A DNA stretch of 64,000 nucleotides from Ralstonia soli (GTDB taxonomy: Bacteria; Pseudomonadota; Gammaproteobacteria; Burkholderiales; Burkholderiaceae): positions 1 through 64,000 of the forward strand of contig NZ_JAMXHT010000006.1 of assembly GCF_023955655.1 (NCBI RefSeq), given 5' to 3'. Positions 1-64,000 of the stretch are shown piece after piece. The notes under the pieces were generated by a model, which saw only the letters and a program-made list of their open reading frames with translations, was not told the DNA's origin and ran no database searches. The stretch's first letter is position 1. The number at the start of each line of letters is the position of its first letter. Position numbers and translations under genes: made by a program.

Positions 1-127
1 CAGCACCACCCAGCCCAAGAAGGAGAAACGCACCGCCAAACAACCCGCACAAAGCGACACCTAACAGCCTTTGGGGTGGGTCAGTTTTCGATGCAAATCC
101 TGGGTCAGAATTCGGTGCAAATCAACA
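1..127 (+). mobile_element. Right end of an IS21-family insertion sequence
   Basis: Two near-identical 23-base units lie in tandem at 77-99 and 101-123; each begins tgggtcag and ends tgcaaatc. Read from the outer edge, the sequence begins TGTTGATTTGCACCGAA, which fits the TG-starting multi-copy terminal repeats of IS21-family elements. The element therefore probably ends at about 127 and its body lies to the left, outside the window. Directly past this edge begins the middle of a serine recombinase gene, so the element looks inserted into or fused to that gene. No target-site duplication can be judged because the other end is not visible. Confidence 0.7.
2..64 (+). CDS. C-terminal tail of an IS21-type IstB-like ATPase (partial)
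   Basis: An open frame entering from the left edge ends at the TAA at 62-64. It encodes about 20 lysine-rich residues (Pro-Lys-Lys-Glu-Lys-Arg and onward). Position supports the call rather than homology: in IS21-type elements the helper ATPase IstB is the last gene before the terminal repeats, and these repeats begin 13 bases downstream. The tail is too short to recognise on its own. Confidence 0.35.
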   Translation, partial: STTQPKKEKRTAKQPAQSDT

Positions 128-1093
128 TACCTGGGCAAGATCCAGCACAAGGACCAAGTGCATGCAGGCCAGCATCCGGCACTCATCGAACGAGAGGTTT
201 GGGAGGCGGTGCAAACCAAGCTCCTGGAGAACCGACAAGGTCATCGCCAACGGCAAACAAGTGCATCTACCAGTCTGCTTACCGGACGACTGGTCGATCA
301 TCAAGGTCGGAGACTGATTCCTTCGCACAGCCAGAAGAAGACCAAGCGCTATCGGTATTACGTGTCGGAGCCGCTGGTCACCCGGGATCGAAATCACGCG
401 CCTGATGGCTTGCGCCTACCGGCACAGGAACTCGAAACCGTTGTGGTCGATGCGTTGCGCAATTGGCTCGTTGATGCTGATGCCGTACTGCAGGCGCTCG
501 CTGGAATCGGTCCCGAGCAGGTACAAAACGTTCTGGCGCAGAGCCAGCAATTGGCCAAAGACCTTGATGAGGCAGCGAAGCAGTATTCGGCGATTCAAAG
601 ATTGGTGCAGCAAGTCAACGTGGAGCTGCAGTCGGTACAGATCATCGTCCAACCAATGGCCCTGCTCACCCACGACTCAACAGATCACGCATCTGCGCAC
701 CGACCGACCGTAACGCTGACCATGCCCATACAGATACGGCGTTGCGGACTGGCGATGCGACTGCTGGTTACCGGCGCGCAATTGCAGCGTCGGGAGCCCG
801 ATGCCCGCTTGATCGCGTTACAGGCAAAGGCGCAACGCTGGCTGGAGCAACTCACCTCGGGACGAACCAAGAGCATTGCCGACATTGCGGACGCGGAAGG
901 CGTCACTTGCTCTTTCGCGACGCGAGTCATTTACAGGGCCTTCCTGGCGCCAGCAATTGTGCGAGCCATGTTGGATGGCGCCCAACCGCCAAGCCTGACC
1001 TCGGATAAGCTCAAACAATGCGTACCGTTGCCCATCGATTGGGCCACCCAGCACGCGCTGCTGGGGTTCACCCCTCAACCATCGTCACATTAG
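128..1093 (+). pseudogene. Large serine recombinase, 5' truncated
   Basis: The frame opens at the IS21 edge and runs about 320 codons to the stop at 1091-1093. The first residues (YLGKIQHKDQVHAGQHPAL, then IEREVWEAVQ) match the Recombinase domain that follows the resolvase domain in large serine recombinases. A zinc-ribbon-like stretch and a helical, probably coiled-coil, region (residues around 120-190 of the fragment) follow. The catalytic N-terminal resolvase domain with its nucleophilic serine is missing, so the product cannot recombine DNA. Any start codon in front lies within the IS repeats. It meets the next gene tail to tail with a 4-base overlap. Confidence 0.75.
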
Positions 1094-1803
1094 CAGTGCA
1101 GTTGGTTCATGCGAATACGGACGTCGTTCATCTGTTCGCGCCACGGGCTGCTTTGTTGATACGGTAGCGGCATGCGTTGAATGCTGTCGCGCTGTGCTCG
1201 CAGTTGATTGCATTGCGCATTGATCGCGTTGGCTTGGCTTTGCATCACCACCTGCTCAGTTGCGATGTCCCGGTCGCGTTGTGCCATGCGCGCGTCCCAC
1301 TGCCGCGCGAGTTGTTCGTCAGCGCGTCGTGCGGCGGCAGCAGAATCTTCCACCTGTGGTTGCGTCATGTTAGACGGTGCTGCCGATTGCGGCGTCATTT
1401 GACCGACAATGGCATTAACGGTCTGCTGGCAAGGCTCTTCCGTATAGATCGTGTGGCCGCGTACATCACACTTGTAAATTGCGCGTGCCTGAGGAGTCGT
1501 TTTGGACTGCGATTGCACTGCTGCCTGTTGTTGCGGGGCATGTGTCGCGATGGGCGATGGAGCCGACGTCGGTGGTGTTGCTATAGGTGTGGTTCCGGCT
1601 GGCTTTAGCTGTCGCGCGCAGATGTAGACGACTAGGAATACTGCAGCCCAACACATCAGTCGCAACGTCCAGTGCATTCCGCGCTGACCAGGTGTCGGTG
1701 TGTTCGGGCGACCGTACCAGCGGTTGTATTCCTTCTGCCAGTTTGGGTTTTGTATCTTTGGCTCGCGTCGATTTTTGTACCAATCGCGATCTTGGACCCC
1801 CAT
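1090..1803 (-). CDS. Membrane-anchored hypothetical protein with a C-terminal DUF4124-like segment
   Basis: This 237-residue protein has a charged N-terminal cytoplasmic stretch and one membrane span at about residues 46-62. A Pro/Ala/Gln-rich linker follows, then a segment with paired cysteines (IYKCDVRGHTIYTEEPC) that resembles the DUF4124 beta module of periplasmic proteins in beta- and gammaproteobacteria. The remainder is a Gln/Arg-rich helical tail ending in Cys. The ATG is preceded by AGGAG at normal spacing. The gene stands alone on its strand. The function is unknown; the topology suggests a periplasmic domain tethered to the inner membrane. Confidence 0.6.
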   Translation of the reverse strand: MGVQDRDWYKNRREPKIQNPNWQKEYNRWYGRPNTPTPGQRGMHWTLRLMCWAAVFLVVYICARQLKPAGTTPIATPPTSAPSPIATHAPQQQAAVQSQSKTTPQARAIYKCDVRGHTIYTEEPCQQTVNAIVGQMTPQSAAPSNMTQPQVEDSAAAARRADEQLARQWDARMAQRDRDIATEQVVMQSQANAINAQCNQLRAQRDSIQRMPLPYQQSSPWREQMNDVRIRMNQLHC

Positions 1804-2127
1804 ACCCCTCTCCTGTTACGCTGCTTCTAGCAAGCTTGTGTTGTTCTTGTTAACGCTTACCCGTGCAGCGCTGACCTTAACTCTTCGATCGTGAGCCATT
1901 TTCGCCGCGAATGTCCCATGCAATGGGACAATGGGCAATCTTGCCTCATGCGGCTTGAACAGTCGATGCCGAAGCGTGGCACGCGCTGCTGGGGCTTGCC
2001 CGGGCTTGATGGCCTCGATTGGGCGCTCAAACGACCTAACGGTACCGTCGCACTGTCGCGCTGAGAATGTCGACCTCAAACCCCTAAAAACTTAGGCGAA
2101 CGGTACCGCCAAGAACGCGTAAACGAC

Positions 2128-2152
2128 AAAGCCCCGCCAATGGCGGGGCTTT
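2128..2152 (-). terminator. Rho-independent terminator hairpin
   Basis: Perfect 12-base arms (aaagccccgcca and tggcggggcttt) form a GC-rich hairpin flanked by A and T tracts, so it could act in either direction. Read leftward it lies about 40 bases past the tRNA-Ser-like 3' end at 2193-2206. That is where the terminator of a leftward tRNA gene would be expected. Confidence 0.7.
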
Positions 2153-2192
2153 GTTCGAACCAGGCTCCGTTTGACCGGGGCGCTGGACTTGC

Positions 2193-2206
2193 TGGCGGAG
2201 AGGGTG
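2193..2206 (-). other. Candidate attachment-site core: tRNA-Ser 3' end fragment
   Basis: Read on the minus strand these 14 bases are CACCCTCTCCGCCA. This matches the end of a bacterial tRNA-Ser: acceptor stem, discriminator base and CCA. The rest of a tRNA is absent to the right. A terminator lies to the left at 2128-2152 and a P4-type integrase begins 150 bases to the right. Integrases of this family commonly recombine at tRNA 3' ends and leave a short copy of the tRNA tail at one element border. The match is short and could be chance. Confidence 0.35.
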
Positions 2207-2356
2207 TCTGCCATCTCCATATCCAGTGGACACCAAGCGAATCCAAATATTGTCCAATAATTCAATAAGTTGCGTCATCCAAGCATCCAATCTACGCTAG
2301 CAACTTCCAACACCATCCAGCACCCGCTGATGGGCTGAATGATGGGCTAAAAATCG

Positions 2357-3547
2357 ATGCTGACCGACAAACAAGCAAGAGCACTCAAGCCGGACGATAA
2401 GCCGGTCTTCGATGGAAAAGTCACCGGGCTGCTGCTGTCGCCGACCAAGTCCGGCTGCAAATGGACGCTGCGCTTCACCAGCCCAACGACAGGCAAGCGC
2501 CGAGACGCCGGCCTAGGTACATATCCCGAAACATCGATCGCAGAGGCGCGCGAGAAGGCGCTCGCCATGCGTAAGCTCATCGACAACGGTGAGGATCCTA
2601 TTGATCAGCGCAACCGGGACCGGGAAGCCGCCGCCATCGCCGCGGCGGCCCTCACGTTCGAAAAAGCTGCCCGACAAGTCCACGAAGACCTCAAACCAGG
2701 TTGGAGGAATGAGAAGCACGCCGCCCAGTGGATCAGCACGCTCGAGACCTACGTCTTTCCAAAACTGGGGAACCGCAAGCTGGATGCCATCAGCCCTGCC
2801 GATTGCGCCGACGTCCTCCGCCCGATCTGGTTAACGAAGACCGAAACCGCAAGCCGCACGCGACAGCGAATGCATGCCGTCATGCAGTGGGCATGGGCTC
2901 ATGGTCACATCACGGCGAATCCGGTGGGCGTTGTCGACCATATTCTTCCGAAGCAATCTGCCAAACCTGAGCACCAGCCTGCCATGCCATGGCAGCAAGT
3001 GCCGAAGTTCGTCGCTACACATCTTGTAAAACACGAACTAGGCGACAGCACACGTGCCGCCCTACTATTTCTGATCCTGACTGCGACGCGTAGCGGCGAG
3101 GTCCGCGGTGCAACGTGGGATGAGTTTGACCTGCAAGCTCACGTATGGAGCATCCCCGCTGCCCGCATGAAAGCCAACGAACCGCATCGAGTACCACTTT
3201 CAAACAAGGCTCTGGCGCTTATTGCAACCTTGCAGCAGAGTCAGTTGCACGACACCTTAGTGTTTCCGTCGCCACGGGAGAAGGTACTCAGTGACATGGC
3301 ACTCACAGCTCTTCTTCGCCGAGTCGGTGCTGAAAGTGACTCACCCGGCCGAGTGGCAACTGCCCATGGTTTCCGTTCCAGCTTCCGCGATTGGGCAAGC
3401 GAGAATGGTTATGCGCGAGACCTTGCTGAACGCGCACTCGCGCACACCATTGCAAACAAGGTAGAGGCTGCCTACCACCGAACGGATCTGCTTGAACAAC
3501 GACGGCCACTGATGGAAGCTTGGGCTGACCACGTGTATTTAGGCTGA
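2357..3547 (+). CDS. P4-type tyrosine recombinase/integrase
   Basis: This 396-residue site-specific recombinase catalyses integration and excision of a genomic island. Residues 1-90 form the DUF4102 arm-binding domain (VTGLLLSPTKSG, then LGTYPETSIAEAREKA). Residues about 98-190 form the core-binding SAM-like domain. The catalytic domain carries R245 (TATRSGEVRG), K272, the box H337-x-x-R340 (HGFRSSFRDW), H363 and nucleophile Y373 (AYHRTD), so all active-site residues are present. It starts at an ATG soon after a tRNA-Ser-like sequence. It reads toward the catabolic modules, suggesting it belongs to the element carrying them. Length is usual for the P4/CP4-57 group. Confidence 0.93.
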   Translation: MLTDKQARALKPDDKPVFDGKVTGLLLSPTKSGCKWTLRFTSPTTGKRRDAGLGTYPETSIAEAREKALAMRKLIDNGEDPIDQRNRDREAAAIAAAALTFEKAARQVHEDLKPGWRNEKHAAQWISTLETYVFPKLGNRKLDAISPADCADVLRPIWLTKTETASRTRQRMHAVMQWAWAHGHITANPVGVVDHILPKQSAKPEHQPAMPWQQVPKFVATHLVKHELGDSTRAALLFLILTATRSGEVRGATWDEFDLQAHVWSIPAARMKANEPHRVPLSNKALALIATLQQSQLHDTLVFPSPREKVLSDMALTALLRRVGAESDSPGRVATAHGFRSSFRDWASENGYARDLAERALAHTIANKVEAAYHRTDLLEQRRPLMEAWADHVYLG

Positions 3548-3646
3548 CGTCGCAGATCAAGCATCAAGGAAGACCGTTTTCCAAGCCATTTGCCGAGTAA
3601 TAAGCAATGCCAGCCGACTGCTCGCCGAGCAGCCGTGGCTAACCAC

Positions 3647-4636
3647 TCAAATCCGCTGCTCCGCACCGTTACGCAGCGAATAAGTGAGAGCTGCCCCCCC
3701 GAGAATCGCCCCTTGCAAAATCAGGTGACCCGCCTCGCCTAGCCCAAAGCTCGTCAGGAAGTTGAATAGGAACACCACCATGAACGAGGCAACGGCTGGC
3801 CCAGCCACTCCACCGCGACCGTTGCCGAAAGTCACGCCGCCCAGCACTGTGGCTGCGAGCGAATTCAGCGCCAGGTCATTTCCGAGCGTCACACTGCCCA
3901 CGCCGACAAAGCTGAGCAGAAGCAAGGCCCCACACGCGGACGTGATACCAGAGACGACGTGAGCGATAAACAGCACGCGCAGGTGCGGCAGGCCGGAAAG
4001 CTCCGCTGCCTTTGGATTCGCACCGATGGCGTCCATTAGGCGCCCAAACACGCTCAACCTCAGAAACGCAGCAAATGGGATCAGTATCGCCAGCCAGACC
4101 ATGGGCGCAAGCGGAACGCCCGCAAATCGCACACTTCCGAAAACCGTCAGCAGTGCTGGAGCGTCACCAGACGCGCGAAATTGGCTGAGTGCAATGACAG
4201 CACCGGTAAGGATCATCGACATCGCCAGCGTCACGATCACCGCTGACGCCCGTAAGCGCACGATCAGCATTCCGTTGATCGCCCCGACACCAGCACCAAA
4301 GAGCACGCTCAATAGCACTGCGATCGGCGCGGATACGGTCGCCAGCACACCGCTGGTCAGCAAATATGCGACGACAGCGACGACACCGCCCACGGATAGA
4401 TCCAGCGAGCGACAACGGATCGTGAGTGATTGGCCCATCGTTACCACGCCCAGCGGGACGGCCTGGCGCAGAATGAGCAATAACAACATCGGCGCCACCA
4501 GATTGGTGCGAGCCAATGCTGCGCAGCCGAGCAGGAGGGCAGTCCCCGCATAGGCGGGTGGCAAGCCCAAACACCACGATGCGCCACGCTGAATATTGGT
4601 CACCATCCAACCATTGTGCAAAGCAAGTGTTTTCAT
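3647..4636 (-). CDS. Sugar-type (CUT2) ABC importer permease 2
   Basis: This inner-membrane permease belongs to the BPD_transp_2 family (RbsC/XylH type). Eight to ten hydrophobic spans are seen, with the family stretch LSVGGVVAVVA after the third and a C-terminal GGVTFGNGRGGVAGPA loop followed by the usual gating helices. The chosen ATG (MKTLALHNG) lies 2 bases after the stop of the first permease and follows AGGAC; an upstream TTG in frame would overlap that gene. It is the last gene of module A, and its partners are the first permease, the double ATPase and a TorT-like binding protein. The substrate is not known. Since the operon also encodes fatty-acid-type enzymes it need not be a sugar. 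Confidence 0.88.
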   Translation of the reverse strand: MKTLALHNGWMVTNIQRGASWCLGLPPAYAGTALLLGCAALARTNLVAPMLLLLILRQAVPLGVVTMGQSLTIRCRSLDLSVGGVVAVVAYLLTSGVLATVSAPIAVLLSVLFGAGVGAINGMLIVRLRASAVIVTLAMSMILTGAVIALSQFRASGDAPALLTVFGSVRFAGVPLAPMVWLAILIPFAAFLRLSVFGRLMDAIGANPKAAELSGLPHLRVLFIAHVVSGITSACGALLLLSFVGVGSVTLGNDLALNSLAATVLGGVTFGNGRGGVAGPAVASFMVVFLFNFLTSFGLGEAGHLILQGAILGGAALTYSLRNGAEQRI

Positions 4637-4638
4637 CA

Positions 4639-5556
4639 CTAGAGTCCTACGATGCTCCGCCGCTGCATGCAAACCGCCACGAGCAGCAGAACGCCGATCG
4701 CAACGCTGCCAAGGAACGGCGAGATGCCGAAGAGATTCAATCCGTTCGTGAGCAGGCCAAGCGTCAATGCGCCAATCAGCACGCCCATGACGCTGCCGAT
4801 TCCGCCGGTCAGCTGTACCCCACCCAACGCGACGACGGCGACTGATTCGAGAGCGAATTCCGCTCCCAACCCAGGATCACCGGCAGACACCCGCGCGGCG
4901 AGATAGATGCCAGCCGTCGCAGCCATCAGACCACAGAGGATGTAGGCGCCGATCTGCGTCGCTTTGACCTTCACGCCGTTCAGATAGGCGCTCTGTGGGT
5001 TGCTGCCAGCTGCGAACAGATGCAAGCCAAAACGGCTTCGAGAAACAACAAACCACGTCAGACCGATCGAAGCGATACACCAGCCCAGGGACAGAGGCCA
5101 GCCAGCAAGATTGCCGGTCGCGAGCCAAGTCAAGATCGGCGCAACGCTGCCCCCGGGGATCGGAAGGACCACGTAGCACAAGCCTTGCAAGACAGTCGCC
5201 GTACTCAGTGTTGTCACAAACGGGTGCACATTGCCGATCGCCACACCCGCACCATTGACGAGCCCCACCGCCGCGCCGGCAGCCAAAGCAAGCACAATGC
5301 CGATAGCAGGATCTGGCTGCGTTGCGACGATACAGCTCGCGAGGCTCACGACAGAGCCGACCGACAAATCGATGCCAGCAATCAGGGCAACAAACATCTG
5401 CCCAAGCGAGACCATGAGGAGCGCCGCAATCTGCCCACTGAAGTTGACCACGTTCTCAACTCGGTGGAAGTCTGGCGTCGTTACCAGCAAGATCACGCCG
5501 AGTAGAAACGGCAACCCCACCGCATAGCGGGACAGCCCGTTACGAGCCAGTCTCAT
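4639..5556 (-). CDS. Sugar-type (CUT2) ABC importer permease 1
   Basis: RbsC-like permease of about 305 residues with the family motif LIAGIDLSVGSVVSLA near the middle of the first half and a C-terminal region ALGGVQLTGGIGSVMG. The multiple hydrophobic spans are typical of BPD_transp_2 proteins. The ATG at 5554-5556 (MRLARNGLSRYA) follows GGAGG and overlaps the end of the ATPase gene by 17 bases. In-frame upstream codons lie inside that gene and were rejected. Two non-identical permeases imply a heterodimeric channel. Confidence 0.88.
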   Translation of the reverse strand: MRLARNGLSRYAVGLPFLLGVILLVTTPDFHRVENVVNFSGQIAALLMVSLGQMFVALIAGIDLSVGSVVSLASCIVATQPDPAIGIVLALAAGAAVGLVNGAGVAIGNVHPFVTTLSTATVLQGLCYVVLPIPGGSVAPILTWLATGNLAGWPLSLGWCIASIGLTWFVVSRSRFGLHLFAAGSNPQSAYLNGVKVKATQIGAYILCGLMAATAGIYLAARVSAGDPGLGAEFALESVAVVALGGVQLTGGIGSVMGVLIGALTLGLLTNGLNLFGISPFLGSVAIGVLLLVAVCMQRRSIVGL

Positions 5557-7117
5557 CACACCCTCCAGCAAGTTCGTGTTGACCGAGTTCTGCCGGATCC
5601 CGCAGCGCCAATCCAAGCAAACGCTCTTCTGTCGCTGTTTCAGCAGGCACATCTGCGACAAGCGCACCATTGCGGACCACCAGAATACGGTTGCACAAGC
5701 CCATCAGTTCGGGAAGATCTCCGGACACAACTAGCACAGCACCGCCTTGGTCCACAAACTGCTGCAGCAGCTTGTAAATTTCCGCCTTGGCGCCAACATC
5801 CACGCCACGCGTCGGCTGCTCAACCAGCAAAATTCGAACGCCTGATAGCAGCCACCGTCCAAGCATGACTTTCTGTTGGTTTCCGCCCGACAACGATCGA
5901 ACCGGATCGGCAGGTCGACCACGCAGTCTAAGCTTCTCCGCCCATTGCCGAACGAGCGACGGATCCCGATCCGCGCGGTGCCACAACGCCGCGCCGCGCA
6001 TAGTTCCGAGCCAGAGGTTGTCTTGCACAGGAAGATCGAGATAAAGCCCCTCGGACTTGCGATCCTCCGGCATCAATGCCACACCATGAGCGACAGCTAC
6101 TTCAGCACCTAACGACGGATCAAACCGCCGCAGGACGCGGCCGGCATCGGCAACCCGCATATCGCTCTTCAAGGGTGGCTCTACGCCAGCGATAGCGCGC
6201 AAAATCTCTCGCTGCCCATGCCCCTCCAAGCCTGCGAGGCCAACGATCTCACCCTGCCTGAGGGAAAGCGACACCTGCGCGCGCGAGCCTCTTGGCGACA
6301 GCGCTGCAACGTCAAGCAGTGGCGCCGTATCGGCAGGCGCACCTCGGGTTGGAAACAAGGCTGCGATTTCCCGCCCGACCATCAACTGCACCAGGCGCCC
6401 CTCCGACAACGCCGCTGCAGGTTGAGTCGTGACGTGCTGGCCGTCCTTCAATACGGATACGGTGTCGCAGAAGCGAAAAATTTCCTCAAGACGATGGCTG
6501 ATATAGAACACCAGCTTGCCCGTCCTTTTCAGCTCTGCGAGGACAGCCCCAAGCTTATCGATCTCCGCGCGATTCAGTGGCGCGGTTGGTTCATCGAAAA
6601 TGAAGACGCGTGCATCGCCCATCAGCCCCTTTGCAATCTCAAGCATTTGCTGCTCTGCGATGGAGAGATCAGCGCACAGGCGCTGCGGCTGCAGCGTCAT
6701 TCCCGTACGTTCCAGAACATCGATTGCAGCGCGCTCCATGCTGCGACGACTTAGGCAACCGCTCCTTGCGGGCTCACGCCCAAGACTCAGGTTCTCGGCC
6801 ACGGTCAAGTTGGGCAGCACTGTTAGTTCTTGGAATACCGTGGATATGCCCGCACGCTTCGCCTCTGCCGGCGCAGAGAAACAAACGTGCTCGCCATCAA
6901 GACGTAACTCGCCAGCATCCGGCGCATGCACACCGGCCAATAACTTCATCAGCGTGGATTTGCCAGCGCCGTTCTCTCCAGTAATCGCATGAATGGAGCC
7001 AGCGCGACCCGTGAGCGTGACATCTCTTAGCGCCTGAGTACGACCAAACGCCTTTGATACTCCCGTCAAGATGACGCGCTCCGGCTCAAGAGTAGGTTCT
7101 CGAGTGGTGTTCATCAT
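5540..7117 (-). CDS. Sugar-type ABC importer ATP-binding protein, two ABC domains (RbsA-like)
   Basis: A cytoplasmic ATPase of about 525 residues with two fused nucleotide-binding domains. Domain 1 has Walker A GENGAGKSTL, a signature-like LSIAEQQMLEIAKG and Walker B VFIFDEPT. Domain 2 has a degenerate P-loop (GLEGHGQREILRAIAG), signature LSGGNQQKV and Walker B LLVEQPTRGVDV. One intact and one degenerate site is normal for RbsA/MglA/XylG ATPases. The start is ambiguous between two adjacent ATG codons (7117 and 7114), both close to an AGGA. It follows the binding-protein gene by 8 bases and overlaps permease 1. Confidence 0.9.
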   Translation of the reverse strand: MMNTTREPTLEPERVILTGVSKAFGRTQALRDVTLTGRAGSIHAITGENGAGKSTLMKLLAGVHAPDAGELRLDGEHVCFSAPAEAKRAGISTVFQELTVLPNLTVAENLSLGREPARSGCLSRRSMERAAIDVLERTGMTLQPQRLCADLSIAEQQMLEIAKGLMGDARVFIFDEPTAPLNRAEIDKLGAVLAELKRTGKLVFYISHRLEEIFRFCDTVSVLKDGQHVTTQPAAALSEGRLVQLMVGREIAALFPTRGAPADTAPLLDVAALSPRGSRAQVSLSLRQGEIVGLAGLEGHGQREILRAIAGVEPPLKSDMRVADAGRVLRRFDPSLGAEVAVAHGVALMPEDRKSEGLYLDLPVQDNLWLGTMRGAALWHRADRDPSLVRQWAEKLRLRGRPADPVRSLSGGNQQKVMLGRWLLSGVRILLVEQPTRGVDVGAKAEIYKLLQQFVDQGGAVLVVSGDLPELMGLCNRILVVRNGALVADVPAETATEERLLGLALRDPAELGQHELAGGCDETGS

Positions 7118-7125
7118 CCTGAGTC

Positions 7126-8199
7126 TCAACGATGAAACATCTTCATCAGCGTTGCCTCAGGCAGCGTTGTGGGGAACCAGTACGCGTCATTTAGATCCGG
7201 ACGAAAATACTGATCGAGTGTCGCCCCCGTAATCGGCTCCGGCGCGGAGAAATACGATCGATGGACAGACTGCCCCCGCAGCAGTGCGACAGCGGCTCTC
7301 ACTGTTGCCGCACCCAAGCCGGGCGTGAAGATGGGGGCAACGCTCTTGACACCCGAACTCTTCCACACCCGCAGGAAGCCATTGTTAGCTTCACCAGTCA
7401 TCGGAACAAGCGCCTTGCCGGTCTCCTTGAACACATCAATGCAGGCACGCGTCATTTCTGCGCCGGAAAACCAGATACCGTCAACCGGCTGGCCCGACAA
7501 AACGAGGTTTTCGCAGAGCTGCTTGCCTTTCACATAGCTCCAGTCGCCAAACACCTCATTGGTGACTTTCAATCCGCAAGCGTCAACGGCTTTGCGAAAC
7601 CCGTCGTAACGCAATTGCTCTTCATCAACGCCGGCCATACCGCGAAACGCCCAGATGCGACCCTTGCCTTTAAGCTCGCTGCACAGGAACTGCCCGCCCT
7701 GTCGGCCGAAAACCTTGCCCCCACCCATAATTTCCGTCGTCGACTGCGTGCCGTTGCCGTAAGCGCCAAACGTCACGACCGGAATGCCCCGTTTTGCCGC
7801 ATCGGCAATCAAAGGCGCCCCAACCGCTTCGGAGATCGGCCCGATGATCAGCAGGTCAATCTTCTTGGTCAGCAGATCCTGGACATCCGACACCTGCTTG
7901 GCTGGCTTCCAGTTGGCCTCGGTAAACAGGAACTCACCGATCTCCTTATGGAGTGAGGCTTCGTAGCGCATTTCCTGGATCATCTGGACGATCCAACTGT
8001 TGCCGACGCCGGCAAACGACACACCGACACGCCACGGCGGTGCCTTCTTATACGCATCAGGGCGGGTCTCTTGGACCGATGTCGGCGACAGCAGGTTTCC
8101 CGGCAACAGTTGGCTTTCGGCTGCCCACGTACATGTCGCGGCACACACCAGCAGCACGCCCATCAGAGGGCGGGCCAGTTTCTTCAGCACGGCTTTCAT
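7126..8199 (-). CDS. Periplasmic binding protein, TorT-like, for the ABC importer
   Basis: This exported substrate-binding protein is about 357 residues long. It starts at MKAVLKKLARP, six bases after GAGGAG, with a Sec signal peptide ending at ...CTWA-AES. The mature protein has the two-lobed type-1 periplasmic fold pattern (WRVGVSFAGVGNSWI, DLLIIGPISEAVGAPLI, KRGIPVVTFGA, WSYVKGKQLCENL). It resembles TorT, the binding protein that presents a ligand to the TorS sensor kinase. Here no kinase is near and it leads an ABC operon, so an uptake role is more likely. The ligand cannot be told from sequence. Confidence 0.82.
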   Translation of the reverse strand: MKAVLKKLARPLMGVLLVCAATCTWAAESQLLPGNLLSPTSVQETRPDAYKKAPPWRVGVSFAGVGNSWIVQMIQEMRYEASLHKEIGEFLFTEANWKPAKQVSDVQDLLTKKIDLLIIGPISEAVGAPLIADAAKRGIPVVTFGAYGNGTQSTTEIMGGGKVFGRQGGQFLCSELKGKGRIWAFRGMAGVDEEQLRYDGFRKAVDACGLKVTNEVFGDWSYVKGKQLCENLVLSGQPVDGIWFSGAEMTRACIDVFKETGKALVPMTGEANNGFLRVWKSSGVKSVAPIFTPGLGAATVRAAVALLRGQSVHRSYFSAPEPITGATLDQYFRPDLNDAYWFPTTLPEATLMKMFHR

Positions 8200-8258
8200 A
8201 TTCATCTCCTCGTCAGCAATGGTGGTCGTGGCGGGCACCCACCCGCGACGACACGGCG

Positions 8259-9326
8259 TTAGAACGTATGGCGAATCCCCACGGTGGCGCCCACGGTCGA
8301 CCCTTCACTCGCGAACAGCGCACCATTCAAGGAGAGCCCCGTATTCATCTTCCCGTGGTTTTTCACATACGCGACCTGGCCATACAGCAGGGTCCGCTTC
8401 GAGAGGGAGTAGTCGACGCCTGCCGCGGTCATGATCGAATGATTGGCCGTGTCATTGCCATCGCTCGTGTACCAAGCGCCCGCATTGGCATTCAATGCGG
8501 GCGTCAAGGCGTAGTCGAAGCCACCACCGAACACGCGGTTGTCAAACGAGCCCGCCACCTTGTAGTTGACGAACACGGCCTTGGCCGTCAGATTGCCGAT
8601 CGTGTAACCAGCACCGATCGTTCGCCCTGTAAACTCAACGGCGCTCGGCACGGGTGTCATTGCAGTCGTACCGCCGGCGTTTCCGCTGTAAACAGCCGCG
8701 TCCAACGTGAATCCGCCCATGTCATATTTCAGCCTGGCGCTGTACTGGCGCCCTGCCTGGAAGTCACCAGGCTTCCCGCCGAGCGCGAGCATTGCGCTTC
8801 CTTGCAAGCCGCCGATGACCGGGCTCGTATAAGAAATGGCGTTGGGATTGAACAAGCCGGTATCGAGAACGTTGCCGACATAGAGCGGTGCGCCGCTGCC
8901 GAAATAGGACACATTCCGCGGCTCGGTACCGATCAAGGACAACACGAACGGCGAATACTGCAAGCCGGTCAGTACCGTGCCAAATCCGCCGGTGAGGCCA
9001 ACCCAGGCCTGGCGGCCAAAGAGATTGCCGTTGGAGTTTGCAAATCCTCCGTTGGCCATACTGATGCCGCTCTCGAGCGTCATGATTGCCTTGAGGCCGC
9101 CCCCCAGATCCTCAGCGCCTTTCAAGCCAAAATGGGATCCCGACATACCTCCATCGATCATGGACAGTTGATGTGCTCCGCCACCCGCTGTCCGGCTCGT
9201 GTAGAGCAACCCCGCGTCTGCCACGCCATACAGCGTGACACTGCTTTGCGCGTGCGCCAAGGCTGCAACAACGATCCCCGCGACACCAACCCCAAACTTG
9301 ATCGTCAAATGGCTGCGATCGTTCAT
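8259..9326 (-). CDS. Outer-membrane general porin (module A)
   Basis: A burkholderial 16-stranded porin of about 355 residues. The signal peptide ends at ALAHA-QSSVTLYG, the invariant mature start of this family, and the protein ends in Phe (GIRHTF), the outer-membrane sorting signal. The start MNDRSHLTIKF is chosen for AGGAGA seven bases upstream. It lies between the hydrolase and the binding protein of the importer, all on one strand. It probably provides outer-membrane passage for the module A substrate or a close relative. Confidence 0.9.
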   Translation of the reverse strand: MNDRSHLTIKFGVGVAGIVVAALAHAQSSVTLYGVADAGLLYTSRTAGGGAHQLSMIDGGMSGSHFGLKGAEDLGGGLKAIMTLESGISMANGGFANSNGNLFGRQAWVGLTGGFGTVLTGLQYSPFVLSLIGTEPRNVSYFGSGAPLYVGNVLDTGLFNPNAISYTSPVIGGLQGSAMLALGGKPGDFQAGRQYSARLKYDMGGFTLDAAVYSGNAGGTTAMTPVPSAVEFTGRTIGAGYTIGNLTAKAVFVNYKVAGSFDNRVFGGGFDYALTPALNANAGAWYTSDGNDTANHSIMTAAGVDYSLSKRTLLYGQVAYVKNHGKMNTGLSLNGALFASEGSTVGATVGIRHTF

Positions 9327-9531
9327 ACCTTGTCTCCTAGATCTGTTCATTTTTTTATCGATTCAAACTTCACGGACAAACGGGGCCCCTCCCTCCAAAC
9401 AGGGCTTTGAATAAAACGAAGAAGAAGTGCCACGCGCGAGCGTCACCACGCTCCGCTGTTGCGAAAGGCAACGCGGCCGAGCGGTAGTACGGCTTCGGTG
9501 GATGTGGTGGGGGAATTGCTCCCCCCGCAGA

Positions 9532-10398
9532 TCAGCCTGTCACGCGCCGTATCCAGGCGGTCAGATTCGTGATGACCTCGTCTCGATTTGTCTCGTTCAA
9601 CACCTCGTGGCGGGCGCCCCCGTACACGTGTGTAGACAAATCAAGGCAGCCGAATTGCCGCAGCCGGTGGACCAATGGATCGAACCAGGCTAGATAGCCG
9701 TTGACGGAATCCTGGTCACCCGTGAACAAGTAGAGTGGCAAATCTTTCCGGACGGAGACGAATTGCGCTGGATCTGCCGTGCGCAAGCCATGGTCAAAAA
9801 TCGAGAACAGGGAGGCCTCGGTCAACGGAAAGCCGCAGAGAGGATCAGCGATGTACGCAGCCGGCACGACGGGGTCGCGGCTCAACCAGTCCACGACCGT
9901 ATTCGGGTTCGCAATCGTGGCGTTGGCGGTTTCGAGTGTCCACCCAGAGTGGCGCGGGTCAAGCAACTCGAGTGCACTCGTCCCCGACAAGGCCAAGCCA
10001 TCGAGCAGTGTCGCGTGATCAAGCATGTAAATCTGCGCCGCGAATGAACCCATGCTGTGCGCAAGCATCACGAGTGGCTGACCAGGATGGCGCTCCCGCA
10101 AATTGCGGCTAACGGTAGCCATGTCATCGACGAGCGCATTGAACCCTCGCGGCCCGAAATCGCCAAGTGTGCCAGCGTCGAGTGCAGATTGGCCGTGACC
10201 GCGATGTTCGGTGGCGTAGACAATATAGCCAGCCTGGACCAGCGCATGCGCAACATGACGATATCGGCGCGAGTGCTCAGCCATCCCGTGAACGATCTGG
10301 ACCACCCCGCGGCCGCTATGTTCGCCGCGCCATTGGTACGCCTCGATACGATGCCCGTCTCGCCCGTCGATTCGAAATTCTGTTTCGGTGATTACCAT
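9532..10398 (-). CDS. Alpha/beta hydrolase, monoacylglycerol-lipase-like (Hydrolase_4)
   Basis: A 288-residue cytoplasmic serine hydrolase. The oxyanion region is VVQIVHGMAEHSRRY, the nucleophile elbow is LAHSMGSFAAQ, the acid region is YLFTGDQDSVNG and the histidine is in GGARHEVLNET. This fits the lysophospholipase/monoglyceride lipase group. The ATG follows GGAGA. Its neighbours are an SDR and an acyl-CoA ligase upstream and a porin downstream. In this operon it could release an acid from an ester before CoA activation; that role is inference. A C-rich hairpin-like stretch lies in the gap to the porin at about 9508-9530. Confidence 0.85.
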   Translation of the reverse strand: MVITETEFRIDGRDGHRIEAYQWRGEHSGRGVVQIVHGMAEHSRRYRHVAHALVQAGYIVYATEHRGHGQSALDAGTLGDFGPRGFNALVDDMATVSRNLRERHPGQPLVMLAHSMGSFAAQIYMLDHATLLDGLALSGTSALELLDPRHSGWTLETANATIANPNTVVDWLSRDPVVPAAYIADPLCGFPLTEASLFSIFDHGLRTADPAQFVSVRKDLPLYLFTGDQDSVNGYLAWFDPLVHRLRQFGCLDLSTHVYGGARHEVLNETNRDEVITNLTAWIRRVTG

Positions 10399-10464
10399 GG
10401 TGTCTCCAATATGTTATTTGCGTGAACGCCGCGATGGCGCTCCCGCTTGTTATGTGTCGAGCCG

Positions 10465-11328
10465 TTAGCTCGATATCCGTGTCGCGCCCTCTTGTGAGGC
10501 CCTGCTCGATGTGGTCTGCAAGGATTCGATCAACATGTCGCCGAAAGGAAGGGACCCAAGATTGGATTGACCTCCGTCGATCGTGATCACCGTTCCATTG
10601 ATATAGCTCGCCGCTCCACAGCACAGGAACAGCGCCAGATCCGCGATCTCATCTCGATCGGCCGCGCGGCCCATTGGAATGCCTGCCAGCAAGCGCGCCC
10701 AGCTTGCATCCCCGTCCGGAGCGAGTCGCTTCATTCCTTCGGTATCTGCGACGGGACCGGGCGCGATGGCATTGCATCGCACACCGCGGGTGGCCCATTC
10801 AATCGACAACGTTCTGACCAACATATCAATGCCCGCCTTTGCTGCGCAGACGTGCGCTTGCGCGGCCGTAGGCATAACGGACTGCACGGCGGAGATCGCC
10901 AGCAGGTTGGCCGCATCGGCCTGCAAGAACGGCAGGACCGTGCGGAACGTGTTGAAGGTACCGATCAAGTCAATGTCAATGACGGTGCGGAAACCTTTAC
11001 TTGACATCGTCCCCGCCTCTGCAACGAAATTGCCTGCAGCACCTGCAATACAGATATCAACGGATCCAAACACACCCTGCGCGGTCTGCAGAACTGTGCG
11101 AAGACTGTCCTCGTCACGCACATCCGCTGAATAGCCCCGTGCCTCACCACCCAGGGCCTGAATGCCATCCGCCGCTGCGGCGGACTTTTCGGCATTACGC
11201 CCAATAATCGTGATGCGGGCGCCCTGCTTTGCAAAGCGCTCGGCAATACGCTTGTTGATACCGCTGCCTGCGCCCGTAATGACAGCATGCCTGCCGGCCA
11301 GCAGGTTGGGCGTGAATACGGAACTCAC
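10465..11328 (-). CDS. SDR oxidoreductase of the 2,4-dienoyl-CoA reductase type
   Basis: About 287 residues with the Rossmann motif ITGAGSGINKRIAE, an NADPH-favouring arginine after beta-2 (IIGRNAEKS), and AGAAGNFVAEAG in place of the usual NNAG. The catalytic region reads AAQAHVCAAKAGIDML, so the Tyr of YxxxK is absent while the Lys stays. That pattern, with AGNF, is typical of peroxisomal-type 2,4-dienoyl-CoA reductases, which reduce unsaturated acyl-CoAs. The GTG start lies seven bases from GAGGAGA and overlaps the ligase stop as GTGA, showing translational coupling with the acyl-CoA ligase. A dehydrogenase role on another CoA ester is possible. Confidence 0.82.
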   Translation of the reverse strand: MSSVFTPNLLAGRHAVITGAGSGINKRIAERFAKQGARITIIGRNAEKSAAAADGIQALGGEARGYSADVRDEDSLRTVLQTAQGVFGSVDICIAGAAGNFVAEAGTMSSKGFRTVIDIDLIGTFNTFRTVLPFLQADAANLLAISAVQSVMPTAAQAHVCAAKAGIDMLVRTLSIEWATRGVRCNAIAPGPVADTEGMKRLAPDGDASWARLLAGIPMGRAADRDEIADLALFLCCGAASYINGTVITIDGGQSNLGSLPFGDMLIESLQTTSSRASQEGATRISS

Positions 11329-12983
11329 GAGCAATTCTCCTCGCGTCGTTGTTCGGCAGGGGCATAGTTCGCGTATTGTTCGCGCAGGCGGTTCTTGAGC
11401 AACTTTCCAGTTGCGCCATGCGGAAGCTCGTCAACAAACACGATTGCGTCGGGCAACCACCAGCGAGCCACTCGCTCGCCAAGCCAGCCGAGTAGCGCCG
11501 CGCTTGAGAGCGTTCTGCCTGGTCGTAGTACACAGACCATCAGCGGGCGCTCGATCCACTTTGCGTGCGGGACGGCGATCACTGCCACCTCTTGGAGTGC
11601 CGGGTGCCCCATGGCCGCGTTCTCCAGTTCGATGGAGCTGATCCATTCGCCTCCGGACTTGATGACGTCCTTGCTGCGATCGACAATGGCCATGTAACCC
11701 TCGTCATCGATCGTCGCAACGTCGCCGGTATCAAACCAGCCATCGGCGCGCGCGGCAGGCACACCCCCTTCATATGCACCAACCACCCACGGCCCTCTCA
11801 CCAGCAAGCGGCCAAATGCAGCTCCGTCGCGAGGCACAGGTTCGCCGTTCTCAGCTTCGATACGCATCTCAATACCGAACGGCTCTCGCCCCTGCTTAGT
11901 CTGGAGCTTGTAGCGAGCATCAGCATCCAGCGTGTCGTGGATGGGCTTGAACTGATTGACGGCACCGATGGGGCTCACCTCCGTCATGCCCCATGCGTGA
12001 ATAACACGAACGTTGTGAGTCTCTTCAAACTCACGGATCATGGCCTCGCTGGCTGCCGACCCACCGATCACAGTCCGATTCAGCGAACTGAACGATTGTC
12101 CAGTCGTCCGCAGGTGATCAAGCACACCAAGCCAGATCGTTGGAACGCCGGCAACGATCGTCACATGCTCCGCTTCACACAGGGAATACAGGCTCTTCCC
12201 GTCCAGGGCGGGCCCGGGGAGTACGAGCTTTGCGCCAACCATCGGCGCTGCATAGGGCAAGCCCCATGCGTTTACATGAAACATCGGCACAACAGGCAAC
12301 ACAACGTCTCGCACCGACAGGTTGAGCGAGTCAGGCAATGCAGCCGCATATGCGTGCAAGACGCTCGAGCGATTCGAATAGCAGACACCCTTGGGATCAC
12401 CCGTCGTTCCCGACGTGTAACACAGACCGCAAGCCTGATTCTCATCGAAGCTTGGCCAATCGACTTCAGTGGCGATTTCGCCTGCGATCAGCGTCTCGTA
12501 GTAGAGCAGACCAGGTATCGTTTCAGCGGCGTCTGCACTCATCGAGCTGTCGGGCCCGCCCAGTAATACCACATGCTTCAGACGGGGCAAATGCGCCCGG
12601 ATACTCGCAACGAGCGGCGCAAAGGTGGCATCGAAGAACAGGATCTCGTCGTTTGCATGCTGCGCGATCCAAGCAATTTGCTGCGGTGCCAAACGAGGAT
12701 TCAAGGTGTGGCAGATGGCACCCAACCCCGCACATGCGTAGTACAGCTCGAGGTGCCGATAGCCATTCCATGCCAGCGTGCCGACCCGAGCATTCTGCGA
12801 GATGCCCAGGCGGTCCAGCGCACGCGCAAGCTGACAAACGCGCCGGTAGGCATCGGCATAGGTGTAGCGGTGCGTGTCGCCTTCAACCCGGCGGCTGACG
12901 ATCTCCACGAGCGGATGGTTTCGGTTTGCGTGCCGCAACAGGTCGATCACTCGCAGCGGGACCCGCATCATTTGACTGGACAT
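11325..12983 (-). CDS. Medium/long-chain acyl-CoA ligase (AlkK-like, ANL superfamily)
   Basis: A 552-residue ATP-dependent ligase that adenylates a carboxylate and transfers it to CoA. The P-loop signature is GLCYTSGTTGDPKGVCYS, the A5 motif is WGMTEVSP, the A7/A8 hinge is WFDTGDVATIDDEGY then VDRSKDVIKSGGEWIS, and the A10 lysine is in HGATGKLLKNRLREQ. Length and motif order match the AlkK/FadD3-like subgroup. It is the first gene of module A, divergent from the TetR regulator, and is coupled to the next gene by a 4-base overlap. The acyl chain accepted is not known. Confidence 0.9.
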   Translation of the reverse strand: MSSQMMRVPLRVIDLLRHANRNHPLVEIVSRRVEGDTHRYTYADAYRRVCQLARALDRLGISQNARVGTLAWNGYRHLELYYACAGLGAICHTLNPRLAPQQIAWIAQHANDEILFFDATFAPLVASIRAHLPRLKHVVLLGGPDSSMSADAAETIPGLLYYETLIAGEIATEVDWPSFDENQACGLCYTSGTTGDPKGVCYSNRSSVLHAYAAALPDSLNLSVRDVVLPVVPMFHVNAWGLPYAAPMVGAKLVLPGPALDGKSLYSLCEAEHVTIVAGVPTIWLGVLDHLRTTGQSFSSLNRTVIGGSAASEAMIREFEETHNVRVIHAWGMTEVSPIGAVNQFKPIHDTLDADARYKLQTKQGREPFGIEMRIEAENGEPVPRDGAAFGRLLVRGPWVVGAYEGGVPAARADGWFDTGDVATIDDEGYMAIVDRSKDVIKSGGEWISSIELENAAMGHPALQEVAVIAVPHAKWIERPLMVCVLRPGRTLSSAALLGWLGERVARWWLPDAIVFVDELPHGATGKLLKNRLREQYANYAPAEQRREENCS

Positions 12984-13173
12984 GTCTCCTCATCGATCAG
13001 TTTTTCGTTGTGAGTGATCTTAGATGCAGGGTTGCTCGTACCGCCATTCGGATTCGGAGCAGGGCCGCCAAGCGCGTGAAAGCACAGCATTAGGCCAAAC
13101 CGCCCGCAACCGCTTTCGATCATTCGGATATGAAAAGAGCCCCACCGACGGGTGCCTGTTTACGCCCGGCACA

Positions 13174-13195
13174 ACTACAATCTGATTCGTGTAGT
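13174..13195. promoter_or_regulatory. Candidate operator for the TetR regulator
   Basis: A 22-base element with perfect six-base arms (actaca ... tgtagt) and a 10-base spacer lies in the 269-base gap between the divergent TetR and acyl-CoA ligase genes. It is 58 bases before the regulator start. TetR dimers bind short inverted repeats in such gaps and usually repress both sides. Arms this short could occur by chance. Confidence 0.35.
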
Positions 13196-13252
13196 AACAG
13201 CCATAAAACAAGGGCGCCGCAGGCACTGTCTTTCAGGGAGGAAACACGAACT

Positions 13253-13909
13253 GTGACTTTCACCAAGAAGGCGCGAGAGCCCGTGCAAATTGCAGTGCGA
13301 CGTAAGCCTCGGCAAGCTCGGTCGTTCATGACCGTCGAGGCCATTCTTGAGGCTGCTCGCATCTTGTTCGCACGCGACGGATTCGAAGCAACCAGTACCA
13401 CACGCATTGCCGAGGTTGCTGGCGTCAGCGTCGGCTCGCTGTATGAATATTTCACCAGTAAGGAAGCGCTGGTAGCCAAGCTGATCAAGTGTCATTGCGA
13501 CTACTTGATGGCGCTTTACGGGAATGCCTTCAAGGCCGTTGAGGGCCAAGGGCTCGAGGCATTGGTCGATGCATGGATCGACACAACGGCTGATGCGTAT
13601 GCGGAGAATGTTGCGCTGCAACGCGTATTACTTGAGCAGATGGGCCGAGTCAGCAAGCTCCGGCATCTGCAACGGGTATCGATGGCATTCACCGACCTAC
13701 TCGAGCAGGCGCTGCGAGTTTGCGGAGAACCCATTGGCCGCCCCGACCTGCACCTCGCCGCCTTCGTAATGGAATCCGCTGGCGAAGCGCTGATACATCG
13801 GTCGATCATCTATACGGCCGATCTCTTTGGCTACGAATTGCGCCGCGAGTTGAAGGTCATGCTGATTCTGTATCTTCGCGCAGGCGTTTCGGGGGGAACC
13901 GATAATTGA
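13253..13909 (+). CDS. TetR-family transcriptional regulator of module A
   Basis: A regulator of about 218 residues. The N-terminal helix-turn-helix lies at about residues 25-75 of the chosen frame: MTVEAILEAARILFARDGF, then TSTTRIAEVAGVSVGSLYEYF, then SKEALVAKL. The C-terminal half is an alpha-helical ligand and dimer domain. A GTG at 13253 preceded by GGAGG is the best start; in-frame codons as far up as 13130 have no ribosome site. It is divergent from the eight-gene operon that runs left from 12983, so it most likely represses that operon and itself, with an acid or CoA ester as inducer. Confidence 0.88.
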   Translation: MTFTKKAREPVQIAVRRKPRQARSFMTVEAILEAARILFARDGFEATSTTRIAEVAGVSVGSLYEYFTSKEALVAKLIKCHCDYLMALYGNAFKAVEGQGLEALVDAWIDTTADAYAENVALQRVLLEQMGRVSKLRHLQRVSMAFTDLLEQALRVCGEPIGRPDLHLAAFVMESAGEALIHRSIIYTADLFGYELRRELKVMLILYLRAGVSGGTDN

Positions 13910-13947
13910 CGTAACTTGTGGCCAGCCCCTCCACAGCACACCACACG

Positions 13948-14883
13948 TCAAACCTCGGTGTTGTGAATGAAGTTCTCCGGCACCGATGGGCCCCACAAGT
14001 AGAGCGAATCCTCCGGCGGAAAATCCCCCGCTGGCCATGGGTGACCGGCCGAAACAAAATCGATATCGGCAGAGTATTCACAGAACGAGCCCCACGGATC
14101 TTCAACGTAGTGGAAGTAGTTCGAACCCAGAACGTGCCGGCCCGTGCCCCAGCCTTTTGTGTAACCCGCCGCAGCCATCTGGGACGCGCCCTCGCCCACC
14201 AGATTGACGTTGTCTACGTCCCACGCAGAGTGGTGCCAACCCCTTGCACTGCTTTTTGCGAAAGCGACCAAATGGTGGTCGCAGCCGTGCGGTGCATGGG
14301 TAAACGCAATGATGTCGAGCGAGCGATCGGACAGCCGCAAGCCCAACGCCCTGCCGTAGAAATCTACTGCGCGCGGCACATCGGGCGAGAAAAGCAGGAC
14401 GTGCGAGAGACGACGTGGCCGCACGGCTTTGGATTCCGAACGGGTATGCGAGCCACGCTCGTCCGCCGCGCTGCCGCTTAGTACGCACCGAGTCTTGGCA
14501 GATGGACTGGTCTTGGGGCCCACTTTGACCTGGATCAGGTTGCCGTCAGGATCGCGAAACCAGAAACCAGTCGAGTCGAGAGCGCGACTCGCCTCGATCG
14601 CGACACCCGCCGCCTGCACCTGCGCTCGCAGTGCGCAGAGGTCAGCCTCGAAGCAATTGAAACTCAGCCACGCAAGACACTTGGACGACGCAGGGAGAAT
14701 GCGGGCCCAGCGGTGGCCATCACCTGCCCGGAGCTCCAACTCCTGCCCATGCGCACCCGCCGTCGTAACTTCGAGCCCGAAGGCGCGAAAGAAACGAGCC
14801 GCGTCGTCGATTGAAGGAGCGTTGAGCGCGAAGTGGTCAATCGAATGCACACTCGCGCCTGCGGCAGTGACCAGGTCAGACAT
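13948..14883 (-). CDS. Extradiol ring-cleavage dioxygenase (type I, VOC superfamily)
   Basis: A 311-residue two-domain VOC protein that would cleave a catechol next to one hydroxyl (meta cleavage) with Fe(II). The N-terminal domain begins HSIDHFALNAPS. The C-terminal domain carries the metal triad H161 (RLSHVLLF), H217 (GWHHSAWD) and E269 (SFCEYSADID), with catalytic-type histidines near 203-204. The start MSDLVTAAG follows AAGGA. It is the last gene of module B, after an FAH-family hydrolase and a FAD hydroxylase, which makes a hydroxylation-cleavage-hydrolysis route likely. The exact catechol is unknown; the 2,3-dihydroxybiphenyl and homoprotocatechuate groups are relatives. Confidence 0.87.
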   Translation of the reverse strand: MSDLVTAAGASVHSIDHFALNAPSIDDAARFFRAFGLEVTTAGAHGQELELRAGDGHRWARILPASSKCLAWLSFNCFEADLCALRAQVQAAGVAIEASRALDSTGFWFRDPDGNLIQVKVGPKTSPSAKTRCVLSGSAADERGSHTRSESKAVRPRRLSHVLLFSPDVPRAVDFYGRALGLRLSDRSLDIIAFTHAPHGCDHHLVAFAKSSARGWHHSAWDVDNVNLVGEGASQMAAAGYTKGWGTGRHVLGSNYFHYVEDPWGSFCEYSADIDFVSAGHPWPAGDFPPEDSLYLWGPSVPENFIHNTEV

Positions 14884-14942
14884 GGCCGTATCATCCTTGA
14901 GTTGATGTGCCGGCTCTCGGCCGGCTCGCGTGGGTGTACCGC

Positions 14943-15791
14943 TCAATCCGCAGCTTCGTCAGCAATGACGTTCCGCAGTGTGCCGATCCCCTCGACCGTC
15001 ACCTCGCACACGTCGCCCGCCTTCATCAGCAGCTTAGGGTTGCGCGCCCAGCCGATGCCCGAGGGAGTGCCCGACACGATCACATCGCCCGCTTCCAACG
15101 TGATCGCTTCACTGATGATGCTGATCAGGGTGGCAACGTCGAAGACCATCTGGTCGGTGCTGGCGGACTGCACGACCTGACCGTTCAGGCGTGTTTCAAG
15201 ACGCAAGCCCTTCACTCCGGGGGGCAGCTCATCGGCCGTGACGAGCTCGGGCCCGAATGCACCGGTGCCGTCGAAATTCTTGCCGACGGTCCATTGCGGC
15301 GTTTTGAACTGGTACTCGCGCACCGAGCCGTCATTGAACACGGAGTAGCCGGCCACATGCGATAGCGCGTCCACCTTGTTGATATGGCGCCCGCCCTTGC
15401 CCAACACCACCGCGATCTCACCCTCAAAATCGAGACCCTCGGAATCGCTCACGCGCGGCCGGATCATCGGCGCCCCATGCGCGATCAGGCTGGTGGCTAC
15501 ACGGAAAAACAACGTCGGATAGTCCGGTTGCTGGTAGTTGCTCTCTGCCGTGTGATCGGCAAAGTTCAGACCAACACAAATGATCTTCGGCGGACGGGCC
15601 AATGGAGGAAGGAGCGTGAGGCCATCCAAGCTCACCTCCTCTTGCCCAGGCTGTGCTTTCCCGTATGCCTGCAGGTCTGCTCCACGCCCCAGCAAGGACT
15701 CCAGTGACTCATCGCCAAGAATGCGAACTCTGTTGCCCTCGCGTACGCCCAGGCTGGATTTTTCGCTCCTGGAAAAGGACACAAAACGCAT
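14943..15791 (-). CDS. Fumarylacetoacetate-hydrolase-family protein
   Basis: About 282 residues, starting at MRFVSFSRSEKS seven bases after GGAGG; the frame is open far upstream but that stretch overlaps the esterase gene. The C-terminal FAH fold has IICVGLNFADHTAESN, the metal motif FEGEIAVVLGKG with paired glutamates, FNDGSVREYQ, and the closing VIVSGTPSGIGWARNP. FAH enzymes hydrolyse or decarboxylate 2,4-dioxo acids after ring opening. Between an esterase and an extradiol dioxygenase it would act on the ring-fission product, though an isomerase or decarboxylase reaction is equally possible from sequence. Confidence 0.9.
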   Translation of the reverse strand: MRFVSFSRSEKSSLGVREGNRVRILGDESLESLLGRGADLQAYGKAQPGQEEVSLDGLTLLPPLARPPKIICVGLNFADHTAESNYQQPDYPTLFFRVATSLIAHGAPMIRPRVSDSEGLDFEGEIAVVLGKGGRHINKVDALSHVAGYSVFNDGSVREYQFKTPQWTVGKNFDGTGAFGPELVTADELPPGVKGLRLETRLNGQVVQSASTDQMVFDVATLISIISEAITLEAGDVIVSGTPSGIGWARNPKLLMKAGDVCEVTVEGIGTLRNVIADEAAD

Positions 15792-15841
15792 GACTGCTAC
15801 CTCCGGTAAACATTGGAAATGGCGCTCTTCGCTACCTGCTA

Positions 15842-16840
15842 TCAGGTCGTCAGAAGAACGTGTTGATTGAGCCAGGACACGAACGCCTGACAAAGCATGT
15901 CGTTTGCACGGCGAGCGGACGCTGACGCTTCGAACATGCCAAAGAATGTGTGAAACATGTCGCCAAAGCGGTAGACCTCCACAGGCACACCCGCAGCTTT
16001 GAGCCGTGCGGCGTACGTCAGTCCCTCTTCGCACAGCGGGTCGTGCCCAGCCACAGCGATCAGCGCCGGCGGCATCCCACGCAGATCGTGCGCACGCAAC
16101 GGTGAAGGGGGACAGTCCGCAGCATGGACAACTGCCTCGCCCATATACAGCCGCACGATGTCGCGCAGATCGTTCGGCGAGAGCATCGGAAAATCGCGCC
16201 GCCTGGCTTCGATGGCAGCCACATCTCGCGCCATGTCGACACCCGGCACAACCAGCAGTTGCCCGGCCAGACGGGGCTTGCACCCGCGCAGCGCAAGTGC
16301 GGTTGACGTGGCCAGATTGGCACCAGCGCTTTCACCCGCTACAGCAATGCGAGAAGCATCCCCGCCCAACTGGTCGACACAGCGAATCGCCCAGCGCGTT
16401 GCCGCCAATGCATCCTCGTGCGCCGCTGGGAACGGATGCTCGGGGGCGAGCCGATAGTCCACTGACACGACCACGGCGCCCATATCTCGGCAGAGCTTGC
16501 GTGCAATGTCGTCCATCAGCTCGACGCTACCCAGGACGAAGCCTCCACCGTGGAAAAACACCACTGTCGGCATCGACGTTGGCCGGCCGATGGGGCGGTA
16601 TACCCGGACAGGGACGCGGACGAGCGCGCCGCTGGTGTCGTCCACCGCAATCGCATCTTCGACAGCGCCCACGATCGGCAGTGGTGCGCGTTCACGCGCC
16701 GCCACTACGGCGCGCCGCATGCGTTCCCGCGCCTCATCGGGCGAGCCGGAAAACGGCGGGGGAACGCCTGCCGCGGCCCGCAGCGCCACAATGGCTGCGA
16801 GCTCCGGATCGAGCACTTGCTCAACATTCATATCGTTCAC
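15842..16840 (-). CDS. Alpha/beta hydrolase of the hormone-sensitive-lipase family
   Basis: A 332-residue esterase with the HSL oxyanion motif VVFFHGGGFVLGS, the nucleophile motif AGESAGANLA, the acid in AGHDPLCEEG and the histidine in DMFHTFFGMF. It starts at a GTG that overlaps the amidohydrolase stop as GTGA; an ATG nine bases later is an alternative. The full triad supports activity on short acyl or aryl esters. In module B it may remove an ester or acyl group from the aromatic substrate before hydroxylation. Which group is not known. Confidence 0.87.
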   Translation of the reverse strand: MNDMNVEQVLDPELAAIVALRAAAGVPPPFSGSPDEARERMRRAVVAARERAPLPIVGAVEDAIAVDDTSGALVRVPVRVYRPIGRPTSMPTVVFFHGGGFVLGSVELMDDIARKLCRDMGAVVVSVDYRLAPEHPFPAAHEDALAATRWAIRCVDQLGGDASRIAVAGESAGANLATSTALALRGCKPRLAGQLLVVPGVDMARDVAAIEARRRDFPMLSPNDLRDIVRLYMGEAVVHAADCPPSPLRAHDLRGMPPALIAVAGHDPLCEEGLTYAARLKAAGVPVEVYRFGDMFHTFFGMFEASASARRANDMLCQAFVSWLNQHVLLTT

Positions 16841-18174
16841 GAGAGACCAAGAACGTATTGCTGGGAAGTCAACGCACGACTACGCAACGCACCCAAATCG
16901 ACACCGACCATGCGGCCATGTCGCTTGACCGCGCTCCCGGCCACAAAAACCGAGTCGACATTGCCCGGGTGCGCAGCGAGAACCACGGCGCCGACAGCAT
17001 CCGAAACCGGTGTGAGATTGATGTCGTCGCCACGGATCATCACGATATCGGCCTGCTTGCCGGGTGTCAGCGAACCGATCTTGCGATCGAGCCCGGTGGC
17101 GCGCGCGCCAGCGACGGTCGCAAACTCGAGCACATCTCTGAGCGTCAGCGTTTCAGGCGCGTTCGGCACGCGCGAATGTCCGCCACCCATCCACGACCGG
17201 TAGTAGGAGAACGCGTGGCGCATCTGGGTAAACATGTCGCCAGAACACTTGGTCTCGGTGTCGCCGCTCAGGCTCGGTCGGATACCGACAGCCAACAGGC
17301 GATCCAATGGGATATCGCCAATGCCCTGGGCATTCATCTCGCAGTGCACGCCAAGCGATGCGCTCACGCCTGCATCGGCCATCATCGCGATCTCGTCGGC
17401 GTCGGAGAAGCAGCAGTGCACGAATGTCAGGTCGTCGTTCAATACGCCGGCCTCATGCATCTGGGCGATTGCGCGGACGGAGCCGTTGCGAACGTAAGCG
17501 CCCATGTGGATACTCGAACGGATGCAAAGCTCGCGAGCCAGTCTCAGGTCCGCCAGCCACACGTCGCGCTGCGCCATTTCTGGGCCGCGCCCGGCCATCG
17601 CGAGCGTCAGCAGCTGATCGTCTGAAGAAAAGAAATGCTTTCTCAGTCGGCGGATATCTTCGGGATGTCCGCGCTGGCTGTTGAACATCCAGGATGCGCC
17701 ATCGACCAATGGCCAGCCATGCGCAAACACGCCGCGAATGCCTGCGTCGCGCAACGCCGCGATCGCGGCATCGGTGTGCTCGGGCGTGTTCTGCACGTGA
17801 GACCAGTCGAGCATCGTCGTCGTACCGCTTTCCAGCGCGGAGAGCGCGCCCAGCAGCGTGCCCACGTACACGTCTTCCGGACGGAACGCGGCACCCTTGG
17901 CGCCTAACATCTCCGCAAAGTAGATTTGTGGATCGATGTCGGCGTAGCGATGCCGTACGCAGCTTTGCCACGTGTGGCGATGGGTGTCGACAAATCCAGG
18001 CAGCACAATCATGCCGCGCGCGTCGATCCGCTCTGCGTCAGGTGCGTCGATGTGTGCTGCAATCGCAGCAATCCGATTGCCTTCCACCAGCATGTCACCC
18101 TGATGCAGATCGCCGATGGCTGGATCCATGCTCAAGATCCACCCGCCTTTGAACAACTTGGGTTGCGCGTCCAT
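16837..18174 (-). CDS. Amidohydrolase of the chlorohydrolase/guanine-deaminase (TrzA/AtzB) group
   Basis: A 445-residue metal-dependent hydrolase of the amidohydrolase superfamily. It has the HxH metal motif in FVDTHRHTWQS, further histidines in SSIHMGAY and FVHCCFSD, and the aspartate in SLSGDTETKCSGD. The flanking beta-sandwich pieces appear at both ends (MIVLPGF; IGSLTPGKQADIVMIRG). Relatives deaminate or dechlorinate N-heterocycles such as 8-oxoguanine, isoxanthopterin or s-triazines. The gene begins 4 bases after the hydroxylase stop and overlaps the esterase. Its place in an aromatic operon suggests the substrate carries an amino, amide or ring-nitrogen group. Confidence 0.87.
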   Translation of the reverse strand: MDAQPKLFKGGWILSMDPAIGDLHQGDMLVEGNRIAAIAAHIDAPDAERIDARGMIVLPGFVDTHRHTWQSCVRHRYADIDPQIYFAEMLGAKGAAFRPEDVYVGTLLGALSALESGTTTMLDWSHVQNTPEHTDAAIAALRDAGIRGVFAHGWPLVDGASWMFNSQRGHPEDIRRLRKHFFSSDDQLLTLAMAGRGPEMAQRDVWLADLRLARELCIRSSIHMGAYVRNGSVRAIAQMHEAGVLNDDLTFVHCCFSDADEIAMMADAGVSASLGVHCEMNAQGIGDIPLDRLLAVGIRPSLSGDTETKCSGDMFTQMRHAFSYYRSWMGGGHSRVPNAPETLTLRDVLEFATVAGARATGLDRKIGSLTPGKQADIVMIRGDDINLTPVSDAVGAVVLAAHPGNVDSVFVAGSAVKRHGRMVGVDLGALRSRALTSQQYVLGLS

Positions 18175-18178
18175 GTTC

Positions 18179-19678
18179 TTACCTCTTGAACCATTTCTCG
18201 AGCTGTGCCTCGACTTCGCCGGGGCCGGCGAGCATCTCGCTCGCCCAGGCGACGTAGCCGTCGGGGCGCACCAACAGGCCTTTCACACCAACGAGAGCAT
18301 CAGGTATGCGCGCGGCCCTGGCTTGCATCACCGTGACGGGCAGCTTCGAGACATCCAACGACGCGAATTGCCGACCAAACCCCTCCAGATCGAGCAGAAC
18401 GAACTTGCGCTCGCGCAGCGTCTCGGTCACCGAAACCGAACGCCCGTCGAGGCAAAGCAGGTCGACATCCGGGCAGCGCTGGCCCGTCAACGGATGACTC
18501 CCTGCTTCGCTCGGATACGGCGCTTCCAGGCCGCAAAGCTCCAGAACCAGCTTGCGCTGCACGTCGGGCAACGGAATCAGGTGGACCTGCATCCGGCGTT
18601 TAAGCGCGACGGCCTCTTCCGAGAAATTGAACTGCAACGCGCACTGGGCCTTCACACTCTCAAGCAGACGAAGCATGACCGGCAAGCGCTCTGCGTTGTA
18701 GGTCTCCAGCGTGCGTTCGTCGGCGACGCCGTTGACAACATTGGCGAGTTTCCAACCAAGGTTGAACGCATCCTGAAGGCAAAAGTTCATGCCAACGCCA
18801 CTGGCCGGATAGTGGATACGCGCCGACTCGCCGACCAGGAATACGCGCCCCTGGCGCAAGGTGGGAACCGCTCGCATCTGGTCATCGAACCGCGATGCCC
18901 ATCGATAGCCGGTAATGCCGTAATCGGTTCCGTGGACATCCTTCAGACATTGCAGCACTTCGTCCAGCGTGACCGGCTCGTCTTTGGTGGCATGACGTCG
19001 ATCACGGTGAACGATGTTGAAACGCGTGACCCCTTGGCCGAAGGTGTAGCCCCGGACCCATCCCATCTCGTTATCGACATTGATACGCCCGCCAGGCCAA
19101 GGCGCTTCAAGATCGGCATCGACAACGATGCCCCGAAACGTGCCCGAGTGCCCCTCGAACGGCAACCCGAGTTGGCTACGCACCTTGCTGCGCCCACCGT
19201 CTGCGCCGACCAGATACTTCGCCCGAACCGTCGTAGTCGCTCCATCTTGCCGCGCAAGATCGACTTCAACACCCTCGTTGTCTTGCCGGACGTCATGGAA
19301 GTCAACGCCACGTTCGATGACGGCACCGCATTCCGTAGCCCAATCCCAAAGGACTTCCTCGGTATGGTTCTGCGGGAGACCCAACGTAAAGCCGAACCGG
19401 GTTTCCAGATACTTCCATTCGATCGGATGAAATCCCGCCCAGATATGGGAAGGCCGGAACGGGTATGGTGCAATGGCGCGCGTCTTCTCAATAAAGCGAT
19501 CCGCGATACCACGTGCATCGAACAGTTCGAGCACGCGAGGGAGGATTGTCCCGGCTCGGGACGTCACGCCCGAAGTACGTCGCTCGACAACAAGCGTCTT
19601 CACACCCGAGCTGGCAAGTTCCGCCGCCATTGTCAGGCCCGACGGACCGGCGCCGACCACAATTACGTCCCACTGCAT
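18179..19678 (-). CDS. FAD-dependent aromatic-ring monooxygenase (class A, RdmE/MhpA type)
   Basis: About 499 residues. The ADP-binding motif is VIVVGAGPSGLTMAAELA and the DG motif is YLVGADGGRSKVRSQLG. The second FAD motif reads VFLVGESARIHYPASGVGMN where most relatives have GDAAH. A C-terminal thioredoxin-like domain, as in phenol hydroxylases and MhpA, follows from about residue 385. The start MQWDVIVVG follows GGAGG. Such enzymes use NAD(P)H and O2 to ortho-hydroxylate phenols, giving catechols for ring cleavage, and this operon contains an extradiol dioxygenase. The Asp-to-Glu change in the GD motif is unusual but conservative. Confidence 0.88.
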   Translation of the reverse strand: MQWDVIVVGAGPSGLTMAAELASSGVKTLVVERRTSGVTSRAGTILPRVLELFDARGIADRFIEKTRAIAPYPFRPSHIWAGFHPIEWKYLETRFGFTLGLPQNHTEEVLWDWATECGAVIERGVDFHDVRQDNEGVEVDLARQDGATTTVRAKYLVGADGGRSKVRSQLGLPFEGHSGTFRGIVVDADLEAPWPGGRINVDNEMGWVRGYTFGQGVTRFNIVHRDRRHATKDEPVTLDEVLQCLKDVHGTDYGITGYRWASRFDDQMRAVPTLRQGRVFLVGESARIHYPASGVGMNFCLQDAFNLGWKLANVVNGVADERTLETYNAERLPVMLRLLESVKAQCALQFNFSEEAVALKRRMQVHLIPLPDVQRKLVLELCGLEAPYPSEAGSHPLTGQRCPDVDLLCLDGRSVSVTETLRERKFVLLDLEGFGRQFASLDVSKLPVTVMQARAARIPDALVGVKGLLVRPDGYVAWASEMLAGPGEVEAQLEKWFKR

Positions 19679-19735
19679 TACCGCTTCCTCCGTTGAATGA
19701 CCCGTTCCATTGCACTGCCGAGCTGCACGCACACC

Positions 19736-20806
19736 TCAGAAGAGATGCGTGATTCCGGTCTCCAGAACGGCTTGCCGAGGCCCTGCCGCAACCGGCTGAT
19801 TGCGCATCACAGCACGCTGGCCCGATCCTGCGATTTGCAGCACGCCAAGTACGTAGAGACTGGTGCGCTTCGAAAGCGCGTAGTCGGCATGCGCGTGAAG
19901 CTGATTCCATTTGTAGGATTCAAGCTTCGTGTATGAGTACCCCCCGCCCAGACGCAATGCCGAGGTGACGTACTTATATGCACCCACGTCGATCGACTGG
20001 GCGGTGGCCGAGTCACCAAGCGCTTGCAGGCGCGTGTAACTGTAGTTGCTCATCACGCGCCAGCCGTGATTGACGTAGGCCACCCCAACGCTGCCGGTGT
20101 TCTGGTTTTGGAATACCGCCGCGTTGGGTGTCTGCGTGAGATTGATGCCATAGAGCTGCGATACGCCCAGCTTGGTGCCCGGCGTATAGGGAACGCCATT
20201 CACCGACTCCCATACCGCCACCGCCTGCCACGGGTTGGCGGTGTAGCTAACCTCGGCGCCGATCACTCGCCCGATATTGGTTGTTGAGGCGGCCGACCCG
20301 ATGCCGTACATCGCGCCAAACTGAAAGCCGCCATAGGTGGGTGACTTGTATTTGATGGTGCTGTTCAGTGCGTTGCCAACGGTGCGGTCCAGATTGCCCG
20401 GGTGTGTCGCCAGCAACGAGGTATAGCGCTCGGACGTGAATGGCACCAGGTCCGCCATCAGGTCATACATGGATCCCAGCGTGAGCGTTCCGACGCGCGC
20501 AGAACTCAAGCCGACGTAGCTCTCGAACGGGGTGCTGGTTCCACTGTCGAGAAACACATACTTGCTCACCCGAAAGATTGCGGCCGTGTCGGCATCGATC
20601 ACCTCACGCCCCGACATCGCAATGAATGGAACGGCGTGCGTTCCGCCCTCCTGGACCAAGCCCTTTCCCACCGACCCGGCATTGCTCGTGTATGACACGC
20701 CCACGCCGAGCAAACCTGACAGGGTGACGTTCGACTGTGCATGGGCCATACCCGAAACCAGGATGCAAACCGCGGTACCAACTAACCTACGATGATTCCC
20801 TTTCAC
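19736..20806 (-). CDS. Outer-membrane general porin (module B)
   Basis: A 356-residue burkholderial porin starting at GTG after GGAGGA. The signal peptide ends at GMAHA-QSNVTLSG and the C-terminus ends in Phe (GITHLF). It lies between the MFS transporter and the hydroxylase of module B, so it likely supplies outer-membrane entry for the same compound. It is clearly divergent from the porins of modules A and C, so the three are not recent duplicates. Confidence 0.9.
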   Translation of the reverse strand: MKGNHRRLVGTAVCILVSGMAHAQSNVTLSGLLGVGVSYTSNAGSVGKGLVQEGGTHAVPFIAMSGREVIDADTAAIFRVSKYVFLDSGTSTPFESYVGLSSARVGTLTLGSMYDLMADLVPFTSERYTSLLATHPGNLDRTVGNALNSTIKYKSPTYGGFQFGAMYGIGSAASTTNIGRVIGAEVSYTANPWQAVAVWESVNGVPYTPGTKLGVSQLYGINLTQTPNAAVFQNQNTGSVGVAYVNHGWRVMSNYSYTRLQALGDSATAQSIDVGAYKYVTSALRLGGGYSYTKLESYKWNQLHAHADYALSKRTSLYVLGVLQIAGSGQRAVMRNQPVAAGPRQAVLETGITHLF

Positions 20807-20870
20807 TTCTGTCTCCTCCGTAATTTTTTTTGTTTGCTGCTTTCTTGCACGTTCCTGCCAATTCCGCTGA

Positions 20871-22220
20871 TCACACGCTCACCGAAATCTGCGCAGCCGT
20901 CGACAGGTTTCCGTTGCGCCTCAGCTCACGGCGCAACGCCGTTGCGGCCACACATGCCAGAAGACCCGCCACCGCAAACACCACCGCCATCGCGTTAGGA
21001 AGCGCCTGTGCGGCTCCATTGAAGAGGTGGCGGCCAACGAGTGCGATGAGGGTAGGAGAGAAGCCCTGTCCAATCAGCCCGTTCAGAACCAGCACGATTG
21101 CCATGACCAAGCCGACGGACTGCGTAGGAGCGGTGCGCGCCACGATGACCGACGTCACCGACATGAACGTCCAGGAGCACAACACGACCATCGCGTCAGC
21201 AATCCAGAACGCGCGCAGCGAAGTGGCCAGCACGAGAGACACAGTCAGGACGGCCACAGCAAAGCTGGCGAACAGACCGATCCATGCCACGCGAGGCAAA
21301 GGTGCCGGCACCTTCTTGCGCTGCATGGCAATGCCCGCCAGCCAGAGGCCCAACGGCCCCGCGGTCAACATCAATGCGCCCTGCGTGAGCCCGAACACTT
21401 TCATGTCCAGAGCGAATCTGCGCGCAGCCACCGTGGGCATCCAGGCAGCAAGGCCGTAGGTGATGACAGCGTTGGCGATGACAAACAGAAGGAGGGGTCC
21501 GAACAGGCTCCGTTGCTTCCAAAGAAGATGGGCAATATCACGCAGGCCCTCACCTCGGTGCGCCGCATCGGCGGACGCATCGCTGCCAGAGCGACCCGGA
21601 TCCACGTTGAGAAAGATCAACAGACCGATCGGGAAGCCCAACATGCCGATGAGGAACAAGGTCATCTGCCATGGGGCGACGTGACCGATCACAGGCAACG
21701 CATGCCAGTTCGCTGCTTGAATTGCCCCCATCATCGGTCCACCCAGAACGAGGGATAGCCCCGTTCCCAGGATCAACGCCATGGTGTAGACGGACAATGC
21801 ACGCGCACGACGCGTGTCATCGATGCCGTCACGGATCAGGGAATATGACGACGGCGGGATGAGCGCCTCGGCGCCACCAACGATGATGCGTGCCGCCACC
21901 AGCCCGATAAATGACGCCATGGCCGCGTTCGCCGCAACCGCAACCGACCAGATGAGGACGCCGCTCGCGATGATCACGCGCCGGTCAAAGCGGTCTGCGA
22001 GCCAGCCCGCCGGCATCCCGACAACGATGTTCGCCACGGCAAACGCCGCACCAATCAAGAAGCTGACTTGCACATCGCCGACGCCGAATTCCCGCTGAAT
22101 GGGCCCAACCATCAGCACCAAGATGTTCTTGTCGATCTGCGCGAGCATCGTAATGACGGTCAGGGTGACGACTAAGCCCCACTGAGTCCATACCGATCTC
22201 GCCGCGCGACTTTCCTGCAT
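20871..22220 (-). CDS. MFS transporter, aromatic-acid/H+ symporter-like (module B)
   Basis: An inner-membrane carrier of about 449 residues with twelve predicted spans. It has the MFS loop motif AGWLADRFDRRVI between spans 2 and 3 and MLAQIDKNILVLMVGP in span 1. A central cytoplasmic loop near residue 205 is rich in Asp, Ala and Arg. The start MQESRAARS follows AAGGAGA at seven bases. It is the first gene of the operon divergent from the LysR regulator at 22357. The group imports aromatic acids or hexuronates; the module enzymes favour an aromatic compound. Confidence 0.87.
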   Translation of the reverse strand: MQESRAARSVWTQWGLVVTLTVITMLAQIDKNILVLMVGPIQREFGVGDVQVSFLIGAAFAVANIVVGMPAGWLADRFDRRVIIASGVLIWSVAVAANAAMASFIGLVAARIIVGGAEALIPPSSYSLIRDGIDDTRRARALSVYTMALILGTGLSLVLGGPMMGAIQAANWHALPVIGHVAPWQMTLFLIGMLGFPIGLLIFLNVDPGRSGSDASADAAHRGEGLRDIAHLLWKQRSLFGPLLLFVIANAVITYGLAAWMPTVAARRFALDMKVFGLTQGALMLTAGPLGLWLAGIAMQRKKVPAPLPRVAWIGLFASFAVAVLTVSLVLATSLRAFWIADAMVVLCSWTFMSVTSVIVARTAPTQSVGLVMAIVLVLNGLIGQGFSPTLIALVGRHLFNGAAQALPNAMAVVFAVAGLLACVAATALRRELRRNGNLSTAAQISVSV

Positions 22221-22296
22221 GGCCTTGTCTCCTTGATGTTTTCTGTCCACCTTGTGCGGCTCGTCATGCCGTCTTGGGCAAATTGTCGAGGCCTCC

Positions 22297-22352
22297 GTGA
22301 CATTTACAAAATTTATTGTTTAAATACGGAACATCCACTGTGTAAATGTCAC
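22297..22352. promoter_or_regulatory. LysR operator: 12-base perfect inverted repeat
   Basis: The arms gtgacatttaca (22297-22308) and tgtaaatgtcac (22341-22352) match perfectly over 12 bases with a 32-base A/T-rich spacer. Arm centres are 44 bases apart, about four helical turns. The repeat fills the gap between the divergent MFS and LysR genes and ends four bases before the LysR ATG. That placement suits autorepression plus activation of the operon on the other side. Confidence 0.7.
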
Positions 22353-22356
22353 ATGC

Positions 22357-23349
22357 ATGCGTCTGAACAAACTGGATCTGAATCAACTGGTCGTCCTCGA
22401 CGCCCTCCTCTCCAGCCGCAGCGTGGGGAAAGCCGCCGAGCGGCTCTTCCTGAGCCAACCGGCGACAAGCTGTTCGCTGGCGCGCCTGCGCGACTATTTC
22501 GAAGACGAGTTGCTCGTGCCTGTCGGCAAGACGCAAGTGCTGACGCCGCTGGCGATGGAGCTCAGCAAGCCGGTACGGGATGTACTGCTGCAGATTCAGG
22601 CGATTACCCGCGCGAGGCCTTCGTTTGACCCAGCCACGTCGACCCGACGATTCACGATCGAATCGTCTGATTACGTCATCAGTGTATTTTTGTCGGAGGT
22701 GGTCCGACGGGCGGAAAAGCTGGCGCCGCTGATGCAGTTCGACCTGCGTGCGATCAGCCCGCAGACGCCCGAGCACCTCGAAAGCGGCGAAGCGGAGTTA
22801 CTCATTTCGCCCGAGTTCGCGATGGTGCCCGGGCACCCAAACGAACCGCTCTTCGAAGACTCGTTCTCTTGTGTCGTGTGTGCTGCGGATTCCACTTATG
22901 GTGGAACCCTGACGGAGGAACAGTATTTCGCAGCGACCCACGTGAGCATCGAATGGGGCGGCGGGCGGCGCGTCACGTTCGATGCACGCATGATTTCAAC
23001 GGGCAAGCGGACCCGGCAACAAAGCGTGATCGCGCCGAATTTCACGCTGGTGCCTGAGTTGATCGTCGGGACATCCAGAATTGCCACGCTGCCATCGCGC
23101 CTTGCACGCCAGATGGCGGCCCGTTTCCCACTGCGGGTCATGGCATGTCCGATTGCCATTCCGACCTTCTCGGAAAACCTGCAATGGCACAAATACCAGG
23201 AGCGCGATCCCGCAATCGCATGGCTCCGAACGTTGCTCAAAGAGACTGCGGCCAGCCTCAGTTCTACCGCTGAACCTGAGAGAGCGGTCAAGCAGGAGCG
23301 CCGTATGTCGACACGCAAGCGGAGACCAGTACCAGCAAGCGCGAAGTAA
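22357..23349 (+). CDS. LysR-family regulator of module B (NodD/NahR-like group)
   Basis: A 330-residue regulator. The N-terminal winged helix-turn-helix lies at about residues 6-65 (DLNQLVVLDALLSSRSVGKA, then LFLSQPATSCSLARLRDYF). The C-terminal substrate-binding domain begins near residue 90 (STRRFTIESSDYVISVF). The pattern LNxLxxLDxLLxxxSVxxAA is that of the NodD/NahR/SyrM group, many of which sense aromatics. It starts four bases after the right arm of a perfect inverted repeat and is divergent from the module B operon, which it probably controls. Confidence 0.9.
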   Translation: MRLNKLDLNQLVVLDALLSSRSVGKAAERLFLSQPATSCSLARLRDYFEDELLVPVGKTQVLTPLAMELSKPVRDVLLQIQAITRARPSFDPATSTRRFTIESSDYVISVFLSEVVRRAEKLAPLMQFDLRAISPQTPEHLESGEAELLISPEFAMVPGHPNEPLFEDSFSCVVCAADSTYGGTLTEEQYFAATHVSIEWGGGRRVTFDARMISTGKRTRQQSVIAPNFTLVPELIVGTSRIATLPSRLARQMAARFPLRVMACPIAIPTFSENLQWHKYQERDPAIAWLRTLLKETAASLSSTAEPERAVKQERRMSTRKRRPVPASAK

Positions 23350-23519
23350 GCCTGCTGGCAACACGGTGATCGTTCAGCGCTAGCACTATGCCAAGTCGGG
23401 CTTTACCAGACTGCTGCGTCACTTGAGAGACTCCGAGCTGCCGAGGATCGTGAAGTCGAACCCGTGACCTGCCCCCAGTAACAAGACCAAAGGGCATCTA
23501 GTAGAGCCCCGTTCAAGTT

Positions 23520-23980
23520 TGCTCCTGGACGGCAGGGGCCACCGCTGTTGCTCGATACCGCGCTGCGAATTCTGCAGGCGGTTGGCAATTCAATACGCTG
23601 TGTGGCCGCGCCTCGTTGTAATCCTGGCGCCAGGCTGCGATGAGAGCGCGTGCATGGCAAGGCTCGTGAACCAGTGCTCGTTCAGGCACTCATCGCGGAA
23701 CCGCCCGTTGAAGCTCTCGATGTAGGCGTTTCTCCACTGGCTTGCCGGGCCGGATGAACGACAGCGTGACGCCCGCTTCGTAGGCCCATGCGTCCAGCAC
23801 CTTACCAGCGAACTCCGGACCGTTGTCCACCGTGATGGACGCGGGCAAGCCTCGCATCTCCTTCAGCCGTTCAAGCACTTGCTTCACCCGCAAGCCCGGC
23901 AACGAGGTATCAACCTCGATGACCACGCACTCGCGCGTGTAATCGTCGACCACGTTCAGGCAAGCCAACGGATAACGCAT
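23520..23980 (-). pseudogene. IS3-family transposase OrfB fragment, frameshifted
   Basis: The minus-strand frame begins within the DDE domain (CLNVVDDYTREC, then ITVDNGPEFAGKVLD, which holds the second catalytic Asp, then SFIRPGKPVE). An extra A near 23738 shifts the frame. It continues in another frame as NAYIESFNGRFRDECLNEHW with the catalytic Glu, and shifts again before ALIAAWRQDYNEARPHS. The first catalytic Asp region and OrfA are missing. Two frameshifts and a 5' truncation make it dead. Confidence 0.85.
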
Positions 23981-24195
23981 TCGTGGAGTCCTTCAATGGC
24001 ACGCTTCGCGACGAATGTCTGAACGCACACTGGTTCACGTCGCTGACGGACGCCAAAGAGCAAATTGAGCAGTGGCGGGTGGAATACAACGAGAATCGGC
24101 CTCACAGGGCCCTAGGCGAAGTGTCCCCTGCCGAATACGTCCGTCAGTTGGGCCTGCAGGCCCAACTGACGGACCAACAAGAAGCCGAAGACTAA
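23977..24195 (+). pseudogene. IS3-family transposase OrfB C-terminal fragment (second element)
   Basis: The plus-strand frame starts abruptly at AFVESFNGTLRDECLNAHW, with the catalytic Glu in VESFNG. It runs through WRVEYNENRPHRALGEVSP to a stop at 24193-24195. It is clearly a different IS3 subgroup member from the minus-strand fragment beside it (LRDECLNAHWFTSLTDAKE against FRDECLNEHWFTSLAMHA). Only about 70 residues remain. Confidence 0.85.
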
Positions 24196-24280
24196 CGTTG
24201 CTGTTGGCACTGAAAACCGAGGCCGCTCACTTCGGACCGGACTCTACATCGTCAGCGTACTAATCTCCGGGGGCAGGTCA

Positions 24281-24475
24281 TCACGACAGCAATGCCGCGC
24301 GCATTTTTCGGTACCCAACTGAGCGATAGCATGAGGGTAACTCGGTTGTCAGTCTTGCAGTTGGCCGGCTGCACCACCACAGTCCGCGTAGTACCGAGGC
24401 GCTCCTGCATACGTCGATAATCATCGACCGTCGCATTCAACGGCAGCGACGTCTGCTGCGGGAATGTCCTTGGAC
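24281..24475 (-). pseudogene. Fragment of a LigI-like amidohydrolase gene (COG3618)
   Basis: Read leftward it encodes SLPLNATVDDYRRMQERLG, then TRTVVVQPANCKTDNRVTL and NARGIAVV. This parallels residues of the intact gene at 42446-43408 at roughly 85 percent base identity by eye. A one-base loss and a one-base gain inside (between VTL and NARGIA) shift and restore the frame. The fragment lacks the metal-binding start and is cut at 24280 by the IS3 remnant. It is a dead paralogue rather than a fresh copy. Confidence 0.8.
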
Positions 24476-24530
24476 AGTTTCCCTTGCCCTTTGCCTACAT
24501 ACTTGTACCCGGCGGGCGCTCCAGGATGCA

Positions 24531-25688
24531 TCAAAGGCTGCCAGCGAGTCGAGAAATTGCTTCCGCCGCATCTTTTACGAGGTCCTCGACAATTTGTTGT
24601 GCTGGCCTGGCTTTTGTCAGTAGCCCTCCGCCGATACCGCTGGGATTGCTGTGTAGGTCCCATCGTCCGGCAGCTGCCGCTGCCGCATTGAAATCATCCA
24701 TCAACACCTTTTGATACGGATTTGCGAGCGGTTCCAAGCCGGAGTCTTCCCATGCTTTGATCGTCGCGTTTCGGAAACCACGCATCGGACTACCAGAGTA
24801 AATTCGGTCGCTGCGAAAATCTTCCAGGCGGCCTTTCAGAATCTGCGATTTGTGCTCGGCCGGAATATTGCACTCCTCGGCAACCAGGAAGGCTGTCCCT
24901 ATCCAGACGCCGACCGCGCCGAAAGCTAACGATGCCGCAATACCGCGCCCGTCGCTAATGCCGCCGGCCGCGATGACGGGCACGGGAACCGAGTCGACGA
25001 CATCAGGCAGCAGTGCGAAATTCGGGATTCGACCTACATGACCACCCGCCTCCAGACCTTGTGCGATGACAAGGTCAGCACCCGCTGCTGCGTAACTTCT
25101 TGCTTGCTTAGTGCTCGTAGCCAGGCCCATCACAAGCATTCGCTTCTCGTGTGCTGGTCCCGCAATCAGCTTCAGGTCGCCAACAGCACCGGCGAATACC
25201 TGCACGTCCTCCTCGAGGACCACGTCGATTAGGCTACGAGTAAGCTCGGCGCGTGAGCCCCGGAGTCCCGCATCCGTACCATCCGCTGTAGCAGCGCCTG
25301 ACACGGCAATTCGGCTGTCCAACTCAACCAGTTCAATGCCGAATCCCTTTGCGAGGTCGCGTACAAAGGCCACATGCTCTGGAAACTCTTTCAGGATCTC
25401 TTGTCGAATCCGGCTTCTGTCCAACTCCGCTTTCGCTGTGGCTTGTGGCAGAACGAGATTGACGCCAATCGGCTTGGTGGTCAATGCTCTAACCTCTCGG
25501 ATAACAGTGCGTAGCCGTGCAGCGGAAAGGCCCGCCCCTCCGATAACGCCCAAACCGCCCGCTTCCGAGACTGCCGCAACGAGGGCCGGAGGTGTTGCTC
25601 TCCCTTGAGACCCCATTCCAGCGAGGCATATTGGATAGTTGATATCAAGCAGTTCGCACAGTCGCGTCCTGAGATGAATGTTTGTCAT
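24531..25688 (-). CDS. Nitronate monooxygenase-type FMN oxidoreductase
   Basis: A 385-residue TIM-barrel flavoprotein of the NMO/2-nitropropane dioxygenase family. Motifs are INYPICLAGMGSQGRATPP, GGLGVIGGAGL, the phosphate-binding segments GLEAGGHVGR and VIAAGGISDGRGIAASLA, and GTAFLVAEECN. The ATG follows GGAGA. It is the third gene of the operon led by the FAD monooxygenase, 17 bases after the M29-like gene. Family members oxidise alkyl nitronates, but some act as NAD(P)H:quinone reductases or enoyl reductases. Its operon partners suggest a step on an aromatic-derived intermediate. Confidence 0.85.
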   Translation of the reverse strand: MTNIHLRTRLCELLDINYPICLAGMGSQGRATPPALVAAVSEAGGLGVIGGAGLSAARLRTVIREVRALTTKPIGVNLVLPQATAKAELDRSRIRQEILKEFPEHVAFVRDLAKGFGIELVELDSRIAVSGAATADGTDAGLRGSRAELTRSLIDVVLEEDVQVFAGAVGDLKLIAGPAHEKRMLVMGLATSTKQARSYAAAGADLVIAQGLEAGGHVGRIPNFALLPDVVDSVPVPVIAAGGISDGRGIAASLAFGAVGVWIGTAFLVAEECNIPAEHKSQILKGRLEDFRSDRIYSGSPMRGFRNATIKAWEDSGLEPLANPYQKVLMDDFNAAAAAAGRWDLHSNPSGIGGGLLTKARPAQQIVEDLVKDAAEAISRLAGSL

Positions 25689-25704
25689 GTAAATCTCCTA
25701 GATG

Positions 25705-26742
25705 TCACGACCGCGCCAGGATCTCGTCCGCTTCGCTCAACTCGTCGGGAACAATGAGAACTCCATGATCAATCACGAGGACCTCATCGACATACACGCT
25801 GTGCTCAATGCATACGGCGTCCGGGTGATTTTCTCCCCCTCCCTCCTCCCACCATGGGGTGCCAAACCCGATCGCATCGCTACCGCGCACGCGAATGTCT
25901 TCGTTGAACGATTTCCCTGTGAAGCGCGCCCTCGGATGAAACCCGTGGGAAAAGTGGATGATTGAACCAAGCCCACCAGCGCTCGCCCTTCGCAGCGCCG
26001 CTTCGAAGACTTTTCGGTGACTACCTCCACCAGCAACGCTACGGATAGGGCCATCCACATCAATGGTAAGCGGCTCATCTAAGCGCGCATACCACTCATG
26101 GAAGACAGCATTCACCACCACCTTACCCTTTACAGATGCGGGGTCTGGAATCATGACCGTTGAGCCAGGAGGCGACGTGGTGCCTGGCACGGACTGGCGT
26201 CGCAACTTTCCCGCCTTGGGCTTTCCAAGAACAAAAGTCACATCAGTCCCTTGATCATTCACTACCCGGCAGCGCTTTCCTTCCGCCGCGGCAATGAAGC
26301 TGTCCAATCGCGTCTGGACTGAGAACAGCCGATCAAAATCGAGATCTCCGAACAATCGAATGAGCCCGTCCGCCCCAAGGTCGAGGATGTTCACGGACCT
26401 CATGCGCCCCTGAGACAATGCCTCTGCGTGAGCCGCGGACCCACTGATGTATGGGAAGGTGAAATCAACCCACACGTCACAACTCTTTAGTCCTGCGGAT
26501 ACCGCTTCCGTAAGGTGCGGATCCGCCAGCTTCCCCTGATATGGCAACTGAGGAATTGTCAGAATGCACACCTTTGCACCATGAACGCGTGCTGCCTGCG
26601 CGACGGCGAGGACGGCAGTCATGTCGGTGCATAGGTCAGCGGTAAGCAGCACCTCCTCGTTTGGAGATAGGCGCAAATAGTCACTGAGCAGAAAATCTGC
26701 GGCTTGGGCAAGCGACGTTGAATCAAATTCTCTCTTCATCAT
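25705..26742 (-). CDS. M29-fold metalloenzyme resembling 2,5-dihydroxypyridine dioxygenase (NicX)
   Basis: This 345-residue protein has the fold pattern shared by M29 aminopeptidases and NicX ring-cleaving dioxygenases. An N-terminal Rossmann-like domain covers about residues 1-170. In the C-terminal part are H266 (HFSHGFHP) and an H-x-D pair at H306/D308 (ENHPDA), which fit the His, His, Asp iron ligands known for NicX. The Gly-Glu metal motif of true M29 peptidases reads Gly-Ser here (S194), which argues against a peptidase. It lies between a salicylate-hydroxylase-like monooxygenase and a flavin oxidoreductase, which suits ring opening of a hydroxylated pyridine or related ring. A peptidase assignment cannot be excluded. 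Confidence 0.65.
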   Translation of the reverse strand: MMKREFDSTSLAQAADFLLSDYLRLSPNEEVLLTADLCTDMTAVLAVAQAARVHGAKVCILTIPQLPYQGKLADPHLTEAVSAGLKSCDVWVDFTFPYISGSAAHAEALSQGRMRSVNILDLGADGLIRLFGDLDFDRLFSVQTRLDSFIAAAEGKRCRVVNDQGTDVTFVLGKPKAGKLRRQSVPGTTSPPGSTVMIPDPASVKGKVVVNAVFHEWYARLDEPLTIDVDGPIRSVAGGGSHRKVFEAALRRASAGGLGSIIHFSHGFHPRARFTGKSFNEDIRVRGSDAIGFGTPWWEEGGGENHPDAVCIEHSVYVDEVLVIDHGVLIVPDELSEADEILARS

Positions 26743-26788
26743 TTTGGACTTGGGTGGTTCTTCATATCAGATGGATATGCGGCCGCCG

Positions 26789-27979
26789 TCAGACATGGAC
26801 TGCATTCGCGTCGTACTCGTAAATCCAGTCATACCAGTCGCCAACTTTGCTCGGAGCCCAGTGCTGCGAGATGTAGTCGACTGCCGTATTAGGGTTCGCA
26901 AGCGCCTCGTTGTGCCGACGCTTGGATTGGGCCCAAGATTGATCAACGACCTTCTTCGTGCGTGGCTGGCGAAGGCTTTCGTACCAACCCAACGCGAGCT
27001 CCCAATCGGGAGCATATTTCTCGACGCATCTGGCGAAGACAACCGCATCTTCGATGGCCATGTTTGCACCCTGGCCCAACGATGGCGGCATCGCGTGACA
27101 AGAATCGCCCAAGAGCGTAATCCGCCCCTTCGACCATGACTTCTCTGTCTCGTAGAGGTATGACCCCCATTTGTATGGGGTTTCGATATGAGAGATGATG
27201 CTACGAATGTTCGGGTGCCAGCCCTCGAAATCCGCCAGGCACTCCTCGATGGAGCCACTCTCCGTCCACGAGTTGGTATGCCAGTTCGGCTTCTTGACGG
27301 TCCCCACAAAGTTGAATAGCTCGCCCTTGTGAACGGGGTACATCGTCACATTGCCTTGTGGCGAGATCCAACTGCTGGCGACGCCACGCTCTCGCTCCGG
27401 CACCTTCTCAATCGGAATCATTCCGCGCCAGAAGATGTTTCCAACGTACTGGGGCTTTGGAGTTCCATGGAGTTGTTCGCGAACCGCTGAGTGGATGCCA
27501 TCTGCACCGACCAGCATCTGACCCGTTGCCGTCATGCCGTTCTCGAACTTGGCCACCACCCCACTGGACGAGTTGAACACGTCAACGCACCGATACCCTG
27601 TCCGCACGGCGTCCGCTTTCCTTTCCTTCACGGCGTCGAGCAGCATGGTGTGCAGGTCGCCGCGATGCATCGTTAGATATGGGGCACCGTAACGCAGCTC
27701 TGATGTGCTGCCCTGGTTCTGCAGCGGCCACGCCTGTCCAGTGTTCCAGAGGCGCAACTCACGGTCGCGAGATAGAACACCTAGTTCGCGAATCTGAGAC
27801 TCCAAGCCGAGTGAGAAGAGAAGCCGCGTACCGTTCGGGCTGAGCGTGAGACCAGCCCCAATCTCCTGCAGATCGGGAACGCGCTCATACACCTCAACGT
27901 CGTGACCGCGGTGGAGAAGGGCCAGTGCCGTGGCAAGTCCTCCAATGCCACCTCCAATCACCAAGGTTTTGCTGTCCAT
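26789..27979 (-). CDS. FAD-dependent monooxygenase, salicylate/6-hydroxynicotinate hydroxylase-like
   Basis: A 396-residue class A flavoprotein hydroxylase. FAD motifs are VIGGGIGGLATALALLHRG, MLVGADGIHSAVREQL and ITLLGDSCHAMPPSLGQGAN; the C-terminus ends DWIYEYDANAV, as in salicylate hydroxylases and NicC. Where NicC has a substrate histidine after beta-2 (AGIHIGPN), this protein has threonine (AGLTLSPN), so the substrate probably differs. It is the first gene of a three-gene operon and is divergent from the acyl-CoA synthetase gene. Oxidative decarboxylation or ring hydroxylation of an aromatic carboxylate is expected. Confidence 0.83.
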   Translation of the reverse strand: MDSKTLVIGGGIGGLATALALLHRGHDVEVYERVPDLQEIGAGLTLSPNGTRLLFSLGLESQIRELGVLSRDRELRLWNTGQAWPLQNQGSTSELRYGAPYLTMHRGDLHTMLLDAVKERKADAVRTGYRCVDVFNSSSGVVAKFENGMTATGQMLVGADGIHSAVREQLHGTPKPQYVGNIFWRGMIPIEKVPERERGVASSWISPQGNVTMYPVHKGELFNFVGTVKKPNWHTNSWTESGSIEECLADFEGWHPNIRSIISHIETPYKWGSYLYETEKSWSKGRITLLGDSCHAMPPSLGQGANMAIEDAVVFARCVEKYAPDWELALGWYESLRQPRTKKVVDQSWAQSKRRHNEALANPNTAVDYISQHWAPSKVGDWYDWIYEYDANAVHV

Positions 27980-28110
27980 ACACTCATCCTTTTTTGTTCG
28001 GTGCTCGAATAGCGTCCGACGACTGGAATGAGTCTAGCGATGCCGCAAGTGGAGGAGAACGTACGCTACCTCGCTAGCAGCTATACAAAAATTGCGAGGT
28101 CCATCCACGA

Positions 28111-28188
28111 CAGCTATAGCTGGTATCGAATAGAGCCTGTAGTCAGCAGATTCAGAATCCATAGAATCCGTAACACCACTCGGATTAA
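28111..28188. promoter_or_regulatory. Palindromes in the divergent module C promoter region
   Basis: The 283-base gap between the divergent monooxygenase and acyl-CoA synthetase genes holds a perfect 12-base palindrome, cagctatagctg, at 28111-28122. It also holds an inverted repeat aatccg/cggatt at 28167-28188 with a 10-base spacer. A related half, gcagctata, occurs at about 28077. These are candidate regulator sites. The likely protein is the LysR encoded at 32206-33171, but it is distant and no direct link is visible. Confidence 0.4.
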
Positions 28189-28262
28189 TGCTTATACCTC
28201 CGGACTGGCATCTGAGCTCCGCAGCCGCGGCACACACCCCGCCCCCACTCACAGGACATCAC

Positions 28263-29900
28263 ATGGCGTTGTCAAACTCCCTCTTTCTCGACTATGACAT
28301 CCGAAAATTGACGATCGGAGAGATTCTTGAGAAGCGCGCAGCAGAAATCGGTGACAAGGTCTATCTGACCTACCTGGAAACCGGGCGCCAGTACACGTAT
28401 GCGGAAATCAACAGCATCACGAACCGCTGGGCCAATAGCCTGATTTCCATGGGTATTGGGCGCGGCACTCATGTGGCCGTCATGATGGATAACTGCGCAG
28501 AGCAGCTTCTTCTGTACTTTGCCCTTGGGAAAATTGGTGCGGTGACAGTCCCGATCAATACCGCATCTCGTGGGGACCTGCTTAAGTATTACTTGGAACT
28601 GGCGGATGTCGAGGCTGTATTTGTCGACCTGACATTGCTCGATCGCATCACCGAAGTGCGCGCCGAACTTCCGAAGCTGACGAGGGTGATTGGGACCCCT
28701 ACCACGGCTGCCGACGCCGAAGCAGAGAAACCGGACGGGTCATACATCCGATTCTGTGCTCTCGATGATGGCGCTGATGCTCCACCGACGGAGCGCGCTG
28801 TTTACTCCGACCCTGCGTTCATTGCCTTTACATCCGGAACGACCGGTCCATCCAAGGCCGTGATCTTCGGCCAAGCGGCAATGCTTCTGACAGGGCTCAA
28901 CTATGCGCGAAGCTACGGCTACGCCAATACTGACGTCTACTACATCTGCCTCCCCTTGTTTCACGCTAGCGCCCTGCGAGGAGCAGCATATCTGTCTCTG
29001 ATGTCGGAGGGCTCAATCGCTCTTACACGACGATTTTCGGTATCTCGCTTCTGGAGCGACGTCAGGAAAGCGGGGGCAACCACGTTTAATCTGCTTGGCT
29101 CCATGGCGAACTTCATCTGGAGTACACCGCCGTCTCCGGAGGACAAAAACCACAACGTTCGATTCTGCCGCGTCGCCCCTGTGCCGAAATTCGCTCGGGA
29201 GTTTGAGGAGCGCTTCAACGTGCGCTTCGTGTCGACCTATGGCTTGACGGACGTCGGTGCACCAGTTTCTTACACACTCAATGACCCACGAGAGAAGCTC
29301 GGCTCGTGCGGACGTGCACGTGACGGCTGGGAAATCATGATTGTCGACAGCGAGGATTTCGAAGTCCCACGGGGTGAAGTGGGAGAAATTGTGATTCGCT
29401 GCAATGTACCCTGGCACACGTCGTCGGGGTACTACAAGATGCCTCTGCAGACGCTGGCAATGATCCGGAACGGCTGGTATCACACGGGCGATCTGGGTTA
29501 CATGGACGAGGACGGCTATTTGTATTTCAAGGACCGCGCCAAGGATTCCATTCGTCGCCGAGGAGAAAACATTTCTGCCTGGGAAGTCGAGCAGACCATC
29601 CAAAATCATCCCGCAGTGCAGGAGGTAGCCGCCTACGCTGTGAAGTCGGAGCTGAGCGAAGACGAAGTGGCCGTCAGCATTGTTTTGCGCACCGACCAAC
29701 AACTCAGCGAAGTCGCTCTCATCGAATACTGCGCGTCGAAGATGGCCTACTTCATGGTTCCTCGCTTCGTGCAGTACGTCAACGAACTTCCCGTCAATGC
29801 GAGCCAGAAGGTTCTCAAGGTCAAGCTGCGTGAAGCAGCACAGGAAAATCCGGAGCTACTTTGGGACCGGGAGAAGGCAGGCATCGAAGTACGCAGATAA
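28263..29900 (+). CDS. AMP-dependent acyl-CoA synthetase (CaiC-like)
   Basis: A 545-residue ANL-superfamily ligase. Motifs in order are IAFTSGTTGPSKAVIFGQ (ATP loop), YGLTDVGAP (A5), WYHTGDLGYMDEDGYLYF (A7), RAKDSIRRRGENISAWEVE (A8) and ASQKVLKVKLRE with the A10 lysine. The ATG at 28263 gives MALSNSLFLDYD; a longer in-frame start at 28188 lies in the promoter region. Closest in style are crotonobetaine/carnitine-CoA ligases. It is divergent from the monooxygenase operon and ended by a strong terminator, so it may be transcribed alone. It would activate the module C acid or a ring-opened product. Confidence 0.88.
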   Translation: MALSNSLFLDYDIRKLTIGEILEKRAAEIGDKVYLTYLETGRQYTYAEINSITNRWANSLISMGIGRGTHVAVMMDNCAEQLLLYFALGKIGAVTVPINTASRGDLLKYYLELADVEAVFVDLTLLDRITEVRAELPKLTRVIGTPTTAADAEAEKPDGSYIRFCALDDGADAPPTERAVYSDPAFIAFTSGTTGPSKAVIFGQAAMLLTGLNYARSYGYANTDVYYICLPLFHASALRGAAYLSLMSEGSIALTRRFSVSRFWSDVRKAGATTFNLLGSMANFIWSTPPSPEDKNHNVRFCRVAPVPKFAREFEERFNVRFVSTYGLTDVGAPVSYTLNDPREKLGSCGRARDGWEIMIVDSEDFEVPRGEVGEIVIRCNVPWHTSSGYYKMPLQTLAMIRNGWYHTGDLGYMDEDGYLYFKDRAKDSIRRRGENISAWEVEQTIQNHPAVQEVAAYAVKSELSEDEVAVSIVLRTDQQLSEVALIEYCASKMAYFMVPRFVQYVNELPVNASQKVLKVKLREAAQENPELLWDREKAGIEVRR

Positions 29901-29931
29901 CTTCTCTGCCCCGTCGATACGAGGTGGTTAT

Positions 29932-29958
29932 ACGGCCCAGATTGGGCCGTTTTTTTTT
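29932..29958 (+). terminator. Rho-independent terminator after the acyl-CoA synthetase
   Basis: The hairpin acggcccag-att-gggccgt is followed by a run of about nine T residues, 32 bases after the stop codon. This is a textbook intrinsic terminator. The remaining bases to 30149 hold no gene that I can support. Confidence 0.85.
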
Positions 29959-30149
29959 GGGGGGAGACTATCGTCTTCAATCTGCTCTAAAAACGTCCTC
30001 CAGAAAGTCGGAGATTGATGTGCCAGAGCAGCTTCGCATATCAGCAATCCAGTTCCATGCCTATCTCACCATTGAGCCCTCTGGCAATCTAGTTTCCACA
30101 GCCACAGCACCCTGCGCCGGCAGTTGCGCGGGAAACAGCGCAAACCAAG

Positions 30150-30986
30150 ATGACCATTTCCTACTCGACAGAACCAGAGCCAACCCGCGCTCGGGCAGAG
30201 CTTTTGCTGCCGGGCATCCGCCGCATCGTGGCGAACAATCCTGGTCCGCTCACATACCACGGCACGAACACGTATCTATTGGACCACGCAGAAGGCACGG
30301 TAGTGATCGACCCTGGGCCGGCAGAAGATTCAGCGCATATCGATGCCATTCTTGCGGCAACCCCGGCTCAGATCACGAAGATTCTGCTGACTCATGCACA
30401 TCGGGACCACATCGGGGCGCTGGATGCCTTGGTGGCAAAAACGGGGGCCACAACATATGCCTTCCGATATCCAGTCGAACAGGGATTCCAACCCGATGTG
30501 TCGCTTGCCGATGGCGACATAGTCGCTGGCCTAGACGTGCTCTATACCCCGGGACATTGTTCGGACCATCTATGCTTCGCCCGGCGCGATGGCATCGTCT
30601 TCACTGGAGACCATGTCATGGGCTGGTCTAGCTCGTTCGTGGCCGCACCGGACGGAAGCATGGCCCAGTATCTAAGCAGCTTGGCGCGCCTTTTGGCCAG
30701 AGATGACAACTGCTATTTAGCAGCGCACGGCCCTGCTCTCTACGACCCGAGAGCCTACGTCTCCGAGCTGGTTGAGCTGAGGCGACGAAAAGAAGCAAGC
30801 ATCCTGGACGCGCTTCGCAGCTTCCCCCCTATTTCGATCGAGGATCTTCTGCGGATCTCGTATCCCAAAGCGGTCGATCCCCGTATACGACGAGCCGCGC
30901 AGCGCACCCTTCTCGCCCATCTCATCAAGCTGAAAGACGACGGCACCGCTCAACTGATTGATGACCTCTGGTCGATCAGGAGATAA
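30150..30986 (+). CDS. MBL-fold metallohydrolase (LACTB2/glyoxalase II-like)
   Basis: A 278-residue metallo-beta-lactamase-fold hydrolase with the zinc motif THAHRDHIGALD, a third histidine in TPGHCSDHL, the bridging aspartate in FTGDHVMGW and a last histidine in AAHGPAL. A C-terminal winged-helix-like tail (SIEDLLRISYP onward) matches the LACTB2 subgroup. The ribosome site before the ATG is weak. Relatives cleave thioesters, lactones or phosphodiesters. Between an acyl-CoA synthetase and a porin, a CoA-thioester or lactone hydrolase role is plausible but unproved. Confidence 0.83.
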   Translation: MTISYSTEPEPTRARAELLLPGIRRIVANNPGPLTYHGTNTYLLDHAEGTVVIDPGPAEDSAHIDAILAATPAQITKILLTHAHRDHIGALDALVAKTGATTYAFRYPVEQGFQPDVSLADGDIVAGLDVLYTPGHCSDHLCFARRDGIVFTGDHVMGWSSSFVAAPDGSMAQYLSSLARLLARDDNCYLAAHGPALYDPRAYVSELVELRRRKEASILDALRSFPPISIEDLLRISYPKAVDPRIRRAAQRTLLAHLIKLKDDGTAQLIDDLWSIRR

Positions 30987-31081
30987 GCCAACGGGCCTCG
31001 CGTCGCTCTGACGCAGCTTTCGCAAGACATTGATTTCAACGTAGCACCACAACCACAACGTACTTAAGGGAGCGTCCTGTC

Positions 31082-32131
31082 GTGAAATCACATCGAAAAC
31101 CCCTAGCACTCCTGCTGTTGACGGGGTCGATATCTTGCGCAAGTTCGGCAATGGCCCAGAGCTCGGTCACGCTCTACGGAGTCGCTGGTACCAACATCGC
31201 TTACACCAGCAACAATAGTGGAAAGACTGGCACCGGCAACCTTGTTTCGTTAAACAGCGGAGGGCTTTCATCGCCGAGGTGGGGAATTCGGGGTTCGGAA
31301 GCGCTATCAAGTGACCTCAAGGCGATTTTCCTTCTTGAGAATGGCTTTTCCAATGATACGGGCGCGTTGGGAGACTCTACACGGCTGTTCAACCGCCACG
31401 CGTATGTTGGCCTCTCCACCAGTGCCTATGGAACGGTCATCGCTGGTCGCACATCCTCCACGATGTACGACTTTATTCTGGACTTCGCCCCCCAAGCATA
31501 TTCAACGACCTTCGAGCCGTACAACAGCCTCGCGTCGCAGCGAGTCGACAACGCCGTGAAGTACACCGGCGACTTCGGCCCAGTTCGCGTTGGAGCCTAC
31601 CGGTCGTTTGGTGAACAACCCGGCGGCATGCAAGCGAATAGCGCGTGGGGTGCGGCAATTGAAGCATCGGCTGCAAACCTTTCCGGCACCGTCGCTTTCG
31701 ACACGCTCTTTGGAGCGCCAACCGCCCAGGGATATACGGCCTCAAAGAGGCTTGGGGCCGCCGTTTCGTATGAATTCTCGAAGACATCGATCATGGCCGG
31801 CTATCGCTGGGGACAGGACACCAGCGCAACGCGTGCAGTGACGTTCCGAGACAACCTCTGGTGGTTCGGCGTCAGGCAACAAGTCTATGGCCCGTTGACC
31901 TTGATCGCAGCCTACTACTACGATGACGTACGCGTCCAAAACGGTACCAATCCCCCCAATCCCTGGCAGGCAGCGGTGTCAGCCATTTACTCGCTTTCAA
32001 AGCGGACCGACTTGTACGGGTCGGTGGCCTACGCAAAGAACGCTGGCCTTAACTTCACCAGCGTGGCGAATCTAGACAACCCGAACATTGGCCAAACGGG
32101 CGTGGCGCTTGGTATCCGACATAAGTTCTAG
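31082..32131 (+). CDS. Outer-membrane general porin (module C)
   Basis: A 349-residue burkholderial porin starting at GTG after AGGGAG. The signal peptide ends at SAMA-QSSVTLYG and the last residues are GIRHKF with terminal Phe. It is third in the rightward set of module C, 95 bases after the MBL hydrolase. It converges with the LysR gene across an inverted-repeat hairpin. It likely serves the outer-membrane step for the substrate that the Tct system then imports. Confidence 0.9.
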   Translation: MKSHRKPLALLLLTGSISCASSAMAQSSVTLYGVAGTNIAYTSNNSGKTGTGNLVSLNSGGLSSPRWGIRGSEALSSDLKAIFLLENGFSNDTGALGDSTRLFNRHAYVGLSTSAYGTVIAGRTSSTMYDFILDFAPQAYSTTFEPYNSLASQRVDNAVKYTGDFGPVRVGAYRSFGEQPGGMQANSAWGAAIEASAANLSGTVAFDTLFGAPTAQGYTASKRLGAAVSYEFSKTSIMAGYRWGQDTSATRAVTFRDNLWWFGVRQQVYGPLTLIAAYYYDDVRVQNGTNPPNPWQAAVSAIYSLSKRTDLYGSVAYAKNAGLNFTSVANLDNPNIGQTGVALGIRHKF

Positions 32132-32144
32132 CAGGTAAAGAGCC

Positions 32145-32175
32145 ACCGGTCCGCGATAAGAAGTAGCGGACCGGT
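32145..32175. terminator. Hairpin between convergent porin and LysR genes
   Basis: Perfect 10-base arms accggtccgc and gcggaccggt enclose an 11-base loop, centred in the 74-base gap between the two convergent stop codons. There is no long T run, so its strength is uncertain. Its position suits a two-way transcription stop. Confidence 0.6.
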
Positions 32176-32205
32176 AGCGTCCCCCAATGAGGTTGCGCAT
32201 AGGCA

Positions 32206-33171
32206 CTACTCGGTTTCAATACCACTAAGATCGTCCTGAATGCGGTTGAGGTTGCAGTCAACAGTCCCCCTGAGCACACCGGATTCCACAAACCTCAACG
32301 CCTCTGCATGAATGACCCGAAGGAGCGAGCGCGCTGCAGGGGAAATTGGCTGGTTGAGCGGTGTTGCAGCGACCAAAAGGGCTCGCATATCAGGTGATGC
32401 TATCTTCCTTGCGACCAGCCTGCCCATGCGAATCTCGCGATGCACGGCTCCAAAAGGCAAGATGGTGGCTCCCATGCCGGCACCCGCCAACTGCCGAAGT
32501 GCTGGAATCGAGTCGACTTCCATCACGATATTGAGCTTGATGCCAGCCTGCTCGGTTGCTCGCTCGATTACACGCCGTAGTCCATTCTCCGGACCAGTTA
32601 GAACCAGCGGCATGCCCTCCAGCTCGTGCAGTTCTACATCTCGATCTGCTGGCATCTCGCGATTCTGTATCAGAAATAAGTCTTCTAAGATCAGCGGTGC
32701 CGCGTTCAGATTGCGATTTCGCGCGGCATCGTAGAGTACCGCGACATCAAGAAGCCCCTCCTCTATCCATTCGCCCAACGAGCTACTGAACCCTTCCTTT
32801 ACGCGAAGACCTGCGCCCGGACAGACCTGCCGGAAGTGCATAGCAATGGGTGATACCAGAGTGGCCCCAATCGATGGGGGGACACCGAGAGTTACGCGCC
32901 CTTGCGGTGTTCCGCCGCTTTCCACTAGCTCCCGTTTCACGTCTTCCAATAGGCACAGGATCGTGTTGGCTGTGTTCTGGAGCTGCACGCCGGCATCCGT
33001 CAAGACGACGCCTCGGCCGTGGCGGTAGAACAGCTCATGCTTAAGTTCTTCCTCGAGCTTCCGAATATGGCGGCTCAAGGATGGCTGCGCCATCCCGATG
33101 GTTACCGAAGCCCGAGAGAAGCTTCCTGCCTTGGCTACTTCAACAAAGTAGCGTAGTCCTGTGATGTCCAC
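32206..33171 (-). CDS. LysR-family regulator (CatR/CbbR-like) of module C
   Basis: A 321-residue regulator starting at GTG after GAGAGG. The helix-turn-helix lies at about residues 3-60 (LRYFVEVAKAGSFSRASVTI, then AQPSLSRHIRKLEEELKHEL). The effector domain begins near residue 92 (GRVTLGVPPSIGATLVSPI). It follows the Tct binding-protein gene on the same strand, separated by a strong hairpin, so it may have its own promoter. Its first half resembles the LysR of module D (AGSFxRA, AQPxLSR, SSLxEWxxxxxxDVAVxY), suggesting related effectors. Confidence 0.88.
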   Translation of the reverse strand: MDITGLRYFVEVAKAGSFSRASVTIGMAQPSLSRHIRKLEEELKHELFYRHGRGVVLTDAGVQLQNTANTILCLLEDVKRELVESGGTPQGRVTLGVPPSIGATLVSPIAMHFRQVCPGAGLRVKEGFSSSLGEWIEEGLLDVAVLYDAARNRNLNAAPLILEDLFLIQNREMPADRDVELHELEGMPLVLTGPENGLRRVIERATEQAGIKLNIVMEVDSIPALRQLAGAGMGATILPFGAVHREIRMGRLVARKIASPDMRALLVAATPLNQPISPAARSLLRVIHAEALRFVESGVLRGTVDCNLNRIQDDLSGIETE

Positions 33172-33229
33172 CTTGCCTCTCCTCTATTTCGGAATATGCA
33201 CATCTTAGCCACAGCTGGGCAAAATGAAA

Positions 33230-33272
33230 CGAGCTGCCGATACACCAAAAAATCGGTGCGTGCGGCAGCTCG
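33230..33272 (-). terminator. Terminator hairpin after the Tct binding-protein gene
   Basis: Perfect 10-base arms cgagctgccg and cggcagctcg enclose a 23-base loop containing a six-A run. Read leftward from the binding-protein stop, the hairpin is followed by tttcatttt. It would end the transcript of the leftward hydrolase-Tct operon and insulate the LysR gene beyond. Confidence 0.65.
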
Positions 33273-33302
33273 CGATTGAGGCTTCTCGCGTTACAGCATG
33301 TC

Positions 33303-34328
33303 CTACTTGCTCACCCGGATCGCTTTTGCCCGCGCAATCACGTCCGGACTGAACTGATCGGTTCGCGTGAGCTTCTGCAGCTCCGCCCCGCTCATCGGAT
33401 CAAACCAAGTGTGCGATGTCTTGATCTCGGCAAGTAACGCGGGATCTTTCAGCATTTCATCGAAGGCATCTCGGAGGATCTTGATGCGTTCAGCGGGAAC
33501 ACCCGGGGGCGCGGTGATGTGTTGACCGAGCGTAACCGCCGTGAGGAAAATATTCAGGACCTCACGGTCTTTGGGTGAGCTAACGAATTCGGTTACAGCA
33601 GGAACATCAGGAAGTTGGCTGCTTCGCGTCGGCGTGTACTGGACGAGAAACCTCACTGCTCCGTCCTTCAGCCAGCTCGGTCGGAGCGAATACAGCGAAT
33701 TGATACCGATCGTCGCACCATCCGCCTCGCCACGCTCTGCGGCGAGAATAGTGGACGCCGAGTCCCGGTATCCCGAAACGAATTTGAATTTCGTGCCGAC
33801 CAGGTGATTCATGACGTTGGGAAAGACTTGAACCAACGAGGCCGGTGCCGTCGTTCCCAGCACCGTCTCTGTGCTCTTCGCATCGGCGATCGACTTGATC
33901 TTGCTATCGCTCGACCGGACGAACGTCAGATTAATCCCACTAGCAACGCGGCCGATCATGTTGAACTCAGCCGCCTTGAAGGAAACCCCAGGGCTTCCCA
34001 GCAAGTCCTCTACGATAATGTTTGCCGGCAGCTGCCCCAGCATTGTGCCGTCTTTCCTACCCTTTCGGTAAAGGTAGTTCGCGGCGGCGAGGCCGCCGGC
34101 ACCAGGCATGTTTTGGGCAACCACGTTGGGGTTACCGGGAATGTGCTTCCCTAGGTGACGTGCAACGAGGCGACCAATGTAGTCAAAACCCCCGGGGCCG
34201 GATGCAATAACAATTTCGATGGTTTTCCCTTGGTAGAAGTTGGCATCGGCAGCGATGGCTGGTGCGGCTGCAGCACAAGCAGCAATCAAGCAAGCCCGGC
34301 CAGCAAGGGCGGTGAACAAAATCTTCAT
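33303..34328 (-). CDS. Bug/TctC-family periplasmic binding protein
   Basis: About 341 residues with a Sec signal peptide (MKILFTALAGRACLIAACAA, cleaved near AIAA-DANFYQG). Family motifs are GKTIEIVIASGPGGFDYIGR, NVVAQNMPGAGGLAAANYL and the C-terminal region with DAFDEMLKDPALLAE. The start follows AAGGAGA. Bug proteins bind carboxylates and deliver them to TctAB permeases. The permease gene lies just upstream with 46 bases between, so this is a complete tripartite system. The ligand is probably the aromatic or heteroaromatic carboxylate degraded by module C. Confidence 0.9.
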   Translation of the reverse strand: MKILFTALAGRACLIAACAAAAPAIAADANFYQGKTIEIVIASGPGGFDYIGRLVARHLGKHIPGNPNVVAQNMPGAGGLAAANYLYRKGRKDGTMLGQLPANIIVEDLLGSPGVSFKAAEFNMIGRVASGINLTFVRSSDSKIKSIADAKSTETVLGTTAPASLVQVFPNVMNHLVGTKFKFVSGYRDSASTILAAERGEADGATIGINSLYSLRPSWLKDGAVRFLVQYTPTRSSQLPDVPAVTEFVSSPKDREVLNIFLTAVTLGQHITAPPGVPAERIKILRDAFDEMLKDPALLAEIKTSHTWFDPMSGAELQKLTRTDQFSPDVIARAKAIRVSK

Positions 34329-34374
34329 GGCAGTCTCCTTTCGCAGGTGTAATACCTGTCTATATGTCTGCAAG

Positions 34375-36450
34375 TTACATCGATGGAATGACACCTTTTA
34401 GGACAGGAATCCAGTCTCCGACGAAAGACCCTGGCCATGGGATAAGAAGAAGCCTGTCAAACACCAGGTAGACAAATAGTGTCGTGCCAATCGACAGCAT
34501 TGCGGTCGTCCTCCAGCTCTCCCTGCCCTCCAGCCGCATGTAAGCCACAATGAACAGCGGTACCGTCGGAATCAAACCTATGAGTGCCATGGACGTCATA
34601 AACAGCAGAATCCAACCGAAGAAGATGGCGGAGCGAAGCAGCACCGTACGCTGGCTGAGATTCTCGAAGTTGCCGCCGACGTCCATATGGATCTTGTCGG
34701 GATTGCCCGTCGTCACGGTCGATCTGAATACCTCGTTCAACAACGCGATCGAGCAGAAGGAAATGGCAGCTATGCCAACGATCATCGGAATAATCTTTGC
34801 TGCAAAATTCCATTCTATTGTTTGGCTCACAAGAAAGGCGAACGCGCAGAGCATCACCACATGGAGCCAGTTGGTGGCCCGCCAGTGGGGCTTGGAGAAG
34901 CCAGACAGCATTCCACGGATACCACCATGTGCACGTACGTCCTGATACAGCGGACCCAGGATCGCGAACGCCGCCAGCAAGAACAACGCCGCCACAACAG
35001 GTCGCGTGATCCAATCCATTCCGTAGCGCTCGATTGAAATAAACATATACCGTTCAACGATCGAACCCAGAATGAATCCGAGTACAAGCGGAGGACGTGG
35101 CCACTTGGCATGCTTCAAAATCGAACCCAACACACCGAACACGAACAGCGAAACGAGATCCCCCCAACTGCGCTGCCCTTCGAATGCGCCAACGAAAACG
35201 AAGCAGAGGACCACTGGCAGAATCAAGGTGTAGCGCAGCGTTGCAAGCTTTGCAAAGTGGCCCGAGAACAGGAAGCAAAGGCCGGACCCCAGAATGTTGG
35301 CTAACGCAACGCTCCAGATCATCGCGTAAGTGAGATCCAGGTGTTTCGTCAGCATTTCCGGACCGGGAACCAATCCGTGCATAAGAAAAGCGCCTTGCAG
35401 CAGCGCCATACCTGCCGAGCCCGGTACACCGAACACGATGGCCGGTACCAGGGCTCCACCTTCGCGCGAATTGGCCGCGCTCTCCGCGGCGATAACACCA
35501 CGGACATCCCCTTTGCCAAATGTCTTGGAGGCATCCTTCTCAGTCTTCAGTGCGTGGCCATAGGAAATCCACTCGATGACTGAAACGCTAATTCCCGGCA
35601 CGGCTCCAACTACGGCACCAATCCAGGAGCACCGCAAAATAAGGAACCAATGACGGAAGCAATCTCGCAGACCATCCAAAAGCCCCGGCTGGAGCACTCG
35701 CCGCCATCCGCGACGCTGAGCCAAATCAGAGCTAGACGTTGGAACCGCGTCACCCACGAGGCAGGTACGGCTGACTGCCAAGTCACAGAGCTCCGGCAGC
35801 GCAAACAGACCCAATGTCAGCGGGACAAGTGGCAGGCCATCCAGAAGATAATCTAGGTCCCATGTCCAACGATCCGTAGCAGTCTGCGTATCAGGTCCAA
35901 TCATCGCCAGCATTACGCCAAAGCAGGCAACCGTGAGACCGCGCAGAGGCGTCCGACCCGAAAGAACTGCGACGAGAGACAGTCCCAGTACTGCCATCGC
36001 CAGTAGCTCTGGCGAACCGACATAGAGGATGGCGGGCTTGATAACGGGGATGGCAACCCCCATCAACAATGCGCCAAACAGCCCTCCCAGCATTGCGGAG
36101 AAATATGCCGCCCCCAAGGCTCTTCCGGCTTCCCCTCGCTTTGTCATTGGGAAGCCGTCTAGCGTGGTTGCCGCCGAAGCAGCCGAACCGGGCGCTCCAA
36201 GCACGATGGCGGAGATTGGATCTCCAATGGTAACCGCTGAAAGTAGTCCCAGCAAAAGAGCGATAGCGGTTGCGGGGTCCATGGCGAACGTGAATGGCAG
36301 CAGAATCGCCACCCCCGCAACTCCTCCAATCCCCGGAATTATCCCCACCGCCAAACCAATCGTCACGCCACCAAACAAGAACAACAACCGATGCGGCTCA
36401 AGCAGCGTAACCAACGCCGCCCCTACCGCTCCAAGCACATTCGCATCCAC
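34375..36450 (-). CDS. Tripartite tricarboxylate transporter permease, TctA fused to TctB
   Basis: A 691-residue inner-membrane protein starting at GTG after AGGAGA. Residues 1 to about 510 form a normal TctA permease (IGLAVGIIPGIGGVAGVAI, FTFAMDPATAIALLLG, GAPGSAASAATTLDGFPM, REGGALVPAIVFGVPGSAGM). The last 170 residues (ATNWLHVVMLCAFAFLVSQT onward, four spans) correspond to the small TctB subunit, which is usually a separate gene. Such long fused forms are known but less common than separate subunits. It sits between an alpha/beta hydrolase gene (22 bases) and the binding protein. Confidence 0.88.
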   Translation of the reverse strand: MDANVLGAVGAALVTLLEPHRLLFLFGGVTIGLAVGIIPGIGGVAGVAILLPFTFAMDPATAIALLLGLLSAVTIGDPISAIVLGAPGSAASAATTLDGFPMTKRGEAGRALGAAYFSAMLGGLFGALLMGVAIPVIKPAILYVGSPELLAMAVLGLSLVAVLSGRTPLRGLTVACFGVMLAMIGPDTQTATDRWTWDLDYLLDGLPLVPLTLGLFALPELCDLAVSRTCLVGDAVPTSSSDLAQRRGWRRVLQPGLLDGLRDCFRHWFLILRCSWIGAVVGAVPGISVSVIEWISYGHALKTEKDASKTFGKGDVRGVIAAESAANSREGGALVPAIVFGVPGSAGMALLQGAFLMHGLVPGPEMLTKHLDLTYAMIWSVALANILGSGLCFLFSGHFAKLATLRYTLILPVVLCFVFVGAFEGQRSWGDLVSLFVFGVLGSILKHAKWPRPPLVLGFILGSIVERYMFISIERYGMDWITRPVVAALFLLAAFAILGPLYQDVRAHGGIRGMLSGFSKPHWRATNWLHVVMLCAFAFLVSQTIEWNFAAKIIPMIVGIAAISFCSIALLNEVFRSTVTTGNPDKIHMDVGGNFENLSQRTVLLRSAIFFGWILLFMTSMALIGLIPTVPLFIVAYMRLEGRESWRTTAMLSIGTTLFVYLVFDRLLLIPWPGSFVGDWIPVLKGVIPSM

Positions 36451-36472
36451 GCCATCTCTCCTGAATGATTGA

Positions 36473-37366
36473 CTAGCCGGGCAAGCTGCTACCGTGGCGC
36501 CGGCGGATCAACGAGGCTTCAACACCAATAAACGAGCGAATCAACCCGTTGAACTCTGCTGCGCGCTCCCGGAATACCAGGTTGCCAGCCCGGTTAACGA
36601 TTCGAAGATGCGCGGATGGCTGCTTCTCTAAGAGAAGCCCATACAAGGAGAACGCATGCTCGATCGGGATAATCTGGTCTTGGAGACCCCAGATAAGTTG
36701 TATAGGCGCAGGGAACCCTTCGTCCCGAAATTTTGCGAAACATACCGACTTCGCTCGAGATATCGACGCCTTCATCGTAACCACCGCCTCAGGCGCCAAG
36801 TCTTTTGTGGCACTCACGGAAGCTACGTCTTCTAGGAAGGCCCCCTCTCCAATATGAGTCTCTGAGAAGGACATCCTTTCCATAAGCCATGCCTGTCCAT
36901 GGCGATCAGCACTAGGAGAGGGACATCCCGCGAGCGCGAGACTGGCGATCCCATCCCCCGTCGGAGCGGCCCGGGAACCGACCAACGTCACGGAGGAAAC
37001 GCGCGCCGGCGATGCATACGCAAGATTCAAGGCAATGATGCCGCCTTCATCGTGCCCAACGAGGTGCACCGGTCCAGGGCATACGACGTCGGCAAACTTA
37101 CTAGCATGCTTTGTCATCTGCTCGATGGTTACTACCGCATCAGGCGCAACCCGCGTATGACCCATACCAAGAAGATCCGGAGCAAGAACGCGAAACTCCT
37201 CACCAAGCGCGTCTAGATTCCGCTCCCAGATGAAGGCGTTTTGCCTCAACAGGCTCGCAGGTGTTCCTCCGTGAAGAAAGATCACCGTTTCACCAGTTTT
37301 ACCTGCACTGACGTAGCGCGTTGAGACTCCGTCCAAATCAACCGTACAAATTTCCAAGACGCTCAC
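36473..37366 (-). CDS. Alpha/beta hydrolase-fold protein with Asp nucleophile position and no catalytic His
   Basis: A 297-residue protein starting at GTG. The oxyanion motif is VIFLHGGTPASL, the elbow is LVGHDEGGIIALNLA with Asp where most hydrolases have Ser, and the acid region is LIWGLQDQIIP. Where the paralogue next door has the catalytic histidine (NEAGHHPFREH), this one reads NRAGNLVFRER, so the His is Asn. The two are clearly paralogous (LAGCPSPSADR against LAGCPYPPYTR). Without His it may be inactive, bind a ligand, or run another reaction. It is the second gene of the leftward Tct operon. Confidence 0.8.
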   Translation of the reverse strand: MSVLEICTVDLDGVSTRYVSAGKTGETVIFLHGGTPASLLRQNAFIWERNLDALGEEFRVLAPDLLGMGHTRVAPDAVVTIEQMTKHASKFADVVCPGPVHLVGHDEGGIIALNLAYASPARVSSVTLVGSRAAPTGDGIASLALAGCPSPSADRHGQAWLMERMSFSETHIGEGAFLEDVASVSATKDLAPEAVVTMKASISRAKSVCFAKFRDEGFPAPIQLIWGLQDQIIPIEHAFSLYGLLLEKQPSAHLRIVNRAGNLVFRERAAEFNGLIRSFIGVEASLIRRRHGSSLPG

Positions 37367-37449
37367 CCATTGAAGTATGCGAAAGACTGCTCGACTACCG
37401 CGGACTGCTCAGAGCAAAGACACAAGGCCCTGATGGCCGTACATTCCCG

Positions 37450-38331
37450 CTAGTGCGCATTTCTTTTTGCAAATCGCATCAACAGGTCGTTGAAGTGTTC
37501 GGGATGCTCACGAAATGGGTGGTGCCCGGCCTCGTTGATGACTGACATGGAGCTCTGACGTTCGTGAGCAGCAATCATCCTGAAGAGCTCCAGCCCGCGG
37601 CTGACAGACGCCGTCCGGTCGTTCGCTCCCCAAATCACTTGGGTGGGCCGGCCTAGTCCACCATCGCCTAGCCATTGCAAGAGTTCCCTTTTCAGCTGCG
37701 CCAGCCGCGGAAGGAAGATGCCCTCCTTGACGCCACCCTGCATGATGCGAACGCCCTCTTTGTATTTAGGTAAGTTCAAGACTTCAAAACCCGCTTCGAC
37801 GTACTCGGGTGTGACTGAGGCCGATGAGAATGCAGACCGCTCCATCACCCACCGCTGGCTCTCTCGCGTGTACGGCGGGTAGGGGCAGCCGGCCAGATTG
37901 ACGTCTGTCATGCCCACACCAGGGGACAGCGTGCTGGTATTGATTAGCGTGCAGGTACCGACCAGATCTGGTCGAAATTTGGCGATCGCCACAACCGGAA
38001 GTGCACCGGCGGACTGACCGACAAGATGAACGTTCTTCAACCCGAGCTTGTCGAGAAAAGCGATCAGGTGTTCAACGACCGCTTGCATCGTGAAGTCATC
38101 GTGAAGCGGATTTGCTGTATGGCCCTGGCCCAGCTTCTCTACAGCGATTACATGGAATGCGGTCGAAAGCGCATCGAAATTCCGATCCCAAGTCTGCACA
38201 ACCGAGGTGGCTGTCGGATTCCCGAAGTGGCCTCCGGTGATCAACAGCATGGGCGGGCCCTCGCCCTTCGCAAAGTAGCGAGTCTGAACCCCGCCTACGT
38301 CGACCCAGCCCGGCTCTACACCCATTGACAT
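37450..38331 (-). CDS. Alpha/beta hydrolase, meta-cleavage-product-hydrolase-like
   Basis: About 293 residues, starting at MSMGVEPGWVDVGG six bases after GGAG. The oxyanion region is MLLITGGHFGNPT, the nucleophile elbow is LVGQSAGALPVVA with Ser, the acid region is VIWGANDRTASVS and the His is in NEAGHHPFREHPEHF. The full triad is present. The layout resembles C-C bond hydrolases such as BphD/MhpC and the NicD deformylase group. It leads the leftward operon with its non-canonical paralogue, the TctAB permease and the Bug protein. It would act after ring cleavage in module C. Confidence 0.83.
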   Translation of the reverse strand: MSMGVEPGWVDVGGVQTRYFAKGEGPPMLLITGGHFGNPTATSVVQTWDRNFDALSTAFHVIAVEKLGQGHTANPLHDDFTMQAVVEHLIAFLDKLGLKNVHLVGQSAGALPVVAIAKFRPDLVGTCTLINTSTLSPGVGMTDVNLAGCPYPPYTRESQRWVMERSAFSSASVTPEYVEAGFEVLNLPKYKEGVRIMQGGVKEGIFLPRLAQLKRELLQWLGDGGLGRPTQVIWGANDRTASVSRGLELFRMIAAHERQSSMSVINEAGHHPFREHPEHFNDLLMRFAKRNAH

Positions 38332-38847
38332 GTCACACTCCAAAAAGGATTCCCCGCACTAGGAAGGCAACTTTCTGCACCAAACCAGGCCATCTATGGG
38401 GTGCCAAGCGAAGAAGCTGCGTTTGTGCTTTTAATCACTCTACTGGAGGCAACGCTCTCGAATAAGGCGGATGGAAACCATAGCCGCTATACAGCAATTG
38501 CATAGGTGCAGGCCAAGGGGCACCCGGGGATGCCGCAAATCACGTCGCAGGAGACGTGATTTGGACCCGCCCGCGCCGCGAGAGGAGCGGCCATTTCAGG
38601 GTTTACTCGGTCCGGCCGCTCATCTCCCAGACAGACAATGTGTGATGTCTCTGGTAGAAACTAGGGCGCTCCGCTTTGCGACATGCCTCGACCTCGTCCA
38701 GCGCCATTACCTCCTGCATGTGTACTTGGGGATACCGAAGACTTGGCACACGCAACTTGGGGGGGCCATCCTGACTGCGGCTGGCGCCCAGGGTAGACAG
38801 AGCGCGCCGCCGTACCGACGAGGCAGAAATCGCTCGCGCAATACGAC
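38332..38847. other. Gap upstream of the hydrolase-Tct operon, no gene seen
   Basis: The first 150 bases should hold the promoter of the leftward operon; no clear sigma-70 boxes or repeats were resolved by eye. From about 38500 the sequence is G/C-rich, with short open frames lacking ribosome sites and recognisable products. It merges into the decayed ParB-like region and is probably the edge of a degraded insertion. Confidence 0.4.
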
Positions 38848-39145
38848 GTGTCGCGCGAACTGTGGTGTGGCCCTTACCAAGGACTAATTAGGCTGCCTGG
38901 GCTACGCAAGTGGACGGGATACTTCGACCATGCGCTCATCAAGCAGTTGTTCGTAACGTTCCACCAGCAGGGAATGCCACGCCACAAGATGCTTGATTAC
39001 TTTGAGCAGTACCCCGAACTGCCTCGCCCTTCCTCAGGCTCGCTCCGAAAAAACGGGCCGCTGCCATACCAAGTTTCTCAAGATGATCCAAGCAGATTTT
39101 CAGGAGGGATGGGCGCCTGAATATAAGCCATGCGAGCCTGGATAG
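38848..39145 (+). pseudogene. Decayed gene fragment upstream of the ParB-like remnant
   Basis: One frame reads YFDHALIKQLFVTFHQQGMP, then HKMLDYFEQYPEL. Near 39050 the coding sense passes to another frame (KFLKMIQADFQEGWAPEY, then a stop at 39143-39145). The 5' part is missing. I do not recognise the family. It sits 26 bases before a ParB-like fragment, so the two may come from one mobile element or phage-like operon. Confidence 0.45.
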
Positions 39146-39171
39146 CCCGGACGCTTCGCCAAGAGCAACGC

Positions 39172-39465
39172 ATGGCCACCCCAACTCGCAAGGGACTACC
39201 CTCCGGCACCCCAAAACCTCGTCCTCTCGACGTCAACTATCGGCCCACCGAAGTCCTGCACCCTGACCCGCGAACCGCACGGTTGCACAGTCCGCGCCAG
39301 CTCCGGCACCTGACCGGGAGCATCCAGTCCTTCGGCTTCAACGTACCGATCCTGATCGACGCCCATAATCGCGTTTTTGGCCGGCCACGCCCCCTGCTAG
39401 CTTCCCAAGAACTAGGGCTACGGCAGGTTCCCAGCATTCGATTGGAGCACCTGTCAGCCGCTTGA
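39172..39465 (+). pseudogene. ParB-like nuclease-domain protein, truncated
   Basis: The frame from MATPTRKGLP encodes a recognisable ParB/Srx N-terminal domain: VNYRPTEVLHPDPRTARLHS, then LRHLTGSIQSFGFNVPILID, then VPSIRLEHLS. The catalytic GHGR-type stretch reads FGRPRPLLASQE and is damaged. The frame stops 98 codons in, where full proteins continue for several hundred residues, often into a DNA methyltransferase. At that point it runs into the ROK pseudogene, marking a deletion junction. Confidence 0.7.
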
Positions 39466-39469
39466 CGCA

Positions 39470-40484
39470 ATTTGCGCGCGGCAAGCTCACGCGCTTGGTC
39501 ATCATGCCGCCGCCGTGTAGCCTAAAGACCCAGTGCGCGAGCGTGAGCCTTGTCGTATGGCTGCTCGGTCAGCCCAGCCAGCAGATTGAGCTGGTACGCG
39601 ACGCGGCCTATACGACTGGCGTGTCGATCAATACCGACTCCATAGCGCTGTGCCTTGCCGACCTGGGCGCCAACATCCTTGAAGAGAGCCTGGTCCCCAA
39701 GCCGCCCACACAGCGCGATGCGTCGCTCACCAAGCTGAACGATGAAGTCGGGCAACTCCTGAAGCGCAACAAAGTCCAGCGTGAACATGTGATCGGGATC
39801 GGCTTCGCCATGACCGGCTTCTTTGTCGGCGGCGGCAAGCAAGTGATCGCGCCAAAGCCACCACGGGATTGGTCGCTGATCGATCTGGCACCGATCTTTG
39901 AAGCCCAGTTCAAGCTGCCGGTCTGGATCGAGAACAAGCGACCACCACAACCATTGGCGAAAGCCTGCTGGACACCGGCCTGTGGGCGCGCAACTTCCTC
40001 TACCTGTTGTTCAACCACGGATTCGGCAGCGGCTCTATCATCGATGGCAGGCCGTACTTCGGCTCGCACGGCAACGCGGTGAGATGACCATCTTCACTGA
40101 CGCGGAGGTCGAGCGACGGCCCACGCTGCAGTTCCCGATCCATGAGTTGCGCGCGAATGGCGTCGACGTCGCTTCGGTGGAAGATTTGCGCTGCCGCTTC
40201 GATCCGGCATCGCCGAGTGTGCAAAGCTGGATCGCTCGGACACTGCCCGCGCTGGACCGTGTCATCAATTTAGTGAGCGGCCTGATCGTTCCAGAAGTCA
40301 TCGCCTTTGGCGGCCAGCGGCCACCCGAACTCGGAAGCATGTTGATCCAGCGCCCTCGATTCTGGGAGAAGTACCGCTACGGCGTTGTCCCTCCAAGGCC
40401 CAAACTCGTGCTAGGGAGGCAAGCGGCAACGCAGCCGTCATCGGCGCTGCCCTCATGCCCTTGAAAGCGCGCTTCTTTGAGTGA
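39470..40484 (+). pseudogene. ROK-family regulator/kinase, frameshifted
   Basis: The sense of a ROK protein can be followed through three frames. It goes from IGIGFAMTGFFVGGGKQV and LPVWIEN to LLDTGLWARNFLYLLFNHGF with GSGSIIDGRPYFGSHGNA (the ROK glycine-rich region), then IFTDAEVERRPTLQFPIHEL and VPEVIAFGGQRPPELG, and finally AAVIGAALMPLKARFFE to the stop at 40482-40484. At least three frame changes occur, near 39935, 40075 and 40420. The N-terminal helix-turn-helix typical of ROK repressors is missing. It is non-functional. Confidence 0.8.
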
Positions 40485-40510
40485 GCAGCGTTGCCGACCG
40501 GGTAAAGAAA

Positions 40511-42325
40511 CTACGAGCGGATTTCTCCCAAGCTACGAATCGCCACGTTCAGGTTGTGGGCCTGTTTTTCAAGCGATTCCGCAGCGGCGGCAGCTTGTTC
40601 GACCAATGCGGCGTTCTGCTGGGTGACCTGGTCCATCTGGTTGACGGCCCGGTTGACCTGTTCGATGCCGCTGCTCTGCTCTTCCGACGCGGCCGAAATC
40701 TCGCCCATGATGTCGGTCACGCGCTTCACCGCGTCAACGATCTCAGCCATCGTCACGCCGGCCTGATCGACCAGCGTCGTGCCGTTGGACACGCGGTCCA
40801 CCGAGTCGCTGATGAGCGACTTGATCTCCTTGGCCGCACCGGCCGAACGCTGCGCGAGGTTGCGCACTTCGCTCGCCACCACGGCAAAGCCTCGGCCCTG
40901 CTCGCCCGCGCGCGCGGCTTCCACCGCGGCGTTCAGCGCCAGGATGTTGGTCTGGAAGGCAATGCTCTCGATCACGCCGATGATGTCGGCGATTTTCTTG
41001 CTGCTCTCGTTGATGCCGCCCATGGTCTGCACGACCTGGCCGACCACGTCGCCGCCGCGCGTGGCCACGTCCGATGCCGTCACGGCCAGTTGGCTGGCCT
41101 GACGCGCATTGTCGGCGTTCTGCTTCACGATGCTCGTCAGTTCTTCCATGCTGGAGGCGGTTTCCTCTAGCGAGCTGGCCTGCTCTTCCGTGCGCTGCGA
41201 AAGGTCTGCATTGCCGGCAGCGATCTCCTGCGCAGCCGAACGCACCGAATCGCTGCCCAGGCGGATCTGCTGCATCACCGCCGTGAGCTTGTCGGCGAAG
41301 GCGTTGAACGAGCGGGCGATCTGCGCGACTTCGTCCTCGCCGTCAGCGGGCAAGCGCTTGGTAAGGTCGCCGCTGCCCGAGCCGATATCGTCCATCGCAT
41401 CGCGGATCATCGACAGGCGGCGAAACGCGCGTGCCGTCATCGCGCCCACGATGAGTGCGGCCACCACGGCCACGCCCACCAGCGCGCCAGCGGAGGTCAT
41501 CACCAGCGAGCGCATGCCGGCGGTGGCATCGGCCTTGTCCAGCGCCACCACGAGGCCCCAGTCGGTGCCCTTCACGCCCTGGCGATACAGCAGCTTGGTG
41601 GCGCCATCGATATCGACCGCTACCGGCTTGTTGGTCTCCGTGCCCTGGGCCAGCGATGTCAGCGTGGCTTCGTTCAGGCCGGCCGACAGATCGGTCGCGG
41701 GCTTGAGCGTGAGCTTGTCGTTCGGGTGCGCGACGATCTTGCCCGCCGCGTTGACGAGAAAGCCGAAGCTGGCGGGCGTTGGGTGGATGGCCTTCACGTT
41801 GGCAATGACCGTATCCATCGAAACCGTACCGACAACGACACCCTTCAAACTGCTATCGCGCAGGATAGGGACCGCGAAAGAAACAACCAGCTTGCCGTTG
41901 AGCGCGCTGATATAAGGTGAAACCACGATAGGTTTCGCGGCAGCCACAACCTCCCTGTACCAAGCACGTGCTGTGGGGTCGTAGTTGGCAGGCACCCCCT
42001 CTGGATTGGAGAACTTGTAGGATTTATCCGGGTAAACAACGAATACGTTGATGAACCCACCTGCGTCGGCGACGGCCTTAAAGATGCCGAGTGGATCAGC
42101 AGAGAGCGCCACGTCCTGAAGAGCGAGCACCATCTGCATCTTGGACGTAATCCAGTCGTCGATTCCCACGATGTGACCGCGTCCAACGGATTGCACTTCT
42201 TGCCGAATTGATTCGTCGTTGTAGGAGCGGGTAACAAAATAGTTGAGGATGCCGGTAAAGGCCAACGCGCCGACTACGATGCCAAGGCAAGTCAGCAGAA
42301 TGCGGGGACGGAGAGAGGTAAGCAC
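40511..42325 (-). CDS. Methyl-accepting chemotaxis protein with a dCache-type sensor domain
   Basis: A 604-residue inner-membrane chemoreceptor starting at GTG. TM1 lies at about residues 9-28. The periplasmic sensor region, residues about 30-275, has Cache-type segments ([57 protein letters not shown]). TM2 lies at about 277-298, followed by a HAMP domain. The signalling domain has the conserved tip [20 protein letters not shown], then [19 protein letters not shown]. The C-terminus has no CheB/CheR pentapeptide. Cache receptors often sense organic acids, amino acids or aromatic acids. Its place between catabolic modules suggests taxis toward a module substrate. Confidence 0.92.
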
Positions 42326-42445
42326 AGCCGGTGTTTCCTGAAGATGCTATATCCGCGGTCGTGCCGTAGTGCGCAGGCTCGATACGCACTCAGCGTGGTC
42401 TAGGAGGCGATGCCGAGACGTACTGCGGTGATCAGTCGAAATCCG

Positions 42446-43408
42446 CTACGAAGGCGAGAAACCATAAAGGTGGGAAGGGTTGACCACAAGAATCCGATGG
42501 CGAATCCTTTCGTCCGGAGCCCATGTCTGCAGCAAGTCGAACAACGCAGCGTCGTCCGGCTTGCGTGCCTTCTCGGTAGGATGGGGCCAGTCACTTCCCC
42601 AAACCATGCGCTCTGGAGCAGCCTCGATAAATGATCGCGCAAGAGAAACAGTGTCCTCGTAGCCGTCATCGCGTGATCCAGCGGTATTCAGATAAGCACC
42701 CGACACCTTGACCCATGTCCTGCCCTTATCTAACAGCCGCATCAAGACTTGGTGCGCCGCACTGCCGAGCACTGGGTGGGGTAAGCGAGCCATGTGGTCG
42801 AAAACGGTGGAGCACGGCAGGCTGTGTAGCAATGCTGCATTCTCGACGATGAGATCCGCACGCATCTGAAGTTGAATATGCCAGCCGAGCGCATGCACTC
42901 GCTGCGCCAGCGGCGCGATCATGTCGACTCGAGTTGACGCATGTTCCGGCTGAAACAATGAGAAACGGATTCCGCGAATTCCGCCCTCGTGCATGCGTTG
43001 CAGCTCTCGATCTGTCACTTCCGGGGTCACGACTGCAATACCACGCGCATTTTCTATCCCCAACTGAGCGATAGCGTCGAGTGTGACCCGGTTGTCAGTC
43101 TTGTAGTTGGCCGGCTGCACCACCACAGTCCGCGTGGTACCGAGGCGCTGCTGCACACGTCGGTAGTCGTCGACGGTCGCATTTAATGGCAGCGAGGCAT
43201 CCTCATTCAAAATGGGAAAGCGGCGGCTGTAGATATGGATGTGTGAATCGCAAGCCAACGCCGGCGCGATGAGCGAGGGGCGATCAATGCCAGAGGAGTT
43301 TGGAAACGCGTCTGGCAAGCCCGCCTTGGCGCCTCTAGCCACTGCCAAACTGCCAACGCCAAGAGCCGAGATGCCCCGGAGGATGGTGCGACGTATCTGA
43401 TCCGCCAT
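42446..43408 (-). CDS. Tat-exported LigI-like amidohydrolase (COG3618)
   Basis: About 320 residues. The start MADQIRRTILRG gives a twin-arginine signal (RRTILR followed by ISALGVGSLAVA), so the enzyme is likely exported folded. The TIM-barrel part begins ACDSHIHIYSRRF with the HxH metal motif. It continues with VVVQPANYKTDN, GGIRGIRFSLF, STVFDHMARLPHP and WGSDWPHPTEK, the last with the catalytic Asp. Relatives hydrolyse lactones such as 2-pyrone-4,6-dicarboxylate, fuconolactone or sulfomuconolactone. A second cytosolic family member lies at 48547-49368 and a dead one at 24281-24475. Export is unusual for this family. Confidence 0.83.
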   Translation of the reverse strand: MADQIRRTILRGISALGVGSLAVARGAKAGLPDAFPNSSGIDRPSLIAPALACDSHIHIYSRRFPILNEDASLPLNATVDDYRRVQQRLGTTRTVVVQPANYKTDNRVTLDAIAQLGIENARGIAVVTPEVTDRELQRMHEGGIRGIRFSLFQPEHASTRVDMIAPLAQRVHALGWHIQLQMRADLIVENAALLHSLPCSTVFDHMARLPHPVLGSAAHQVLMRLLDKGRTWVKVSGAYLNTAGSRDDGYEDTVSLARSFIEAAPERMVWGSDWPHPTEKARKPDDAALFDLLQTWAPDERIRHRILVVNPSHLYGFSPS

Positions 43409-43487
43409 GTTGCCCCCATGTAATGGCGTTGCCGGGAACCGTGGAGGCAAATCACACGACCTTCCTCCACATGCCAGGCAATCCCGA

Positions 43488-44387
43488 TTACTGCTTGGTG
43501 GGTTCTGCGTACACGCGCTTCGCAAACGTGGCGATCGCATCCGCCATCGCCTTGGGCTGTTCCGGGGCAAAGGCATGGCCGGCGTTCGGCACGACAACGA
43601 CGGTCACGCGATCGCCCAGCATCGATTTGAGAACCTGCGAGAAGCGGCGCGGCGCCACGGCATCATGTTCTGCCTGCAAGTCCAGGATCGGCGCGGTGCC
43701 GGCCGCAAAGTACGCATCCACAGGTGTCACGTTGCGAGCGTGGGACTCAGCCTCATGCGTCTCTTCGTGCCAGCCACCGAGCCACACGCGCGGGTCATTG
43801 CCGGGCGCGAAGAATGCCTTACGCAAGTATTCCAGGCGCTGCTCTTCCGAAAGATGCATATCACCCGCACCGTCGATGGCTTGGCGCATCTCGGCATTGA
43901 TCGGCTTTTCGGTCGAGCCCGGCGGCACCTTGCCGGCGGAAGCGGCAACCAAGACAACACCTCGCACCAGCTCGGGGCGATCCACGGCCACCATGCGTGC
44001 CGGGAAGTTGCCCCAGGCATGCCCGACCACAACTGCCGGCCCTTGCTTCTCATGCTCGATCACCGCAGCCACGTCTGCGGCAAAGGCGTGCATGTCCAGA
44101 TTGGTCATGGGCCCCTTGCTCTGACCGATACCGCGCGGCTCAGGGCGCAACACGCGGAAGCCATCGGCGACGAGCCGATCTGCGACCTGGTCGTAGTCGC
44201 GCCCCGAACGGCCCAGCGACGGCAGGATAACGATCAACGGCCCTTTGCCCTGCCGCATCACCTCGATCTGCACGTTGCTGTACTTGACCAGCTCACGATC
44301 AATCTGACCGGCATCCGTGGCTGCCAGTGCAGAAAAGGAAAGCATGACCGCAGCCAGTGCGGTACAGCCGTACTTGATCAATTTCAT
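43488..44387 (-). CDS. Exported alpha/beta hydrolase-fold protein lacking the nucleophile (paralogue 1)
   Basis: About 299 residues with a Sec signal peptide (MKLIKYGCTALAAVML, ending SALA-ATDAG); the start follows AAGGAGA. The oxyanion region is LIVILPSLGRSGRDYDQ. The elbow reads VVGHAWGNFPARM, with Ala where the nucleophilic Ser belongs. A histidine is kept in VPNAGHAFAPEQP. It is a tandem paralogue of the next gene, sharing the same elbow and the segment GIGQSKGPM. With no nucleophile it should not act as an ordinary esterase; a lyase, cofactor-free oxygenase or binding role is possible. Confidence 0.82.
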   Translation of the reverse strand: MKLIKYGCTALAAVMLSFSALAATDAGQIDRELVKYSNVQIEVMRQGKGPLIVILPSLGRSGRDYDQVADRLVADGFRVLRPEPRGIGQSKGPMTNLDMHAFAADVAAVIEHEKQGPAVVVGHAWGNFPARMVAVDRPELVRGVVLVAASAGKVPPGSTEKPINAEMRQAIDGAGDMHLSEEQRLEYLRKAFFAPGNDPRVWLGGWHEETHEAESHARNVTPVDAYFAAGTAPILDLQAEHDAVAPRRFSQVLKSMLGDRVTVVVVPNAGHAFAPEQPKAMADAIATFAKRVYAEPTKQ

Positions 44388-44457
44388 GATGTTCTCCTTG
44401 GTGTGGATAGGCATGCCGCGCGGATGCGTCGACCTGCGTGTTGTTGTGTTGACTGAA

Positions 44458-45339
44458 TCAGGACGCGCCCGCGTAGACACGTCGGGCGAAGCCCGCGATG
44501 GCGCGGCTCATCGCTGCGGGTTGCTCGGGCGCCATGGCGTGCCCGGCATTGGGAATCACCTCCACCGTCACGCGGTTGCCCAGCATGGGCTTGAACACGT
44601 TGGGCACGACCACGGCGTCGTACTGCGCCTGGAGATCGAGTATGGGCACCGTGCCGCCGGCAAAGTACGCATCCACAGATGTGACGTTGCGGGCGTGGGC
44701 CTGTGCATGGTGCGCATCGGGATACCAACCACCCAGCCAAGGCTTGGGGTCGTGGCCCGGAGCGAAGAACGCTTGACGCAGATATTCCAACCGCTTCGCC
44801 TCGGGCAGCGCGAGATTGCCGGAACCATCAATCGCCTCGCGCAGCCGGCCATAAGGCTTCTCGTTGGAACCGGCCGGCAGCTTGCCGGCCGAGGCTGCAG
44901 CCATGACGAGGCCGCGCACCAAGTCAGGCCGATCCACCGCCAGCATGCGCGCGGGCTGGCTGCCCCAGGCGTGCCCAACCACGACAACGGGGCCCGTCTT
45001 TTCCTGGTCGAGCACGGCAGCAACGTCGGCCGCAAACGCATGCATGTCGAGATTCGCCATCGGGCCCTTGCTCTGGCCAATGCCGCGCGGTTGCGGCCGC
45101 AGCACACGCAGCCCTTCAGCGGCCAGCAGACGCGCCACCTCGTCGTAGTCTTCAGCGCCGCGCCCAAGCGACGGCAGGATGACAACCGTCGGGCCACGCC
45201 CTTGGCTCAGGGTTTCGATCTGCACATCGCCGTGGCGCACGAGCGTCCGCTGTACTTCTGGACCGGTTTGCGTCGACGTGGCGCACGCGGACATCATCAG
45301 AATCAATGCGGCGCCAAGAACGTACTTCTGCAACGTCAT
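44458..45339 (-). CDS. Lipoprotein alpha/beta hydrolase-fold protein lacking the nucleophile (paralogue 2)
   Basis: About 293 residues with a lipoprotein signal (MTLQKYVLGAALILMMSAC). The residues after Cys (ATS) do not suggest inner-membrane retention. It closely matches the preceding paralogue. The oxyanion region is VVILPSLGRGAEDYDE, the elbow VVGHAWGSQPARM again has Ala at the nucleophile place, and the His is in IPNAGHAMAPEQP. The ribosome site AAGGAGA is at normal spacing. Two tandem copies with the same loss but conserved surroundings imply selection for a non-hydrolytic or altered function rather than decay. Confidence 0.82.
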   Translation of the reverse strand: MTLQKYVLGAALILMMSACATSTQTGPEVQRTLVRHGDVQIETLSQGRGPTVVILPSLGRGAEDYDEVARLLAAEGLRVLRPQPRGIGQSKGPMANLDMHAFAADVAAVLDQEKTGPVVVVGHAWGSQPARMLAVDRPDLVRGLVMAAASAGKLPAGSNEKPYGRLREAIDGSGNLALPEAKRLEYLRQAFFAPGHDPKPWLGGWYPDAHHAQAHARNVTSVDAYFAGGTVPILDLQAQYDAVVVPNVFKPMLGNRVTVEVIPNAGHAMAPEQPAAMSRAIAGFARRVYAGAS

Positions 45340-45452
45340 GGTGTCTCCTTTTTTCTCTCGGGACATGGCCCGGTTGTTATTGTTTCGGGCAACAGTGGCC
45401 CCTCGCGGCTGGCAACCAACCGCGATGCATCAGACAACGGCAGTGGATCGGG

Positions 45453-46250
45453 TTATTTAGCGGGAATCGGATCGAGCCCCGTCTGAACGAGCTTGGCAGC
45501 GACTCCCGGCGATTGCAGATACGTGATGAGACCTTCAGCGGCCTGGCGCTCCTTGGCATCCTTTGCCACGGCAACGGCGATCACGCTGGTTTTCTGCACC
45601 TCGGCGGGCAATGGGCCCACATACTGGATGCCGTCGAATGCGCGCAGCTCGCTGATCTGCTGCAAGCCCAGATCCGCCTCGCCCCGCTCAAGCGCCGAGC
45701 CGACCAGTTCCTTGCCCCGGATCAGCACGCTCTTGGCTTTCATTTGCTCGGCAATCCCGAGACGCGCGAACAGCGTGCCGGTGATGTAGGTACCGCTCGC
45801 CCCTTCGGAAAATGCCACCGACTTGGCCGCCAGCAACGTTTGGCGCAGATCGCCGACGGTCTGGATATTCGGCTTGGGCAAGCCCTTGCGCACTGCAACG
45901 CCCACGCCTGATGCCACCAGGTCAACGCGCGACTCCGGAATGAAGCGCCCTTGCTTCACTTGGTCCGTCAATGCGGCGCCGATCATGAAGCAGACGTCCA
46001 TCGGCTCGCCGTTCTTGATGCGCATCGGCAAGGCGTCTGGCGAGGTGCCATAGGACGGCCCCCACCCGATGATCAGATGGTTGCCCGACTGCTGCTCGTA
46101 CGCCGGGATGACCTTCTCAAAGGCTGCATGTAACGCGCCGGTCGCCAGCACGTGGATATCAGCGGCCCAGGCGCCACTGGTGGCGGCAATAAGCGGTATT
46201 GCACAGAGGCTGCGCACTGCAAAGCGGCGCATGGTGGAATGGAATGGCAT
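45453..46250 (-). CDS. ModA-like periplasmic substrate-binding protein (orphan)
   Basis: A 265-residue exported protein with a signal peptide cleaved near SGAWA-ADIHVLATGAL. The fold pattern is that of molybdate/sulfate-type binding proteins (SBP_bac_11): ALHAAFEKVIPAYEQQSGNH, PMDVCFMIGAALTDQVKQGR, SVAFSEGASGTYITGTL, GEADLGLQQISEL. No ABC permease or ATPase gene lies nearby. Such orphan ModA-like proteins often sit in catabolic operons next to amidohydrolases and MFS carriers. The ligand here may be an organic anion, and a sensing role is possible. Confidence 0.82.
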   Translation of the reverse strand: MPFHSTMRRFAVRSLCAIPLIAATSGAWAADIHVLATGALHAAFEKVIPAYEQQSGNHLIIGWGPSYGTSPDALPMRIKNGEPMDVCFMIGAALTDQVKQGRFIPESRVDLVASGVGVAVRKGLPKPNIQTVGDLRQTLLAAKSVAFSEGASGTYITGTLFARLGIAEQMKAKSVLIRGKELVGSALERGEADLGLQQISELRAFDGIQYVGPLPAEVQKTSVIAVAVAKDAKERQAAEGLITYLQSPGVAAKLVQTGLDPIPAK

Positions 46251-46300
46251 GTGTTGTCTCCTCGTTCGTTATTGGTGTGTGCGGGTGTGGGGTTGCAGGG

Positions 46301-47239
46301 CTAGACCGCCCCGCGTGTGTTCACGTACAGGGCATAGAGTGATGTGGTTGACGCCATGAACAAGCGATTGAGGTGTCGCCCGCCGAAGCACAGGTTCGCG
46401 CAGCGCTCCGGCAGTGCGATGTGACCGATGGCGGCGCCGTCGGAGGCGAACACGCGCACGCCATCAAGCTCCGCCGACCCTGTGCCCCAACCGCACCAGA
46501 GGTTGCCGTGCACATCGACGCGAAAGCCGTCTGGAGCACCGTCCGCCGCATCAATCAGCACACGGCGCTCGCCAAGCGCATTGCCGCCGACCACGTCGAA
46601 TGCCAGGATCTCGCGCGGCCGCGCACGCGATGCCACCACATACAACGTGCGCTCATCCGGCGAGAACGCCAATCCGTTGGGGCCGAGCACATCGTCGGCA
46701 ACACAGTCTAATCGTCCGCATGGGTCGATCCGGTAGATGCTGGCCGGCAACAGCGGCTCGGCAATCTGGCCCATGTAGTCGCTCACCAGGCCGAACGGCG
46801 GATCGGTAAACCACACTGCGCCGTCGCTGGCGACCACCACATCGTTGGGCGAATTCAGCGGCTTGCCTTCAAACTCGCTGGCCAGCACGGTGATGCTGCC
46901 GTCGTATTCCGTGCGCGTAACGCGGCGCTTGCCGTGCTCGCAGGCAATCAGGCGGCCTTGCCGGTCGCGCGTCAGGCCGTTGGCCTTGTCTGAGGGCGCG
47001 CGGTATGTCGCCACTACGCCGGAGGCCTCGTCCCAACGCAGGATGCGATCGTTGGGCAAGTCGGTCCAGTAGAGTGCCCCTGCGTCGCCAAACCAGACGG
47101 GGCCTTCGGCCCACCGGCAGCCGGTCCACAGGCGCTCGACCTTGGCGTGCGGCAAACGGTAGTGCTCAAAGCGTGAGTCCAGGATGCGCACGGCAGGGTC
47201 AGGCGTGCGCAGGCTGGGTTGCCACCCATCGTTGCTCAT
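46301..47239 (-). CDS. SMP-30/gluconolactonase family protein
   Basis: A 312-residue six-bladed beta-propeller lactonase. Family motifs are LWTGCRWAEGPVWFGDAG with the metal Glu, WTDLPNDRILRWDEASG, NSPNDVVVASDGAVWFTDPP with the metal Asn and Asp, and GPNGLAFSPDERTLYV with a further metal Asn/Asp region. These support Ca- or Zn-dependent hydrolysis of sugar or other lactones. It overlaps the MFS gene by 4 bases (ATGA). With a LigI-like amidohydrolase in the same run, module D contains two lactonase-type activities. Confidence 0.9.
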   Translation of the reverse strand: MSNDGWQPSLRTPDPAVRILDSRFEHYRLPHAKVERLWTGCRWAEGPVWFGDAGALYWTDLPNDRILRWDEASGVVATYRAPSDKANGLTRDRQGRLIACEHGKRRVTRTEYDGSITVLASEFEGKPLNSPNDVVVASDGAVWFTDPPFGLVSDYMGQIAEPLLPASIYRIDPCGRLDCVADDVLGPNGLAFSPDERTLYVVASRARPREILAFDVVGGNALGERRVLIDAADGAPDGFRVDVHGNLWCGWGTGSAELDGVRVFASDGAAIGHIALPERCANLCFGGRHLNRLFMASTTSLYALYVNTRGAV

Positions 47240-48537
47240 CGCTGGCCCTCCTTGACGCGGCTCAGCAGCACCAGAGAAAGCAACGTTGCGAGAACCAGCA
47301 TGGTGCCCATGCCGATCAGCCCCGCCTTGAACGAACCCGTTGCGTCTTTCAGCCAGCCCACCATGTACGGGCCAAACAACCCGCCGAGGCTGCCAACCGA
47401 GTTGATGAATGCGAGTCCGCCCGCAGCGGCCTGCTTATCCAGAAACGTAGCTGGAATGCTGTAGAAGCACGTGCGCACGGACGACAGCCCCACCACCGCC
47501 ACCGTCAACCCGAGCATCGCCGGCACCAGCGCATCGGACGCCACTGATGCAAAGAAGCCCAACGCCGCCACCGCACACGTGATCACCAGATGCAGAACAT
47601 AGCGCTGCGTGCGCGCCACCACGCGTGCCCAGCCAAGCATCACCAGCGCGCCAACGACATAGGGCAGCGCCGTGGCGAAGCCCACCTGCGTGTTCGACAA
47701 GTGATGCGTCTTGAGAATGGTCGGCATCCACACGCCAATGCCCAAAATGCCGATGATGTAGCTGAACAGGATGGCCGTCAGTAGCCAGACGCGTGCGTCC
47801 TTAAGCGCGGGCCCGAGGCGATGCTCGACAGCGGCGCTGCGCTCCCGCTCGATGGCCGACACCAGGGCGGCGCGCTCCTCCTCTGTCAGCCAAGTCGCGT
47901 TGTCGGGACGATCGGTCAGCATGCGCAGGCACAGCACGCCCAGCACGCAGGCCGGCAGCCCCTGCAGGATGAACAGCCATTGCCAGCCATGCAGCCCGAG
48001 CCAACCGTCCAGCTCCAGCATCGATACCGATAACGGCCCGCTGAACACCGACGACAACGGAATCGCAGCGAGGAACCAGCCCATCATGCGCGTGCGATAG
48101 CGCGACGGAAACCACAGCGTCAGATAGAAGATGACGCCCGGAAAGAACCCCGCCTCCCCAATGCCGGCGAGCAGGCGGATCGCCGCATAGCTGTTGGGGC
48201 CAACGGCCAAGCTTGTGCCCGCAGCAAACAGGCCCCACGTGATCATGATCCGCGCCAGCCAGCGACGCGCGCCGTAGCGATACAGCGCCAGGTTGCTCGG
48301 CACCTCGAACAGGCAATAGCCCACGTAGAAGATGCCTGCCGCCAGGCCAAACTGGGCGGCGCTCAAGCCCAGGTCGCGGTTCATGGTCAGTGCCGCGAAG
48401 CCGACGTTGGTCCGATCGAGGTAGTTGACGAAGTACGCGATTGCCAGCAGTGGCACGAGGCGCCACGCGGCCTTGCGACAGGCGCTTTGTTCAGCAGAGT
48501 GCCCTGCCTGGGCGGCATCGATAAACGTGGCTTGCAT
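47236..48537 (-). CDS. MFS anion:cation symporter (phthalate/tartrate/hexuronate permease-like)
   Basis: A 433-residue carrier with twelve predicted spans. It has NYLDRTNVGFAALTMNRDL in the first periplasmic region, a mid-loop FPSRYRTRMMGWF and the family segment GIGEAGFFPGVIFYLTLWFP typical of the ACS family. Members import organic anions such as phthalate, tartrate, galactarate or 4-hydroxyphenylacetate. It lies 9 bases after the LigI-like gene and is coupled to the SMP-30 gene. Together with DctA it gives module D two different carriers. Confidence 0.9.
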   Translation of the reverse strand: MQATFIDAAQAGHSAEQSACRKAAWRLVPLLAIAYFVNYLDRTNVGFAALTMNRDLGLSAAQFGLAAGIFYVGYCLFEVPSNLALYRYGARRWLARIMITWGLFAAGTSLAVGPNSYAAIRLLAGIGEAGFFPGVIFYLTLWFPSRYRTRMMGWFLAAIPLSSVFSGPLSVSMLELDGWLGLHGWQWLFILQGLPACVLGVLCLRMLTDRPDNATWLTEEERAALVSAIERERSAAVEHRLGPALKDARVWLLTAILFSYIIGILGIGVWMPTILKTHHLSNTQVGFATALPYVVGALVMLGWARVVARTQRYVLHLVITCAVAALGFFASVASDALVPAMLGLTVAVVGLSSVRTCFYSIPATFLDKQAAAGGLAFINSVGSLGGLFGPYMVGWLKDATGSFKAGLIGMGTMLVLATLLSLVLLSRVKEGQR

Positions 48538-48546
48538 GGCGATGCC

Positions 48547-49368
48547 TCAGAAATAGAGCCGTTGCGGGTTATGGACCAACACAGCTTCAGCTGCTTCGGC
48601 GCCGCAGGCTTCCTCCACGAACGCGAGCAGGCTGCTGTCGTCGGGCACGTCGCCCTTGATGTTGGGGTGCGGCCAGTCCGTGCCCCAGATGGCTCGCTCG
48701 GGCGCCGCTTGCATCAGGCGCCTGACCAGCGGCAGCGCGGCAGTCCACGGCGGCGCTGCGCCTTGCATCAGCCGGTCGACACCCGACAACTTGATCCACC
48801 GATTGTCTTGACGCAGATGACGCTCCAGCTCGCGCATGGCAGCTTCGTCCAGCGGGCGCGTCGCATCCTGACGGGCCATGTGGTCGATCACCAGCGGCAC
48901 GTCGAGGTCTTCCCACGCATCGAGCACCGGCAGAAGCTGATCCAGTTGCCCATGCAGCAACACATGCCAGTCCATCGGCCCGACGCGCTCGGCAAGCTCA
49001 CGCAAGCGGCCCAGATCACGATCGCCAGGCAGGTGGCCCATGAAGTTGAACCGGATGCCGCGCACACCGCCTTCGTCCAGCTCGCGCAGAGCGTCGTCAC
49101 TTGTGTTGTGGTCAACCAGCGCGACGCCGCGATAACGCCCTTGCGTCATGGCCAGCGCGGCCAGCAGCGCACGGTGATCGGACTGGTAGCACGCCGCCTG
49201 CACCAGCACGCCATGCTTGACACCCAGCTGCTCATGCAGTGCAAGCAGTTGCGTCATCGGCGCTTCCGCTGGGCGATACGAGGCGTCGGCCGGCAGCGGA
49301 AATGCATCCCATGGCCCGTAGATGTGCGTGTGGCAATCCCAGACGCCGCCGTTCAGGTTGCGTTGCAT
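48547..49368 (-). CDS. LigI-like amidohydrolase (COG3618), probable lactonase
   Basis: About 273 residues starting at MQRNLNGGVWDCHTHIYG, an ATG 2 bases past the SDR stop. The HxH metal motif is in DCHTHIYGPW. Others are VLVQAACYQSDHRALLAAL, GGVRGIRFNFMGHLPG, LVIDHMARQDA and WGTDWPHPNIK with the catalytic Asp. This is the 2-pyrone-4,6-dicarboxylate lactonase/galactarolactone isomerase group and is metal-independent in several members. It has no export signal, unlike the homologue at 42446-43408. It would open or isomerise a lactone intermediate in the cytoplasm. Confidence 0.87.
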   Translation of the reverse strand: MQRNLNGGVWDCHTHIYGPWDAFPLPADASYRPAEAPMTQLLALHEQLGVKHGVLVQAACYQSDHRALLAALAMTQGRYRGVALVDHNTSDDALRELDEGGVRGIRFNFMGHLPGDRDLGRLRELAERVGPMDWHVLLHGQLDQLLPVLDAWEDLDVPLVIDHMARQDATRPLDEAAMRELERHLRQDNRWIKLSGVDRLMQGAAPPWTAALPLVRRLMQAAPERAIWGTDWPHPNIKGDVPDDSSLLAFVEEACGAEAAEAVLVHNPQRLYF

Positions 49369-49370
49369 GA

Positions 49371-50204
49371 TCAGTCGCACCGAGCCGTCATGCCACCATC
49401 GACCACGACTTCAGTGCCGGTGACAAAGCGCGCTTCATCGGAAGCGAGGAACAACGCGGCATGCGCGGTATCACGCCCGTCACCCATGAAGCCAAGCGGA
49501 ATGCGCGCGAGGCGGCTTTCCAGCAGTTTGTCGACATCACCACCCGAACGCTGGCCAGCCAGGCGCACTTCCACCATGGGCGTATGCAACTGGCCCGGCA
49601 CCACGGTGTTCACGCGAATGCCCTTCTTTGCGTACTCGACTGCCACCACCTTGGAGAGCTGAATCACACCGGCCTTGCAAGCGGCGTAGGCCACCTGCGC
49701 CGAGCCCGTCCAGCGGATGCCGGACGTGGACGCTGTATTGACGATGGCACCGCTGCCCTGCGCTTCCATCACGGGCAGCACGTGCTTGCAGGTGAGGTAC
49801 ACGCTCTTGAGGTTGAATGCGACCTGCGCATCCCACTTGTCTTCCGGCAACGCCACGGGGCCGCCGGCAGCGGAGCCGCCAACGTTGTTCACCAGGATAT
49901 CGACGCGACCGTATTGCTCAACGCAGGCATCGACCATGCCCTTGACGGCCGTGGTGTCAGTCACGTCGCAGGTGTACGGGGTGACCTCACCACCGGCCTC
50001 GCGCACGCGGCGCAGCGTTTCTTCCATGGCATCAAGGCTCTTGTCGACGGCGAATACGCGCGCCCCCGCCATCGCAAACAGCACAGCCACAGCGCGGCCG
50101 TTACCCCAGCCCGGGCCAACGCAGCCCGCGCCGGTCACAATGGCCACCTTGCCTGCCAGACGGCCCGCGGCCGTGGCTTGTTCAAATTCAGTCGTTGCTT
50201 CCAC
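49371..50204 (-). CDS. SDR-family dehydrogenase (module D)
   Basis: A 277-residue short-chain dehydrogenase starting at GTG. The glycine motif is extended (VTGAGCVGPGWGNGRAVAV, where most have TGxxxGxG), Asp follows beta-2 (VFAVDKSLD), which favours NAD, and NNVGGSAAGG replaces NNAG. The catalytic Ser is in NTASTSGIRW and the YxxxK in YAACKAGVI. The insertion in the first motif is seen in a subgroup of Burkholderiales SDRs. It precedes the LigI-like gene by 2 bases. A dehydrogenation that yields the lactone substrate of the neighbour is a reasonable guess. Confidence 0.87.
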   Translation of the reverse strand: MEATTEFEQATAAGRLAGKVAIVTGAGCVGPGWGNGRAVAVLFAMAGARVFAVDKSLDAMEETLRRVREAGGEVTPYTCDVTDTTAVKGMVDACVEQYGRVDILVNNVGGSAAGGPVALPEDKWDAQVAFNLKSVYLTCKHVLPVMEAQGSGAIVNTASTSGIRWTGSAQVAYAACKAGVIQLSKVVAVEYAKKGIRVNTVVPGQLHTPMVEVRLAGQRSGGDVDKLLESRLARIPLGFMGDGRDTAHAALFLASDEARFVTGTEVVVDGGMTARCD

Positions 50205-50222
50205 AGTGAATTCCCTGTTGCT

Positions 50223-50783
50223 TTATTGCAGTTGCGTCGGCAGTTCCGGCGTCGCACCGGCCGGCGCGGGCACGTTGAATGCCTTGATGGTCATGGAGAT
50301 GAGCGTGTAGTAGCCGGCAATGCCGACCAGATCGACCACGCCGTCCTGCCCGATGGTGTCAACGAGTTCGGCGTACAGATCGTCGTCCACCTCGCGCTTT
50401 GCATGCAGTTGCGTGAGGAAAGCGAAGACGAGCGCCTCGTCGCGCTGCTCGAACGCTGGGTTCATGCCATCACGAATGGCGTCGATCACACTGGGCGACA
50501 CTCCGGCTTCCAGAGCGAAAGGCTTGTGCGCGGCCCACTCGTATTCCGCCAGCCAGTAGCGGCCCATGAAGAGGATGGCCAGCTCGGACAGACGCGGCGG
50601 CAGGCTGCTGTCGTAGCGGCAGTAGCGTCCGAGCGCCTGTGCGCGGTCAGCCAGCAATGGGCGGTGGAGCCAGACAGCGAGCGGGCCTCGCACACCCTTG
50701 CGGGGGCCATTGGCAATGGCGTCGTAGACGGCGCGCTGATCTGCGTCCAGCGCATCAGGATTGAGGGCGGGAATGCGTTGCAT
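50223..50783 (-). CDS. Carboxymuconolactone-decarboxylase-like (CMD/AhpD fold) protein
   Basis: About 186 residues starting at MQRIPALNPDALDADQ; the frame stays open upstream only as an antisense overlap of DctA. The helical CMD core includes LPPRLSELAILFMGRYW and EYEWAAHKPFALEAGVSPSV, with the conserved Glu and His. The AhpD CxxC pair is absent, so this is not a peroxidase-type member. True CMD decarboxylates a muconolactone, but many such proteins have unknown roles. It lies 12 bases after the carrier gene and 18 before the SDR. Confidence 0.83.
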   Translation of the reverse strand: MQRIPALNPDALDADQRAVYDAIANGPRKGVRGPLAVWLHRPLLADRAQALGRYCRYDSSLPPRLSELAILFMGRYWLAEYEWAAHKPFALEAGVSPSVIDAIRDGMNPAFEQRDEALVFAFLTQLHAKREVDDDLYAELVDTIGQDGVVDLVGIAGYYTLISMTIKAFNVPAPAGATPELPTQLQ

Positions 50784-50794
50784 GTTGGTGTTGC

Positions 50795-52111
50795 TCAATG
50801 AGTGAGTGCGTCTTGCGCGACCGCAGCCTGTGCAGCCGGTTTTTGCAGCTTGAGGAGAGAAGAACGGGCGTGGCCACCGGTCTCGCGATGGAAGGCTTCG
50901 GCGTCGAACGCACCTTCCCAGCGCGCGATGGCGAACACCGCCACGGTGTTGCCCACCACGTTGACGAGCGCTGTGGCGATGGCCATCACGCGGTCGATGC
51001 CGAATAGCAGGCCCAGCCCAGCCACCGGCAGCGAACGCACCGATTGCAGCGTAGCCGCCAGCTTGACGAACGCGCCACCGGCAACAGTGGTGCCGCCCTT
51101 GGAGGTCAAGCTGAGGATCGCCAGCAACCCCAATTGCTGCCACAGCGAGAACGGCGTGTCCGTCGCCTGCGCGATGAAGCCCACGGCAATGGCCATGTAG
51201 ATCGAGGTGCCATCCAGGTTGAAGCTGTAGCCGGCGGGCAGCACGAAACCGACCACGGCTTCATCGCAACCTGCGCGTTGCAGCTTCTCCACCAGACGCG
51301 GGAAGGCCACCTCGCTTGATGCTGTGCCGAAGATCAGCAGCATCTCGTCGCGAATCAGCTTGAGTACGCTGAAGTACGGCAGGCCGATCATCCAGCTGAT
51401 CGAGCTGAGGATGCCGAATACGAACAGCAGCGACGCGGCGTAATACAGCACGATGACCTTGAGCAGATACAGCAGCGTCACGCCGCCATAACTGCCCACG
51501 GCCGCTGCCATGGCGCCAAACGCACCCAGCGGAGCGAGCTTCATGATGAAGCCGAGCATGCGGAACAGCACCTTCTGCGCTTCATCCATGCCGCGCAGCA
51601 GGACGGAGTCCGGCCCCACCGACAGGTTCAGTGCCAGGCCCGCCAGGATCGAGATGATCAGCACCTGCACGATGTCGCCCTTGGCAAACGCATCGACCAG
51701 CGTGTGCGGAATCAGGCTGAGCAGGTAATTGACGGCAGAGATGCCGCCGGCATTGCTCGTGGCCTTCACCGCATCGGCGCTTTCCGCGAGGTTGGTGGCG
51801 TGCAGCCCCACCCCAGGCTCGAACACGTTGACGAGCACAAAGCCCAGCACCATGGCCACCGTGCTGACTACTTCGAAGTACACCAACGACTTCACGCCCA
51901 TGCGGCCCAGCATTCGCAGGTCACGCACATGGGCCAGCCCCTGCACCAGCGTGCAGAAGATGATGGGCGCCAGCATCATCTTGAGCAGCGCAATGAACGC
52001 TTGCCCGATGGGCTTCATGGCGACGGCCCACTGCGGCGCAGCGATGCCAAGGACAACCGCACACGCCAGGCCGATCAAGACCTGCACATGCAGCTTCTTC
52101 AGATGTTTCAT
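50795..52111 (-). CDS. Dicarboxylate:cation symporter, DctA family
   Basis: About 438 residues starting at MKHLKKLHVQVLIG after AGGAGA. DAACS-family motifs are present: FIALLKMMLAPIIFCTLVQG, a serine-rich hairpin region replaced by LIFGTASSEVAFPRL, FVLPAGYSFNLDGTSIYM and SKGGTTVAGGAFVKLAATL, plus the family substrate segment GIDRVMAIATALVNVVGN. It imports C4-dicarboxylates or related acids with protons. It is the first gene of the run divergent from the LysR at 52374, so its substrate or product probably feeds module D. Confidence 0.92.
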   Translation of the reverse strand: MKHLKKLHVQVLIGLACAVVLGIAAPQWAVAMKPIGQAFIALLKMMLAPIIFCTLVQGLAHVRDLRMLGRMGVKSLVYFEVVSTVAMVLGFVLVNVFEPGVGLHATNLAESADAVKATSNAGGISAVNYLLSLIPHTLVDAFAKGDIVQVLIISILAGLALNLSVGPDSVLLRGMDEAQKVLFRMLGFIMKLAPLGAFGAMAAAVGSYGGVTLLYLLKVIVLYYAASLLFVFGILSSISWMIGLPYFSVLKLIRDEMLLIFGTASSEVAFPRLVEKLQRAGCDEAVVGFVLPAGYSFNLDGTSIYMAIAVGFIAQATDTPFSLWQQLGLLAILSLTSKGGTTVAGGAFVKLAATLQSVRSLPVAGLGLLFGIDRVMAIATALVNVVGNTVAVFAIARWEGAFDAEAFHRETGGHARSSLLKLQKPAAQAAVAQDALTH

Positions 52112-52293
52112 GGTGTCTCCTGCGTCCAATCGTTCAGGGCTCTGCCGTTACCACCGGGCACCTGCTTGCTGGACTTGTATTGCTTGAATTGCTTGAAAAG
52201 TCGGTCGTCACTGGGGCGTGAACGCCATTGGCAGATGATGCCTACGGGCGGGCCGTCTCCTGTACGAGTTCGGTGATTTATTATTTATGGAAA

Positions 52294-52348
52294 GCATAGA
52301 TTGACGGTCTTTTCTTGACAAAGACCATGTGAACATACAAATCTATGC
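52294..52348. promoter_or_regulatory. Nested inverted repeats between DctA and LysR genes
   Basis: An outer pair, gcatagatt (52294-52302) and aatctatgc (52340-52348), encloses an inner pair, ggtcttt (52306-52312) and aaagacc (52320-52326). Both pairs are perfect. The stretch is A/T-rich, lies in the 262-base gap between divergent genes and ends 25 bases before the LysR start. It is the best candidate for the LysR binding region controlling module D. Confidence 0.6.
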
Positions 52349-52373
52349 CGACATGGCATATCTCAATACAAGC

Positions 52374-53315
52374 ATGGACATCCGAGAACTCAAGAGCTTC
52401 ATCCGCGTGGCGCGTGCCGGGAGTTTCAACCGGGCCGCTGCCGAGCTGTACATCGCGCAACCGGCGCTGAGTCGGCAGATTGCAAAGCTGGAGGCCGAGA
52501 TTGGTGTGCCGTTGCTGGTTCGGCATGGCCGTGGCGTTCGGCTCACCTCGGCCGGGTCGCGTCTGCTGGAGCGCGCTGAAATGATCACGCACCTCCTCAG
52601 CGAAACCGGTGAGGACGTACGCGCCAGCGCGGACGAAGAGCGCGGCCATCTGGCCGTTGGCCTGCCGCCGACCATGGGCGCGCTGATCGGCGCCGATCTC
52701 GTCCAGAACTTCCGGGCGCAGTGGCCCCGGGTATCACTGCATGTGCGTGAAGGCCTGAGCAGCTCGCTGCAGGAGTGGGTGCTGGATCGGCGCGTTGACC
52801 TTGCCGTTGTCTACAACCAGCCTCCACTGGATGCCTTCCATGTGCGCCCACTGTTCAGCGAGCCCATGATCCTCGTGGGGCCGCCCGGCTCAGAGGCCGA
52901 TAAGCACGAATACCAGATCCGAGACCTGGCCAGCATTCCGCTGATCTTGCCCGGGCTACCGCACAGCAATCGGCGTCTGGTTGAACAGGCGGCGATTCAG
53001 CACGGCGTGCGCCTGCGCATCGCCCTGGAAGTCGACAGCGTGTCGCTGACCAAGCAACTGGTGAAGTCCGGCGCTGGCTACTCGATCCTGACCTACATCG
53101 CGATCAAGGAGGAGATCGCGCGCGGTGAACTTGTGGCGCATCGCATTGGGCGCCCCGGCATCCGTTCGAGCGTGGCGATCACGACCTTGCGCGAGAACCC
53201 CCCCTCTCGCTTCGCCGCTGCCTGGACCGCCCTGCTGCAAGACAAACTCAAGCAATTCATTGCGTCGGAATCGTGGAAGGCAGATGTGGTCTGGCCAAGC
53301 GACGGGGCTCGCTAG
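52374..53315 (+). CDS. LysR-family regulator of module D
   Basis: A regulator of about 313 residues. The start MDIRELKSFIRVARAGSF aligns with the usual LysR N-terminus; a GTG 45 bases upstream would place the start inside the operator repeats. The helix-turn-helix spans about residues 3-62 (NRAAAELYIAQPALSRQIAK), and the effector domain starts near residue 92 (GHLAVGLPPTMGALIGADLV). It is divergent from the DctA-led run. It is similar to the module C LysR in segments such as EGLSSSLQEWV. Confidence 0.9.
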   Translation: MDIRELKSFIRVARAGSFNRAAAELYIAQPALSRQIAKLEAEIGVPLLVRHGRGVRLTSAGSRLLERAEMITHLLSETGEDVRASADEERGHLAVGLPPTMGALIGADLVQNFRAQWPRVSLHVREGLSSSLQEWVLDRRVDLAVVYNQPPLDAFHVRPLFSEPMILVGPPGSEADKHEYQIRDLASIPLILPGLPHSNRRLVEQAAIQHGVRLRIALEVDSVSLTKQLVKSGAGYSILTYIAIKEEIARGELVAHRIGRPGIRSSVAITTLRENPPSRFAAAWTALLQDKLKQFIASESWKADVVWPSDGAR

Positions 53316-53359
53316 ACGCCGGAAATCTCCACTTCTGGACGGTACTGATTCCGGTGTAG

Positions 53360-53880
53360 GGTCAGCCCTGCCCTCTGTGCACGCCAAGCTCGACAAGCAT
53401 GTTTTTTGATCTTCCGTTTCGATGCTCTCGGCAGCAAGGTCGCATCGAATTTCATTGGCAAACGTCGCCATGGCCTTCACGAGCGCTTGCCTGATTACAT
53501 CATGGTCAAAATTGATCGTCAGACTGGCGTCCAGCTTGATCACGTCCGGCTTGAGTTCGATGATATGGCGCATGGTTGAATAACCCGAACCCGCATCATC
53601 AATCGCGATACGAATCGCTCGATCTCGCAAAGGATGCAGCGCCTGTTTGAGCGCCGAGGAGTCCTCGACAAGCGCATGCTCCGTGATCTCCAACACAAGG
53701 CAATGGCGAGGGACATTTCGCACTAGCTCGAGAAGTCTGCCACAGAGAATGGTCGCCGGAGACGCATTCACTGCCAAGTACGCGCCTTCGCCAATAGATG
53801 GAAAGGCGCGGAGGCTTTTTCGGATGTCCAGCATTTCGAACTCGACGCCGAGGCCTACTTCGTGCGCCTCGGAGAACTAC
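53360..53880 (-). pseudogene. EAL-domain c-di-GMP phosphodiesterase remnant
   Basis: Read leftward, an open frame gives EVGLGVEFEMLDIRKSLRAF, NASPATILCGRLLELV, then the motif LVLEITEHALVED. AIDDAGSGYSTMRHIIELKP with VIKLDASLT, and finally AAESIETEDQKTCLSSLAC, follow. The N-terminal third of the EAL domain, including the EAL signature itself, is missing, and an upstream frame of another gene runs into it. No stop is met until deep inside the antisense of the LysR gene. Without the first metal-binding Glu it cannot hydrolyse c-di-GMP. Confidence 0.72.
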
Positions 53881-54274
53881 CCACATCGCGCTGCAGATGA
53901 CCGGCGAAGCTGTAGTCCCCCAGAGCAGTAGCCTTGGCTTCCAGTTTCGCCAACTTACCTGCAGGCAACGCGTCCAGATCGAACTGGCAGTACAGATTGC
54001 GCTGACGAAACGTCTGCTTGGGGTGTGAGAGCCTAGCCATCAAAGCGATCAGCGACTGGACGGCAATGTTCTGCTGGCCACGAAACTCCACGCGGATTCC
54101 GGCCTTCTGCCTCATTCGACCGAGTTCGACAGCATCCTGCCAGCCGGTCTCATAGTCCAGTTCGACAACCGCAATCTCGCCCGCGTGCAGCAGCCGCAGC
54201 GCTTCTTCTCTCGTACCTGCACGCGCTGTTACCATTCCTTCCTCGCTCAATTCGTGAACGTCTGCCGGGCGCAT
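53855..54274 (-). CDS. Hypothetical protein, possibly fused to the break of an EAL gene
   Basis: A 139-residue frame (MRPADVHELSEEGMV to SSPRRTK) with an alpha/beta look: EALRLLHAGEIAVVELDYET, LGRMRQKAGIRVEFRG, AVQSLIALMARLSHP. I do not recognise the family. Its last 25 bases overlap the start of the EAL remnant in another frame, so the C-terminus may be an artefact of the deletion that cut the EAL gene. The ribosome site is weak (GGCAGG). Confidence 0.4.
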   Translation of the reverse strand: MRPADVHELSEEGMVTARAGTREEALRLLHAGEIAVVELDYETGWQDAVELGRMRQKAGIRVEFRGQQNIAVQSLIALMARLSHPKQTFRQRNLYCQFDLDALPAGKLAKLEAKATALGDYSFAGHLQRDVGSSPRRTK

Positions 54275-54316
54275 GTTGTACCTGCCCTATGTCGGTACAT
54301 GAACGAGCAATGACGC

Positions 54317-54880
54317 CTAGCGACGAGCCGGGGCCTTGGGGCCGAGATACCGCTTGTAGGCCGCGATCCAGTCGTGGGCCATCTCCCGCTGGGCTTGCAC
54401 CAAGGGAATCTCGCGGCGACACACCAGCGAGTGCAGTCGGTTCTCCAACTTGTCCTTGGCAAGGCTGCCCCAGTTGCCGATCACATGCCGCGGCTGCGGC
54501 CAGAGGTTCCTTGCACTATCCGGTGAGCCACCGATCTCCAGCGCTACGAGATGATCCTCTTCATAGTCCCGCAGTCGTTTGTCGTCATAGCCGTACAGCC
54601 GGACCTGTCGCACCTTGAGTCCATTGGTAAATTGCTGCGGCGGACGCACAGTTTTGGTGTAGCCGCGGGTGCAAATCGTCTCGCGGATGTTGGCCTGCGT
54701 GACACGTGGATCAACAGCGCCTGGGGTGAGCCTAGGATTGGGCCGTGCGCGCTCGATAGGTGCAACTGCGGCATACGCACCGCCTGCATTCTCAACACCG
54801 CCCTTGCTTGTTCGCGCATATGCCGGATGCGGACTCAAAACCGCCACGCAAAGCGTGACGAACAGCCATGGATACCGCAT
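54317..54880 (-). CDS. Secreted hypothetical protein with an HNH-like segment
   Basis: About 187 residues starting at MRYPWLFVTLCVAVL after GGGGAAG, with a signal peptide cleaved near HPAYA-RTSKG. The C-terminal half contains RLRDYEEDHLVALEIGGSP, then ARNLWPQP and LENRLHSLVCRREIPL. The Asp-His with downstream Asn recalls His-Me-finger (HNH-type) nucleases, and similar small secreted proteins are common on plasmids and phages. The match is weak. No immunity gene is evident. Confidence 0.55.
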   Translation of the reverse strand: MRYPWLFVTLCVAVLSPHPAYARTSKGGVENAGGAYAAVAPIERARPNPRLTPGAVDPRVTQANIRETICTRGYTKTVRPPQQFTNGLKVRQVRLYGYDDKRLRDYEEDHLVALEIGGSPDSARNLWPQPRHVIGNWGSLAKDKLENRLHSLVCRREIPLVQAQREMAHDWIAAYKRYLGPKAPARR

Positions 54881-54953
54881 TTGCACATCTTCCCCGTGAA
54901 GAACTTCGAACGAGCATTGTACTTTTCGCACGTGCCGCACGGGGCAACTGCGC

Positions 54954-55205
54954 CTAGCAGACGGGTCGTGGACCGAGCATGTAGTAGACGATCAGGTGCC
55001 CCACAACGATGCTGACGCAGGCCAGCGAGACCCAGCCCAGCATTAACCGGTTGTTCCGTTTGAGATCGGATTGTTCTGAGGCCAGAAGACTCTCTGCGGG
55101 GCTTGGCAACACCTTCACGCAGAGCGTGGTAGCAAAGACGGCGCAGCCAATCAAACACGCCGCAACCATCAGACCTTGGGATTGGATACTGTTCATGGCA
55201 AGCAT
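54954..55205 (-). CDS. Small two-span membrane protein
   Basis: 83 residues (or 80 from the second ATG, MNSIQSQG) with two hydrophobic spans, at about residues 12-32 (MVAACLIGCAVFATTLCV) and 56-76 (LGWVSLACVSIVVGHLIVYY), joined by a polar loop. There are no recognisable motifs. It lies between the secreted protein and a large palindrome. Function unknown. Confidence 0.45.
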   Translation of the reverse strand: MLAMNSIQSQGLMVAACLIGCAVFATTLCVKVLPSPAESLLASEQSDLKRNNRLMLGWVSLACVSIVVGHLIVYYMLGPRPVC

Positions 55206-55260
55206 GCAGGCTCAGCCCATTGGCTGCGGTCGGTCGGTAAAAAAAATTCTGACGGAGAAA

Positions 55261-55294
55261 AGCGAGAGTGGTGCCGGCCGGCACCACTCTCGCT
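55261..55294 (-). terminator. 34-base perfect palindrome, probable terminator of the lipoprotein gene
   Basis: Two perfect 17-base halves, the left one being agcgagagtggtgccgg, meet with no spacer. Read leftward from the lipoprotein stop at 55355, the palindrome is followed by cttttctcc and, 20 bases on, a run of eight or more T residues. This fits an intrinsic terminator. The length and perfection of the palindrome are unusual and could also mark a DNA-binding or recombination site. Confidence 0.65.
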
Positions 55295-55354
55295 ATGACG
55301 GCTCGTTGCTGACGCCGGTCCTAGATGGCGTTTCGTTGCTGCTTCCAGCCGGCA

Positions 55355-57043
55355 TCAGGGAAGGCTCACCAGCTTGCTGAGTTCAGCGAACAGTTGATCG
55401 AAGATCGACTGCGCGAATAGCAAGGCCTTCTTCGACTGGTTGGCCGGACTCAGGTCACCACGTTTCAGGTGACCGTTATGCAGCGCGATGACGATCCGGC
55501 TCCCCTCCTTCACTGTGTCGCCGAACAGGAAGGTCAAGTTGGCGATGTCCGATGCCGCAACGCTGATCACGATGACGTTGGCGTTCGTCGGATACTTCGA
55601 CCACGTGATCTTGCTGCTGTCGAGCGCCACCGAGCCGTCCGGGTTCAGCAGTTCGGCCAAGCCATTCGACAGCAGGTGCAGATTCACACCGCCCGCCGGA
55701 ATGACCATGCCGATCGCCTGGTCGACCGACGTGTACTGCCGCGCCGGATCGCCAAGGTAGTTGCAATGGCTCACGCCATCCTCGCTGATCAGTGGTGCGT
55801 TGCTGCTGCAGGCCGAGAACGACGCCAGCGTGATCTCGTCGCTCGCATGCGTGGCTTCCACGACATAGGCCGAAGCGCCCGCACCGAAGGCGCCGGTCAG
55901 CTTGCCGAGCGTGGCATCATCGATCCACCCTTTCAGGATTTGCGCGAACGAGACGTTGCTCACGTCCGCTTGGCGCATTTCCAGCGTGGTCGTGATCCCC
56001 GTCAGGTTGTTGACGGTGGTGATGATGTTGCCTTCCACCTTCTGGACGGTATCCGGCGTTTGCTGAGCAGCCTGGGAGAAGAACGCAGACCAAGTGCCGT
56101 CTGATTTCAGGACGTACTCGCCATAGTTCTGGTCGAACTCCCCCGGTGCCGCGGCAATCCAGGACGAGCCGTTCCACTTTTCCTGCAGCGAAGCCAGGCC
56201 ACCGTTGGCATACGACCAGCGATTGCGCACGAACGAGGCAGCTTGGGTGCTGCTGTTGTAGCCGATGCCGTCGTACGCATACAGCCCGCTGGTCAGCACA
56301 CCGGCTGGGTCAGCCACCGCTGCAAACTTCGGCAAGCTCGCCTGCACATCCACATCGGCTTGGGTGACGCCACTCACATTGCCCTTGGCCGCAATGGCAT
56401 TCAGAACAGCATCAACGGTGCCTTGGTCGACCCGGCCGCTCTTGGCGAACTCGGACAGCTTGTCCACCATGGACGCCGCCAGCGTGGCGGCAGAGCCGTT
56501 GCCGTTGGCGATGTAGTCGTCGTTGAGGTTCACCGAGCCGCCCAGCAGGGTGACGACGGCATTGTTCGCATCGGTGCGTCTGCGGCCGGCATCCACCTGG
56601 GCCGCCACCAGGGACGTGAGCGGCGTGATGTGCTGGGTCGGCCCGCTGCTGATGATGCTCGACAGCGTGAACTCTGCCGGGAAGGAATAGCCGGGGCGAG
56701 ACAGGTCCTTGGTGGCCGGCGTAACGACGGCCAAGAGCTTCTTACCTTGCGTGGAGCCATCCAGGGCCAGCGTATAGCTGCCGTCCGATCCGGTGATGGT
56801 GCTCGGCTCGCCGGCATCGCAGACGCCATTGTTGTTCAGGTCGACACAGATCTTGGCACCCACCAGATAGCCGTCGATGGCCTTGCCGGCAATGCTCATC
56901 TGCGCGGCCGGCGCCGGCGAACTCGTCCCCGGGCTAGTCGTGGCGGTCGTCGATTCACCGCCGCCACCGCAGGCCGTCAAGACGGCGGTCATCAAGATGC
57001 TCAGTGCGAGCTTGGAAATTCCCAGGTTTCGAGTGGTGTTCAA
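55355..57043 (-). CDS. Large outer-membrane or periplasmic lipoprotein with a carboxypeptidase-regulatory-like N-domain
   Basis: 562 residues starting at TTG after a G-rich ribosome site. The lipobox is LTAC followed by GGGGEST and a Ser/Thr/Pro-rich linker. Residues about 50-105 form a beta module (AIDGYLVGAKICVDLNNNGV then CDAGEPSTITGSDGSYTL) with a DxNNNGxCDxGEP calcium-type loop. A long C-terminal region has no known domain. Such lipoproteins are common in Ralstonia and Burkholderia and are usually single genes. Function is unknown; a cell-surface role is likely. Confidence 0.72.
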   Translation of the reverse strand: MNTTRNLGISKLALSILMTAVLTACGGGGESTTATTSPGTSSPAPAAQMSIAGKAIDGYLVGAKICVDLNNNGVCDAGEPSTITGSDGSYTLALDGSTQGKKLLAVVTPATKDLSRPGYSFPAEFTLSSIISSGPTQHITPLTSLVAAQVDAGRRRTDANNAVVTLLGGSVNLNDDYIANGNGSAATLAASMVDKLSEFAKSGRVDQGTVDAVLNAIAAKGNVSGVTQADVDVQASLPKFAAVADPAGVLTSGLYAYDGIGYNSSTQAASFVRNRWSYANGGLASLQEKWNGSSWIAAAPGEFDQNYGEYVLKSDGTWSAFFSQAAQQTPDTVQKVEGNIITTVNNLTGITTTLEMRQADVSNVSFAQILKGWIDDATLGKLTGAFGAGASAYVVEATHASDEITLASFSACSSNAPLISEDGVSHCNYLGDPARQYTSVDQAIGMVIPAGGVNLHLLSNGLAELLNPDGSVALDSSKITWSKYPTNANVIVISVAASDIANLTFLFGDTVKEGSRIVIALHNGHLKRGDLSPANQSKKALLFAQSIFDQLFAELSKLVSLP

Positions 57044-57149
57044 TTTGTAGACCCCCTTGTTGTGTGGAATACCTGCCCGTCTCGGAAAGAAAGTCGGACG
57101 GGCGTTTCTGCGGATGCGTGGTGCTTATGTTGGTCGTGGCGTTGTTCCC

Positions 57150-57527
57150 CTACATCGAGCGGTTGGCGTCCTCCTCGGCCATCACGTGCAGCGAATCGGT
57201 CGCTTCTGCGTCCAGTACAGCCAGGCATGCCCGGAAAATCGGTACGCCCAGCACGCCGGCTTGCTCAAGCGCGATCAGCCGTTCGCGGCGCACATGCGCG
57301 GGTTGGTTCGCATCCCCGACGAGTTCCCAGGCCGCGTCGATCAGCGCACGCCGCGCTGGCCGGCGCTGGAGCAGGTACGCCACGCCAGCGACCGGCCCGA
57401 CGCAGGCGGAGGCGCAGACCCAGGCCGAAGCCGGGAGACCGACGCGGTTGGCACGCAGCCGTCGCATGTCGAGCACGATGCCGAGCGCTGTCGCGGCAGC
57501 ACCGGACAGCCAAACGAGTTGAAACAT
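57150..57527 (-). CDS. Small membrane protein next to the XRE regulator
   Basis: About 125 residues starting at MFQLVWLSGAAATAL after GGGGAG. Two hydrophobic spans (residues about 1-19 and 32-53) are followed by a helical cytoplasmic tail (DAAWELVGDANQPAHVRRER and onward). It is divergent from the XRE gene with a 58-base gap rich in TATA-like steps. It appears to belong to the element module to its right. Function unknown. Confidence 0.5.
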   Translation of the reverse strand: MFQLVWLSGAAATALGIVLDMRRLRANRVGLPASAWVCASACVGPVAGVAYLLQRRPARRALIDAAWELVGDANQPAHVRRERLIALEQAGVLGVPIFRACLAVLDAEATDSLHVMAEEDANRSM

Positions 57528-57585
57528 AAAATCTCCCCTGAATATATCGTATACGGATAGAGAATATCGCGTATGTGTATCTAGA

Positions 57586-57852
57586 ATGTTTTGCATGGCC
57601 CATCCGATCCACGACCCTCGCTATCAGCGGATTGCGACGCTGCTCACCGATCTGCGCAAGCAGCGCGGGTGGCTGCAGCAGGACGTTGCCGATCGGATCG
57701 GACGGCCACAAGCCTTTGTGTCCAAGGTCGAGAGCGGCGCCCGCCGCCTGGATGTGGTCGAACTGCTCGACTTCTTGCGCGTGCTGGAAGCTGACCCGCA
57801 TGCCTTCATCGACACGCTTCTGGACAAGCCAATGTCGGCGCTGCCGCGCTGA
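57586..57852 (+). CDS. XRE-family helix-turn-helix regulator
   Basis: An 88-residue DNA-binding protein consisting of one Cro/C1 domain: IATLLTDLRKQRGWLQQDVA, then IGRPQAFVSKVESGARRLDV and VELLDFLRVLEADP. The second ATG, three codons in, is an alternative start. It is the only rightward gene of this stretch and converges with the leftward element operon. Small XRE proteins of this kind often control excision or transfer genes of integrative elements. Its targets are not visible. Confidence 0.85.
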   Translation: MFCMAHPIHDPRYQRIATLLTDLRKQRGWLQQDVADRIGRPQAFVSKVESGARRLDVVELLDFLRVLEADPHAFIDTLLDKPMSALPR

Positions 57853-57855
57853 CGA

Positions 57856-58158
57856 TCAGTAATCATCCGGCAGCAGGACCGTCGTCATCGACCGGTCCCA
57901 CTCCGTCACAACCCACACCTTCTGCCCACCGGGCAGCAGGTAGCTGGACAGCACGCGCTGTCCTGTCATGGCAGCCAGGTTGTTTTGCTGGTGATCTTCC
58001 TCCGACAGGTCTCCCCAATCGCCTCGGGCGTGGCGGTTGAGCAGGTTGAAGACCGACACACCAGCCGCAGACAAAGCGGCAGCCGCAGCGGGTGTCGCCA
58101 GAAGCTGGCCGAGTGGTAGACGCGGTGGTGACTGCGCCGGTACGGATGGCTCCGTCAT
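57856..58158 (-). CDS. Conserved ICE-associated hypothetical protein
   Basis: 100 residues starting at ATG after AGGAG. A Pro/Ala-rich N-terminus is followed by VSVFNLLNRHARGDWGDLSE, then QNNLAAMTGQRVLSSY and a C-terminal beta segment (VWVVTEWDRSMTTVLLPDDY). The layout, with a conserved DWGD and the LLPDDY end, is known from small proteins on proteobacterial ICEs and plasmids with no assigned function. It is the last gene of the leftward block seen here. Confidence 0.65.
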   Translation of the reverse strand: MTEPSVPAQSPPRLPLGQLLATPAAAAALSAAGVSVFNLLNRHARGDWGDLSEEDHQQNNLAAMTGQRVLSSYLLPGGQKVWVVTEWDRSMTTVLLPDDY

Positions 58159-58259
58159 GAAATTCTCCTGAAAATGGGCGAACGTCGGCCTCCGGCACAG
58201 CCGGATGCTAGATCGCAGAAATAGAGGGAAAGAGGCTGGACGCAGAACGCGCCCGGGGA

Positions 58260-59066
58260 CTACCGTGCTTCCGAGGCAAGCGCGTTCGGGTAATGTTTGG
58301 CGAGAATCAGGTTCATCTTCTCAATCAACTCGGGCCGTTTGAAGGTCAGGTGCCCGTTGCCGTTCTTGAACCACTGCAGACGGAGATAGTCGTTTTCCGC
58401 CTCGGTCTGCCCTTGCTGCCGTGCGCCGTCGACCAGGTAGTAGACGCTGTGACGGTGATCCGCCTCGGGCTTGCCGTCCAACACATGGAACACGCGCATG
58501 AGATCGTCCAGTTCGTTGATGGCGCGGTGGTTGGGGAACCCGTGGCTGACCAAGCTGGTCACGATGATGCGCTTGCCGAAGCGGAACGGCTGATTGGTCC
58601 GGTAGTTCCACGACAGCCGGCGGAAGCACTGAATTACGCCACGCTCGAACATGTCGCCGCGTGCGCCGTGCAGTTCTGTGAACGTGGCTTCGATGTTTGC
58701 GGCGGTCAGCTCTGGAACCTCGCCTTCGCGAATCTGCTGGTGCCACTGCTCGCGGGCCCGAGCGTCCATGAAGGTGCGCAGCCCGGATTCGCTCAACAGG
58801 TAGTCCCAACCCTGCGCATCGACCGTATGCAGGATCGCTTTTTGCGCATCGGCGCGGCTCGCGTACTCGCCTGTCAGTGCCTGGGCTCCACGGAGTGCAT
58901 GGCTATCGTCCAGCACCAGGCGGGGGAATCCCAGGTGAGCGGTCTTGGCCAACTGTTCGGCTTCGGTGAGCAGGTCGAGTGCTGTTCGGATACGTTCGGC
59001 GACAGCGGCGCGCCGGTTGGCGAGGTTGGTGATGCTGAGGCTTTTGACGAGATCGGAAGATTTCAT
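58260..59066 (-). CDS. DUF4942-domain protein of an integrative element
   Basis: About 268 residues starting at MKSSDLVKSLSITNLA, overlapping the upstream gene by 4 bases (ATGA). The DUF4942 core includes ARGDMFERGVIQCFRRLSWN, PFRFGKRIIVTSL and LRLQWFKNGNGHLTFKRPEL. The family occurs on ICEs, plasmids and phages, sometimes beside methyltransferases. Its biochemical role is unknown. Tight coupling with its neighbours shows a single operon. Confidence 0.82.
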   Translation of the reverse strand: MKSSDLVKSLSITNLANRRAAVAERIRTALDLLTEAEQLAKTAHLGFPRLVLDDSHALRGAQALTGEYASRADAQKAILHTVDAQGWDYLLSESGLRTFMDARAREQWHQQIREGEVPELTAANIEATFTELHGARGDMFERGVIQCFRRLSWNYRTNQPFRFGKRIIVTSLVSHGFPNHRAINELDDLMRVFHVLDGKPEADHRHSVYYLVDGARQQGQTEAENDYLRLQWFKNGNGHLTFKRPELIEKMNLILAKHYPNALASEAR

Positions 59067-59806
59067 ACGTGCGCCCTTCTGTGGTTGCCTTCGGAAAACA
59101 CCACCGCCTGCGGGTGGAGGTGAGCGAGTCGCGAATACCACCATGGCGGTTTATTGCAGATGCGGTGCCAGTCGCCAGTGCCATCGTTGTCGCTGACGTG
59201 GACTTCGAGACAGCGCTCGCAGGCCAGCATGTCGGCCACCAGCTCATCCTCGCGGCCATAGCGGTGCGCGACGATGTTCAGGTGCGAAAGGTCAAGCGCG
59301 TATGGCATGCCGGATTCGAAGACCGTGCGGTATTCGTCCCACGTCGAGACCAGTTGCGCGCCATGCCGGTCGGGATAGAGCCCTTCGATGGCGACGGGAC
59401 AGCCGAACAAGTCGGCGCAGCGCCGAGCGTTGTCCAGCACCCCGGTGAGCGTTGCACGACGCCGGTCACCAGCATGCGCGCTGTAGGCCGGTGCACCGAG
59501 ACGTTGGCTGATGCGCGCAGCTTGGTCGAACCAGTCGCGATCACCCTCGAAGGTGGACAGATCCGCCATCCGGTGTCGTGCCAGCACTCGCACGTTGGCG
59601 TGCAGGCGGAAACGGGCAGCAGGAAACGCGGCAAGCAGCTCATCGACCCGCGCTTCATCGAGCCAGCCGACGCTCTGGGGCACGAGCTGCACGTGCTCGA
59701 TCGATAGCGTGCCGAACAGCGGTTCGGTATGCGTGCCGGCCAGCAGCTCCGGCATGTGGCCATAGTCCAGCCCCGGCCAGCAGGCGAGCGACAGACAGGC
59801 GTTCAT
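59063..59806 (-). CDS. Xylose-isomerase-like TIM-barrel protein
   Basis: A 247-residue protein of the AP-endonuclease-2/sugar-isomerase fold. The metal-site pattern is visible: AIEGLYPDRH (Glu), YALDLSHLNIVAH (Asp and His), EVHVSDNDG (His and Asp) and VVFSEGNHRR (Glu). It is joined by ATGA overlaps to both the DUF6878 gene upstream and the DUF4942 gene downstream. An enzyme of metabolic type in an element backbone is unexpected. An AP-endonuclease-like or peptide-modifying oxidase role is as plausible as sugar isomerisation. Confidence 0.7.
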   Translation of the reverse strand: MNACLSLACWPGLDYGHMPELLAGTHTEPLFGTLSIEHVQLVPQSVGWLDEARVDELLAAFPAARFRLHANVRVLARHRMADLSTFEGDRDWFDQAARISQRLGAPAYSAHAGDRRRATLTGVLDNARRCADLFGCPVAIEGLYPDRHGAQLVSTWDEYRTVFESGMPYALDLSHLNIVAHRYGREDELVADMLACERCLEVHVSDNDGTGDWHRICNKPPWWYSRLAHLHPQAVVFSEGNHRRAHV

Positions 59807-60231
59807 AGGTCGGTATCCGTGGCGACTTGCTCGGTATAGAAATCGCGGTGAGCCACGCGTACCGCGTCCGAAGCGCAGTCGAAGGTGATGTCGCCCTCAC
59901 CTCCTTCACCATTCCAATAGCCGGGGTGATAGCGACCCACCGCACGGTCGGCGAAACCATCCAGTGCGTCGTGCAAGCTCATCTCGACCATGGCGTACGT
60001 GGATTGCCATTGGCCGTCGGCGTAGTGGCGGTCCTCCCGCATGATGCTGACGGCGTGGTCTCCATTGACCTCCTGGCCCTCGGCGTCGAGGATCTGGATT
60101 TCGTTGGCGTTACCGCTGTCGCCATAGCCGGAATAACTGATGACGGCGGAAGTGGCGCCGGCCGTGCGCAGCGCATCAAGCAGCACTGCACGGTTGTGCG
60201 ACAGGACAGGATCCGCCTGAGTGTTGGACAT
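59803..60231 (-). CDS. DUF6878-like protein of an integrative element
   Basis: About 142 residues starting at MSNTQADPVLSHNRAVLL. The fold pattern includes TSAVISYSGYGDSGNANEIQ, then VEMSLHDALDGFADRAVG and WNGEGGEGDITFDCASD. These match the small conserved proteins called DUF6878 found with DUF932 and YqaJ genes on ICEs. It overlaps the TIM-barrel gene by four bases. Function unknown. Confidence 0.72.
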   Translation of the reverse strand: MSNTQADPVLSHNRAVLLDALRTAGATSAVISYSGYGDSGNANEIQILDAEGQEVNGDHAVSIMREDRHYADGQWQSTYAMVEMSLHDALDGFADRAVGRYHPGYWNGEGGEGDITFDCASDAVRVAHRDFYTEQVATDTDL

Positions 60232-60341
60232 AAGAGGCTCCAGGGTAAGGACGTGTGCGGGCCTCCGGAGAAAGCGGATGCGCACGTCGGGTGGAAACAG
60301 AAGGGAAAAGACAGCCGGGCCAGAAGGCCCGACTTATGCCG

Positions 60342-61274
60342 TCAGATCAAGTCGAGCGCGGCGAGCTGACGGCGCAGCGCTGTTGCCCTCGATTGGGAAC
60401 AGCAGAGATGGCGCCGAATGTCCGCGACGGTCGGGCGGACTCGTCCCGCAGCAACCTCTTGGACGAGCCGAATCATCTCGGAGTCATCCAGTGCTGGATG
60501 CGGCAACGGCGCGACCAGATCATTCTCCAGTGCGTCACGGGTGGTGACTGGCTCCTGACTCGCTACCGCTGGCGCGCGACTCTGGGTGACGGGTAGGGAT
60601 CGCAGCGTGATCGTCCACAACAGGCAGGCAACTCCCTCCAAGACCGCCGCGAACACCAAGCCCGACAGGAGATCCATGCGGGGAACGGTCGTGCCCAGTA
60701 ACGCTGCCAGTCTCGCCGTGACCGGATCGGCCACCAAAGCGTCACGTCGCGCCACGGCTCGGTCATCCGCTGACTGCCAGCGCCGGATGTCGCCAGCTTC
60801 AGCCTCCAGCACGTCAAGCCTGGCGGTCAGCGTGACGCGACGCGCCTCGAGCGTCGTGCAATTGCCGGTACAGCGCTGCATATTGATTGCCGCCAGTCGA
60901 GCAATGACACCAGCCCGTTCCGCCATGACCGCCGTGAGACTGCGGCTGGCAGGTACCGGCTCGGCTACAGGAACAGCCGAAGCCCGCAGTTCCCCGGCAT
61001 GCCGCTGGGCCAGCAGGAAGAACGTCACATGCCCATAGCCGACAGCCACCATGCAACCGAGCCATAACACACCGGCGACGGCACGCGCCCGGTACGGTGA
61101 CTCCCGGACCAGCGCCGGCAGCAGGTGCGCACTGACGACCAGCACGATGCCGATAGAGACCCACACCAGCCGTTCAGGCAGCGAGCCACCCCGTTGCCAA
61201 GCGGCCAAGACCGACAGGCAGACCGCGGTGCCGGTCGCACCGACGGCCAGCACCAGGCAGGACGGCCGGATCAT
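60342..61274 (-). CDS. ICE-associated membrane protein with a C-terminal DNA-binding-like tail
   Basis: 310 residues. Three N-terminal spans lie within about residues 1-90, a coiled-coil-like region at about 115-185 (MAERAGVIARLAAINMQRC then LTARLDVLEAEAGDIRRWQ), and a fourth span at about 205-225. A short winged-helix-like end follows (AAGRVRPTVADIRRHLCCSQ then SRATALRRQL). It overlaps the next gene upstream by 4 bases. Membrane proteins of this shape recur on conjugative elements; the helix-turn-helix-like tail resembles SpoVT/KorB-type segments only loosely. Function unknown. Confidence 0.65.
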   Translation of the reverse strand: MIRPSCLVLAVGATGTAVCLSVLAAWQRGGSLPERLVWVSIGIVLVVSAHLLPALVRESPYRARAVAGVLWLGCMVAVGYGHVTFFLLAQRHAGELRASAVPVAEPVPASRSLTAVMAERAGVIARLAAINMQRCTGNCTTLEARRVTLTARLDVLEAEAGDIRRWQSADDRAVARRDALVADPVTARLAALLGTTVPRMDLLSGLVFAAVLEGVACLLWTITLRSLPVTQSRAPAVASQEPVTTRDALENDLVAPLPHPALDDSEMIRLVQEVAAGRVRPTVADIRRHLCCSQSRATALRRQLAALDLI

Positions 61275-62185
61275 GCGGCCGCCCCGCCGAGCAGCGCCGC
61301 CTTGCGGTCCAGCTTGTCGCGCAGCGTGGGGGGCTTGGCATCATCGCCCTTCGCTGCGTCGCCGGGCTCCGAAGTGCTTGCAGTGGCCTCGGGATAGAAC
61401 TCCTCCATGACGGCTGCCGCCTCTTCCGGGCTGTCCTCGAAGGCTCCATTGCCAAAGCCCAGCTTGGCGGCGGCATCCAACGCAGCCTGGTCGAACCCGG
61501 CGGCCTTGCGCCGGGCATCCAACTCCCGTGCCTCGGTGATGGTAGATTCCAGCGTACTGCCTGACCGCACGCCCAAGTCGACGTAATAGATGGCCGACCG
61601 GTAGCTCTGGGCCGTGGATTTGCCCCGCAGCTTCAGTTCCAGCGACAGACTGGCCAGCAGGTTGCCGGACACAGCACTGAAGTAATGCAGCCGTGCGGCA
61701 AGCGTACGGATCGAGTTGTACGAGGTGGTGCGGAAGATAAAACTGCCCATCTCGTCCTCGTCCCCGACGATTACGTTCAGCCGGCCATACGGCTTGCAGC
61801 CACCGGGACCGCCAAACTGGCAGCCTTCTGGCGACGGGCACGGCAAAACCGCAATGCCGTCCCGCTCCACGCGCTTGCATCGCTCACCATAGCCGACGCA
61901 GACGGGGCGCCCGGTGTCCCGGTCGAACAGGCAGTATTCGGCGCGCAGGTTCAGGTCAGGCTCGTTGAACAGCAGCCGTACCGGGATCGAGCGTAGCTTG
62001 CCGGGTGCTGCTTTGCGCAGCGATTCATTCAATGGGTGCAGCATCCAGCCGTCGCGGTTCTGTACCTGAGTGGTCAAGGTGAACTGGTCGTCCTTCTCCG
62101 GCAGGCGTTTGCCGTTCTTCTCGACCACGCGACCAATGGAAATCCGCCCGATGATGGGCGGGGTGATGGCGAGTCCTTTGAGCAT
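61271..62185 (-). CDS. Gp3-like recombination directionality factor/ICE hydrolase-or-metal-binding protein
   Basis: 304 residues: MLKGLAITPPIIGRISIGRV, EKDDQFTLTTQVQNRDGWML, RSIPVRLLFNEPDLNLRAEY, then a cysteine cluster (VCVGYGERCKRV, VLPCPSPEGCQF, GGCKPYGRL) that may bind zinc. This matches proteins of ICEs annotated as hydrolase or metal-binding protein and is distantly like phage Gp3-type directionality factors. The C-terminal 70 residues are Ala/Glu-rich and disordered. It sits between the YqaJ nuclease and the membrane protein, so a role in element DNA processing is likely. Confidence 0.75.
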   Translation of the reverse strand: MLKGLAITPPIIGRISIGRVVEKNGKRLPEKDDQFTLTTQVQNRDGWMLHPLNESLRKAAPGKLRSIPVRLLFNEPDLNLRAEYCLFDRDTGRPVCVGYGERCKRVERDGIAVLPCPSPEGCQFGGPGGCKPYGRLNVIVGDEDEMGSFIFRTTSYNSIRTLAARLHYFSAVSGNLLASLSLELKLRGKSTAQSYRSAIYYVDLGVRSGSTLESTITEARELDARRKAAGFDQAALDAAAKLGFGNGAFEDSPEEAAAVMEEFYPEATASTSEPGDAAKGDDAKPPTLRDKLDRKAALLGGAAA

Positions 62186-62199
62186 GGGGTGACTCCGAT

Positions 62200-63198
62200 T
62201 CAGGGATAGATGAGAAAGCGGCGCGAGCCGGCTTTGGGGATGGCGTACTGCTGGGCAAGATCCGGGTGGTCGGCCAGCAGCCGTTCCAGGTCGGTGCTGG
62301 TGCCGTCCTTGCTGCGCTTGAAGGTCACTTCACCGGTTTCGAAAAGCGCGCGCGAGGCGTCGCCCATGGCGTACTGAAGGGTCTGTTTGAGCTTGGCGGC
62401 CGCCACTTCCTGCGCCTCGATCTGTTCACGGACAGCCACCAGGTCAGCAAAGACAGCCGACAACTGGCGGTCCCCAGAGAAATCCACCGTGCCACCGCTG
62501 TCTCTCGGGTACAGGCAGCGCAGTGCGCGGTCGGCCGATTCGGAACCGTCCCCGGGTGGCGGGGTGTCAGTCTCGACGTAGTGCCAGAACTGCGCTTCCA
62601 ACGGGATCAGCCGGGCGATCAGGTCGTCGTCCCGCTCGATGCGGTGGACTTCCAGGGCCTGCCCGCCGAGCAGGACGGCAACATCGGCAGCGCGCTTGCC
62701 CGTCACCGCCAACTGGTGCTGCACCTGCAACTGCACGTATTCAGGCACGCCGTCCTGCCAGTGGCGAGCTCCGAATTCGCCGGCCGTCTTGCATTCCAGG
62801 ATTTGCACGTCGGGCACGCCGACCACTTCCCTGTCCAGGTTGGCGAGCATGAAGGGGATGGTGGGGTGTTGCAGCACGGCGTTGACCTTGCGCACCCTGT
62901 GGCCGGTCTGCTGCGTGTAGGCCGCCGCTACGATCGGCTCCAGCAAGGTGCCCCAGTAGACCGCCTCCGTGGTGTCGTTGGGATCGGGCTTTGGCAGCTC
63001 GGCATCGCGGCCGGTCTTCTCCAGCCACAGTTCCAATTGGCTCTTGTAGGGGTTCAGGCCGACGGCTGCCGCAGCATCGGAGCCGCCGATGCCGGTCTTG
63101 CGAACGGCCAGCCAGTCGGTACGGGTGAGTTCAGTTGTCTTGACCAGCTTGAGCGCAGCACGACGGGGCCTGGACCGAGTCGGTTCGAGGGCATTCAT
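62200..63198 (-). CDS. YqaJ-type viral recombinase/exonuclease
   Basis: About 332 residues starting at MNALEPTRSRPRR after GGAGG; the frame is open further upstream but overlaps the DUF932 gene. The PD-(D/E)xK nuclease core has RKTGIGGSDAAAAVGLNPY, GTLLEPIVAAAY, NLDREVVG with the catalytic Asp, and VQILECKTAGEFG with the Glu-x-Lys. YqaJ enzymes are 5'-3' exonucleases that partner with single-strand annealing proteins. No RecT/Bet gene is in view; one may lie beyond the right edge. It implies an element-borne recombination system. Confidence 0.88.
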   Translation of the reverse strand: MNALEPTRSRPRRAALKLVKTTELTRTDWLAVRKTGIGGSDAAAAVGLNPYKSQLELWLEKTGRDAELPKPDPNDTTEAVYWGTLLEPIVAAAYTQQTGHRVRKVNAVLQHPTIPFMLANLDREVVGVPDVQILECKTAGEFGARHWQDGVPEYVQLQVQHQLAVTGKRAADVAVLLGGQALEVHRIERDDDLIARLIPLEAQFWHYVETDTPPPGDGSESADRALRCLYPRDSGGTVDFSGDRQLSAVFADLVAVREQIEAQEVAAAKLKQTLQYAMGDASRALFETGEVTFKRSKDGTSTDLERLLADHPDLAQQYAIPKAGSRRFLIYP

Positions 63199-63274
63199 TG
63201 CAACCTCCGGAAAAAGACACGGCCCGGTGAGCGAACTCGACCGGGCCGGTATGTCAGGGAAGAATCGGATACAG

Positions 63275-64000
63275 CTACACCACGAGCTTGAGCGCTTCCT
63301 CGAATGCTTTCTGCTTGAGCGCAGCTCCGGCGCCAAACCAAGCAGCATCGAGCCGGTGGTCACCACTGCGGGCACGGCGGTGGTGGTCGACGTACTCTGT
63401 GACCGAATTGAGCAAGCCCCAGGCGGTGCCGGACGCGGACGGCAGACCAGCGCCCTTCCCTCGCCCGCCATAGAGTTGTCCGACCGCCTTGATGGCGCGT
63501 TCGTTAACGGCAAGGGTGTCTCGGTCGTCGCCAGTGGTGGTCGAATAGGTCAACACGCGCCGAAAGAACGCTTCTGCGGCCGAATCTGTGACCTTGCGCT
63601 CGGCCAGCGCCTTGGTACGGGCCATGAAGGCGTCCCAGGACGACACGGCAATGCCGAGCTGGCGTTTGACCGCCTGGGCGTCGAACTGGCTGCGGTGCGG
63701 CACCTTGACGACGCCCGTACCCTCACCCAACGCGATCTGCAGCGTGTTGTTGCAGACGACGCGGACCGACGTGAACTGGGCAGTCGTGGCGAGCGACCCA
63801 TCGCAGGCCGTCGCCAGCAACAGGTAGCCATCCACTTTGTCTTTGCCCTTGAGCATGCCGGTCTGACCGGTCTTGGCGAGCGCCCAGAGTTTCTTGCCGG
63901 ATTTGAGGACTCCTGCTGTTTCCAGTTCGAAGCCGCCGACCTCGGTCAGGTCTCGGTAGAACTCCAAAATCTCGGCGGGCTGGACGACCTGATAGCGCGC
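63275..64000 (-). CDS. DUF932-domain protein (5' part outside the window)
   Basis: About 241 residues are visible. The frame stays open to the window edge, so the start is missing. The DUF932 core includes YQVVQPAEILEFYRDL, GGFELETAGVLKSGKKLW, TAQFTSVRVVCNNTLQIAL and VPHRSQFDAQAVKRQLG. These proteins are found on ICEs and large plasmids beside YqaJ genes and resemble phage/plasmid LGT_TIGR03299 family members. It is the most upstream gene seen in the leftward block. Function unknown. Confidence 0.85.
   Translation of the reverse strand, partial: ARYQVVQPAEILEFYRDLTEVGGFELETAGVLKSGKKLWALAKTGQTGMLKGKDKVDGYLLLATACDGSLATTAQFTSVRVVCNNTLQIALGEGTGVVKVPHRSQFDAQAVKRQLGIAVSSWDAFMARTKALAERKVTDSAAEAFFRRVLTYSTTTGDDRDTLAVNERAIKAVGQLYGGRGKGAGLPSASGTAWGLLNSVTEYVDHHRRARSGDHRLDAAWFGAGAALKQKAFEEALKLVV

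Follow-up and report, generated by a model that had tools for sequence, protein, structure and literature searches.

The window, the whole stretch of 64,000 nucleotides of Ralstonia soli DNA that was analysed, contains an island of eleven genes (Table 1) that probably imports and degrades an aromatic, most likely N-heteroaromatic, carboxylate through ring opening by a NicX-like enzyme, and the segment, which is mobile-looking in appearance, was probably acquired horizontally. All of the genes named in the original prediction are present, although the single hydrolase noted there proved to be one of two alpha/beta hydrolases, AB1 and AB2. The genes of the FMO, the NicX-like protein and the NMO run head to tail with gaps of only 46 and 16 bp; they are therefore likely to form one operon, as had been proposed. 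The ligase, MBL and porin genes are oriented opposite to these three, the TctC gene overlaps that of the TctA-TctB fusion, and the two alpha/beta hydrolase genes lie upstream of both. An IS3-type transposase fragment (23690-23980) lies next to the NMO end of the island, and broken-looking gene pieces, one of them ROK-like, are found past its far end (39462-40082). The G+C content is 0.56-0.58 in the island, 0.58-0.62 in the left flank and 0.60-0.65 in the right flank. A ligase start near 28233 is likelier than that of the tabulated frame, and the alignment with the protein of Ralstonia sp. 25mfcol4.1 begins at residue 16; the ATG at 38331, the end coordinate of the original prediction, lies four codons inside the AB2 frame.

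Table 1. Genes of the island, with positions in the window
Product	Coordinates	Strand	Supporting features
NMO/FabK-type FMN flavoprotein	24531..25688	-	third in operon; PF03060, 226 bits (cut-off 28)
NicX-like protein, putative mononuclear-iron ring-cleavage dioxygenase	25705..26742	-	metal triad H263/H306/D308
FMO, single-component FAD aromatic monooxygenase of the 3HB6H/NicC/tropone-monooxygenase group	26789..27979	-	PF01494, 98.3 bits (cut-off 22)
AMP-forming acyl-CoA ligase	28188..29900	+	PF00501, 212 bits
MBL-fold hydrolase, LACTB2-like	30150..30986	+	PF00753 and PF17778
General porin	31082..32131	+	PF13609
LysR regulator	32206..33171	-	PF03466 and PF00126
TctC/Bug-type periplasmic binding protein	33303..34394	-	PF03401, 33 bits (cut-off 27)
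TctA-TctB fusion permease	34375..36450	-	PF01970 and PF07331 in a single frame
AB1, alpha/beta hydrolase	36473..37366	-	Asp at nucleophile elbow (GHDEG); Asn replaces the usual His
AB2, alpha/beta hydrolase	37450..38343	-	longest frame; intact Ser and His

By comparing the island with Ralstonia sp. 25mfcol4.1 (locus L006), the conservation of the whole set was computed. All eleven genes are found there in the same order, with amino-acid identities of 73-96% (NMO 90%, ligase 94%, LysR 96%) and no internal stops. The dN/dS values of the eleven genes are 0.016-0.099, ratios that are rough, as dS from our own Nei-Gojobori script is 1.2-2.4 and thus near saturation. The collinearity and the low dN/dS indicate that the whole set is under purifying selection and that the grouping of the genes is more than chance.

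The NicX-like protein matched zero Pfam or NCBIfam models. NicX was the only solved relative found by profile, and both the profile search and the fold comparison group the protein with NicX, ranked over the M29 peptidases; its structure model (pLDDT 77.9, with the substrate loop 177-189 below 50) has the NicX fold. The identity to NicX is 17-24%, reaching 24% with one NicX-type protein. In a tree of 16 proteins, the eleven NicX-like proteins are split from the NicX-type proteins with 100/100 support, with L003 flagged as a long branch. Judged by sequence, the NicX-like proteins are a distinct, uncharacterised sister family of NicX; its members are annotated as "hypothetical protein" in the plasmid records of Agrobacterium sp. 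T29 and Variovorax SRS16.

According to the NicX report, the iron ligands are H265, H318 and D320, together with a fourth ligand, Ser302 (PMC7910607). The residues H263, H306 and D308 of the NicX-like protein match these three and are invariant in 11/11 family members. The original prediction was right about H306 and D308 but named H266 as the first His; the first metal His is H263, which is aligned with NicX H265, whereas four of the eleven members (L011, L035-L037) have another residue in place of H266. On the other hand, the fourth ligand is not kept: Ser occurs in 0/11 rows, and the window protein aligns Gly292 (MAFFT) or Phe293 (HMMER) at this place, a loss that weighs against the preferred reading. 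The column of NicX Glu177, in a poorly modelled loop, holds Lys in eight and Arg in three of the eleven members, and Arg181 is invariant in the family. This suggests that the ring being opened is still carboxylated, unlike 2,5-dihydroxypyridine. At the column of NicX His189, the window protein has Thr and three members (L035-L037) have His; in the region of NicX H105 the alignment is gapped. Because the Ser302, E177 and, in the window protein, H189 features fail, the protein is not classed as NicX. Nevertheless, the conserved triad would make it a putative mononuclear non-heme iron dioxygenase, with both the metal and the activity predicted.

The partners of the family were counted over 21 places, defined as NicX-like tblastn matches of at least 100 bits in 21 sequences; L064 was counted twice, L070 (60 bits) was dropped, L065 and L066 are partial, the Cupriavidus-type remnants L002, L005, L010, L013 and L016 were excluded, and some reference proteins come from the same loci and hence give self-matches. 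At 14/21 places, the NicX-like gene has an FMO or Rieske oxygenase gene of the same orientation no more than 3.5 kb away, the FMO at four (the window, L006, L007 and L008) and the Rieske oxygenase at ten. In G767 and G768, the sole genome-wide PF00848 match is the neighbour of the NicX-like gene (chance about 0.001 each), and in L036 and L037 the Rieske and NicX-like genes are separated by a reductase-like frame that contains a 2Fe-2S domain (Pfam for L036). Against the preferred reading, seven places have no FMO or Rieske gene within this distance on the same strand (L012, L068, L063, L066, both L064 places and L035); the FMO of L012, which is Agrobacterium sp. T29, lies in the same run 6.9 kb from the NicX-like gene, L068 has a Rieske gene at 5.3 kb, and the upstream of L035 reads as N (8501 bases). 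Large subunits of Mo-hydroxylases are encoded within 3.5 kb on the same strand at five places (L008, L034, L062, L064 and L067), and the gene row of L034 and L067 is Rieske, NicX-like, FAD subunit, 2Fe-2S subunit, Mo subunit. Mo-hydroxylases often hydroxylate beside a ring nitrogen, and it is mainly because they recur beside NicX-like genes that an N-heteroaromatic ring is preferred; the family also includes aldehyde and CO dehydrogenases, which tells against the preferred reading. Hydantoinases come next after the NicX-like neighbourhood in L009 and L007. The original prediction is partly borne out: the genes are supported as a catabolic set whose substrate is an aromatic and probably N-heteroaromatic carboxylate, and the NicX-like enzyme belongs to a distinct family that stands next to ring hydroxylases and molybdenum hydroxylases in other genomes.

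Strong NicX-like relatives are rare in genome samples, which are even, overlapping draws whose matches include neither Ralstonia sp. 25mfcol4.1 nor Variovorax SRS16. A contig scan that used the window protein as query found five loci, including a Cupriavidus fragment. In the order of the window, 4/399 genomes matched at E 0.001, namely its own genome, a Cupriavidus-like remnant and two distant matches; the phylum sample gave 5/398, three of them weak. Higher shares were obtained in the order of G764 (8/43 at E 0.001, five strongly) and in the class of G767 (10/385 at E 1e-20, one at 78 bits only). G764 carries one NicX-type gene besides two NicX-like ones, and the two types also coexist in L011 and L063, so that NicX-type and NicX-like genes are not simple mutual replacements.

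The best PDB match of the FMO is tropone 2-monooxygenase (8rqh, 230 bits), with NicC at 189 bits. Among the matches listed, its best NCBIfam model is 3-hydroxybenzoate 6-monooxygenase (NF006021), at 250.5 bits under a cut-off of 459, and the FMO scores below the cut-off for every model among the best 25 of 70. The Thr reported earlier at the position of the NicC substrate His is present in the window and in Ralstonia sp. 25mfcol4.1, but it is not a family trait, since the partner FMOs of L007, L008 and T29 have His; the NicC residue is H47, the His of the GAGIH motif. Two FMO relatives, from Sagittula and Neorhizobium, are 47% and 46% identical to the window FMO and have no NicX-like neighbour among their annotated genes; the hypothetical protein of Sagittula is alpha/beta-hydrolase-like. 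The nearest PDB entries of the NMO are a putative nitroalkane dioxygenase (3bo9) and FabK-type enoyl-ACP reductases, and it may be an FMN reductase or, perhaps, an oxidase of an intermediate. An NMO of at least 100 bits occurs at 3/21 NicX-like places (the window, L006 and T29), the T29 protein being a distant relative (37.6% over 125 aa). Alpha/beta hydrolases of the reference kinds are likewise encoded no more than 3.5 kb away in the same orientation at 3/21 places, and both counts speak against the preferred reading. In L007, a Rhodospirillales MAG, AB2, AB1, FMO and NicX-like genes form a single run.

The closest solved relatives of AB2 are monoalkyl-phthalate hydrolases (158 bits, vs 61 bits for meta-cleavage hydrolases), so that the earlier label of a "meta-cleavage" hydrolase is not supported, and the same enzymes (8hgv, 8hgw) are the best match of AB1 at 98 bits. 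In a test for the Ser and His of meta-cleavage hydrolases, AB2 has both and AB1 neither; the residues of AB1 at these places are Asp and Asn in the window and Ralstonia, and Asp and Ser in L007. In view of these best matches, AB1 and AB2 could cleave an ester or an amide, or could act on the product of ring opening. The ligase has a relative in T29, the portion covered being 50% identical over 280 aa. The best PDB match of the MBL-fold hydrolase is 4ad9 (103 bits), and the protein is a possible thioesterase.

We infer the following order of steps, as well as the substrate class. The substrate would be taken up via the porin and the TctC/TctAB transporter, the FMO would hydroxylate the ring, and the NicX-like enzyme would open the hydroxylated ring. 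AB2, with AB1, may hydrolyse an ester or an amide, either ahead of the ring steps or on the opened product; the acyl-CoA ligase, the MBL hydrolase and the NMO-type flavoprotein may process the acid or the opened product, and the final disposal would be CoA-dependent or central.

The likeness of AB2 to phthalate-monoester hydrolases fits a carbocyclic acid too. Indeed, the island might degrade a carbocyclic aromatic acid, such as a hydroxybenzoate or a phthalate-type monoester, with the FMO making a para-diol and the NicX-like protein, on its NicX scaffold, opening the carbocycle as gentisate dioxygenases do. This is consistent with the best matches of AB1 and AB2, with the best (sub-cut-off) NCBIfam model of the FMO among the matches listed, and with the eleven island genes, which include no N-specific enzyme such as an amidase or Mo-hydroxylase; moreover, the Lys/Arg of the loop could hold a benzoate carboxylate as well. 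However, the Mo-hydroxylases at 5/21 places, the hydantoinases in L009 and L007, and NicX as the only solved relative by profile make this explanation unlikely.

An ordinary nicotinate or picolinate route, in which 2,5-dihydroxypyridine is the substrate of a diverged NicX and genes elsewhere in the genome supply the missing steps, is still less probable. The NicX fold and triad, the succession of a NicC-like FMO and a NicX-like enzyme, and the His at the His189 column of L035-L037 agree with it, whereas the 24% identity and separate clade, the replacement of Glu177 in 11/11 members, the Thr of the window protein and the genomes holding both gene types do not. In addition, no canonical NicX matched in the own genome in a search without a positive control. 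None of the eleven genes encodes a Mo-hydroxylase, NicF-type amidase or NicE-type isomerase, and the own genome has only weak matches to the latter two (isochorismatase best 32%, racemase type 20%), which counts against the preferred reading. The original view that this is not the standard set is supported. Finally, an M29 aminopeptidase in a coincidental neighbourhood, the refutation foreseen by the original prediction, is unsupported by sequence or fold and was rejected as highly implausible, since PF02073 matched neither the protein nor its own genome (0/1) but did match 4/14 control genomes, NicX is closer by profile and fold, and oxygenase neighbours recur. The SRS16 NicX-type protein likewise has no PF02073 match.

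A broader proposal may be advanced tentatively: a second, unrecognised family of NicX-fold dioxygenases might open hydroxylated N-heteroaromatic rings still bearing the carboxylate, with flavin, Rieske and molybdenum hydroxylases serving interchangeably, and pyridine-carboxylate routes might thereby bypass 2,5-dihydroxypyridine. PMC7910607 presents NicX as a subtype-defining ring-cleavage dioxygenase reported on 2,5-dihydroxypyridine alone. A sister family with the same triad and a recharged substrate loop would broaden heterocycle-opening chemistry and would serve as a marker for unannotated catabolic operons.

Among the matches listed from the open-access literature, no characterised gene set matches the island. 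Those listed on dipicolinate and isonicotinate, also open access, gave nothing matching it. As background, a Rieske oxygenase attacks dipicolinate, a point that did not turn up among these papers. The open-access matches listed for pyridine pathways are known nic, pic and nicotine papers, whose accessible portions do not contain the island gene set, and the accessible portion of a riboflavin paper (of PMC12746152 / PMC10293998) cites NicC/NicX work and shows no matching cluster. Open-access searches found no paper on Agrobacterium sp. T29 by name or on the NicX/NMO/Tct combination, and only unrelated papers for the family name.

In comparison with known systems, the NicX-like protein shares the fold and the His-His-Asp triad of NicX (PDB 7cn3, 7cnt, 7cup) and differs from it in the absent Ser302 ligand, the separate clade, the Lys/Arg for Glu177 and the invariant Arg181. 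The FMO belongs to the same superfamily of single-component FAD hydroxylases as NicC (5eow, 8uiq), 3-hydroxybenzoate 6-monooxygenase and tropone 2-monooxygenase, but has Thr where NicC has His and falls under the model cut-off of the second. AB1 differs from monoalkyl-phthalate hydrolases in having Asp instead of Ser and Asn instead of His. The nic pathway (NicAB, NicC, NicX, NicD, NicF, NicE) follows a common logic of hydroxylase, ring-opening dioxygenase and alpha/beta hydrolase; the island lacks NicAB, NicF and NicE, adds the CoA ligase, MBL, NMO and Tct uptake, and has a hydrolase of another branch. Like the island, the Agrobacterium sp. T29 plasmid (NZ_CP040642.1, 105-119 kb) has NicX-like, hydrolase, NMO, TctBAC, FMO and AMP-ligase genes in one run (listed as NicX-like, hydrolase, NMO, TctBACC, Amdase/racemase-type protein, FMO, ligases). 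Its TctA and TctB are unfused, in contrast to the fusion in the island, and the T29 cluster has in addition the Amdase/racemase-type protein, an acyl-CoA dehydrogenase and a CoA-binding protein.

In Cupriavidus (loci L010, L013 and L002/L005), the NicX-like gene is reduced to its last third, which is split over two frames, and this piece adjoins an NMO gene (84-89% identity), itself a single piece in L002 and L010 and two pieces in L013. This stretch, present in the plasmid records NC_007971.2, NC_006466.1, NZ_CP046332.1 and NZ_CP076061.1, is a remnant of the same island as that of the window.

In the window itself, the frames past the hydrolases are short and broken in appearance, with a ROK match in one of them, and look like decay at the island edge. 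An integrase and a transposase fragment were located (table below), and no tRNA was found within the 64-kb window. Of the two hydrolases, AB1 lacks both the nucleophile Ser and the His; it also lies next to an intact AB2 in a Rhodospirillales MAG, as it does here, and is possibly a partner subunit. Besides the island, the window holds a further aromatic-type catabolic gene run.

Features of the window and of related loci
Feature	Position	Strand	Remarks
Phage-type integrase	2357-3547	+	Arm-binding domain; close to left end of window
Second catabolic run	9532-19669	-	alpha/beta hydrolase, acyl-CoA ligase, glyoxalase-fold (extradiol-like) protein, esterase, amidohydrolase, PF01494 monooxygenase
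PF01494 monooxygenase	18662-19669	-	256 bits
IS3-type transposase fragment	23690-23980	-	rve domain; adjoins NMO end of island
AB1, hydrolase paralogue	36473-37366	-	Ser to Asp, His to Asn
Short frames	38471-40464		
Rieske/NicX-type pair	L063:128-2308		
nic-type cluster, Variovorax SRS16 plasmid	L011:19794-24954		NicX-type, hydrolase, isochorismatase, FMO, 2Fe-2S subunit, FAD subunit

The four NicX-like places of genome G964 (loci L064, L065 and L066), two of them partial, suggest several heterocycle routes in one genome. A NicX-like gene shares the L063 contig with a Rieske oxygenase gene, after which comes a gene whose product has 38% identity to the NicX-type enzyme of SRS16; Rieske oxygenases may thus be partners of NicX-type enzymes too. 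On the SRS16 plasmid, the nic-type cluster lies approximately 7 kb from the NicX-like/Rieske operon.
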